Shown here: positions 1 to 33,098 of the stretch, one piece after another | How positions within the stretch are numbered: position 1 is the stretch's first letter | How the letters are laid out: each line of letters opens with the position of its first letter | DNA from: a virus | Length of the DNA stretch: 33,098 nucleotides | Virus record (IMG/VR): IMGVR_UViG_3300033148_004903 | Span: 1 to 33,098 of that record | Direction: 5' to 3' (one strand) | Program-made: the position numbers and the translations under genes | Notes under the pieces: generated by a model | What the model saw: only the letters and a program-made list of their open reading frames with translations | The model's database searches: none | What the model was told of the DNA's origin: nothing

Positions 1-1
1 C

Positions 2-136
2 GTGGGATACGAGTGGGACATTTTGAGGGACATCTCAATGACAGACCGCTATTCACACCTGACCTTGGCCCGCAAAATCCAACAGCAGGAAAGGCTCGCA
101 GATTATTATATGAATGTAATTTTGCAGATGGTTTGA
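2..136 (+). CDS. C-terminal part of host tyrosine recombinase, cut by the prophage
   Basis: This frame is open from the window edge and is the end of an integrase/XerC-type tyrosine recombinase. It reads DISMTDRYSHLTLARK; the tyrosine of RYSHL (codon 50-52) is in the position of the catalytic nucleophile that attacks DNA in this family. The prophage enters after ATGAA at 110-114. Translation now runs into phage DNA, adds VILQMV and stops at TGA 134-136. Before insertion the frame continued at 32990 for 34 more codons. Because the break lies about 20 residues after the tyrosine, the shortened enzyme may still work. The gene itself suggests an older mobile element as the target. The start lies outside the window. 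Confidence 0.8.
   Translation: MGYEWDILRDISMTDRYSHLTLARKIQQQERLADYYMNVILQMV
110..114. repeat. Target site duplication, copy next to the right end
   Basis: ATGAA directly abuts the prophage end TGT at 115 and is repeated exactly at 32985-32989. Five base pairs is the duplication size of Mu-family transposition. Confidence 0.93.
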
Positions 137-141
137 GAAAT
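115..141 (+). repeat. Right-end terminal inverted repeat with transposase site R1
   Basis: The sequence starts TGTAATT and contains the 20-bp site TTTGCAGATGGTTTGAGAAA at 121-140. It pairs with the left end (complement of 32958-32984) with identical spacing from the terminal TGT to the core GCAGRTGGTWTGAGAAAT. This is the expected arrangement of an outermost MuA-type binding site a few bases from the cleavage point. Confidence 0.93.
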
Positions 142-142
142 C

Positions 143-162
143 TTTGCAGATGGTTTGAGAAA
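143..162 (+). repeat. Transposase binding site R2
   Basis: This is an exact second copy of TTTGCAGATGGTTTGAGAAA, 22 bp (about two helical turns) inside R1 and in the same direction. The close R1-R2 pair resembles the right end of Mu. The stop codon of the interrupted recombinase lies inside R1. Confidence 0.9.
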
Positions 163-259
163 AATAAAGGGGAAAATATAGAGGGCGCAAAAAACCTGTT
201 CAACCCAGAGGAAGTGGTGTCGACAGGTCATTAGGCACTATAAGGTGAGTGAATAGGTG
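163..259. other. Right-end noncoding stretch after the last late gene
   Basis: Between R2 and the stop of the last minus-strand gene there is no convincing gene. On the minus strand a weak stem ACCTG/CAGGT (arms at 193-197 and 225-229) with a 27-base loop is followed by TTTTTT, which could end late transcription before it reaches the host recombinase. Confidence 0.35.
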
Positions 260-763
260 CTATTTAATAAAGCTATCACCTCCGGTTTGTGCAGAGCTTA
301 CAGCAGCAAGAGCCTGCTTACGCCCGATAAATATTTCCAATAAAACTGCCGCCTCAGGCACTTTCTTGACCAGAGCAAGCAGCTCTTCCTGGGTTTCACG
401 TGAAATCTTCTTCCCGTCAATCACCCTGTGCTCCTCAGGCCACGTGATCGTCCAGGGCTGCTTCTCCGCCTTGCGCTCAGGCTCCAGGACGTTCCCTTCT
501 TCATCCGTGACAGCAGGGACGATGCAGCCATTCTTGATCCACTTCTCCATTGCCTCCAGGGAGTCCCTGGCTCCAGGTGGAGCGTCAGGGTAGAGGTTTC
601 GGAGAATGTCAAGTTTGAACTCCGGCTCCCTTGCCTGAATCTGCTCGTCCGTGTCTGTAATGTTGCAAACGTGATTAAGCGGATAGTCCACGCCGTCAAT
701 CGTGACTATGACGTGGAGCCACTGCTTTTTGTCGTCTACCTTTTGGGCTCGTTTGATTTGCAT
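260..763 (-). CDS. Hypothetical protein, last gene of the late operon
   Basis: This gene encodes 167 residues with no signal peptide or membrane segment and no family I recognise. The N-terminal half looks compact and beta-rich (VIVTIDGVDYPLNHV), followed by a helix containing KLDILRNLYPDAPPGA. The C-terminal half is charged and helical. The ATG has a GGAGG ribosome site 10 bases upstream and follows the fibre stop by one base, so it is co-translated with the fibre. A role as a fibre-associated or tail-fibre-assembly protein is inferred from position only. It contains one of two parS-like palindromes (394-405). Confidence 0.75.
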   Translation of the reverse strand: MQIKRAQKVDDKKQWLHVIVTIDGVDYPLNHVCNITDTDEQIQAREPEFKLDILRNLYPDAPPGARDSLEAMEKWIKNGCIVPAVTDEEGNVLEPERKAEKQPWTITWPEEHRVIDGKKISRETQEELLALVKKVPEAAVLLEIFIGRKQALAAVSSAQTGGDSFIK

Positions 764-764
764 T

Positions 765-2639
765 TTATCTTACCTCCGCAGCAAGAACCTGGATGTAGAC
801 ATTAGTATATGTATTGTTCCTCTGAAGGTAGATATCAGAATCGCTATCTGCTCCGACCCTGCCTACTCCTTCAAAGAAGACATTTGCCACCTGGGGCCTT
901 AATGAAAGTCCATACGGTCCACCACTACCAGCCCTTAAATGGAACTCATATCCAGCCGAAGAGCACTTGGCAGCGACATTGATCCAATACGCTTTTATGC
1001 CTTTCCCTAACTTTCCACTACTCTGTGATTCCATATTGATCGCCGTGTCAGAGGAAACTGTGCTGTTATTATAGTCTTGCAGACTGATTTGTGACTCCAG
1101 ATTGATCACCTTATCCTGCGGCGGCACATAGTTTCCTTCCCCGATGCTGCTGCCGAAGACAAGGATGGGCTGGGAGATATAGATAATTGCCCCTGAACTA
1201 GCTTCGCAGTACACCACAAACGGGTGAATCCAGCTTATGGAAGAGGATATATTTATAGTGTGCTCCACCCACGTCCATGAACCAGTAGAGATGTAATCGC
1301 TAAGCTGAAAGCCGTTGACATCATCCTGCACTCCAAGCTTAAAAGTATTTGCGTCTGTTGTATAAAGCCAGGCTCCAACTGTTATTGTCCTTCCTTTCCA
1401 TTTTTCAACAAAAGTGACTTCGTTGCGAAGGTTTCCAAATGGATAGTAAAGCGCACCAGCCGCCCCTGTCCGGTTGACCATTTTAAGAGAATAATATTCG
1501 CCTTCCTTCGTTTGACTAGATTCTCTCAGTAGATTTATAGATAGATCTTTTTTCCATCCATCTGGCCCAAAATAGTTACTCTCCACACAACCAGGGGTGA
1601 CTTCGTGGACGTGGAAGTTTCTAAATTCGATGTTATTTCCACCAAGACTTGCTGGCACCTTAATACCTACGTTACCATTTGCGCTTGTAAGAGGAGCCTC
1701 AATAATCGAACTAATCGTTTGCCAAGTAGCCGTTGTTGTAAATGAAGCTGCAGCGTATGAACCATCCTGGATAAACAGCTTAACTGTCGCTCCCGAAGCC
1801 GTACCATCTTTTATATCGATCGAAACTTTATATAGGTGCCCTTTTGTGAGGGACCTATTAGGTATGTAAGCCCCTTCGTTTGCAGCATCGTTAGTCATCT
1901 CATAATGGTCAGTATCAAATGCAAGTGAGGTGTTTGATCCAGTCGTCCAGTCCGTCGTGTCGTCATCTGCACAATCATCATCAGCAATCGCACTTCCTAC
2001 CTCATAATCCGTCTGCCTCCCAACACCACTGCCCTGATCCAGCCCGCTGTTGCTCCACACCTGAAAGCCCGTGTTGGTGAGCAGGTTGACCCGCGGCAGG
2101 TGCTCTGCTGCGATAGCGTCTGAGTCCCCTTGTCCCACGAGCACCTTGCCCAAGTCCTGGTATTTCAGTTTTGAGAGACTGATCTCATTTGCTGGAATCT
2201 GCGAATCCTCAACCCCCGTGCAGGTCACGTCCACTGTGCGAAGGTCCCACAGGGTTGTGTCGTCCACGTTCCCGGATGCGTCCGTGTCAAAGCCCCCAAT
2301 TTTGCGGCTGTTATTAGCATTCCAGCCTGAAGGGTAGGTTGAGTTTTTAGAGATTTTAAAGACCGGGGTATCTGATCCGTCCAGCGGCTGGCAAGCGTAG
2401 ACGTAGTAAGTGCTTGATGCGTCAAAAGAGCTTCCAACATCAAGGTCGCTCTCTGTCAAGTCCGTGTCATCTTCGATGCAGAAGACCGTGTCACCCACTC
2501 TGACATAGAAATCAGCGTTGATCCTGACCGTTGTATCCGCTTCTTTTGTCAGGAACTTGTCATTGTATGGCCCTTGAATCTCGTAGTTGACCGCAAGAGC
2601 AATGGAGCCCGCGGTGTTATACAGAATTGAGTTACCCAT
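765..2639 (-). CDS. Tail fibre / receptor-binding protein
   Basis: This is a 624-residue virion protein at the end of the tail module. Residues 1-180 form an N-terminal attachment-like region beginning MGNSILYNTAGSIALAVNY. Two beta-sandwich regions resembling carbohydrate-binding (CBM4/9-like) jelly rolls follow at about 185-345 and 355-510: NLLTNTGFQVWSNS and then SFTTTATWQTIS, and later FGPDGWKKD and GRTITVGAWLYT. The C-terminal 110 residues start near VINLESQISLQD and may form the trimer tip. Such modules in phage fibres usually bind surface polysaccharide. The ATG (GGAGG upstream) overlaps the coiled-coil gene by 8 bases. The fibre role is inferred from position and composition; the jelly-roll assignment is by eye. 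Confidence 0.8.
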   Translation of the reverse strand: MGNSILYNTAGSIALAVNYEIQGPYNDKFLTKEADTTVRINADFYVRVGDTVFCIEDDTDLTESDLDVGSSFDASSTYYVYACQPLDGSDTPVFKISKNSTYPSGWNANNSRKIGGFDTDASGNVDDTTLWDLRTVDVTCTGVEDSQIPANEISLSKLKYQDLGKVLVGQGDSDAIAAEHLPRVNLLTNTGFQVWSNSGLDQGSGVGRQTDYEVGSAIADDDCADDDTTDWTTGSNTSLAFDTDHYEMTNDAANEGAYIPNRSLTKGHLYKVSIDIKDGTASGATVKLFIQDGSYAAASFTTTATWQTISSIIEAPLTSANGNVGIKVPASLGGNNIEFRNFHVHEVTPGCVESNYFGPDGWKKDLSINLLRESSQTKEGEYYSLKMVNRTGAAGALYYPFGNLRNEVTFVEKWKGRTITVGAWLYTTDANTFKLGVQDDVNGFQLSDYISTGSWTWVEHTINISSSISWIHPFVVYCEASSGAIIYISQPILVFGSSIGEGNYVPPQDKVINLESQISLQDYNNSTVSSDTAINMESQSSGKLGKGIKAYWINVAAKCSSAGYEFHLRAGSGGPYGLSLRPQVANVFFEGVGRVGADSDSDIYLQRNNTYTNVYIQVLAAEVR

Positions 2640-3429
2640 TTTTTTCTACCTCCGACTTTAGCTCGCTCAGCTTCTTTTTTAGGGCGACTTTCTTACCAAT
2701 GAGCGACTTCATGTAGTTCAGGAGCGCGGCCTGAGAGTCAGCCATGTCAGACAGGTTTTTTATCTCTGCTTTGAGCATCATGCGGGAGACTTCCTTTTTC
2801 TGGATTTGCGATTCAAGGAGCCATTTCGGCCTGTTGTAGCTGACTGATTTTTTCAACTCTGATACCTTTTTGTCCGTCTCGGTCAGCTTTTTCTCCGCCT
2901 CTGCTATTTTCTCCAACTGAGCGGTGAGTTCCTCGATCTGCCTTTCAACATCCGCCCTCTTCCGTGTCGTTTCCCTAAGCCTGGCCGCTTCCATCTCTGC
3001 CGCTGCCAGGTCTTCCACCAGGGCTTCCCTGCTGGGGGCAGATCCCCCCTCTACCTTGAGCCTAGTGATCTGCTTTTCCAGGCCATTCAGTGCCTCCTGC
3101 TTTGCCGGAAGCGATGCCTCAGCCTGCCTGCTCGCCCTGATAGCGGCCTTGACCCTTTCCATTTCACGTGAAACCAGGTCAAGTGCTTCTTCGGTGCCAG
3201 CTAGCTGGACTGAAAGCTGGGAGAGCTTCTTGTTTTTCGCCCTCTCTGCCTGTTTCCTCTCATCTATCCGCTGCCTGAGGGCCTTGAGGTCTTTTGCCCT
3301 AACGCCAAGCTGTTTCAGTGTGTCGCGCTCAATGTCTTTCAGGTATGCCAGAGCCTCGCCCGGAGAAAGCGACTCGCACACGTTCTCCAGGTCCTGCCTA
3401 GTGTTTAGTTTTTCAGGTATTCCTCTCAT
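2632..3429 (-). CDS. Long coiled-coil tail-module protein
   Basis: This gene encodes 265 residues, almost entirely heptad-like helix rich in K, E, R, A and L from about residue 30 to the end, with no signal peptide. The start is the ATG at 3429, which overlaps the tail-tip stop as ATGA and has GGAGTGG upstream; a longer upstream frame to 3624 is only the shadow of the tail-tip gene. Lying between tail tip and fibre, it may be a fibre shaft, a fibre chaperone or a spacer. I do not recognise a family. It carries the second parS-like palindrome (3162-3173). Confidence 0.75.
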   Translation of the reverse strand: MRGIPEKLNTRQDLENVCESLSPGEALAYLKDIERDTLKQLGVRAKDLKALRQRIDERKQAERAKNKKLSQLSVQLAGTEEALDLVSREMERVKAAIRASRQAEASLPAKQEALNGLEKQITRLKVEGGSAPSREALVEDLAAAEMEAARLRETTRKRADVERQIEELTAQLEKIAEAEKKLTETDKKVSELKKSVSYNRPKWLLESQIQKKEVSRMMLKAEIKNLSDMADSQAALLNYMKSLIGKKVALKKKLSELKSEVEKNG

Positions 3430-5828
3430 GTCGGCCACTCCTGCCCGTAAATTGTCACCCTTTCCCTCTGAGGGTCTATCTCGTAGTTTACAATGTCCCA
3501 GGTCACCCCGTCCCAGAAGTCCCAGGTCAGGGAAAAGGTGTCTCCGCCGTCCAGTACCTTTCCCACCCAGGGGACTACCAGCCTCACTGTGCGCCACTCG
3601 TCCTTTAACTGCGCTAGGTACCACGCGACCCAGTCCTGGGCCATCGCCTGCGTCCTGCAGGCCGACAAGTCCACGCTCTGAGGTCTCTCCCCATTGTCCG
3701 TTATTGAGGAAGAGTCTGAGGCTGTCTCCACCGCGTCATATTGCCCCATCTGGCGGTAGTCCCTCTTGTAGCGGGCGTAAATCCTGTTTTTAATGTCGAG
3801 TTCAGGCGTGTATCCAAAGACCGGTTCTTCCAGTAGGTCGTCCTCCGTGAAGGCCCTGCCCGCCGTGGGGGCACTTCCCATGTAGACCAGCTCAAAACTC
3901 CCCTTCCACTCAAAGAACTTGCTCCGGGCCTGAAAGGCCAGCTCCTGCAAAAGCCTGTCCGCTTCCCTCGCCACCTCGTGCAGAATAAACCCGAATTTAT
4001 ACGTTGACCCATACGATGATCCAGACGTTCCGAAAGAACTGCCGATAAACGATGAACTCTCCCCTAAAAGCGCGATGAGAATATGCTTAATCACATGGTC
4101 AGGCCTCTCTATCAGGGCATTGGGCGTCCCTGTGTACGTGCCTGAGGCGTCATCCTGGTACCCCTGAAGGTCCACTGTCACGAGCCCCCCGATGACCGTA
4201 TCAGCAGCCGAGTTACCCACTATGGTTACTGTTCCGACCTTGGTAGCAGCACCGGTCTTGGTGGCCGCCCCAGTTTTTGTGACTGTCCCCGACTTATACG
4301 CGGAGCCGGACTTTGAAAGGGAGGGGGTATATTCCACATTGGCCCAGACCTCATAGATCGTGGCGATTTCCCCGTTGTCGGCTATAAATTTCACATTGAA
4401 GTTCCAGTCACTGCCATTCCAGGGCGTCATCGAAATCCGAAACTTTGTTTTGACTCCTGAATTTATCGACGAGGGGCTGGGAGAGCCATCATCAGATATG
4501 ACTGCAATATCCTTGTTAGCGGTTTCTGCGACCACGTGGAAATATATTTTCGATATCGTGCCGAGACTGGAAAGGTTGAACGTAATTGTCACGTTGCCGC
4601 CAAAGGTGCCGTCGCCGAGCCTACATGCGGTGTCTTCCGAGCCGTCTATGGCATTACTCGCATTATAACATCTGAACCCGCCGCATGTCGCCCCGGTCGG
4701 GTAAACCTCCTTAGAGGTGGCAGGAACGGAAAAGCCGATATTATCTGAAACGCCGATCCCATCACTAACGCCAACGCTATCGTCAACGCCAATGGTGTCG
4801 TCAACATCAATGGTATCATTAGGCTCAATATTCACCTGCTTCTTAATCACAGGCTTTACCGTGAATTTTAAGACCGCCCTTCCTTCGTACCCGGCCAGCT
4901 CGTCCCCGCTCTGGCCCGTGTACGCCGTGACTCCTGATGTCTGTTTAATCCCGTCCACGTACACGCTATCAATGACCTTAACCGGGTGCATTGCTGCCTC
5001 GTATATGTACTCGCTCAGCACTTCAAAGACCGCGGCCCCCTTATTGTGTGCGACTGCTGTTGTGCCGTTTGCACCCCTTGTGCAGCCCGTGAACTGGTTG
5101 CTGCTAAACCCGGTATACGTGATCTGTTCATCGTCTATCTGGATCGTGCCGCTGGATGGGAAGCTGATCTTCGCGTTTCCCGACACATAAAAGCTCGTAG
5201 CAGAAGAGTTGAGATCGTCCCTGAGGGTGTCAACCGCTCCTGCCTTCACCGCCAGGCATGGCACGTGCCCAACCGTGCCGTAGACCGTGTTCCTGATCTT
5301 TCCCAGGTCGTCAGGGTCAGCGTCAGGGTAAGTGTCAGTGTCAACCACCTGGAGGGGCAGCCTGTCCCGCTTTGCCAGGAGCACGTTCTGCACATCAACC
5401 ATGAAACTTTTTCTTGTCACGTTGTACGGCTGCCCGCATACCCCCCGGTAGATCAGGGCTTTTACGTTACTTGAGAAAGTCTCCCCTTGTTCAACGAGCC
5501 TCAGCTCGTAGACTTTCACTGTGGAGAAGCAAAACCTGTAAGTCTCGTTTAGCTCGATCAGGGTGTCAACGCTCAGTATCTTTTCGTTGCGGAACTTGAG
5601 CGTGATCTTCTGGTTCTGGTTCCCGCCAGTGCGCGCGAGCTGCACAGGCAGGCTTGAGAGGTCAAAAAGGTAGTTCTCGTAGTCCTGGGAGCCGGAGCCG
5701 TAGTCGTAATGGAAGTTTCTGTCCGACAGGTAAAGGGTCTTTCCTGGCAGTTCCCAGTGCACGAGGTACACCCTGCTGAAAAAGCACAGCTCAAGCCTTT
5801 GCTCTTGCGTCAGGGCGTTCAAACTCAT
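3426..5828 (-). CDS. Tail tip / hub protein
   Basis: This 800-residue protein takes the place of the lambda gpJ or tail-hub protein after the distal tail gene. The N-terminal part (1-190) resembles siphophage tail-tip proteins. A segment near 210-270 (SSGTIQIDDEQITYTG, then FTGCTRGANGTTA) is a small beta module often seen in tail proteins. Residues about 335-365 are a hexapeptide repeat (DDTIGV, DDSVGV, SDGIGV) and about 505-537 are a second repeat (KTGAAT units); between them is a beta-sandwich resembling an F5/8-type domain. The C-terminal 250 residues form the probable hub. Overlaps by ATGA at both borders suggest equal translation with its neighbours. Confidence 0.82.
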   Translation of the reverse strand: MSLNALTQEQRLELCFFSRVYLVHWELPGKTLYLSDRNFHYDYGSGSQDYENYLFDLSSLPVQLARTGGNQNQKITLKFRNEKILSVDTLIELNETYRFCFSTVKVYELRLVEQGETFSSNVKALIYRGVCGQPYNVTRKSFMVDVQNVLLAKRDRLPLQVVDTDTYPDADPDDLGKIRNTVYGTVGHVPCLAVKAGAVDTLRDDLNSSATSFYVSGNAKISFPSSGTIQIDDEQITYTGFSSNQFTGCTRGANGTTAVAHNKGAAVFEVLSEYIYEAAMHPVKVIDSVYVDGIKQTSGVTAYTGQSGDELAGYEGRAVLKFTVKPVIKKQVNIEPNDTIDVDDTIGVDDSVGVSDGIGVSDNIGFSVPATSKEVYPTGATCGGFRCYNASNAIDGSEDTACRLGDGTFGGNVTITFNLSSLGTISKIYFHVVAETANKDIAVISDDGSPSPSSINSGVKTKFRISMTPWNGSDWNFNVKFIADNGEIATIYEVWANVEYTPSLSKSGSAYKSGTVTKTGAATKTGAATKVGTVTIVGNSAADTVIGGLVTVDLQGYQDDASGTYTGTPNALIERPDHVIKHILIALLGESSSFIGSSFGTSGSSYGSTYKFGFILHEVAREADRLLQELAFQARSKFFEWKGSFELVYMGSAPTAGRAFTEDDLLEEPVFGYTPELDIKNRIYARYKRDYRQMGQYDAVETASDSSSITDNGERPQSVDLSACRTQAMAQDWVAWYLAQLKDEWRTVRLVVPWVGKVLDGGDTFSLTWDFWDGVTWDIVNYEIDPQRERVTIYGQEWPT

Positions 5829-6568
5829 GCCAGCACCTCCAGCATCTCAAGCTGCAGATCGTAGCGGTTCAGGCTCGGCCTCCCGAAAGGCCCAATATTG
5901 GGATCAACCAGCGACATAAAATACCAGTTCCCGTCCAGGTCTTTCAGCCAGAAGGGTTTTCCTCTACTGTGCGTGAAAAACGCTTCAAGGTCAGCGGCCA
6001 CGCTGCTGCTCCTCAGCTTACAAACATAGTTTCTGTACTCCCTCTCTTCACCCCTTTCCAGGAAAAACGGCCTCCCGGAAAGCGAGTCTTCTCTTTGCAC
6101 GTTTCCCCTGAGCCCGTCCAGGTATCCCCAGGCGATCACATCCTGAAGCTCCACCCGCCTTCCCATCCAAAGCTCAGGAATCTCAGGGTTTGCCGCGAGC
6201 GATGTCATCACCAGCCGCCAGTAGCGCTTGTTTTGCGCGCTAGCGGCCTCTTTCGCTATCTGCCCGCTTGCCCCTGCCCAGGCAGTTACCATGTCGTACC
6301 AACTTGAATCGTCTGTGCTGTATTCCCAGTCCAGTTGCGCCCCGCCGTAGAGGTTGTGCCCGTCAGGGATGATCAGGGTGTCAACGTCATACTGGACGCT
6401 TGCCCCCTGATCTATGTGTATCGTATGGTTTGCGATAGACGTACCCTTGTACTTCTTCCCCACGTCCCTGTCATGGAGCCTCCATTTCGGGTAGTCGCTG
6501 TCCTCACTCGTGACCGTCACGGTCGAACGCTCCAGGATATTTCTGTAAAGAAGATATATTGAACTCAT
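5825..6568 (-). CDS. Distal tail protein
   Basis: A 247-residue protein between the tape measure and the tail tip, the usual place of the distal tail (Dit-like) adaptor. It is beta-rich; the central part (about 60-135, LDWEYSTDDSSWYDMVTAW and RYWRLVMTS) looks like a galactose-binding-type sandwich, and the C-terminal part ends LEMLEVLA. It would join the tail tube to the tip. The start overlaps the tape-measure stop as ATGA. The family assignment rests mainly on gene order. Confidence 0.72.
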   Translation of the reverse strand: MSSIYLLYRNILERSTVTVTSEDSDYPKWRLHDRDVGKKYKGTSIANHTIHIDQGASVQYDVDTLIIPDGHNLYGGAQLDWEYSTDDSSWYDMVTAWAGASGQIAKEAASAQNKRYWRLVMTSLAANPEIPELWMGRRVELQDVIAWGYLDGLRGNVQREDSLSGRPFFLERGEEREYRNYVCKLRSSSVAADLEAFFTHSRGKPFWLKDLDGNWYFMSLVDPNIGPFGRPSLNRYDLQLEMLEVLA

Positions 6569-8394
6569 AACCCTGCTGCCCTAAGCTCTGCAAGTATCTG
6601 GCTCCTTCCGTACTTGATCTTTTGCGCGATCGCAGTGTCCAGCTTGTTCGCCATCTGCTCGGACTCTGCCCCGTACACCGTCACGCCCCCCAAATTGATA
6701 ACTACTGATCCCCTCCGACCCAGCCCTGCAAGAAGGCCATGCGTGGGTGTACTAACGGCCCCAATATCCCCTATCAACCCTCGCAAAAGTCGCATCTGAA
6801 GATCATACATTTCAGTGTAGCGCTTTATTTCTGCTGCTGCCCTGCTTCGAAAACCGGGCGTTACCAGCGCGCCTGGGTCCTGAGTAAACCCTAGCTCCTG
6901 GATTTTTCTGGGTAAGGCGGATAGGTTAGCGAATATGTTTGCTATCCCCGCCATATCAAATGTGGCCTTGATTGTTCCACCTATTCTTGCAAGGTCTGCC
7001 TGCATCTCCGCAATGCCGGATGCCCAGGGCTGAGGGGGGCTCTTTTTGATCTGAGGCTCCAGCACAAAGGGGTTCTCTCCCTTCTGGGCGGCCAGGTAGT
7101 TGAAAAACTGTCCTGTGCTTTTCGTGGCTTTATCAACGCTCTTAGCGGTCCCCTCAACCTTAGTGCGTATGCCATCAACCAGATTTTCAAACTCTGCGAA
7201 AGAGCGGTTGACTTTTGCCTGCGTCCTCGCCGTGTTCTCGGCAACCTGATTCCACCTCTGATATGATTCCCGTGCCCCTTCAATCTCTGCAGCGCGCTCC
7301 CTGGTAGTGTACCAGACGCCGCCGCCTACTTTCCCGTAAGCGACCTGCCCGGACTTCCTTCCTATCGCCAAAACCCGCGCTTTTTGGGTTAGGGTCTTAG
7401 TGCGCAACCTGGCAACTGAAGCCGCAGTCTCGGCTACGGTTCCCTGCACGCCCTTTACGATGTTATAAAGAATCCGCACCCCTTTAACCGCTGCCTGAAA
7501 TGCCCTGATTATGGCACCTGCGGTCTTTGCGGCCCACTCTTCCAGCTTCCCGGATTTTGCGAGCTGCTCAATCTTGTCGTTTAGCTCCTTCACTTTCGGC
7601 AGCAGCACCTCCGCGATCTTCACCTTAACTGATGTCGCAAACTTCCCGAACTTTTCTTCCACATCTGAGACCACGTTCCCGAACTGCTTCAGCTTCCCAT
7701 AGTCTGTTTTTGCCAGGGCCTCGGCCTGGCCCTTGACCTGTTGTTCGATCTCTTCAAGAACCCCCAGGAAACCCCTCGCTTTGTAAGTGTCCTGCTCTAC
7801 CGTGATACCCACCCTTCGGAGTTCTCCTGTGAGCCCCATGCTGGCCTTCCCCAGCATGTTGGCTGCCTGCCTCGTATCCCCACCCATCAGGGCGGCCAGG
7901 TCAAGCATCACGGCAGCAGTCCGGGGTAAAAGGTCATCCGTGATGTCCTTGTAGGTGAGCAGGAACTTCATGCCCTCCAGGGTCGCCTCGTCTCCGAAGG
8001 TCGTCACTGCCTGCAGCCCTTTTGCTACCCCGAACAGCTTTTTCTCAAGTTCGGGAGTGTGGCGGCCCATAGATTTCATAGCCTGGATCATCCCTGCCTC
8101 TGCCCTCTCCTGCACCCCTGAAAGCTCTTCCCAGTGGCTGATCAAGCGCCTGAGGCCCCAGCCAACCAGGGCGCCGATAGCAATTGATTTAAGGCTCACG
8201 AGCCTCTTGCCAATGCTCTGGATTCCTTTACCGATCTGCCTCGTCATCTTATCAAACCGCCTCAAGCGGCTCGTGGAGGCGTTGACCATGCGGGTTACTT
8301 CAGATGTCACGGACTTAGTGAACCGCTTCACATCTGCCACCGCGTGGCTCGTGGCCGCCTTTACTATGATCTCTACCTCGTTAGTCCCCGCCAT
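6565..8394 (-). CDS. Tape measure protein
   Basis: This 609-residue protein sets tail length and lies inside the tail tube. It is mainly helical: the N-terminus reads NEVEIIVKAATSHAVADVKRF, a hydrophobic stretch lies around IAIGALVGWGL (near 75), and a TAAVMLDLAALMGGDTRQAA region typical of phage minor tail/tape measure proteins lies near 160-180. The C-terminus carries a short glycine-rich piece (GLGRRGSVVINLGGVTVYG). The ATG at 8394, with GAGG just upstream, is preferred over a TTG eight codons earlier. It overlaps the tail chaperone stop by 14 bases. Tape measures usually give about 1.5 angstrom of tail per residue, so a tail near 90 nm is expected. Confidence 0.85.
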   Translation of the reverse strand: MAGTNEVEIIVKAATSHAVADVKRFTKSVTSEVTRMVNASTSRLRRFDKMTRQIGKGIQSIGKRLVSLKSIAIGALVGWGLRRLISHWEELSGVQERAEAGMIQAMKSMGRHTPELEKKLFGVAKGLQAVTTFGDEATLEGMKFLLTYKDITDDLLPRTAAVMLDLAALMGGDTRQAANMLGKASMGLTGELRRVGITVEQDTYKARGFLGVLEEIEQQVKGQAEALAKTDYGKLKQFGNVVSDVEEKFGKFATSVKVKIAEVLLPKVKELNDKIEQLAKSGKLEEWAAKTAGAIIRAFQAAVKGVRILYNIVKGVQGTVAETAASVARLRTKTLTQKARVLAIGRKSGQVAYGKVGGGVWYTTRERAAEIEGARESYQRWNQVAENTARTQAKVNRSFAEFENLVDGIRTKVEGTAKSVDKATKSTGQFFNYLAAQKGENPFVLEPQIKKSPPQPWASGIAEMQADLARIGGTIKATFDMAGIANIFANLSALPRKIQELGFTQDPGALVTPGFRSRAAAEIKRYTEMYDLQMRLLRGLIGDIGAVSTPTHGLLAGLGRRGSVVINLGGVTVYGAESEQMANKLDTAIAQKIKYGRSQILAELRAAGL

Positions 8395-8716
8395 CTTTCC
8401 TCTCTGCTGCCCCCGCAACTAATCTAATCTTTACCAGGTCTATCTCGTCCTGGTCGTCTATGCCCCCGGCCCCTGGGAGAAACCCTCTCTTCATCCATGA
8501 CCAGTCCTCAATCGCCTCCAGGGCTTCCCCGTCCAGCGCCCTGGCCGGGCATTCAAAGAGTTCTTCTCCGTCCACCTCAAACACGCTCTGCTCCGGCATC
8601 AGCCACTCTCCCGCTGGGATCTCCGGGCAGTGCCTTTGGGCCTGGAGCCCTGCGCTCCTGCACTCCTGGCAGTCGAACCGCTTTCCGCTGAAGAAGATCG
8701 CCGCCGCGGTGCGGAT
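8381..8716 (-). CDS. Frameshift extension of the tail chaperone (gpT part of GT)
   Basis: Reading in the -1 frame from the A run at 8716-8724 stays open for 111 codons: IRTAAAIFFSGKRFDCQEC, then the stretch beginning MPEQSVFEVDGEELFECPA, ending at 8381. Fused to the first 87 residues of the short form, this gives a 198-residue GT-like chaperone. It has a CQEC pair and a tryptophan-rich helix (EDWSWMKRGF). An independent start at the ATG 8599 is possible but there is no clear ribosome site there. The stop lies 14 bases inside the tape measure gene. Confidence 0.75.
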   Translation of the reverse strand: MRTAAAIFFSGKRFDCQECRSAGLQAQRHCPEIPAGEWLMPEQSVFEVDGEELFECPARALDGEALEAIEDWSWMKRGFLPGAGGIDDQDEIDLVKIRLVAGAAERKDGGD

Positions 8717-8976
8717 TTTTTTTTAAGGACCTCTGTCCCATAGGTGGCTTCCACCACCCGCGCCCAAAGCTCCAGGGCCTCTCCCTGGGTCAGGGAGTCG
8801 GGGTCTCCCCCGCTGCACGCCAGGGAGAAAATCCTGTCCAGCCCCTCGTCCCGCTTCTCAATGTCGTCCAGCCCGCCTATGGTCTCAAGCGGGAACCCTT
8901 CCCTGCGCAAAGCCTTGATCTCTTTACGCTTCAGGCCGCGCACTTCAAAGCGCTGGCCGCCGATCTCTACCTTCAT
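8599..8976 (-). CDS. Tail assembly chaperone, short form (gpG-like)
   Basis: This 125-residue protein lies between the tail tube and tape measure genes, where siphophages encode the G/GT chaperones that hold the tape measure during tail assembly. Residues 1-87 are compact (FEVRGLKRKEIKALRREGF, then LTQGEALELWARVVEATYG) and resemble this family. The remaining 38 residues are a basic, serine-rich tail lacking conserved features, as expected for the part replaced after frameshifting. At codons 85-87 (LKKK) the gene has nine A residues, a good slippery site. Confidence 0.82.
   Translation of the reverse strand: MKVEIGGQRFEVRGLKRKEIKALRREGFPLETIGGLDDIEKRDEGLDRIFSLACSGGDPDSLTQGEALELWARVVEATYGTEVLKKKSAPRRRSSSAESGSTARSAGAQGSRPKGTARRSQRESG
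8716..8724 (-). promoter_or_regulatory. Slippery site for -1 ribosomal frameshifting
   Basis: The minus strand reads CTT followed by nine A and TCC. It contains A AAA AAA in the zero frame, the classic heptamer for a -1 shift, exactly where the two chaperone frames must join. Confidence 0.75.
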
Positions 8977-8987
8977 GCTGCCTCCCC

Positions 8988-9914
8988 TTACGTAAAGGCA
9001 ATGCTGATCTCGTCATCCCCTGAATCGCGCCTGAGCACGCAGTCCATTTCGTAGATTGCCATCCCCCTGCGCTCTCCCTGGCCCAGCTTCACATACTGGA
9101 CCTTCGGGGCAGTGATCGTGCAGATGTTGCCTTCTGTTGCGCCCAGCGTGGCAGTGAAGGCAACCAGCGCGCCGCTCTCCCAGTCGTCCCAGAAATCCTG
9201 GGTCGCGATAAGCACATCCTCCGGGTTCAGGCTCATGGTCATCAGCCGCTTGCTGAGAACCGCCGACAGATACCCCTGGGCCGCGTTCACGCTCTCGCGC
9301 AGCTCCACCGTGTTCCCTGTCGCTATCGTGATCGCTTCTACAATGGCGGAGTAGGAGTCAATCTGGAAACTGGCGTTCTGGAAAGGCTGTGCGCGCGTGC
9401 TATGATAGCTCACACCGGATAGCAGGCTCGTGTCGCTATCCGCAATGGCAGTCCCCAGGAAGTCAAAGGCGATGATCCCCGGCTTTCCTGCAGCGAGCCG
9501 AATCTCAAAGTTTCCCCTGGCTCCTGCCATCAGGTACCGCTTCCCGTCCACGTACTTTGCAATGGTAAGGGACGGGATGCTGTCAGACGCTGGGTCATAG
9601 GTCACGCTTGTGCCCCCGACAATCGTTTCCTCGAACCCGCACGCCCTGATCAGCTTTCCGATCTCAGGCGGGGTGCCTGCTGTACCTGATCCCTTCAGCT
9701 CGCACTCAAAGGTCATCCTCGCCATCCTGCCCCCGGCTGCCCCTGCAAACGGGCTGAGGCTGGAACTTTGAAGGTCAAGCTCTTCAACCTCAATGTCAGG
9801 GTCATAGGTGACCGCCCTGGCAAGCACCGCGTCAGTCGCAGACAGTGTCTCGGCTGTGCCCTCCGTGCTCTCCACTTTGGCCGCCAGTTGTGACCGTGCT
9901 TCAAGTAGTGGCAT
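8988..9914 (-). CDS. Major tail tube protein
   Basis: This 308-residue protein precedes the tail chaperones. It begins MPLLEARSQLAAKVESTEGT, a start common in siphophage tube proteins, and continues with alternating beta strands and a motif of the type ARMTFECELKGSGTAGTPPE (about 67-86). It would form the hexameric rings of the tail tube. It has a strong GGAGGTAATAGGAA leader before the ATG, as suits a gene made in many copies. There is no sheath gene, so the tail is non-contractile. Confidence 0.85.
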   Translation of the reverse strand: MPLLEARSQLAAKVESTEGTAETLSATDAVLARAVTYDPDIEVEELDLQSSSLSPFAGAAGGRMARMTFECELKGSGTAGTPPEIGKLIRACGFEETIVGGTSVTYDPASDSIPSLTIAKYVDGKRYLMAGARGNFEIRLAAGKPGIIAFDFLGTAIADSDTSLLSGVSYHSTRAQPFQNASFQIDSYSAIVEAITIATGNTVELRESVNAAQGYLSAVLSKRLMTMSLNPEDVLIATQDFWDDWESGALVAFTATLGATEGNICTITAPKVQYVKLGQGERRGMAIYEMDCVLRRDSGDDEISIAFT

Positions 9915-9933
9915 TTCCTATTACCTCCCTTTT

Positions 9934-10371
9934 TTAAGGCGTTCCATACTCGTACTGGTAAAATATGCTCCACCTAAATTCCAGGATTCCGAACGGCTGA
10001 AGCCATCCTTCGTCCGTCTCGATTTTAAGCGGAATCGTGTTCACCGCGTACCCCCCTCTTGTGTGGTCGGCACACAGTGCTTTCTCAATGTCCTCCAAGA
10101 GGTTGTTCAGCTTCTGGCTCGTGTCGCTCTGGTCGTGCTCGTAGGCACGGATAACGACCTCCAAGGTGCTGTCAACCATGATGTTACTCCCGTACACCTT
10201 ACTTTCCGCGCCGTCCATGACGAACACTTGAGGAAACTCGCTGCACTCCTCCCAGTGCTTGAGCGTGCGGCTTACGCGGCCGGAAAGGTCATAGTTGTAG
10301 CCGTTCGCGGTTGAAACCGCCTCAAGAGTGCTAATCACATTTGAAATAATATTTTCCCTGATGCTGCTCAT
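9934..10371 (-). CDS. Tail completion / tail terminator protein
   Basis: A 145-residue protein in the slot of the gpU-like tail terminator, between the HK97 gp10-like protein and the tail tube. It starts with a helix (SSIRENIISNVISTLEAV), then strands FPQVFVMDG and DSTLEVVIRAYEHDQ, a helix LNNLLEDIEKALCAD, and a final strand LEFRWSIFYQYEYG, the pattern of the small alpha/beta fold of tail terminators. It probably caps the tail for joining to the head. It overlaps the upstream gene by ATGA. Confidence 0.72.
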   Translation of the reverse strand: MSSIRENIISNVISTLEAVSTANGYNYDLSGRVSRTLKHWEECSEFPQVFVMDGAESKVYGSNIMVDSTLEVVIRAYEHDQSDTSQKLNNLLEDIEKALCADHTRGGYAVNTIPLKIETDEGWLQPFGILEFRWSIFYQYEYGTP

Positions 10372-10829
10372 AACTTTCCGAACGCTGTTTCGATCTCCTT
10401 GCCGATGGCCTTAGATATGGCCTCCAGGCTGTCCATGATCGCAGGCCTCAAAAATGGCCGTGCCGGCATTACCACGCGCTTTGCGCTCCTCCAGCCCACA
10501 CCCGGGATCTGGAACCTGAGCACTTTCGCTCTCTTCGGCGTGATCACTCCCCCTTTTTCATGTATTCTGGCATAGAGCACATTTGTGCCAATTCTCCCCT
10601 CCACCTCATCGCCGCGTATAACTGTCTGGCTCCTGATTGACCGGCGCAGATGCCCTGTTCGCACGCCCAGTCTTTCGGGCCTAGGTCCTGAAAGATACTC
10701 CCTTTTCGCCGTGCCCACAGCCAGGTCAAGTCCCTTGGTCATGCCCTTGAAAACAGCAGGTACCACCAAACCCGGCATCTTGTTGAGCATGCTTTTCGCT
10801 TTGTCGGATACTTTTAGTTCCAGGATCAT
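10368..10829 (-). CDS. HK97 gp10-like head-tail protein
   Basis: This 153-residue protein matches the HK97 gp10/Mu G-like (virion morphogenesis) type: an N-terminal helix, then the signature VRTGHLRRSIRSQ near 56-68, VLYARIHEKGGVITPK near 84-100, and the end region MPARPFLRPAIMDSLEAI. Proteins of this type act in head completion or the joining of heads to tails. The ATG overlaps the connector stop (ATGA). Confidence 0.85.
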   Translation of the reverse strand: MILELKVSDKAKSMLNKMPGLVVPAVFKGMTKGLDLAVGTAKREYLSGPRPERLGVRTGHLRRSIRSQTVIRGDEVEGRIGTNVLYARIHEKGGVITPKRAKVLRFQIPGVGWRSAKRVVMPARPFLRPAIMDSLEAISKAIGKEIETAFGKL

Positions 10830-11398
10830 AGCTTCCGCTTCCTGTACCTCTCCAGCACCAGCCTCACTTCCGGCAGGAGATCCTTGTTTGTGAAACTGAT
10901 TGATCCATCCATGAGCGATTTTGAGCTGACACCCAGGAGTCCCCCTCCCTTGCCTTTCTTGTAGAGCCAGGCAACCTGCATGATGGCAGCCTGCTCTAAG
11001 TCTTCCGGGATACTGTCGTATCCGGCGTTATAGACGACCTTTACGTTCTGCACATCGTCGGTGAAGGTGTCGCTCTTGCACTGTATGTAAGCGCCATCAA
11101 CGATGCGGTAGTCGTCGCTGTCAATCAGGGTATCGCTTCCCCAGGTCCAATCAGTGTCATCGTGAATGCTTGCGACCGAGTTGATCGGAAATTGGTCGGG
11201 GAAAAGCTTGTCGCTTCCCTTGCCGTCATGGTACTCGGTGTAATCTGCTGCTTTGAATTTCCTATCGCAGTATGATTCGAAAAGGTCGGTAACCCTATCA
11301 ATCAGGTTCTCGAGCAGCGCATCGTCCGTGTTCCCGCTGATCCCCAGGAACTCTTTTACGTTGTCAAGAGATGTCAGGGCATCGCTATCTACGGCCAT
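10826..11398 (-). CDS. Head-tail connector (gp6-like)
   Basis: This 190-residue protein is of the phage gp6-like connector family: LTSLDNVKEFLGISGNTDD at the N-terminus, a helix LLENLIDRVTDLFESYCDR, a central beta region, and YDSIPEDLEQAAIMQVAWLY near 130-150. It would form the ring below the portal. The start at 11398 is preferred over the ATG six bases earlier because AAGGAG then has seven-base spacing. That ribosome site and the start lie inside the last codons of the glycosyltransferase gene, a 14-base overlap that couples the two. Confidence 0.85.
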   Translation of the reverse strand: MAVDSDALTSLDNVKEFLGISGNTDDALLENLIDRVTDLFESYCDRKFKAADYTEYHDGKGSDKLFPDQFPINSVASIHDDTDWTWGSDTLIDSDDYRIVDGAYIQCKSDTFTDDVQNVKVVYNAGYDSIPEDLEQAAIMQVAWLYKKGKGGGLLGVSSKSLMDGSISFTNKDLLPEVRLVLERYRKRKL

Positions 11399-12389
11399 TT
11401 CCATTCTCCTTGATGATCTCTACCAGTCTTCTTGCCGCAGTTTCCCATGTGAAATTCTCCCTGATCCTTCTCGCAGCCGCTTTCCCCTTTTGAAGCGCGG
11501 TGCGGTAGTCGTTTTTCACCCTCATCATCAGTTCTACCAGGTGCCAGGTATCCGGGACCGCAATATCGGTCGCAAGATCGTATGCCTGCACATAATAGGG
11601 CTTCATCTCGTGCCTGATCGGATATCCCACCTTGCGGTCGAAAAACATGGCCGTGCCGGCATACCTAGTTGCAATGCACGGGAGTCCTGTGGCCATTGCC
11701 TCGGTGAGAGTCAGACCCCAGCCCTCGCCGGTCGAGGGCAGCACAAAAGCGTGCGCATCATGGTATAGCTTGACCAGGCCCTCAAGGGGCAGCTTCCTGG
11801 CGTCGAACACGATATTGTCAAACCTCACCGGTTTTTCCCTCGCTCTCTCCAGGATCTTTGCCGCCCAGTGCCGGTGCGGCAGCCCCTTGGGAGAAGTCGT
11901 CTTGATGTATAGCTCCACGCTTAGGTCCCCGGCAAAAGCCTTCCACGCTTCGAGCAGGCTCACATAGCCCTTCCTAGGATTCGGAGCCCCTACCCACAGG
12001 TACCTGAAGGGTCTAATGCTGGGCTCTTTTCTCTTGGTATAGGTGAAAACGCCCACGTTGCACCCCTCATGGCAGACCGAAATAGGCAGATCGGTATATT
12101 TCCTGAAAACCGACACCAGGTGCTTGTTCGGCACGATCAAGTGATCTGCCAGCGGCAGCCTTCTCACATAGCTTGCCGGCAGGTGCTCGGTCTCGAACAT
12201 AGTGAAGAGAAAATTCTTCTTCCTTGGCACAGGCTGGTACTTATCCGCCGCCGCTATTGTAAGCGCAACGGGCGCATCCCCTGACAGGCGCGCGAATTTT
12301 GCGACGTGCTCCCGCATCATGCGGTTGTGCACGCTGTAGCCGAAGGCGTTTCCCGCCTCCCAGAAATCGCTGGCCCAACAGAGTTCCAT
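11385..12389 (-). CDS. GT4-family glycosyltransferase in the head operon
   Basis: This is a 334-residue GT-B glycosyltransferase, the type that moves a sugar from an activated nucleotide donor to an acceptor. The N-terminal Rossmann domain starts near FGYSVHNRMMREH. The C-terminal domain begins near RYLWVGAPNPRKG (129-141) and contains the family signature EGWGLTLTEAMATGLPCIA, with the EX7E pair at E222 and E230. There are no membrane segments. The ATG at 12389 (GGAAGGGGG upstream) is chosen; a longer frame only overlaps the zinc-ribbon gene. The acceptor is unknown. Its position right after the capsid gene suggests a virion protein such as capsid or tail tube, but DNA or cell-surface glycans are possible. 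Confidence 0.87.
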   Translation of the reverse strand: MELCWASDFWEAGNAFGYSVHNRMMREHVAKFARLSGDAPVALTIAAADKYQPVPRKKNFLFTMFETEHLPASYVRRLPLADHLIVPNKHLVSVFRKYTDLPISVCHEGCNVGVFTYTKRKEPSIRPFRYLWVGAPNPRKGYVSLLEAWKAFAGDLSVELYIKTTSPKGLPHRHWAAKILERAREKPVRFDNIVFDARKLPLEGLVKLYHDAHAFVLPSTGEGWGLTLTEAMATGLPCIATRYAGTAMFFDRKVGYPIRHEMKPYYVQAYDLATDIAVPDTWHLVELMMRVKNDYRTALQKGKAAARRIRENFTWETAARRLVEIIKENGNGRR

Positions 12390-12400
12390 GCCCCCTTCCA

Positions 12401-12565
12401 CTACTTTGTCGCCACTGCCGGCGCCGGGCTGAAAGTGCCTGTTCTGCCGCATGCCTTGCAGCTCGCGGGTTCTTTTTCAGTCTTCACTGTGTAACCGCAG
12501 TCACATCGCCAGATTTTCCTTTTGTCCGGCTTTATGTCTTTGTTTTGGTTTTTCTTAGCAGCCAT
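12401..12565 (-). CDS. 54-residue rubredoxin-like zinc-ribbon protein
   Basis: This small gene has a GGAGGG ribosome site and sits 23 bases after the radical SAM gene and 11 bases before the glycosyltransferase start. The protein has a lysine-rich N-terminus (1-18), then CDCGYTV with C21 and C23, and CKACGRTG with C36 and C39, a knuckle pattern like the rubredoxin-type domain that binds zinc or iron. It could pass electrons to the radical SAM enzyme, act as its substrate or carrier, or be a small structural zinc protein. Nothing in the sequence decides between these. Confidence 0.75.
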   Translation of the reverse strand: MAAKKNQNKDIKPDKRKIWRCDCGYTVKTEKEPASCKACGRTGTFSPAPAVATK

Positions 12566-12588
12566 TGTTCCCTCCAGTCTTTAGTGTC

Positions 12589-13416
12589 TCAAGCCACCTT
12601 CTTAGCGCGGTTGTCGCAGTGGAAAACACACTGCTTTCCGCATGGCCTAAAAAGGCTGCTTGGCTCAAAATCGCTCACATGACCCAGGCTTCCGTGCCAC
12701 AAAAGCGCGCTGTAGCACCTGAGCACGGTGCCGTCAGGCATGAGGGCAAAGTATTTGCCGCCCGCATTGCAATTAGAGTACCGCCTGGGCTTCCATTCTT
12801 TGGGCACGTCTTCAACAAAGTTAACCCAGACGCCGTCATGGAGCGTTCGCATTTTGGCAATGAGCTCTTCATGCTCCTTCCAGGAAAAGCCCTGTTTGAG
12901 GACCGGGTGCACGTTCACCATGACCTCCTGCTTGCGAAAATCCCGCATCACGCCGAACATGTGCTCTGCGTTTTCGGGCGTCATCACCAGTGTTACCCTG
13001 AGCGGAAAGCCTCTCCGCTTGAGCCAGTCGATGTTTGCCAGGAACTTTTCGCGGCTGTGGTAGTGATAGCTCGCAGTCCAGAACTTGCAGTTTCCGGGCT
13101 CAAAAAGGCGTACATCATTCAATGTATTGGAAGTGATCGCCCACGAGCTATCGCACGGCACGTGCGCCAGGAGGTCCGGCAGGTGCTTGTACATCGTGGG
13201 CTCACCGCCTGTGAGCTCCAGGTGGTACGGCCTGAACCGGTTAAGGTATACCAGCCAGGCAGGCCAGGAGATCTCCTCGCCGAAGTGCCAAACCTGGTCA
13301 AAGGCTTTTAGCTCGTAGCCACCCTCTTTCTTCACGGTGCGGTAATCGCAATACGAGCAGCGGAGGTTGCACCGCCAGGTAGGCACGAAAATAATCTCCG
13401 TCTTCTCCAGTCCCAT
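12589..13416 (-). CDS. Radical SAM enzyme with SPASM-like C-terminus
   Basis: This 275-residue enzyme has the radical SAM iron-sulfur motif CNLRCSYC (C16, C20, C23) and the SAM-contact motif GGEP (70-73). The C-terminal cysteines C216, C234, C259, C263 and C267 resemble a SPASM/twitch auxiliary cluster region as found in peptide- and protein-modifying members (NCNAGGKYFALMPDGTVLRC spans two of them). Such enzymes generate a 5'-deoxyadenosyl radical to modify peptides, proteins or small molecules. It follows the capsid gene after a 13-bp hairpin and is the first gene of a three-gene cassette. Radical SAM enzymes are rare in virion operons; the substrate is unknown. Confidence 0.88.
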   Translation of the reverse strand: MGLEKTEIIFVPTWRCNLRCSYCDYRTVKKEGGYELKAFDQVWHFGEEISWPAWLVYLNRFRPYHLELTGGEPTMYKHLPDLLAHVPCDSSWAITSNTLNDVRLFEPGNCKFWTASYHYHSREKFLANIDWLKRRGFPLRVTLVMTPENAEHMFGVMRDFRKQEVMVNVHPVLKQGFSWKEHEELIAKMRTLHDGVWVNFVEDVPKEWKPRRYSNCNAGGKYFALMPDGTVLRCYSALLWHGSLGHVSDFEPSSLFRPCGKQCVFHCDNRAKKVA

Positions 13417-13432
13417 GCTCCTTCTCTTTTTT

Positions 13433-13463
13433 AGGGGCTGGAGGCCTGCAGCCTCCAGCCCCT
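13433..13463 (-). promoter_or_regulatory. Perfect 13-bp stem-loop between capsid and radical SAM genes
   Basis: AGGGGCTGGAGGC (13433-13445) pairs without mismatch with GCCTCCAGCCCCT (13451-13463) around the loop CTGCA. On the transcribed (minus) strand it is followed by TAAAAAAGAG and not by a U run, so it is not a standard terminator. More likely it protects the capsid mRNA 3' end, weakens read-through into the cassette, or marks a processing site. Confidence 0.8.
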
Positions 13464-13489
13464 TATGCGCCGTCGGCCGTGTCTTTGCT

Positions 13490-14809
13490 CTACGACGCTG
13501 CAGTTACGATCCGGCAGAAGCCCCCTGCGAGCCCGACCGACATACCCCACCGGTTCACTATGCGGAACCTGGTTTGGTATGTGGTGAATAGGCCGTAGGG
13601 ATCTACATCCAAGGTCATGTTTTGCTTCCTCCTGCCCAAGGCGAAATACCTCATGTTGCCGAACACGATGAAGCCCTTACTCGCCTGGCTTGCCGCGGTC
13701 GCGGCCGGCGCCTTCTCGCTCAGGGTGTAGGGATACTCCCAGATCGTGCCCGGGACTCCGTTCCCCGGCTTGGCGAAGATGTAGTTGTTGTTGTCGTCCT
13801 TCAAGATCCGGATGTGGTGGAGCACCGTGCGGTGGAAGTACCATCTGGCCCCGGCAAGCCTGTTGACCGGCAACTGTGCTATGGCGTTGCTGAGGTCGTC
13901 TGCGTCGATGCTGGAAAAGCTCACCTCTCCTGATCCGAGCACCACGCTGTTCCCGGCCGCAGCGGTGAGGACCCCGGAGCACGGGCTGCCCGTGCCGTTT
14001 AGGACCTGGTTGTCCAGCTCCTGGCCGATCGCCTCCGCAAAGAGCTCGGTCAGCCAGCTCACCACGTCCGTGCTCGCGTCTTCCAGGAATTCATTGGACG
14101 CCTTGGAGTAGGCATCCAGCCGCTTGGCCGTGAGGGTCACTTCTGCCAGGGTCGGTTCGCTCTCGGTGATTGCGCTTTCTTCATCTGTCCAGCTAACCGA
14201 GACCGCCCCGTCCTCCGCCGGGACCTTACGGGTGTCGCTCTTCATGGGCCAGATCCTGCAATCCCTCAGCGCAAAGCTCTGGAGCCTGGCAAAGGCCAGG
14301 ATCTCGTCTGTGAACTCGTCGGGGACGATGTAGCCACCTTCTGAGTCAGTCCCTTCCTGGAGGGCTGCCTTGGCCGCAGCATCGTCGAATACCTTGGCTT
14401 GGATAAAGTCAATCATCCACTTGGCGTATCTCTCCCTTTTCTCCTCGCTCGCTATCTGGAGCGTGATAGGCCTCCCGTAGAGGTCCGTGAGCTCAACGTC
14501 CAGGCCCTCCATTTTCAGTTGTGCGATCTTTTCCTTGACCGACCTGTTGATGCCCCAGCCCTGGGCACCCAGGTCACGCCCGCGGTAGAGCACCTCAGTG
14601 GCCTGCCCCGGCTTGCCCGGCACGGCGATCCTTCCAGGCTGCGCGGGCATTTTCTCGAGTGCCTCGATCTTGGCTCTTTGTTCTGCCGTCAAGGCCTCGA
14701 GCGCCTTGATGCGCTCTTCGTTTCGTTTTTCGCTCTCCTCGATCGCCTTCTTTATCTCTTCACCCATGACCTCTTTTAGCAGGCCACGGAGCTCTTCTTG
14801 CTTATCCAT
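13490..14809 (-). CDS. HK97-type major capsid protein
   Basis: This 439-residue protein has the layout of HK97-fold capsids. An N-terminal charged coiled-coil delta region (about 1-65) would scaffold the prohead and be removed by the upstream protease. Mature capsid sequence begins near AALQEGTDSEGGYIVPDEF (about 150-168), followed by the family motif KRLDAYSKASNEFLEDA and TELFAEAIGQELDNQVLNG. It has a GGAGGAAATGAAGC leader and overlaps the protease gene by 8 bases. Mu itself uses a different capsid arrangement, so the head module was exchanged. Confidence 0.93.
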   Translation of the reverse strand: MDKQEELRGLLKEVMGEEIKKAIEESEKRNEERIKALEALTAEQRAKIEALEKMPAQPGRIAVPGKPGQATEVLYRGRDLGAQGWGINRSVKEKIAQLKMEGLDVELTDLYGRPITLQIASEEKRERYAKWMIDFIQAKVFDDAAAKAALQEGTDSEGGYIVPDEFTDEILAFARLQSFALRDCRIWPMKSDTRKVPAEDGAVSVSWTDEESAITESEPTLAEVTLTAKRLDAYSKASNEFLEDASTDVVSWLTELFAEAIGQELDNQVLNGTGSPCSGVLTAAAGNSVVLGSGEVSFSSIDADDLSNAIAQLPVNRLAGARWYFHRTVLHHIRILKDDNNNYIFAKPGNGVPGTIWEYPYTLSEKAPAATAASQASKGFIVFGNMRYFALGRRKQNMTLDVDPYGLFTTYQTRFRIVNRWGMSVGLAGGFCRIVTAAS

Positions 14810-16004
14810 GCTTCATTTCCTCCTTCAGTGATTTGAGGGCAGAAATGGCTGCATCGATCGCTTTTTCCTCCTTGGTCTCTCCGTGGGAGTCCGTAAGGCT
14901 CCGGAGGTCCTGGAGCAAAAGATCAAAATAGCTCTTCCTTTCCTGCTCCTCGCAGTATGAGCAGCGAACCGGGGTTTCCCGGCCGCATATCTCGCAAACA
15001 TACTTTGTGAGGATTTTCTCCCTCTCTCTTTCCAGTAGTCCCGCCTGCTGGGCCAGGTCGGCTATCAGCCAGCCTGAAAAGAAAATCTCCTTGCCGCAAT
15101 GCGGGCATGCGGAATGAGCTTCTTCGAGCTCCTTGAACTCAGGCGGTTCCTCGTCAAAGTCGCGGTAGTGGCGTGCAAGGTGCTCATAAACCCCCCGGCG
15201 ATCGCTCTCCGGGATATCCACGCCGCCGCGCGCGCCAAGCAGCGCGCCCATCGCTGCTGTTACGCCGCGCCAGACCGTGTAATGGTCGCTTGCTCTGTGG
15301 TGCGGGAGCTTGTAGGATTGCTTGATGTCCGCATTTTCCCTGTCATACCAGGCGCACATGACCTTGAGGTCCGCGACATCTGCCTCGCGCACCTGGGCCG
15401 AGCCGTCCCATGCCTCATCTTTAGGCGCCAGGGGATGGCGCTTGTAAGGGATCACGGTTTTTTCGGCCTCCAGCTCCCTGAGCACCTCTTTCAGTAGAGC
15501 CAGGTCATCGTTGTCTAAAACGCCATCCTTTTCCGCGCTCTTGATGCCTCGGGACGTGACAAGCGCTTCCGGGTTCGCCGGCACGGGCACGAGGGAGAGC
15601 TCCAGGAGCTCCTGGCGCGTGTATGTTCTGCGCGGTTCATCTTCCTTTGATCCCCACTCCCATTCTTTTGGTATGAACCCCACGCTCACTGCGTTCATGT
15701 ACCCGCCCTTGTAGAGCTTGTAGAGGACATCTGCGAGCTCGTACTCCTCGCGCATAGGAAACTGCACCTTGAAGCGCAAATTGCCTTTTTCCTGCCATAC
15801 CCTTATGGCTTTTCCGACCGCTGGCTCGCGGTAGTTATGCGCAAAGAGCACCACCGGGTTTTTGCGGTAGTTCTCCAGCTCCCAGCCGTCAGCGCGGATC
15901 ACCTCCTGGTCTCGGTCTATGAGCTCGCTCGAGCCCACGAACTCAAGCACCCTGTCGAGCTGTTTGTCTTCCTTGACCTTTACGGTCATGCCTACTGTTT
16001 CCAT
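14802..16004 (-). CDS. HK97-type prohead protease with added domain and zinc motifs
   Basis: The first 155 residues are an HK97 prohead protease (peptidase U35 type), with H56 in VLFAHNYREP and S107 in MNAVSVGFIP as likely catalytic residues. It cuts the scaffold region of capsid and itself. A second domain of about 110 residues (IPYKRHPLAPKDEAWDGSA, then YKLPHHRASDHYTVWRG and GVYEHLARHYRDFDEEPPE) is an accessory domain known beside some phage proteases. After it come CPHC, CEIC and CSYC pairs that could bind zinc, and a charged helical tail that could act as scaffold. At 400 residues it is about twice the size of a minimal protease. GGAGG lies inside the end of the portal gene. Confidence 0.88.
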   Translation of the reverse strand: METVGMTVKVKEDKQLDRVLEFVGSSELIDRDQEVIRADGWELENYRKNPVVLFAHNYREPAVGKAIRVWQEKGNLRFKVQFPMREEYELADVLYKLYKGGYMNAVSVGFIPKEWEWGSKEDEPRRTYTRQELLELSLVPVPANPEALVTSRGIKSAEKDGVLDNDDLALLKEVLRELEAEKTVIPYKRHPLAPKDEAWDGSAQVREADVADLKVMCAWYDRENADIKQSYKLPHHRASDHYTVWRGVTAAMGALLGARGGVDIPESDRRGVYEHLARHYRDFDEEPPEFKELEEAHSACPHCGKEIFFSGWLIADLAQQAGLLEREREKILTKYVCEICGRETPVRCSYCEEQERKSYFDLLLQDLRSLTDSHGETKEEKAIDAAISALKSLKEEMKHG

Positions 16005-16007
16005 TTT

Positions 16008-18041
16008 TTATACCTCCACCTCCGGCACCAGAGTGCACCGGCAATTGATGACTTCCTCGGGCCCGCCCTCCGGGTCGCCCGGGTATTTGAGGCCGTTCGT
16101 GAACACCTGGGCCATGCCGATCGGGCCCTGGGCCTCCGCGGCCACATGAGTCTCCCTTACGTTTTCATCATGCGCTGTGATCCAGCTTTTCCTCTGCACG
16201 CCGTGAGCCTTGTATTGCGTGAAAGATGCCTCGTTCATCGCTCCTGCCGTCTCGGTGCGCGCTATCACCTTTGAGCGGTTCGAGGCCATGTTGTAGACCT
16301 TCCTGATCCTTTCCGATACCTGCGCGATCGTCTCCCCGGAGCCCAGGCCCTCGCGGATCTCCGAGCGAAGCTGGCGCCAGATCGTATCGGTAATGCCCTT
16401 GATTTTATTGACCCTGGAGGAGATCACCTGGATCGCTTCCGGGCTCTGAAGGTCAAAGGAAATCCCTAGCCCCAAATTATCAAGAGCCATCTGCCCCCCG
16501 GCCCCGGTTGCCTCCCCGTAAAGCGGCCTTACGACAAGCGCGAGCCTGTCCTCTTCCTCCTGCCAGATAAGGGCGATCCGCGCCAGGAGCTCCTCTGGCT
16601 CTATCTTGAGCTCCTTGTCTCCCTGGATGGCCCGCAGAACCCGGGCTCTCTGCTCGAACAGATAGCGCTTGATCTTGCCCTCAAATGCTTTTTCAAGTGC
16701 CTGCTGCTTGACCAAGAACTGCCGCCTTATGGCCTGACGCCGCGCGTCCTGCTCCTTCGCCCAGCCTGCCGTCGGGGGATGTGGCGGAGGCAGTTGCGGG
16801 GATATCGTCAGTTGTCTCATGGTGCGCACCGCCCTTTCCTCCGGAGGGGTGGCACCAGTATCGGCAGGAACCATGTTGATTCCCACCCACCAGATGTCTC
16901 TCCAGGGCTTGGCCTCAAAGCCAAGGTCGAGGCGGTCGTTCACCTCGTTTGCGGTAAAGCCCATCTTGACGAGCTTCTCGGCTACCTCGGCCTTTTCCTT
17001 CAGGTCCTCCCTGAGCTCCTCGATCTGATCTGTGTCGAACTCCCCGCGAAGCTCAGGCGCCACTCTCGGGAAAAACTCGGCGTTCAACTTCTCTTTGATG
17101 AGGCGCATCTGGGGAAGGAGGGTGTCGTTCCAGAAGGCCCTTCTCTGCACGAGCGCGGTTGCGTAGCGCAAATCCTGCGTGAGCGCGATTGCCTTCGGCA
17201 CTCCGAAAACGCCCAGGATCTCCTCGAGAGAAAATTTCCGCTGCTCCAAAAAGTCCATGTCCCGGTGGCTCAGGCCTACCTTTTCATAGTCGAGCCCGCC
17301 TTCCAGGATCGCTATCTTGTGGGCGCGGCTCTCTCCCCTGTGTCGCGCTTCCCATTGGGCCCGGAGCCGCTTAAACTGCTCATCTGAGAGCGCCCCCTGT
17401 GTCTTCAGGACGGCGCTTGGCTCAGCGGAGTTTTTGAAAAAGCTCTGGTTATATTTCATGGCCCTGTAGTCGGTATCCATTGAGATCCTGGCTGCCTCCA
17501 GCGGAGACAGACCCCTGATGTCGTCGTAGGGGTTGAAGAACTTGAAGTGGATGACCTCTTCGAGCTTGAGGGGCACCTGGCCGCGGTACATCCACCCGGT
17601 CAGGTTCCTCTTTGAGTCAAGGGCCGGCCTGAATTTCTCCGGGTTAAAAACCCAGATGGCCGAAGGGATCCGGCTTGTGCCGGCAGCCTGGCCCCGGCTC
17701 TCCTCCAGGAGCCAGAAACATTCGCCTTTCAGGTTCAGGAAAATCACGGTCGCCTCCCAGAGCTGGAACCGCGACAGTTGGCTGTTTGGCTTGCTCAGAA
17801 GCTCCAGAACCGGGTGCTCCCAGACCTGCTCATCGCCCCTGTACACAGCAAAAGGAACCTGGGCGATGTTTGTCGCGATCTTCGATATGGCCAGGTATAC
17901 TGCCCAGTGCTGCTTGTAGGGCTTGCTGATTTTTCCCTCAACAAGCTGCGACTCGATGGCCCGCAGCCACATCTTGTCCCAGCTTGACTTCTTGACCGGC
18001 ACATATCCCAGTCTTGTTGCAATGCGCTCTATCAGTTTCAC
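16008..18041 (-). CDS. Portal protein fused to a Mu F-like head morphogenesis domain
   Basis: At 677 residues this is a two-part protein. Residues about 40-390 are an HK97-type portal (WAVYLAISKIATNIAQVPFA, EVIHFKFFNPYDDIRGLSP, FGVPKAIALTQDLRYATA), the ring through which DNA enters the head. Residues about 545-677 are a Mu F/SPP1 gp7-like minor head domain (SNRSKVIARTETAGAMNEA, DENVRETHVAAEAQGPIGMA, ending EEVINCRCTLVP). The two are usually separate neighbouring genes; here a charged linker (about 410-540) joins them. The start is GTG, overlapping the terminase stop as GTGA. Confidence 0.9.
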   Translation of the reverse strand: MKLIERIATRLGYVPVKKSSWDKMWLRAIESQLVEGKISKPYKQHWAVYLAISKIATNIAQVPFAVYRGDEQVWEHPVLELLSKPNSQLSRFQLWEATVIFLNLKGECFWLLEESRGQAAGTSRIPSAIWVFNPEKFRPALDSKRNLTGWMYRGQVPLKLEEVIHFKFFNPYDDIRGLSPLEAARISMDTDYRAMKYNQSFFKNSAEPSAVLKTQGALSDEQFKRLRAQWEARHRGESRAHKIAILEGGLDYEKVGLSHRDMDFLEQRKFSLEEILGVFGVPKAIALTQDLRYATALVQRRAFWNDTLLPQMRLIKEKLNAEFFPRVAPELRGEFDTDQIEELREDLKEKAEVAEKLVKMGFTANEVNDRLDLGFEAKPWRDIWWVGINMVPADTGATPPEERAVRTMRQLTISPQLPPPHPPTAGWAKEQDARRQAIRRQFLVKQQALEKAFEGKIKRYLFEQRARVLRAIQGDKELKIEPEELLARIALIWQEEEDRLALVVRPLYGEATGAGGQMALDNLGLGISFDLQSPEAIQVISSRVNKIKGITDTIWRQLRSEIREGLGSGETIAQVSERIRKVYNMASNRSKVIARTETAGAMNEASFTQYKAHGVQRKSWITAHDENVRETHVAAEAQGPIGMAQVFTNGLKYPGDPEGGPEEVINCRCTLVPEVEV

Positions 18042-19318
18042 GCCGCCTCCAAAAATCTGATTCGCGGCTCGGTTGAAGCCCCTGCCGCATGAAGTGCCAG
18101 GGCCAGGGTCCAGAACCGGTCAGCATGGGAATCCCCGCTCCTTTCCGCATCAAAGCGGATGTTCCCGGAAGAGGTAGTCACTTTCTTGACGCTGTGAAGG
18201 TCATCCCTTACCTTGCGGTCACGCGGGATGCGTATCTGGCGGTCCTCGAACTTCCTGCGAATTCCTGTAGCCAGATCCAGCTTGACAGGCCCGGTAAAAA
18301 GTACTCCTTCCACCTTGTAGTCTCCATGCCTCCGCTTTGCGTCCTCAACCGGCTTTTCCCCCATGCCGGTCTGATCCATACATACCCGCACCGGGTTGTA
18401 TTGGGCCATCACTCGGTCAAGCTCCTGGTCCTGCTCCGAAAAAGAAGCTTTCCTTAGTTCCACTACCTCCCTGGTCCAGAAAACGTCACCCACTTGCTCG
18501 ATTACCCAAATTACGGTGAGGTCCCGCCGCCGGCCGATGTCCATGCCCACGTAAAATGGGCCTGTACCTGCAATGGCAGGATCACCTGCCCTATCATGCT
18601 CGCATTCGTTTAGCAGCTCGTAGGGGAGCCATGCTGTTGCCTCATCCAGGAACACCAGCTCGTATTCCTGGGCCCACAAGTCGGGGTCGTCTATCGCAGC
18701 CCTCAGGAGCTCGATGTCGTGCGGGCATCCCTGCTCGACCGCTTGATATATATCCACGCGGTGCTTTGTGAAGATGTCATTTTGCCATACCTCGTATGCC
18801 TTGTTCTGCTTGCCCTTTGGGGTGAAAGTCACCATCAGCCTGAGCCCCTCGCGCGAAATCACGGGAAACACAGCAGCCCACAGCTCGCGGCTCGCCTTGT
18901 GCACGCTGAACTCATCCAAATACACATTGGCCGTATAGCCCCTGGCAGTATCAGGGTTTGCCGGTATTCCCAGAATCCTCGATTCGTTTCGGAAGCGCGC
19001 CTCCACCACCTTGTACTCGTCCCGCTCCCCGCTGGGGAGCTCGTAGCTGTATCGCTCCTCGGCCCAGGAGATGGCCATGCCCGTCAGCTCGCCGTGAAAT
19101 TTCACCTTGCTCATCAGCTCCTTCACCTGCCGCTCCCCGCTCGATATGGTCACCCAGGTGGCTTTATCGTGCTCCCGGCAGTCGAGCACAATCTTGGCAG
19201 CAGAGCCGAAGCTTTTTCCTGTCTGCCTGGCCCACATGCCTGCCAGGAACCGGGATTCATCAAGTATCCAGCGCTTCTGGTAGGGATATAGCTTGACTAT
19301 TGGCTCAGGCAAGTCCAT
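18038..19318 (-). CDS. Large terminase subunit (Mu gp28-like)
   Basis: The packaging motor has 426 residues. The ATPase part has Walker A ARQTGKS (30-36) and Walker B VYLDEF (D135, E136), followed by the coupling motif TFTPKGK. The nuclease part has acidic residues D260 (YVGMDIG), D315 (RVCMDQTGMG) and D401 (SHADRFW). In transposable phages this enzyme cuts host DNA outside the left end and packages a headful. The ATG has AAAGGAAAAG upstream and overlaps the small-subunit gene by 14 bases. Confidence 0.93.
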   Translation of the reverse strand: MDLPEPIVKLYPYQKRWILDESRFLAGMWARQTGKSFGSAAKIVLDCREHDKATWVTISSGERQVKELMSKVKFHGELTGMAISWAEERYSYELPSGERDEYKVVEARFRNESRILGIPANPDTARGYTANVYLDEFSVHKASRELWAAVFPVISREGLRLMVTFTPKGKQNKAYEVWQNDIFTKHRVDIYQAVEQGCPHDIELLRAAIDDPDLWAQEYELVFLDEATAWLPYELLNECEHDRAGDPAIAGTGPFYVGMDIGRRRDLTVIWVIEQVGDVFWTREVVELRKASFSEQDQELDRVMAQYNPVRVCMDQTGMGEKPVEDAKRRHGDYKVEGVLFTGPVKLDLATGIRRKFEDRQIRIPRDRKVRDDLHSVKKVTTSSGNIRFDAERSGDSHADRFWTLALALHAAGASTEPRIRFLEAA

Positions 19319-19844
19319 AGAACTTTTCCTTTACAAACTCGATCAGCTCTTCCTTGCTCATGTTTTTGGCCTCTTTGGCTGCATCCTTTGCCACGCTCTC
19401 CGCCTTTTTCCTGAGATCCACCTTCAACCTTTCCCTCGAAACGCTGGATGCCTGAAGCCTTGTGATGTCTCCGATCAGCCGCCCCAGCCGCTTTGCATCC
19501 ACCCGGCCCCCGCGCATCAGCTCGAGCAACAGCTCGTGAGTGACGACGCCTGCAAGCTTCACGTTCGCCTCTTCTATCTTCAGCGGGTCCTTGCCGGCGC
19601 TCTCGATTATGGCCTGCGCCTGCTCCCCCACAAGCCTCACCTTCTGGAGCGCGAAAAGGTACTTGGCGTACCGGTCAACCGCGCTTTTGCTGGTCTGAAA
19701 ACCCTGCGCGCATATCCAGTCAGCCACCTCCTGGTAGGTTTTCCGCTCCTCTCCAACGCCGAGCAGCATCCTGTCTACCTGCCTGACTATGGGCGCGGGC
19801 AGCTTCAGGAGCCTGCTTCTTGATCTCTGCACTTTCCGGGCCAT
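19305..19844 (-). CDS. DUF3486-type small terminase-like protein (Mu gp27-like)
   Basis: The protein has 179 residues, an N-terminal region SRLLKLPAPIVRQVDRMLLG and a helix-turn-helix-like segment (YQEVADWICAQGFQTSKSAV), the form of the Mu gp27 family encoded before the large terminase in transposable phages. The C-terminal half is helical and charged. It probably recognises the phage left end (pac region) for packaging. GGAGG lies 5 bases before the ATG, inside the previous gene. Confidence 0.88.
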   Translation of the reverse strand: MARKVQRSRSRLLKLPAPIVRQVDRMLLGVGEERKTYQEVADWICAQGFQTSKSAVDRYAKYLFALQKVRLVGEQAQAIIESAGKDPLKIEEANVKLAGVVTHELLLELMRGGRVDAKRLGRLIGDITRLQASSVSRERLKVDLRKKAESVAKDAAKEAKNMSKEELIEFVKEKFYGLA

Positions 19845-20141
19845 CTACACCTCCAGGAGTACGCCGGGGTCGGGCTCGATATTCCCTTCCAGCAGATCAA
19901 CTCCTTTGGGAGTCACGTAATTGATCCGGCGCTTTACACCGCTCTTCTGGAGTGTCTCCATCCGGATGTACCCTTTTTCTTCCAGGTACTTCAGGTGCGC
20001 CTTGATCTCGCTTATACTCGCATGAAAACCGGATTCTATCAGTGTCGTCTCGATAACACGAAAGCTTGCCCCATACGGCTTTGCACGGTCGCAAATTCTG
20101 AGTATCCAGCCCCGCATTTCCCTGTTGGTTATTGCTGACAT
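19845..20141 (-). CDS. Winged-helix protein (Mu gp26-like position)
   Basis: This 98-residue protein has a winged-helix pattern: NREMRGWILRICDRAKPYG, SISEIKAHLKYLEEKGYI as recognition region, and INYVTPKGVDLLEG as wing. Mu-like phages carry a protein of this kind just before the gp27 homologue. It may assist packaging start or late regulation. It overlaps the upstream gene by 13 bases and abuts the next. Confidence 0.78.
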   Translation of the reverse strand: MSAITNREMRGWILRICDRAKPYGASFRVIETTLIESGFHASISEIKAHLKYLEEKGYIRMETLQKSGVKRRINYVTPKGVDLLEGNIEPDPGVLLEV

Positions 20142-20386
20142 GCCATCCCCTCGATCAATTTTTTAACGTCTTTGGCCACATCATCGATCTTCTTATCGAT
20201 CGCTATGGTCCAGCGGATAAAGTCATCCCGGAAAACGTACTTTTCAGGGAGCCCCTCGAACCTGTCCTCCAGCTTTTCCAGCCTGGCCCTGAAGCTGGAC
20301 CTGATTTCGCGCAGATAAAATATCGCAAACCCCACCAGCGCGGAGAACAGGCAGCTCACGGCAATGAGTGCCACCTGAGGGATCAT
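20129..20386 (-). CDS. Small membrane protein with coiled coil
   Basis: This gene encodes 85 residues: one membrane helix at about 5-25 (VALIAVSCLFSALVGFAIFY), then a charged helix (about 27-80). It lies between the holin and the DNA-packaging genes, where Mu-like phages have DUF2730-type proteins of similar build. It could also be a spanin-like lysis component, but no lipoprotein partner is seen. Confidence 0.72.
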   Translation of the reverse strand: MIPQVALIAVSCLFSALVGFAIFYLREIRSSFRARLEKLEDRFEGLPEKYVFRDDFIRWTIAIDKKIDDVAKDVKKLIEGMACQQ

Positions 20387-20956
20387 TTAGCGCCCTCCTC
20401 GAATCGCACTGATGGCCCCTGCAATTAGGCCCGGGCTCTGCTCGCCCGCCTTTGTGCGTTTTTCTTTGCCTCTGTGATATGCGCTTACCCCCAGGATGGA
20501 GAGCCATCCCACCCATACCCACTGGGGAACCTGCGGGACGGTTACCCGCAGCAGGGGTAAAACGAAATATATGCACATGACAGCCAGCGGGAACGAAAAG
20601 CCGTTGAAAGGCCTCCAGCTGTACTGGGGCCAGTGCTCGCTCCTGGCCTCTTCGCGCATGGTCGCGTTGACCTCGCGGATCGCGCCCAGATCGCGCTCCG
20701 CCTCCACCTGCACGCGTTTTAAGGCCAGCTCCTGCAAAGTCTCCTCGTGCTTGAGCTCCAGCTCGCGCAACTTCACGGCCGCGTCCGGGTTAGCCTCTAT
20801 TTTCTCGTAGATGTCCTTCGGAACGTCTGCTTCGGCCCCAACTGCCCTGGCTACCATAGCGCCAAGCGTTGCGCCGCCAGGGCCCCCCAGGGTGCCTCCC
20901 AGGAGCGGCGCGCCAAGCTCAATTATTTTCTTGCCCAGATCCTCCCAGTCCATCAC
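20387..20956 (-). CDS. 3TM holin
   Basis: This 189-residue protein matches the three-membrane-helix holin type. It begins with a glycine-rich amphipathic region (IIELGAPLLGGTLGGPGGAT), then a long charged helix, then membrane segments around WRPFNGFSFPLAVMCIYFVL and VWVGWLSILGVSAYH. It would open the inner membrane to let the lysozyme out. The start is GTG at 20956 or the adjacent ATG at 20953, overlapping the preceding stop. Confidence 0.85.
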   Translation of the reverse strand: MMDWEDLGKKIIELGAPLLGGTLGGPGGATLGAMVARAVGAEADVPKDIYEKIEANPDAAVKLRELELKHEETLQELALKRVQVEAERDLGAIREVNATMREEARSEHWPQYSWRPFNGFSFPLAVMCIYFVLPLLRVTVPQVPQWVWVGWLSILGVSAYHRGKEKRTKAGEQSPGLIAGAISAIRGGR

Positions 20957-21261
20957 CCAAGTCTCCTTATGACCGAAAAGTTATTCACCAAAATAATGGC
21001 ATAGTACCCGCAGAGCACCAGTAGCAGCACGGTGACATATACGTCGTATGGCGCGGGCACAAAAAGAACCAGCAGCATGATCAAAGCGAGCGCTATGAAT
21101 TTCACGAGCCCCAGGGCTCCTCCGGTGCCAAGCCTGCCCATGAGGCGGCGCATAAAGGGGTTAAGCTCTCTGCCGCCGCGGCTTATCGCCTCAATCGTGG
21201 TGACGATGTCCGCTATGTTCAGCACCACCAGCTCGAGAAATAGCCACGCATTCACCGTCAT
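20953..21261 (-). CDS. DUF5658-like small membrane protein in the lysis region
   Basis: This gene encodes 102 residues with three hydrophobic segments and the motif NIADIVTTIEAISRGGRELN followed by PFM, typical of DUF5658 membrane proteins. The start at 21261 is chosen because GGAGGG lies just upstream; an ATG six codons earlier has no site. Between lysozyme and holin, it could be an antiholin or second holin (inference). Confidence 0.75.
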   Translation of the reverse strand: MTVNAWLFLELVVLNIADIVTTIEAISRGGRELNPFMRRLMGRLGTGGALGLVKFIALALIMLLVLFVPAPYDVYVTVLLLVLCGYYAIILVNNFSVIRRLG

Positions 21262-21279
21262 GTCGCTCCCTCCTTTCAT

Positions 21280-21335
21280 GAAACTAGATACTTGAGATTA
21301 GTTTCTAGTCTCCAGTTTCTGATCTCCAGTCTCCG
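21280..21335. repeat. CTAGTCTCTAGT-type short repeats at the lysozyme end
   Basis: Short direct variants (AAACTAG, TTTCTAGTCTCCAG, TTTCTGATCTCCAGTCTCC) run through the lysozyme/DUF5658 intergenic space and the last lysozyme codons. They are related to the arms at 22539-22570 and 22724-22755. Confidence 0.7.
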
Positions 21336-21742
21336 GTTCGCATTATGCGGGCCAGCTCCTTTGCCCTATCTCCCGTCTGCTTTGCAAAGCGAGAGTCCAG
21401 GATCTGAGTTGCCGCTTCCTCGAAATCTTTTCTCACCAGCGCTGCCGACATTTTTTTGAAGCCCAGGGTACGCCGCAGGCCCATACAGTAGACCATGTCT
21501 ATCAGCACTGCCTGGCGAGGTTCGTTGCAATTGTGCCAGCCCGGTATTTGGGATGCCTCACGCCGCGCAATCGTGATCTTCGCAAGCAGCAGGGCTTCCG
21601 CCTCCTCGGGGTTGATTCCGTATACGAACCAGTGGTCCAGGTTGAACCCATAGCCTATTGTGAGTATCCCGAGGCTGTCCTTGTATGCGTACCTGCGAAA
21701 ACCCTCGTGCCGCTTGATCATCTCTTTGAGCTTACCGTTCAT
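21305..21742 (-). CDS. T4-type lysozyme (endolysin, GH24)
   Basis: This 145-residue enzyme would cleave the peptidoglycan sugar backbone. The catalytic triad is placed as in T4 lysozyme: E13 (RHEGFR), D22 (YKDS) and T28 (ILTIGYGFN). The usual later region is present (CNEPRQAVLIDMVYCMG). There is no signal peptide, so release should depend on the holin. The last codons (TGDWRSETGD) and the TAG stop are built from the CTAGTCTC repeat family, suggesting that repeat growth changed the C-terminus. Confidence 0.93.
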   Translation of the reverse strand: MNGKLKEMIKRHEGFRRYAYKDSLGILTIGYGFNLDHWFVYGINPEEAEALLLAKITIARREASQIPGWHNCNEPRQAVLIDMVYCMGLRRTLGFKKMSAALVRKDFEEAATQILDSRFAKQTGDRAKELARIMRTGDWRSETGD

Positions 21743-21745
21743 TTG

Positions 21746-21895
21746 CTAATTCATGAAAAGGACTATCGAGAGCCACCCGATTGTGACAATGTTGGCCGGC
21801 ACAGGCATTCCTCCGCTCGTGGGCGCGTACAGCGCCTTCAGCTCGCGCCTTGTGTCCGCCTTCTCGGGTTTCTTCCTTCGCAAAAAACCGAGCAT
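21746..21895 (-). CDS. 49-residue small membrane protein, first late gene
   Basis: The ATG at 21895 has GGAG six bases upstream and lies directly after the terminator. The peptide is basic at the N-terminus (MLGFLRRKKPEKADTRREL) and hydrophobic at the C-terminus (ANIVTIGWLSIVLFMN), a small-membrane-protein layout that fits a lysis accessory. Longer starts would run back through the terminator. It ends four bases before the lysozyme gene. Confidence 0.55.
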   Translation of the reverse strand: MLGFLRRKKPEKADTRRELKALYAPTSGGMPVPANIVTIGWLSIVLFMN

Positions 21896-21908
21896 GCCTT
21901 GCTCCGAT

Positions 21909-21974
21909 AAAAAAAGCCCACACATTGCCAAAGGCCCTGCCCATCTGGGCCTTTTTAACAGCAACATGTGGGCT
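21909..21974 (-). terminator. Nested stem-loop terminator between early and late blocks
   Basis: On the minus strand an outer stem AGCCCACA/TGTGGGCT (21967-21974 with 21915-21922) encloses an inner stem AAAGGCCC/GGGCCTTT (21930-21937 with 21947-21954) and is followed by a run of seven T. This is a strong intrinsic terminator for the early transcript. The inner stem with its T run could also work on the plus strand. Confidence 0.85.
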
Positions 21975-21983
21975 GATTTACAA

Positions 21984-22027
21984 GGCGGGACCGCCCGCCC
22001 CAAAAACAACTTAAAATATTATTTTAA
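21984..22027. promoter_or_regulatory. GC hairpin and 17-bp AT palindrome upstream of the late block
   Basis: GGCGGG/CCCGCC (21984-21999, loop ACCG) is followed by the perfect palindrome TTAAAAT-ATT-ATTTTAA (22011-22027). The palindrome is a candidate operator for late control, and the region is AT-rich enough for a promoter. The 159 bases between genes at 21896-22054 hold no gene. Confidence 0.45.
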
Positions 22028-22054
22028 ATACTTTATACTTTTCCAGGTTTTAAA

Positions 22055-22261
22055 TCAAGTCTTCCTGAGTTCTTCTATTCTGTAGACCATCACCCTCGTT
22101 CGGCGCCTTCTTTGCCCCTCCTCGACCCAGATCCATTGATCCATCAAAACCTTTGCGTATGGAGGGTATAGGACCTTGACCCGTGCCCTCCCGCCCGGCG
22201 TCTTAACCCAGTCCCCCACTTTTATTTTCATTCCTTCCTTCACTTCGCGGCTTTTCATCAT
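22055..22261 (-). CDS. Small SH3-like phage protein
   Basis: A 68-residue basic protein with a short beta-barrel-like pattern (KIKVGDWVKTPGGRARVKVL, then AKVLMDQWIWVEE, RVMVYRIEEL). It resembles small SH3-like proteins of phage early regions; no function is known to me. It is the last gene before the terminator and overlaps its upstream neighbour as ATGA. Confidence 0.7.
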   Translation of the reverse strand: MMKSREVKEGMKIKVGDWVKTPGGRARVKVLYPPYAKVLMDQWIWVEEGQRRRRTRVMVYRIEELRKT

Positions 22262-22494
22262 CTTCCATCTTTCTGCCCAAAGCTCATTGCTAGGAGCTGA
22301 GCATCCGGGAAAGAAAGCCGGACACAGCCCTGCCTCGCTAAATCCACTGCCATCCTTTTTGCTTCTTCCTCTGATACGGCTTCTACATCAACCTCACCTT
22401 TTAAAGCCAAAAGGTATACATGCACATGGTATTTCATTTTTTGCGGCTTTGGCGGAGATGTCGGGATTTTCAAGTTTGGATTATCCGCGACCAC
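22258..22494 (-). CDS. Hypothetical protein with a near-perfect ribosome site
   Basis: This gene encodes 78 residues with a GTG start. AAAGGAGGTGAT, almost the full anti-16S sequence, lies four bases before the GTG and decides this start over an internal ATG at 22437. The core (YHVHVYLLALKGEVDVEAVS, then EEEAKRMAVDLARQ) is a small alpha/beta fold. The function is unknown. Such a strong site suggests high expression or independent translation after the upstream noncoding gap. Confidence 0.7.
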   Translation of the reverse strand: MVADNPNLKIPTSPPKPQKMKYHVHVYLLALKGEVDVEAVSEEEAKRMAVDLARQGCVRLSFPDAQLLAMSFGQKDGR

Positions 22495-22538
22495 GCTATC
22501 ACCTCCTTTCCCCTTAATTCAGTGCGGCAGCACGCTTT

Positions 22539-22570
22539 CTAGTCTCTAGTCTCTAGTTTCCAGTTTCTAG
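22539..22570 (+). repeat. CTAGTCTCTAGT-type repeat arm (left)
   Basis: A 32-bp block of overlapping CTAGTCTC, CTAGTTTC and CAGTTTCTAG units. It is imperfectly inverted relative to 22724-22755, and the two arms enclose about 150 bp. Confidence 0.8.
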
Positions 22571-22693
22571 AACGGCCCCTCCCTGCAACCTCCGGGCATC
22601 GGCACCATGCCCGAAATTCCCAGGGACAAACCGGTGCGGCATTACTTTCCTTTTCCCATCACTTTGATCCCTTCTATTGCCTATGTTTTTCAT
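22553..22693 (-). CDS. Possible 46-residue small protein between repeat arms
   Basis: An ATG at 22693 with AGAGG five bases upstream opens a 46-codon frame (begins MKNIGNRRDQSDGKRKVMPH) that is basic and glycine-rich. Its stop TAG is formed by the CTAG repeat. No family is recognised. A 7-bp stem CGGGCAT/ATGCCCG (22593-22613) lies inside. The frame could be chance; otherwise this 290-bp gap holds no gene. Confidence 0.3.
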   Translation of the reverse strand: MKNIGNRRDQSDGKRKVMPHRFVPGNFGHGADARRLQGGAVLETGN

Positions 22694-22723
22694 CTGCCTC
22701 TCTGCCGCCCGGCTAGGGCCGAC

Positions 22724-22755
22724 CTAGAAACTAGAGACTAGAAGCCAGAAACTAG
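22724..22755 (-). repeat. CTAGTCTCTAGT-type repeat arm (right)
   Basis: A 32-bp block reading CTAGAAACTAGAGACTAG and onward on the plus strand, the inverted counterpart of 22539-22570. The arms are too degenerate to be insertion-sequence ends, and there is no transposase between them. Confidence 0.8.
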
Positions 22756-22786
22756 AATTTCGAAATCTGGTCTTTAGCCTCAGGCA

Positions 22787-23335
22787 TCACTCAATCCCTT
22801 TTCCGATAAGGCCGGCCAGGCTCTCAACGCCCGCGCGCCGCTTGAACTCCTCTGCGCTCATCGCTCGTCCGTCCACCGTCATCTGTCGCCCGTCTGCGGT
22901 CATCGGTCGCCCACGCAACCTCTCCTCCCTTTGCTTCTGCTCCCGCTCAGCCGCGTCCCTGGCTTCTTTCCTCTCCCGCTCACTGATCCCGATCATGACC
23001 TTCTTGAGGTAGTTATGGTTCTCAAGGGGCTGCTCGAAATGCTTGTTGCATACAATGCGCAATGCCTCCCAAATGCCCGGCTCGCTGATGTGATACTCCC
23101 TCCGCTGGTAGCGAAACGAGCCGGTCCGGAGCAGGAGAGCCACGTCCTGGAGCAGCCTTAGGATCTTCTTCCCTTTCATGCGCAGAGGCAAAACGCCAAA
23201 AAGCTCCACGTACTCGAATGCAAGCCTGGCGTGGGACCCAAACACGGGGAGCAGCCTGATAATCTCGCCCCACTCCATGTCCATCATGGCCTCCTGGCCA
23301 TCGAATTGCCTACCACAATGTGGACACCTGATCAT
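22787..23335 (-). CDS. Hypothetical early protein with CxxC start and repeat insert
   Basis: The 182-residue protein begins with one zinc-knuckle half (CPHCGRQF), then a helical domain (about 15-110) with LLPVFGSHARLAFEYVELFG and SEPGIWEALRIVCNKHFEQP, then a charged coil. At about 142-160 it has a repetitive stretch, RPMTADGRQMTVDGRAMSAE, encoded by short direct DNA repeats (22857-22912). The function is unknown; the helical core could bind DNA or a partner. It overlaps the upstream gene as ATGA. Confidence 0.75.
   Translation of the reverse strand: MIRCPHCGRQFDGQEAMMDMEWGEIIRLLPVFGSHARLAFEYVELFGVLPLRMKGKKILRLLQDVALLLRTGSFRYQRREYHISEPGIWEALRIVCNKHFEQPLENHNYLKKVMIGISERERKEARDAAEREQKQREERLRGRPMTADGRQMTVDGRAMSAEEFKRRAGVESLAGLIGKGIE
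22857..22912 (-). repeat. Short in-frame direct repeats
   Basis: Imperfect units of the type GTCATCNGTCGCC and CGTCNRCGGTC follow one another and encode (R)-M-(T/S)-A/V-(D/E)-G-R repeats without breaking the frame. Confidence 0.6.
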
Positions 23336-23529
23336 AAATCTTCCCCGTATATGCGGGCATCTTCGCGCTTTAGAATCTTCTTTATGTGTCCGAAATATAC
23401 CTTCTTGCTCTCAGGCGGTGCGATCCACATCTCAATCCACGCACCATGCGTATCGCCACATGCAGGGCACATATCGTGCTCATAGACTTCATCACAATTC
23501 GGGCACCATTTCGCATCACTTAGTTTCAT
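23332..23529 (-). CDS. Small zinc-ribbon protein
   Basis: This gene encodes 65 residues with a full zinc-ribbon: CPNCDEVY (C9, C12) and CPACGDTHG (C21, C24). The rest (WIAPPESKKVYFGHIKKILK) has no family I recognise. It overlaps the MazG-like stop as ATGA. Confidence 0.72.
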   Translation of the reverse strand: MKLSDAKWCPNCDEVYEHDMCPACGDTHGAWIEMWIAPPESKKVYFGHIKKILKREDARIYGEDL

Positions 23530-23813
23530 TTTAGTCTGCTCCTTAGCCTTCTCAGTTTTGATTTTTTAATATACAAATACTCCTCATCACTCACCCCGAG
23601 GATGACCTTCAGCTGCTGTAACATTATGTCAACATCGGCCATCTCCTCGATGATGTCATGCCTCATGGCCACTAAACTATCATCTCTTCGCCGCTTGAGT
23701 TTGCAGATGGCGAAAATAAGCTCCGATGCTTCCTCTATCGCCATATCCAGCTGGAAGCTTGCTCCCCACCTCCTGACCGCGGCGTTGAATAACTCTCTTT
23801 CCCTTAATTTCAT
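23526..23813 (-). CDS. MazG-like nucleotide pyrophosphohydrolase
   Basis: This 95-residue all-helical protein has the MazG-type metal-binding pattern: E27, E28 and E31 in IEEASEL, and E56, E57 and D60 in IIEEMADVD. Members hydrolyse NTPs or dNTPs to monophosphates. In phages they may clear damaged nucleotides or affect the host starvation alarm. GAGGGG lies about 10 bases before the ATG, inside the upstream gene. Confidence 0.82.
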   Translation of the reverse strand: MKLRERELFNAAVRRWGASFQLDMAIEEASELIFAICKLKRRRDDSLVAMRHDIIEEMADVDIMLQQLKVILGVSDEEYLYIKKSKLRRLRSRLK

Positions 23814-23934
23814 GTTTCATTCCCCTCAGGGCCTTATCCATGCACCTCGGGCAGATCCCGTGCGTGACCTTGCCGGGGGTGGGGCCGCCTCGCCCTCCCA
23901 GGTCCTTACCACACCACGCACAGACTGCTTTCAT
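23680..23934 (-). CDS. Small zinc-binding protein overlapping MazG
   Basis: This gene encodes 84 residues. The first 40 contain CAWCGKDLGG and THGICPRCMDKAL, a clear four-cysteine zinc site. The last 45 residues come from DNA that also encodes MazG in another frame (overlap 134 bases) and are low in recognisable features. Either the zinc protein really has this tail, or a stop was lost by mutation. Its start overlaps the upstream gene as ATGA. Confidence 0.65.
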   Translation of the reverse strand: MKAVCAWCGKDLGGRGGPTPGKVTHGICPRCMDKALRGMKHEIKGKRVIQRRGQEVGSKLPAGYGDRGSIGAYFRHLQTQAAKR

Positions 23935-24431
23935 AGCGACTCCAGTGAAGATCTAATCTGCTCCGCAGTCTCCGCACCGACCGCCAGACCACGCTCAATC
24001 TTGCTAAGAGTTGATTGCTGTTGCCCGATGAGCCGGGCCAGGCCTTCCTGGCTGAGGCCCAGCTTTCCCCTCTTCTGCTTGATGGCTTGTGCGAGTCCGG
24101 GCAATACCACAGCCGGTTGGCGCGTCCGCTCCTGTGCAGGCACCGGCCTATAATGCCTGGCCCCCGGCCTTGTCCTCCGAGGGGGCGTTGGAGGCAGCAT
24201 GCCCGTGAGCTCCTGGTAAATTTCCCGGCCCTGGCCGCACCTGATACACGCCTCGAAGCGCACAAGCTCCGCTGTCGGCCCACGGCTATACAGGCACCTG
24301 GCATCCCTGATTGCCTCCTCTATTGCGCGGTTCTGGCGCTGCACGCAGCGGATCTTCAGCATGGTGCACCTGAAACGCTCGCATTCAAAAAACTCACCAT
24401 CTGCTGCTACCAAATGTTGCGGTCTAGCCAC
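23931..24431 (-). CDS. Zinc-finger plus XRE helix-turn-helix regulator
   Basis: This 166-residue protein has two parts. Residues 1-70 have a cysteine cluster (FECERFRCTMLKIRC, then FEACIRCGQG) suited to zinc. Residues about 110-160 are a Cro/XRE-type helix-turn-helix (KRGKLGLSQEGLARLIGQQQ, STLSKIERGL). A proline-rich linker (about 78-105) joins them. In the middle of the early operon it is the best candidate here for a regulator of the late switch, since no Mor/C-type activator is seen. Confidence 0.75.
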   Translation of the reverse strand: MARPQHLVAADGEFFECERFRCTMLKIRCVQRQNRAIEEAIRDARCLYSRGPTAELVRFEACIRCGQGREIYQELTGMLPPTPPRRTRPGARHYRPVPAQERTRQPAVVLPGLAQAIKQKRGKLGLSQEGLARLIGQQQSTLSKIERGLAVGAETAEQIRSSLESL

Positions 24432-24625
24432 TTGACCGCCTCCTCGAACGCTTCCTCGTATCCCTCGCCAATCCTCTGGTACAAGGCCTTTTGCATATCT
24501 TCCGGAAGCGCCTTAAAACACCGATAACAAAATGAATAGTGTCTTTTTTTGGATCTTCCGCATAAACACTCCTCGCTCATTAACTCATCTGCGTACCATT
24601 GCCATTCTTTCTGCGCGGTGCTCAT
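24407..24625 (-). CDS. Small cysteine-motif phage protein
   Basis: This gene encodes 72 residues containing CLCGRSKKRHYSFCYRCFKA (C20, C22, C33, C36), a compact zinc site, followed by an acidic helix ending AVKWLDRNIW. Such proteins are seen in phage early regions without known function. It overlaps its neighbours (ATGA at the start, 25 bases at the end). Confidence 0.72.
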   Translation of the reverse strand: MSTAQKEWQWYADELMSEECLCGRSKKRHYSFCYRCFKALPEDMQKALYQRIGEGYEEAFEEAVKWLDRNIW

Positions 24626-24879
24626 TTTCCTCTTCCGTTTTTAGGGGCAAGCACGCTAACAGCCCGGCCCTTGAACTCGTCAATTTTCACGATCACCTGG
24701 AGTTCCGGGTCCCAGTAAATGCCCAGCTGCTTGAATGGCTTGCCCTCCGGCGTCATCAGCACTCTCGGCTTTAGGACAATGACTCCGTACTGCATGATGC
24801 CCTGTACCAGCTCAGGGCTTGGCTCGTTTCCGACCCTTGCCCTCCAGTTCTCTATGAAGTGCTTGCTCAGCGTTATCAC
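24622..24879 (-). CDS. Hypothetical protein, possibly DUF4258-like
   Basis: This gene encodes 85 residues with a GTG start directly after the previous TAG (TAGGTG). It begins LSKHFIENWRARVG, recalling the HxxERxxxR start of DUF4258/RelE-like small proteins, then VIVLKPRVLMTPEG and the strand LQVIVKIDEFKGRAVSVL. The relation is weak and no function is claimed. Confidence 0.62.
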   Translation of the reverse strand: MITLSKHFIENWRARVGNEPSPELVQGIMQYGVIVLKPRVLMTPEGKPFKQLGIYWDPELQVIVKIDEFKGRAVSVLAPKNGRGK

Positions 24880-25158
24880 CTAGCTCACCAGGTCGATTGT
24901 CAGGATCTTCTCGTACCCCACGAATGTGCGCTTCCCGTAGCGCTGCCCTATTACGATGCCTTCCTCCGTTACCTGCAGCAGCCGCACGTGCTTTAACTGG
25001 ATAAAGTTTTTCTCCAGGTTGACATTGACGAAATGCCCTACCCATTTGGTGAGATAATCCCAGGAGCCCGCAGTTGCCATGCTCGCGCTCATCATGGTCA
25101 TGCTCATGGCCAAGACTAGCAAAGCTCCCAGGATCACCACCTTTTTGCCTTTTTTCAT
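24880..25158 (-). CDS. Small exported or membrane-anchored protein
   Basis: This gene encodes 92 residues. Residues 1-30 form a signal-type segment (MKKGKKVVILGALLVLAMSM with the likely cut site SMATAG). The rest is a small beta domain (FVNVNLEKNFIQLKHVRLLQ, then GIVIGQRYGKRTFVGYEKIL) like an SH3/LSm fold. The start at 25158 overlaps the gemA stop as ATGA; an earlier ATG is in the gemA shadow. A periplasmic product in the early operon could affect superinfection or the envelope (inference). Confidence 0.7.
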   Translation of the reverse strand: MKKGKKVVILGALLVLAMSMTMMSASMATAGSWDYLTKWVGHFVNVNLEKNFIQLKHVRLLQVTEEGIVIGQRYGKRTFVGYEKILTIDLVS

Positions 25159-25670
25159 CTTTGCCCCCCGCTTGTTTTCCTGACATAATAGTTCCCGCAG
25201 CCCTTCCGGTCTGCGCGGTACTTGACGTACTGAAGAAGCCTTCTGAGCTCTGAGTCCTTGAGCCAGCGGGGATCGTCCACCTTGAACATGCGCCAGCAAA
25301 GGCCCCTGAGCGATTTCTCCCGGTAGCCCATCTCGCACCAGATGGCGTAGAGCATGCGGATCTGGGGATCGCCCTCGAGCCGGTATTCATACTCGATGTC
25401 TTCATCCCCCTTTTTCCAGCCGGAGATCTCCGCGGGCACAGCAGGAGCGAATATCCTCATTCCCTGCTGCTGGAGGTGAATGATCAGGGCGTGCCTCTCC
25501 CCCAGGGTGAGCTCGCTAAGGCCCCCGACCTCTCTTCCCGCGATCTCTGAGGCGAGCTTGCACCAGACCTCCTTGCTGTCGGAGTAGGGCAGCCCGCACT
25601 TTGAAAATGCCCTGTGCAGCAAGGTGTTCTGCCGCCTGTAGATGTCAGATGCTTTCCTGTGCTTGCGCAT
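25155..25670 (-). CDS. gemA: GemA-like protein (Mu gp16 family)
   Basis: The 171-residue protein has the gp16/GemA layout: DIYRRQNTLLHRAFSKCGL at the N-terminus, LTLGERHALIIHLQQQG in the middle, and the C-terminal block IRMLYAIWCEMGYREKSLRG followed by LRRLLQYVKYRA. In Mu, GemA affects host gene expression and DNA supercoiling. The ATG has no clear ribosome site; the bases in front of it are instead a copy of the transposase end site (25673-25691). Confidence 0.83.
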   Translation of the reverse strand: MRKHRKASDIYRRQNTLLHRAFSKCGLPYSDSKEVWCKLASEIAGREVGGLSELTLGERHALIIHLQQQGMRIFAPAVPAEISGWKKGDEDIEYEYRLEGDPQIRMLYAIWCEMGYREKSLRGLCWRMFKVDDPRWLKDSELRRLLQYVKYRADRKGCGNYYVRKTSGGQR

Positions 25671-25672
25671 TT

Positions 25673-25691
25673 TTTCTCAAACCATTTGCAA
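25673..25691 (-). repeat. Internal copy of the transposase end site
   Basis: On the minus strand TTGCAAATGGTTTGAGAAA matches the R1/R2 site at 18 of 19 positions. It lies 7.3 kb from the left end, between gam and gemA, only two bases before the gemA ATG, and points in the same direction as the left-end sites. Confidence 0.85.
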
Positions 25692-25696
25692 GAATC

Positions 25697-26140
25697 TCAG
25701 GTTTTCAGCTCGTAGTTGAACTGCTCGACCAGCTTTTTCCTCGCCCCGATCACTGCCAGCTTCTCATCAGGCCATTTCTCGATAATGGGGCGGTTGATTT
25801 GCTCGACCACCTTGATGCCCTCGAGCCAGCCCTGCTCCTTGATTTTGCCGAGCGCATCCCTCGGGATCTGCACTTTCTTCTGCTTGGTGAAAAGGAGCAC
25901 TCCATGCGGGAGAATGGCCTTATCCTCTCCCTGGAAAAGCTCAACCCTCTCCTTTTTTGCCAGGGCCTTGAGCTCCTTTTCCCCGGACTCGATCAATGCT
26001 TCCAGGTTGCTGATCTCCTCATGGTATTTCTCGCGCACGCGCGCCAGCTCTGCCTCAGCATCCTCCTGCACCATCTGAAGCGAGACCTTGAAGTTAATCA
26101 AATCCCAGAGAATGGCATCAGCTTTCTTACGCGGCGTCAT
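25697..26140 (-). CDS. gam: Gam-like host-nuclease inhibitor
   Basis: This 147-residue protein is of the Mu Gam family, which binds DNA ends and protects them from host nucleases. The N-terminal half is a coiled coil (about 15-65). Then comes the family beta/helix region LPHGVLLFTKQKKVQIPRDA (about 78-97) and the end EKLAVIGARKKLVEQFNYEL. It is shorter than many homologues but has both conserved parts. GGAGAG precedes the ATG; it overlaps the upstream gene by 14 bases. Confidence 0.9.
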   Translation of the reverse strand: MTPRKKADAILWDLINFKVSLQMVQEDAEAELARVREKYHEEISNLEALIESGEKELKALAKKERVELFQGEDKAILPHGVLLFTKQKKVQIPRDALGKIKEQGWLEGIKVVEQINRPIIEKWPDEKLAVIGARKKLVEQFNYELKT

Positions 26141-26519
26141 CGCGTCTCTCCTGCAGCTCCATCTCCAGCTGGCCCACTATTTTAGGCAGGGCCAGTTTTT
26201 TCAACCTGCTCACCAGCAACAGCCCTCTCCTTGACGAGCTGAGGATTCTGGAGCAATACTCCTCCAGCTCTGAGCCTGCCCGCACCAGGTAGTATCCCCC
26301 GCCTGTCTGAGACGAGGTGGACCCGATCGGGATACCCTTGAGACGCTGGGTAGTGATCAGCTTACGGATATCCCGCGTGTCGTTGATCTTGTGGCGTACC
26401 TTCTTGCCGAACACGCGCTCGTAGAGCTCGTCCATGCCAATGGCATTTTCCTTGCCAACGTGCTCAGAGAGCGTTTCCATCAGCCTCGCCCTTGCTTCTT
26501 CATTGCTGATCTTTTCCAT
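26127..26519 (-). CDS. Winged-helix early protein
   Basis: This gene encodes 130 residues with KKVRHKINDTRDIRKLITTQ followed by LKGIPIGSTSSQTGGGYYLV, a winged-helix pattern common to small phage proteins that bind DNA near replication genes. The C-terminal half is helical. Between the MuB-type gene and gam it may help replication or regulation. It overlaps both neighbours. Confidence 0.75.
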   Translation of the reverse strand: MEKISNEEARARLMETLSEHVGKENAIGMDELYERVFGKKVRHKINDTRDIRKLITTQRLKGIPIGSTSSQTGGGYYLVRAGSELEEYCSRILSSSRRGLLLVSRLKKLALPKIVGQLEMELQERRDDAA

Positions 26520-26967
26520 GCGCCTTCCTCGATCTTTTCAAGTTTTTGCTCTTATATGAAGTTATCGGTGTCTCCGGGCCCGGATCATTCACCAGCTGCC
26601 AGTAACCCCGCGCCCTTTTGTCCTGCCGGATGTAGCCCAGCCTGTAAAATGCGTGAATGTACTCGGCCACCGTCGGCCTGCTTGCTCCTGAGAGCCGCTC
26701 GATCTCGGCAACCGTAAATTGCCTGTGAGAGCGGACCAGGTGCCACACAATATCGAGCTTTGTACGCTTCCGCTCCTTTCCCCGGTACACATAGAGGTCT
26801 TTGTCCAGCCTGATGATTTCGCCTGCCTTGCAAAGCCCTCTTAACTCCTGGCGCGCCCTTGCAGCTTCCTGGTAGCTCTGAACCTTGAGGGCGTTTAAGA
26901 GCTCGTCCTTCTTGAACCTGCCGAACCTCCTTGCCGCCTCGCGTACCCTGGGCCTGATTCCCTTCAT
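26500..26967 (-). CDS. Double winged-helix DNA-binding protein
   Basis: This gene encodes 155 residues with two helix-turn-helix parts. Residues about 15-65 read FKKDELLNALKVQSYQEAAR and end with a wing (EIIRLDKDLYVYRG). Residues about 70-120 read FTVAEIERLSGASRPTVAEY and a wing (GYIRQDKRARGYWQL). The C-terminus is basic. It overlaps the MuB-type gene by ATGA, which suggests a partner role in transposition or its control. No specific family is claimed. Confidence 0.77.
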   Translation of the reverse strand: MKGIRPRVREAARRFGRFKKDELLNALKVQSYQEAARARQELRGLCKAGEIIRLDKDLYVYRGKERKRTKLDIVWHLVRSHRQFTVAEIERLSGASRPTVAEYIHAFYRLGYIRQDKRARGYWQLVNDPGPETPITSYKSKNLKRSRKAHGKDQQ

Positions 26968-27662
26968 TTGCCCCGAAGCCCCCTCTTGATGGCCAGCTTG
27001 ACCATGTCATCACTGATCTTGCTGGCTTTGTTTACCTCGGCCAGCTCCTCGAGCGTCCTCACGTCCCTGGAAACCAGCCGGAAATCCCCGTCGGATGCTT
27101 CCCTGAGAATCTCGGCCTGGTTCGCGCTGAGCGAAAGCCCTGCAGCCTGCTTGGCGAAAAACAAAATGTCCTGCGCCTGGATGGGGCCGAATTCAACGCT
27201 CCTGAGAGTTCTGGACCAGGCGCGCCGCTCTTTCTGCATCTTTCGCACCACCAGTCTTTCCCCGATCAACGCAAACGGCACGAACGTGATGTCTGCCAGG
27301 TCCCTGATCCACTCCAGAAGCCCTTCACTCAGCTTGTCAGCCTCGTCTATCAGGATCGGCCGGGGTTCCCGGTAGAGCTTCATCTTGATAGCTTCAAATG
27401 CCAGCTTTTTGCGGTGTGGAACCGGATCGATCATCAGCTCAAAGCAGATATCCTGGAGCATCCAGAGCTCCGTCCACCCTTTGAGCGCCCGGACGTATGT
27501 CCAGCCCTCCTGGGCCGCAAAAAACCTGGCAGCCGATGTCTTTCCTCTCCCTGCCTGGCCCCAGAAAGCCAGGAGCACCGGCTCTCCCGACACCTTGTCC
27601 GCATCCCTCATGGCAGAGATGAAGTTCTTGACATTTGCAGTGTGCACAAAAACATTTTTCAT
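26964..27662 (-). CDS. MuB-type AAA ATPase, target-choice protein
   Basis: This 232-residue ATPase has Walker A GQAGRGKT (35-42), Walker B PILIDEAD (D106, E107) and the later LIGERLVVRKMQ and RTLRSVEFGP regions of the MuB/IstB-like AAA group. MuB coats target DNA and stimulates the transposase, and keeps the phage from inserting into itself. The ATG at 27662 overlaps the transposase stop as ATGA with GAGGGAAG upstream; the longer frame to 27704 has no support. Confidence 0.92.
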   Translation of the reverse strand: MKNVFVHTANVKNFISAMRDADKVSGEPVLLAFWGQAGRGKTSAARFFAAQEGWTYVRALKGWTELWMLQDICFELMIDPVPHRKKLAFEAIKMKLYREPRPILIDEADKLSEGLLEWIRDLADITFVPFALIGERLVVRKMQKERRAWSRTLRSVEFGPIQAQDILFFAKQAAGLSLSANQAEILREASDGDFRLVSRDVRTLEELAEVNKASKISDDMVKLAIKRGLRGK

Positions 27663-29779
27663 GATCGGCTTCCCTCCTCTTGCTCCTCCGGCCCCGCGAG
27701 CCATAACTCCTGCAATGACTCGAAGCGCGGTTTTAACTGCCTGAAGGTCTTTGTTTTCTCGAAATATCTCATGAACTGCATGTCATCGAGCGAAAGCTCC
27801 TCGCCCCTGCATTCCCGCTCAAGCAGGGCCTCGTAACGGTCCGGCTCAGACATGTAGACCGGCTCTTGCTTCTTGGGCTTCAGCTCCAGCACCTTCATCC
27901 TGGAGGCCTCCGCCTCTATCCTCTCCGCTTCCGCCCTGGCGAGCGCCCGAGGCTTTTTCTTTCGCCCAGGTCCCTCTTTAGCTCTTTCAGGTATGGCAAC
28001 CAGCGAAGGGGCCGACTCGACATATGATCTGGCTACTGTTTCTGTGGTTTTTTGAAGCTTCCTTTTCCGCTCGATGCCCATCTTGACCAGGGCCAGGTCC
28101 TCTTTTTGGCCGGTCAGCTTTGCCATTGGATGAACAGGTTCCACTGCTTCGGCCTCACACAGAAGCCTGCTTCCTTTTTGCTCATACACATAGATGCGGG
28201 AGAGGTCCTCGAGGTCGTAGCGGATCATAACCCGCTCCTTGTATCCATACAGGGCCTCGTCATAGTAATTGCGCCCCATGAACCGGATGCCGTTTCGGCC
28301 TGGCGGCGCTTTCGGTTCCATGCTCATCATCAGGAACCTGAGCGCCCGCTCGTCCACACCCGGGCCTTTGCCTGCCTCCCATACCTCTATCGGGCAGAGG
28401 CCCTTGAGGCCCCGGTGCGGCCGCCTGGCATACTCCGCCACCCAGCCTGCTATGATCCTGTTGGCCTCCTCAATGGTAGGTACCCAGCCCCCGTATTTTT
28501 TCTCGTGAATCTTTTTGTGTAGTCTCTCGTTTCGGAGCATGTGGGCCGGCTTGTCCTGGATGGATGCACCCGTATAGGTGGGCATGAGTCGCTCTAGCTC
28601 GTTGAAAGTGCCGAAAAACCGCTCGACCGGCTTGCTCTGCGCATTGTAGGGCCAGGCAAATGTCGTCTCTATTCCAAGCCGGGCGAACATCCCGTAAAAC
28701 CCGGCCTCCTCGAAATCAATGTCCGTGCTCGTAAAAATCTTGGCCTTGAAGGCCTTGCCGTTATCCAGATATGCCACTTTCGGCATCTTCCCGAGCGCCA
28801 GGATCGCGCGTCGAAGCCCGGCGGCCACGCACTGAACGTTCTCCGTTGGCATAATCTCCCAGCCTGCCGGCATGCACGATGCCCAGTCATACCACATCAG
28901 GAGCGATGCCCTGCAGGGCTTGCCTGTATATGGATTCAGGCACTGGAAATTCAGCGGATGCCCGTCTGCCACGAGCACTTCCCCCACCTCCAGCAGACCC
29001 GCGTCTCTTTCAAGATAAGGCAGGCACTTGTCGTTTAGCGCCTTTTCCCCCTCCCGGCAAAAGACCCACTGGTCATAATGCGTGGCCTTCCAATCCTCAA
29101 GCGCCCGCCGAAGCGTGGCTTCCGAGGAAGGAGAAGGGACCTGCCGCTTGCGTAGCGCCAGCTTTGTTAGCCGGCACACCTCCGAGATGCGCAGCCGGTT
29201 TGGGTGAAGCGCAAATGAGAGAAGCATATTGAACTCCTGGTCAGTGACCTTGCGCTTCCCGCGGTTGTTCCCCCACATGGGCGCAATCTTCGTGAAATCA
29301 TGGTCCTTGCGCTGGAGCTCCTTTCTCCAGCGCTCAACGCTTTTCCAGGATGTGGGCCCCAGGATCTCATATACCCGCGGCATCAGGTTGCCCGTGTTAT
29401 ATCCCTTGATGAAAAGCTCGGCAGCCCTCACCGCGGACCCCCCCGCTGCCTTTGCCCGCTTCTTTTCAGCCACGTATGCTCGGACCAGGTCGGCCCTGGC
29501 CAGGGCGATCCTGTTCTGCCACTCGCTTAGCTCCGGTGACCCCACCGCCACCCTCCTATCCTTATTATATAGGTCGGGTGCGCCGGTCTTTGCCCTGTTC
29601 ACCATGACCGCGATCTTCACTTCCTCCGGCAATTCCGCCAGATGAAACCTCTTGTCTCCTCTTCCGTTTACTTTCTGGGCTCTCCAGCTTTCTTTTTTCG
29701 CCCGCTTGTGCACCGCCCTAACACTTATCCTTAAGCACTCAGCGATCTCCGCTGGTGCAACCAAGTCATAACCGTTCAT
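27659..29779 (-). CDS. MuA-type DDE transposase
   Basis: This 706-residue transposase makes the DNA cuts and joins for integration and replication. Residues 1-60 are a winged helix like the MuA N-terminus (LVAPAEIAECLRISVRAVHK). The catalytic core has D272 (VADGHPLNF), D339 (AYLDNGKAF) and E386 (SKPVERFFGTF), almost the same positions as D269, D336 and E392 in MuA. A Mu-type C-terminal beta domain follows (about 480-560), then a basic helical tail that in Mu binds the B protein. AAAAGGAG precedes the ATG. Its sites are the repeats at both ends. Confidence 0.96.
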   Translation of the reverse strand: MNGYDLVAPAEIAECLRISVRAVHKRAKKESWRAQKVNGRGDKRFHLAELPEEVKIAVMVNRAKTGAPDLYNKDRRVAVGSPELSEWQNRIALARADLVRAYVAEKKRAKAAGGSAVRAAELFIKGYNTGNLMPRVYEILGPTSWKSVERWRKELQRKDHDFTKIAPMWGNNRGKRKVTDQEFNMLLSFALHPNRLRISEVCRLTKLALRKRQVPSPSSEATLRRALEDWKATHYDQWVFCREGEKALNDKCLPYLERDAGLLEVGEVLVADGHPLNFQCLNPYTGKPCRASLLMWYDWASCMPAGWEIMPTENVQCVAAGLRRAILALGKMPKVAYLDNGKAFKAKIFTSTDIDFEEAGFYGMFARLGIETTFAWPYNAQSKPVERFFGTFNELERLMPTYTGASIQDKPAHMLRNERLHKKIHEKKYGGWVPTIEEANRIIAGWVAEYARRPHRGLKGLCPIEVWEAGKGPGVDERALRFLMMSMEPKAPPGRNGIRFMGRNYYDEALYGYKERVMIRYDLEDLSRIYVYEQKGSRLLCEAEAVEPVHPMAKLTGQKEDLALVKMGIERKRKLQKTTETVARSYVESAPSLVAIPERAKEGPGRKKKPRALARAEAERIEAEASRMKVLELKPKKQEPVYMSEPDRYEALLERECRGEELSLDDMQFMRYFEKTKTFRQLKPRFESLQELWLAGPEEQEEGSRS

Positions 29780-29784
29780 TCAGC

Positions 29785-30036
29785 CTATTCTCCTTTTCTG
29801 ATCCAATACGGACGGCCCAGCTCCTTTTCAATGGCCGCTTTTATCCTCGCGCTCTCGGCCCTGCCGTCCACCACGTTGTATACTGAGATCCTGGAAACAG
29901 GCGGGTCGAGTGTCCGGCCTATAGCTGCCAGCGAGATGGGCTCACCTTTTGATGTCCTCTTCCCCTGGCGCCTCAATTCTGTGACCCTCTTTCTGATCTC
30001 CGTGGCTATGAACTCCTTATAAGAGTCGCTTTCCAT
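29785..30036 (-). CDS. Ner-like small DNA-binding protein
   Basis: This gene encodes 83 residues. A helix-turn-helix (ISLAAIGRTLDPPVSRISVY, NVVDGRAESARIKAAIEKEL) is followed by GRPYWIRKGE, the form of Ner/Nlp-type repressors that shut off early transcription in Mu. AAGGA overlaps the previous stop. It ends 5 bases before the transposase ATG. Confidence 0.78.
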   Translation of the reverse strand: MESDSYKEFIATEIRKRVTELRRQGKRTSKGEPISLAAIGRTLDPPVSRISVYNVVDGRAESARIKAAIEKELGRPYWIRKGE

Positions 30037-30042
30037 ATCTGT

Positions 30043-30474
30043 TTAGTCCTTGATTCCTTTCTCTTGATTTAAAACCTCAAGCGCCAGTCTGGCTCTCTTG
30101 GCCGCCTGCCGCTTTTCAAGCTCCGCCTCAGCCCAGACCATCACTCTCATTCCTTTCTCATCCAACACAGCGCAGCCCAGCGGTCTTAACATCGCTTCTA
30201 TCGGAGCCGTGGTGCCCAGCACCTGGCAAAGGATGGTCATCCAAGCAGGCGATGGCATTCTCCCGTGGTCAGAGTCTTTGCACCAGCTATCCAAGGTCGC
30301 CTTGCTGATGCTTCTTTTTATACCTTCCTGTGCCGCGATCCTGTTTATCTGGTCCACCACCTCGTCCCTTGAAAACCGAGTAGAGGACAAGGCAATACGA
30401 ATCTGCCTTTTGATCTCATGGGTGGGATTGATTGACTGGCCCCTGAACAGGGCTAATTGGTCTGATTTGAGCAT
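30043..30474 (-). CDS. First early gene, helix-turn-helix protein
   Basis: This gene encodes 143 residues. It begins LKSDQLALFRGQSINPTHEI and has a helix-turn-helix-like centre (SRDEVVDQINRIAAQEG, then SKATLDSWCKDSDHGRMPSP), with a charged C-terminal helix. Many Mu-like phages carry such a protein as the first early gene just before the transposase; its exact role is not known. AAGGAG lies 7 bases before the ATG. Confidence 0.8.
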   Translation of the reverse strand: MLKSDQLALFRGQSINPTHEIKRQIRIALSSTRFSRDEVVDQINRIAAQEGIKRSISKATLDSWCKDSDHGRMPSPAWMTILCQVLGTTAPIEAMLRPLGCAVLDEKGMRVMVWAEAELEKRQAAKRARLALEVLNQEKGIKD

Positions 30475-30551
30475 TTTTATCTCCTTGTTAGGAGATTGGC
30501 GTCCGAACTTGCCTTAAAATAGACATTGCTTTTACTCAAAAAACTGTGCTA

Positions 30552-30574
30552 CTTGATAGGTTATCTTGATAGGT
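30552..30574 (-). promoter_or_regulatory. Direct repeat over the early transcription start
   Basis: ACCTATCAAG occurs twice on the minus strand (30565-30574 and 30552-30561), 13 bp apart, directly after the early -10 box. Its place suggests an operator for a second regulator such as the Ner-like protein. Confidence 0.55.
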
Positions 30575-30603
30575 AGAATATTGGCTTTTTTTGGTGTTGT
30601 CAA
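30575..30603 (-). promoter_or_regulatory. Early promoter
   Basis: On the minus strand TTGACA (30598-30603), a 17-bp spacer and TATTCT (30575-30580) form a near-consensus sigma-70 promoter about 100 bases before the first early gene. Confidence 0.8.
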
Positions 30604-30613
30604 GGAAAAAGTT

Positions 30614-30622
30614 GGTTCCTAA
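30614..30622 (+). promoter_or_regulatory. Repressor half-site next to the early -35
   Basis: GGTTCCTAA matches the GGTTCCGAA half-site at 30706-30714 in 8 of 9 bases and lies 10 bases upstream of the early -35 box. Confidence 0.45.
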
Positions 30623-30705
30623 AAAGTTTTTTCTTGTTCTACATGTAAGAAAAGTATCGTATTGATATTGTTATCTATTCTTAATTTTTGCCGAGTTCTT
30701 AATAT

Positions 30706-30736
30706 GGTTCCGAAAATTCGGAACCGATTCGGAACC
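30706..30736. promoter_or_regulatory. Repressor operator array
   Basis: GGTTCCGAA-AA-TTCGGAACC (30706-30725) is a perfect palindrome, and a further TTCGGAACC follows at 30728-30736, 11 bp (one turn) on. A possible -10 box TAATAT (30700-30705) for the repressor gene directly adjoins it, so the repressor probably controls its own gene. Confidence 0.72.
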
Positions 30737-30752
30737 GGGAATACCCTCTAAA

Positions 30753-31307
30753 ATGGGAATTGGAGACCGTATAAAGACTGTACGAGGCACTATGACGCAA
30801 AAGAAATTCGCGTCAAAAATTGGTGTCCATGTTTACACCGTTCAGCAGTACGAAGCAGGTAATATCCCGAAAGGGGACGTACTCCAGCGGATTCATGAGG
30901 CGTTTGGAGTGAATATAAACTGGCTGTTGACAGGGGAAGGGGAGCCTTTTCCGAAGGACGAGCCCAAAGAGTCCCCTTTAAATAAGGAAGGGATCCCTCA
31001 TGACTATGACAGATCTCAATTGGCTATCTCCGGTTCTGCCACCGCGGAGGCGGATCACCTACCTGATCCTTTTGGTAAGGCTGCCTCCCAGCTAAGGGAG
31101 ATCTACGATTATGGCGATCCGGGTATCATCAGTGCGATCCAGGCCAACCTTGCCACGTTCCTGCGCACCGTAAGGCGTGAAAAAGAAGTTATCGAGCTGA
31201 AAAATAGACTAGCTTCAATGGAAAAGCGCATCGCTGCCCTGGAGGACAGATTAAAGGCCCCGCCTCCCGTGGAGCCGGACGAGTTAAAAAGGTCAACGGC
31301 AACATAA
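30753..31307 (+). CDS. Cro/CI-type phage repressor
   Basis: This gene encodes 184 residues. Residues about 5-62 are an XRE-type helix-turn-helix (TQKKFASKIGVHVYTVQQYE, NIPKGDVLQRIHEAFGVN, NWLLTGEGEPF), as in many phage repressors. The C-terminus is a coiled coil (about 140-170), not a LexA/S24 peptidase, so self-cleavage after DNA damage is unlikely and induction must work otherwise. It is transcribed away from the early operon, with operators in the shared 278-base space. No strong ribosome site is seen before the ATG. Confidence 0.88.
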   Translation: MGIGDRIKTVRGTMTQKKFASKIGVHVYTVQQYEAGNIPKGDVLQRIHEAFGVNINWLLTGEGEPFPKDEPKESPLNKEGIPHDYDRSQLAISGSATAEADHLPDPFGKAASQLREIYDYGDPGIISAIQANLATFLRTVRREKEVIELKNRLASMEKRIAALEDRLKAPPPVEPDELKRSTAT

Positions 31308-31342
31308 TCCACGTCACCTTCTTTTAACAAAGGAGGTCCTCT

Positions 31343-31690
31343 ATGAACCGGCTTTTCTTATCGAGTGCACTTATTTTCTTTTTCGTCCTATTTTTACATC
31401 CTGTTAATTCTTCCCCTCAAATGACGATCTCGGATATTGGGGTAAAGCCCCTGGACCGTGGAGAAAAATACACAACCTACTCTTGGAAGGTTGATATTTA
31501 CTCCGATAAAGGCCCTAAAACATGCGCATTGACCGTCTCATTAAGGGACTCGGAAGGCTATGAGCTTGATTCTGTCGTGGAATTTGTAAGAATTCAGCCT
31601 GGGCCCAACCATTTTACCGGTCAGGGTATGTGTAAAACTAGACTATGGGATCAGGTATCTTCTTATCATGCTCAAGTAAATTGCTTTTAA
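31343..31690 (+). CDS. Secreted small beta protein
   Basis: This gene encodes 115 residues with a Sec signal peptide (FLSSALIFFFVLFLHPVNSS) and no lipoprotein cysteine. The mature part is beta-rich (TTYSWKVDIYSDKG, CALTVSLRDSEG, VVEFVRIQPGPNHFTG), like a small Ig-type domain, with three cysteines that could make a disulfide in the periplasm. AAAGGAGG precedes the ATG, 35 bases after the repressor. Its place among lysogenically expressed genes suggests a prophage trait for the host, such as surface exclusion (inference). Confidence 0.72.
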   Translation: MNRLFLSSALIFFFVLFLHPVNSSPQMTISDIGVKPLDRGEKYTTYSWKVDIYSDKGPKTCALTVSLRDSEGYELDSVVEFVRIQPGPNHFTGQGMCKTRLWDQVSSYHAQVNCF

Positions 31691-31702
31691 TCTAATTAGA
31701 TT
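31689..31702. promoter_or_regulatory. 14-bp palindrome between cargo genes
   Basis: AATCTAATTAGATT is a perfect palindrome overlapping the upstream stop. A weak promoter (TAGATT, 17 bp, TATTAT) overlaps its right half, so the downstream cargo genes may have their own control. Confidence 0.35.
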
Positions 31703-31755
31703 CGTCATCAATTAATATATATTATCTTGTCTCTCATTAAGGAAGGAGGTTATTT

Positions 31756-31980
31756 ATGTCCGGCTTCCATATTTCGGGGTTCCTAACCCTTTTTTTAATT
31801 CTCTTCCTTCTTATTCAACTTGTGCTTCTATTTTTACTCCCATTTTTTGTTCTAAAGATCAGAAACACTGTAATCGATATCGAGAAGTCCATCTCCACTA
31901 TAAACAAGAATGTATACTTACTAGCGCATAAGGCTGATAACGAGGGTATCCCCGTCGTCCCTGTAAGGCGCCCCTCCTAG
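31756..31980 (+). CDS. Single-helix membrane protein with short coiled coil
   Basis: This gene encodes 74 residues. A long hydrophobic helix (about 8-35, LFLILFLLIQLVLLFLLPFF) is followed by a cytoplasmic-type helix (IEKSISTINKNVYLLAHKAD). GGAAGGAGG precedes the ATG. No family is recognised. With its secreted and SLATT-like neighbours it points to a membrane-directed cargo. Confidence 0.68.
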   Translation: MSGFHISGFLTLFLILFLLIQLVLLFLLPFFVLKIRNTVIDIEKSISTINKNVYLLAHKADNEGIPVVPVRRPS

Positions 31981-32079
31981 CTGAGATATTCGTATCTTGG
32001 GCGTGGAAGGCTCCTACCTTAATAAAAGAGGTGTGACATGGTCTTGTTTTTTGACTTCTGAGGAAAGGAGTTATATATT

Positions 32080-32256
32080 ATGATAAAAGCCAAGAAGGGA
32101 GCTAAGCAAAAGAAGGGCCGTAAAGGGCGGAAAAGAGCTATTAAGCACCATGCAGAAAAACGCAAGGTACAAAAGCTTCCGGCGCCAGCAAAAAAGAAAC
32201 CTAAAAAGGTTATTGACACGCAACCTCCCCCTGATGGGCCTCCCTCTAAAAAATGA
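32080..32256 (+). CDS. 58-residue lysine-rich protein
   Basis: The ATG has AGGAAAGGAG nine bases upstream. The peptide is extremely basic (KAKKGAKQKKGRKGRKRAIK at residues 3-22), with a proline-rich end (TQPPPDGPPSKK). It could bind nucleic acid or membranes like a histone-tail mimic. It ends 9 bases before the SLATT-like gene. No family is recognised. Confidence 0.6.
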   Translation: MIKAKKGAKQKKGRKGRKRAIKHHAEKRKVQKLPAPAKKKPKKVIDTQPPPDGPPSKK

Positions 32257-32265
32257 GGCTACACC

Positions 32266-32805
32266 ATGAGTAAAGATACTGATAAAGAATTGTATAAGCT
32301 GCTTTTTGGTGTCCGCCGATCAGTTAGATACCATAACAGAAGGCGGCAGTTCTTTGACCGCCTTCATAAGTTTTCAGTTTTCTTGTCTGCTTTAGCTGGT
32401 ACCGCCACCCTGGCCTCTGTATTGGCTAAAGCCGGCCCTACCTACACCTTAATTTTTGCTGCAGCAGTTGCAATCTTTTCTGTAATAGATCTTGTCATTG
32501 GGACAGCCCAGGCCGCCAGGCTCCACCACGACCTTGCAAGAAGGTTCTTCAGCCTCGAAAAGTCAATCGTCTCATTGAAAGACCCTTCTGATGAAGATCT
32601 AGCCGCACTTACAGCTCGCAGACTGGATATAGAAGCTGATGAACCTCCCTCACTTAAAGTCCTTGACTCAATCTGCCATAATGAACTGCTTCGCGCCTTG
32701 GGATACGACTCCTCACATTACGTCCAGATCAAATGGTATCAGCGCCTTTTCGCCCAACTTTTTGATATCCATGAGCATAAGATCACCTCTAACGCAGCAC
32801 CCTAG
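32266..32805 (+). CDS. SLATT-like two-helix membrane protein
   Basis: This gene encodes 179 residues. The N-terminal motif VRRSVRYHNRRRQFFDRLHK leads into two membrane helices (about 37-54 and 58-79), then a helical cytoplasmic part (HHDLARRFFSLEKSIVSLKD, SICHNELLRALGYDS). This build is like SLATT proteins, predicted pore-forming effectors linked to nucleotide-sensing immunity, and similar proteins occur in prophages. No cyclase or sensor gene is next to it, so it may act alone in superinfection exclusion. The stop lies in a 7-bp stem (32802-32821) that overlaps transposase site L3. Confidence 0.72.
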   Translation: MSKDTDKELYKLLFGVRRSVRYHNRRRQFFDRLHKFSVFLSALAGTATLASVLAKAGPTYTLIFAAAVAIFSVIDLVIGTAQAARLHHDLARRFFSLEKSIVSLKDPSDEDLAALTARRLDIEADEPPSLKVLDSICHNELLRALGYDSSHYVQIKWYQRLFAQLFDIHEHKITSNAAP

Positions 32806-32808
32806 TTT

Positions 32809-32828
32809 TTTCTCAAACTAGCTGCAAA
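32809..32828 (-). repeat. Transposase binding site L3
   Basis: The complement reads TTTGCAGCTAGTTTGAGAAA, 18 of 20 matches to R1/R2. Confidence 0.85.
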
Positions 32829-32850
32829 AAACCCCTCACATCCGCCAAAA

Positions 32851-32869
32851 TTTCTCAAATTAAAAACTA
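32851..32869 (-). repeat. Transposase binding site L2 (weak)
   Basis: The complement ends ATTTGAGAAA, an exact match to the inner half of the site, but the GCAGATG half is mostly lost. It is 42 bp (four turns) from L3 and in the same direction. Confidence 0.55.
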
Positions 32870-32920
32870 CCATAAAAAGTCCCTCCCAATGTTCCTTATT
32901 CCCCCGAATTAACTATCTTT

Positions 32921-32960
32921 TTCCCGCAAAATCCCGCTCCATCCCGCCTCATCCCGCATT
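32921..32960 (-). repeat. Four 10-bp-phased GCGGGAT repeats, possible pac region
   Basis: TCCCGC occurs at 32922, 32932, 32942 and 32952, an exact 10-bp period (ATCCCGC in three copies, TTCCCGC in one). The block is 25-64 bp from the phage left end, overlapping the zone where Mu has its packaging signal. Confidence 0.65.
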
Positions 32961-32984
32961 TCTCATACCACCTGCCAGTCAACA
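32958..32984 (-). repeat. Left-end terminal inverted repeat with transposase site L1
   Basis: Read on the minus strand from 32984 it begins TGTTGACTGGCAGGTGGTAT and ends GAGAAAT, matching the right end at 20 of 27 positions with no gaps. Confidence 0.93.
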
Positions 32985-32989
32985 ATGAA
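32985..32989. repeat. Target site duplication, copy next to the left end
   Basis: ATGAA directly follows the terminal ACA of the prophage (32982-32984) and matches 110-114. Collapsing the two copies restores the recombinase reading frame. Confidence 0.93.
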
Positions 32990-33095
32990 CGGAGCGCCTG
33001 CGGTAGCTCTGACCGGGCAGGGAGAAATAGGGGATAAAACAGCCTCTCGAAGGGCAAAAGGCCGCCCCGAAAGACGACCTAACTTATTGAAATAA
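32990..33095 (+). pseudogene. Separated 3' end of the host tyrosine recombinase gene
   Basis: This fragment continues the frame of 2-114 once the prophage and one ATGAA copy are removed, giving 34 codons (GAPAVALTGQGEIGDKTASR and onward, ending NLLK) before TAA at 33093-33095. It now lacks a start and is not translated with the recombinase. Confidence 0.8.
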
Positions 33096-33098
33096 CTG

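Follow-up and report, generated by a model that had tools for sequence, protein, structure and literature searches.

Why should a transposable phage carry, directly ahead of gemA and far from either terminus, a sequence of the kind found at its ends? The question is raised by the window, the whole 33,098-nucleotide stretch of viral DNA analysed here (IMG/VR record IMGVR_UViG_3300033148_004903), in which a reading made from the letters alone (the sequence-only reading) had pointed to such a site. GemA is one of the few proteins common to transposable phages, and its function is unknown. Our answer is that the phage's own transposase A very probably binds, and does not cleave, this internal locus, a conserved site of the inner end-site type that is retained throughout one group of Mu-like phages close to gemA, where the early region finishes.

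The prophage, its ends and its early genes

We found that the window from 115 to 32984 is a Mu-like prophage, read backwards. Its limits were exact (32,870 bp), because both 5′ ends read TGT and are flanked by the 5-bp target duplication ATGAA. The element has the features by which Mu-type phages are recognised, namely a MuA-type transposase, a B ATPase, Gam and GemA, together with 5′-TG ends, arrayed end sites and the 5-bp target duplication. The ends are made up as follows.

110..114, target-site duplication ATGAA on the right side, perfect 5-bp copy
115..117, plus strand, right terminus TGT
122..140, plus strand, right-end site R1
144..162, plus strand, right-end site R2, identical to R1 and 22 bp from it
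32809..32827, minus strand, inner left-end site TTGCAGCTAGTTTGAGAAA
32851..32859, minus strand, left-end half site TTTGAGAAA
32959..32977, minus strand, outer left-end site L1 TGGCAGGTGGTATGAGAAA, seven bases inside the terminal TGT
32982..32984, read on the minus strand, left terminus TGT
32985..32989, target-site duplication ATGAA on the left side, perfect 5-bp copy

The prophage splits a host open reading frame whose final stretch resembles a tyrosine recombinase C-terminus and whose short piece has no Pfam match.

The early genes lie on the minus strand and run leftwards in the order regulator, transposase A, ATPase B, HTH gene, phrog_2113 gene, gam and gemA. Those that matter for the site are listed here.

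27659..29779, minus strand, transposase A (phrog_310, E=1e-110; Pfam HTH_Tnp_Mu_1, rve and Mu-transpos_C; matches MuA 4fcy)
26964..27704, minus strand, transposition ATPase B (phrog_296, E=5e-41)
26127..26519, minus strand, phrog_2113-family gene, longer relatives of which contain the internal site within their coding sequence
25697..26140, minus strand, gam (PF07352, E=9e-20), which stops just upstream of the internal site
25155..25670, minus strand, gemA (PF06252, E=7e-10), with its ATG at 25670, 2 nt past the internal site

Transposase A has in addition an I-alpha-like match (PF02316), and the nearest isolate transposase is 26% identical to it. When ten open reading frames downstream of gemA (window 20387-25150) were tested for a Mor/C-type late activator, none gave a Mor match; an HTH_3 gene after gemA, at 23931-24431, is a possible stand-in for such an activator.

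An end-type site between gam and gemA

Only 26 bp separate the stop of gam from the ATG of gemA, and the site in question takes up most of this gap.

25673..25691, minus strand, internal end-type transposase site TTGCAAATGGTTTGAGAAA, matching the phage's own ends and both kept and co-varying in relatives

The position given in the sequence-only reading was exact, and the distance of about 7 kb inside the phage came to 7.29 kb from the left terminus (32984). The site differs by one base from both right-end sites (18/19) and by three bases from the inner left-end site, and its orientation is that of the left-end sites, as had been described. The claim that such a match exceeds chance in 33 kb was borne out, with zero matches to the site at three or fewer mismatches in 100 dinucleotide shuffles of the window. 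Furthermore, with a matrix derived solely from the ends of this phage, the internal site scored 27.8. The weakest real end site reached 26.9 and the next interior position 12.3, and 60 shuffles gave at best 21.6. Across the whole 3.64-Mb genome it was the sole perfect match, the best ones outside the prophage having two mismatches; other near matches in the host genome were set aside as lacking phage context. That the site replaces the usual ribosome site of gemA is a fair description, because it fills the gap and leaves GAG, five bases before the ATG, as the only possible Shine-Dalgarno core. We found no promoter-like match between the site and gemA in the window.

Retention of the site in relatives

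Relatives were gathered by transposase homology, blind to the internal site, and were searched with a matrix scan, with a matrix-free repeat search that compared the region before A with the region after A, and with an own-end motif follow-up. A weakness of the scan is that its matrix drew on sites in the window and in pattern hits, among them two internal sites. The matrix-free search avoids this; it returned the internal site as the best pair in L008, L062, L063, L064, L070 and L077. Altogether, an internal end-type site was present in 15 of 15 homology-selected phages whose own left-end sites are on the contig (the window, L008, L060, L061, L062, L063, L064, L066, L067, L069, L070, L073, L074, L075 and L077). 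All of these sites lie 6-13 kb from the left end in the left-end orientation, usually one per genome, and the weakest, in L061, has four mismatches to its own inner left-end site. The sequence-only reading had let its proposal hang on whether relatives with the same end sites keep the internal one, and every assessable relative has it, co-varying with its own ends.

A sixteenth phage, L013, found by pattern, has an internal site too. Both L065 and L092 also carry one, with no left-end site recognised on their contigs. The transposases of L013 (24% identical to the window's) and L092 (about 24%) are distant; L013 nonetheless shares the end sequence, and the internal site is the same in both. 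No internal site was found in L071 or L076, the left ends of which are off the contig. The relatives with distant transposases, L078-L097, say nothing about absence, because most have no convincing left end on the contig; among them only L092 has a clear internal site.

Several further arrangements were seen. In L021, the ends of which are off the contig, the exact site is kept at 4347-4365 in a phrog_2113-family gene, and the open reading frame at the transposase position (6007-7620) has no tblastn match to the window's A. In L028 a perfect TTGCAGATGGTTTGAGAAA stands at 80-98, two bases ahead of the ATG of an apparent structural gene, from which some relatives may carry a second internal site in the late region. 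In L074, gemA is partly duplicated in tandem at 9457-10406 (on a contig shared with L032 1-647) with an end-type site before each copy, and a third end-type site lies at 15109. The ends themselves vary as well. The inner left-end sites of L061, L067, L069 and L070 form a divergent (inverted) pair about 40-50 bp apart, where the window has a direct array, and the left-end terminal triplet is TAT and not TGT in L060, L013, L061, L064, L067, L070, L073, L075 and L077. TA ends in transposable phages have been described as unusual in Leptospira (PMC8705779).

Co-variation with the ends and constraint on the DNA

The internal site followed the sequence of the ends of its own phage. End and internal copies are identical in L070 (TTGCAGATAGTTGGAGAAA) and in L077 (GCAGGAGAGATGAGAATGG), CAATCTGAGAAA is common to both places in L063 and TTGCATTTA in L008, and L064 has TTGCATCTAATTTGAGAAA at its left end and TTGCATCTACTTTGAGAAT inside. 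Over 13 phages the internal site agreed with the own left-end site at 17.18 of 19 positions, compared with 15.26 after permutation, and 0 of 20,000 permutations were as high when kinship was ignored. Such co-variation would not be expected of a site that is not read by the same transposase, and from it, together with the sequence identity, we infer that A binds the internal site.

In nine relatives the site falls within the coding sequence of the longer phrog_2113-family gene, where it reads in frame as FADGLRK. Among these nine, codons were identical in 93% of the cases in which residues agree at the site, versus 45% elsewhere and 67% in the highest other stretch of equal length. The residues in turn follow the ends, with S for A in L060 and L062 (ends read TTTC) and ST for DG in L064 (ends read TCTA). 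In L070 the phrog_2113-family gene is without the site, which lies instead about 255 bp after gemA. On the transposase tree, at least four changes occur between placement in the phrog_2113-family gene and placement elsewhere; L008, with the site in the gap, and L064, with it in coding sequence, form a sister pair (support 99/98). The genomic address of the site changes and the site itself is retained.

Position relative to gemA and lack of a cleavage signal

The median distance between the site and gemA was 267 bp in 18 phages versus about 2,060 bp for random places after A, with 0 of 2,000 as low when kinship was ignored. In 17 of the 18 the site is within about 1.3 kb of gemA, the full range running from direct contact to 2 kb; in the window, L041, L073 and L077 it abuts or overlaps the start of the gene. 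gemA is not always behind the site, because in five phages (L061, L067, L069, L070 and L075) the site comes after it, which weakened control of gemA alone as an explanation. The site marks the gemA neighbourhood, toward the end of the early region, and not one promoter.

A functional end has a terminal T[A/G]T at the cleavage position, and this triplet was found seven bases outside the outermost left site in 11 of 13 phages with a candidate site. At the internal sites it was present in none of 18 (GAG in the window, TGA at one L074 copy). Because the terminal triplet is missing, the internal site appears to be of the non-cleavable inner type and should be bound and not cut. This makes a relic end or a shorter mobile element less likely.

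Possible functions

Of the roles proposed in the sequence-only reading, control by the transposase and an enhancer-like function are now the two leading explanations, and the remnant end is disfavoured. The mechanism that we tentatively favour is transposase-dependent control of the step from the early genes to gemA and the genes after it. Three features speak for it: the association with gemA, an orientation that always follows the sense of transcription, and the missing cleavage signal. Abundant A would occupy the internal site and, once there, would hinder transcription from the transposition genes into gemA and later genes, or would modulate it by forming a loop with the left-end sites. 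Replication of the phage would then titrate A across the new copies, emptying the site and releasing the switch, and the phage would thereby read its own ratio of transposase to ends. We infer this consequence for transcription; since no promoter-like match separates the site from gemA, the site is more likely to act on transcripts that arrive from upstream than to be the operator of a promoter nearby. Against the mechanism we counted the five phages with the site after gemA, the varying distance and the lack of a recognised Mor-type gene downstream in the window. A broader proposal, which we put forward as a possibility with more reserve, is that the transposase doubles as a site-specific regulator of the phage that encodes it: through a single dedicated, non-cleavable end-type site near gemA, the phage would sense the ratio of transposase to replicated ends and so time the early-to-late switch.

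A different role, somewhat doubtful to us and yet nearly as likely as the switch, is that of a third site for transpososome assembly, built from an end-type site and acting like the Mu enhancer in a synapsis of left end, enhancer and right end that would serve as a topological filter against wrong end pairs. It draws this standing from the orientation and the left-hand position (6-13 kb), which are constant where the neighbouring gene is not, and it would also suit the single site per genome and the inner-type, non-cleavable sequence. Mu itself requires a third cis site, closer to its left end, which protects against mispairing of ends (PMC3562280). However, the Mu enhancer is bound by another domain, I-alpha, whereas this site has the sequence of the ends; the I-alpha-like match of A could serve a separate enhancer, and an assembly role does not predict the tie to gemA.

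We consider it unlikely that the site confers immunity, that is, that A bound there strips the B ATPase from nearby DNA and shields the early region against self-insertion. A would be drawn to an end-type site, and in Mu, MuA near the ends clears MuB from adjacent DNA (PMC2837660); but the Mu interior is protected by a different mechanism and chromatin immunoprecipitation located MuA at the ends only (PMC2837660). Moreover, immunity does not predict a constant orientation, and a single site leaves most of the genome uncovered.

Far less probable still is that the site is what remains of a left end, and that a shorter element (25.7 kb, from the site to the right end) moved or could move from it. 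The sequence-only reading had raised this for a stretch at 25.7-33 kb, and the left-end orientation and near-identity with the right-end sites would suit it. The evidence speaks against the proposal, since T[A/G]T is absent from all 18 internal sites, the site stands singly with no array, it is maintained across the group with co-variation, often within constrained coding sequence, and the short element would be without A and B. The phages with the internal site make up an unstudied Mu-like family, in which it seems to have been kept for control or assembly and does not look like the leftover of an end.

We give almost no weight to chance, a gemA translation signal or a conserved peptide unlinked to the transposase, to which the GAG before gemA and the coding position in nine relatives might have pointed: shuffles, own-end matrix scores and co-variation permutations reject chance, and frozen synonymous codons, residues that track the ends and the same 19 bp in intergenic and coding versions reject a coding or translation constraint.

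Comparison with known systems

Mu serves as the model for replicative transposition. That a whole group of Mu-like phages keeps an additional, uncleavable end-type site near gemA suggests either a second enhancer design or a direct link from the transposase to the early/late switch. Co-variation with the ends offers a ready way to seek such sites in other transposon families. Applied to Mu, KS10, RcapMu, BalMu-1 and Aussie, the same end-to-interior pipeline recovered the known or expected sites of these five phages and no interior site that exceeded chance; phiRTG5, MP29 and B3 were left out as negatives because the de novo end-motif search recovered no reliable ends. In the open literature that we searched, no description of a comparable internal site was found.

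Like the site described here, the Mu enhancer (the internal activation sequence, O1-O2) is a cis site for the transposase that lies inside the genome, on its left side, and keeps a constant orientation to the left end. It lies about 1 kb from that end, between the repressor and the early genes, whereas the present site is 6-13 kb away, downstream of A and B and near gemA. The enhancer is also distinct in sequence from the ends, and the internal site shares neither this property nor that place. With the MuA sites L1-L3 and R1-R3 it has in common the sequence class and the expected binding domain, and it resembles the inner, uncut members of those arrays; unlike them, it stands alone, far inside the genome and without the terminal dinucleotide. 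In Tn7-type elements, TnsB sites bind the transposase and double as operators of the transposon's own genes. These are likewise transposase-binding sites placed where transcription can be affected, but there the operator is within the mobile end, whereas here it would be a separate site, about 7 kb away and free of the cleavage signal.
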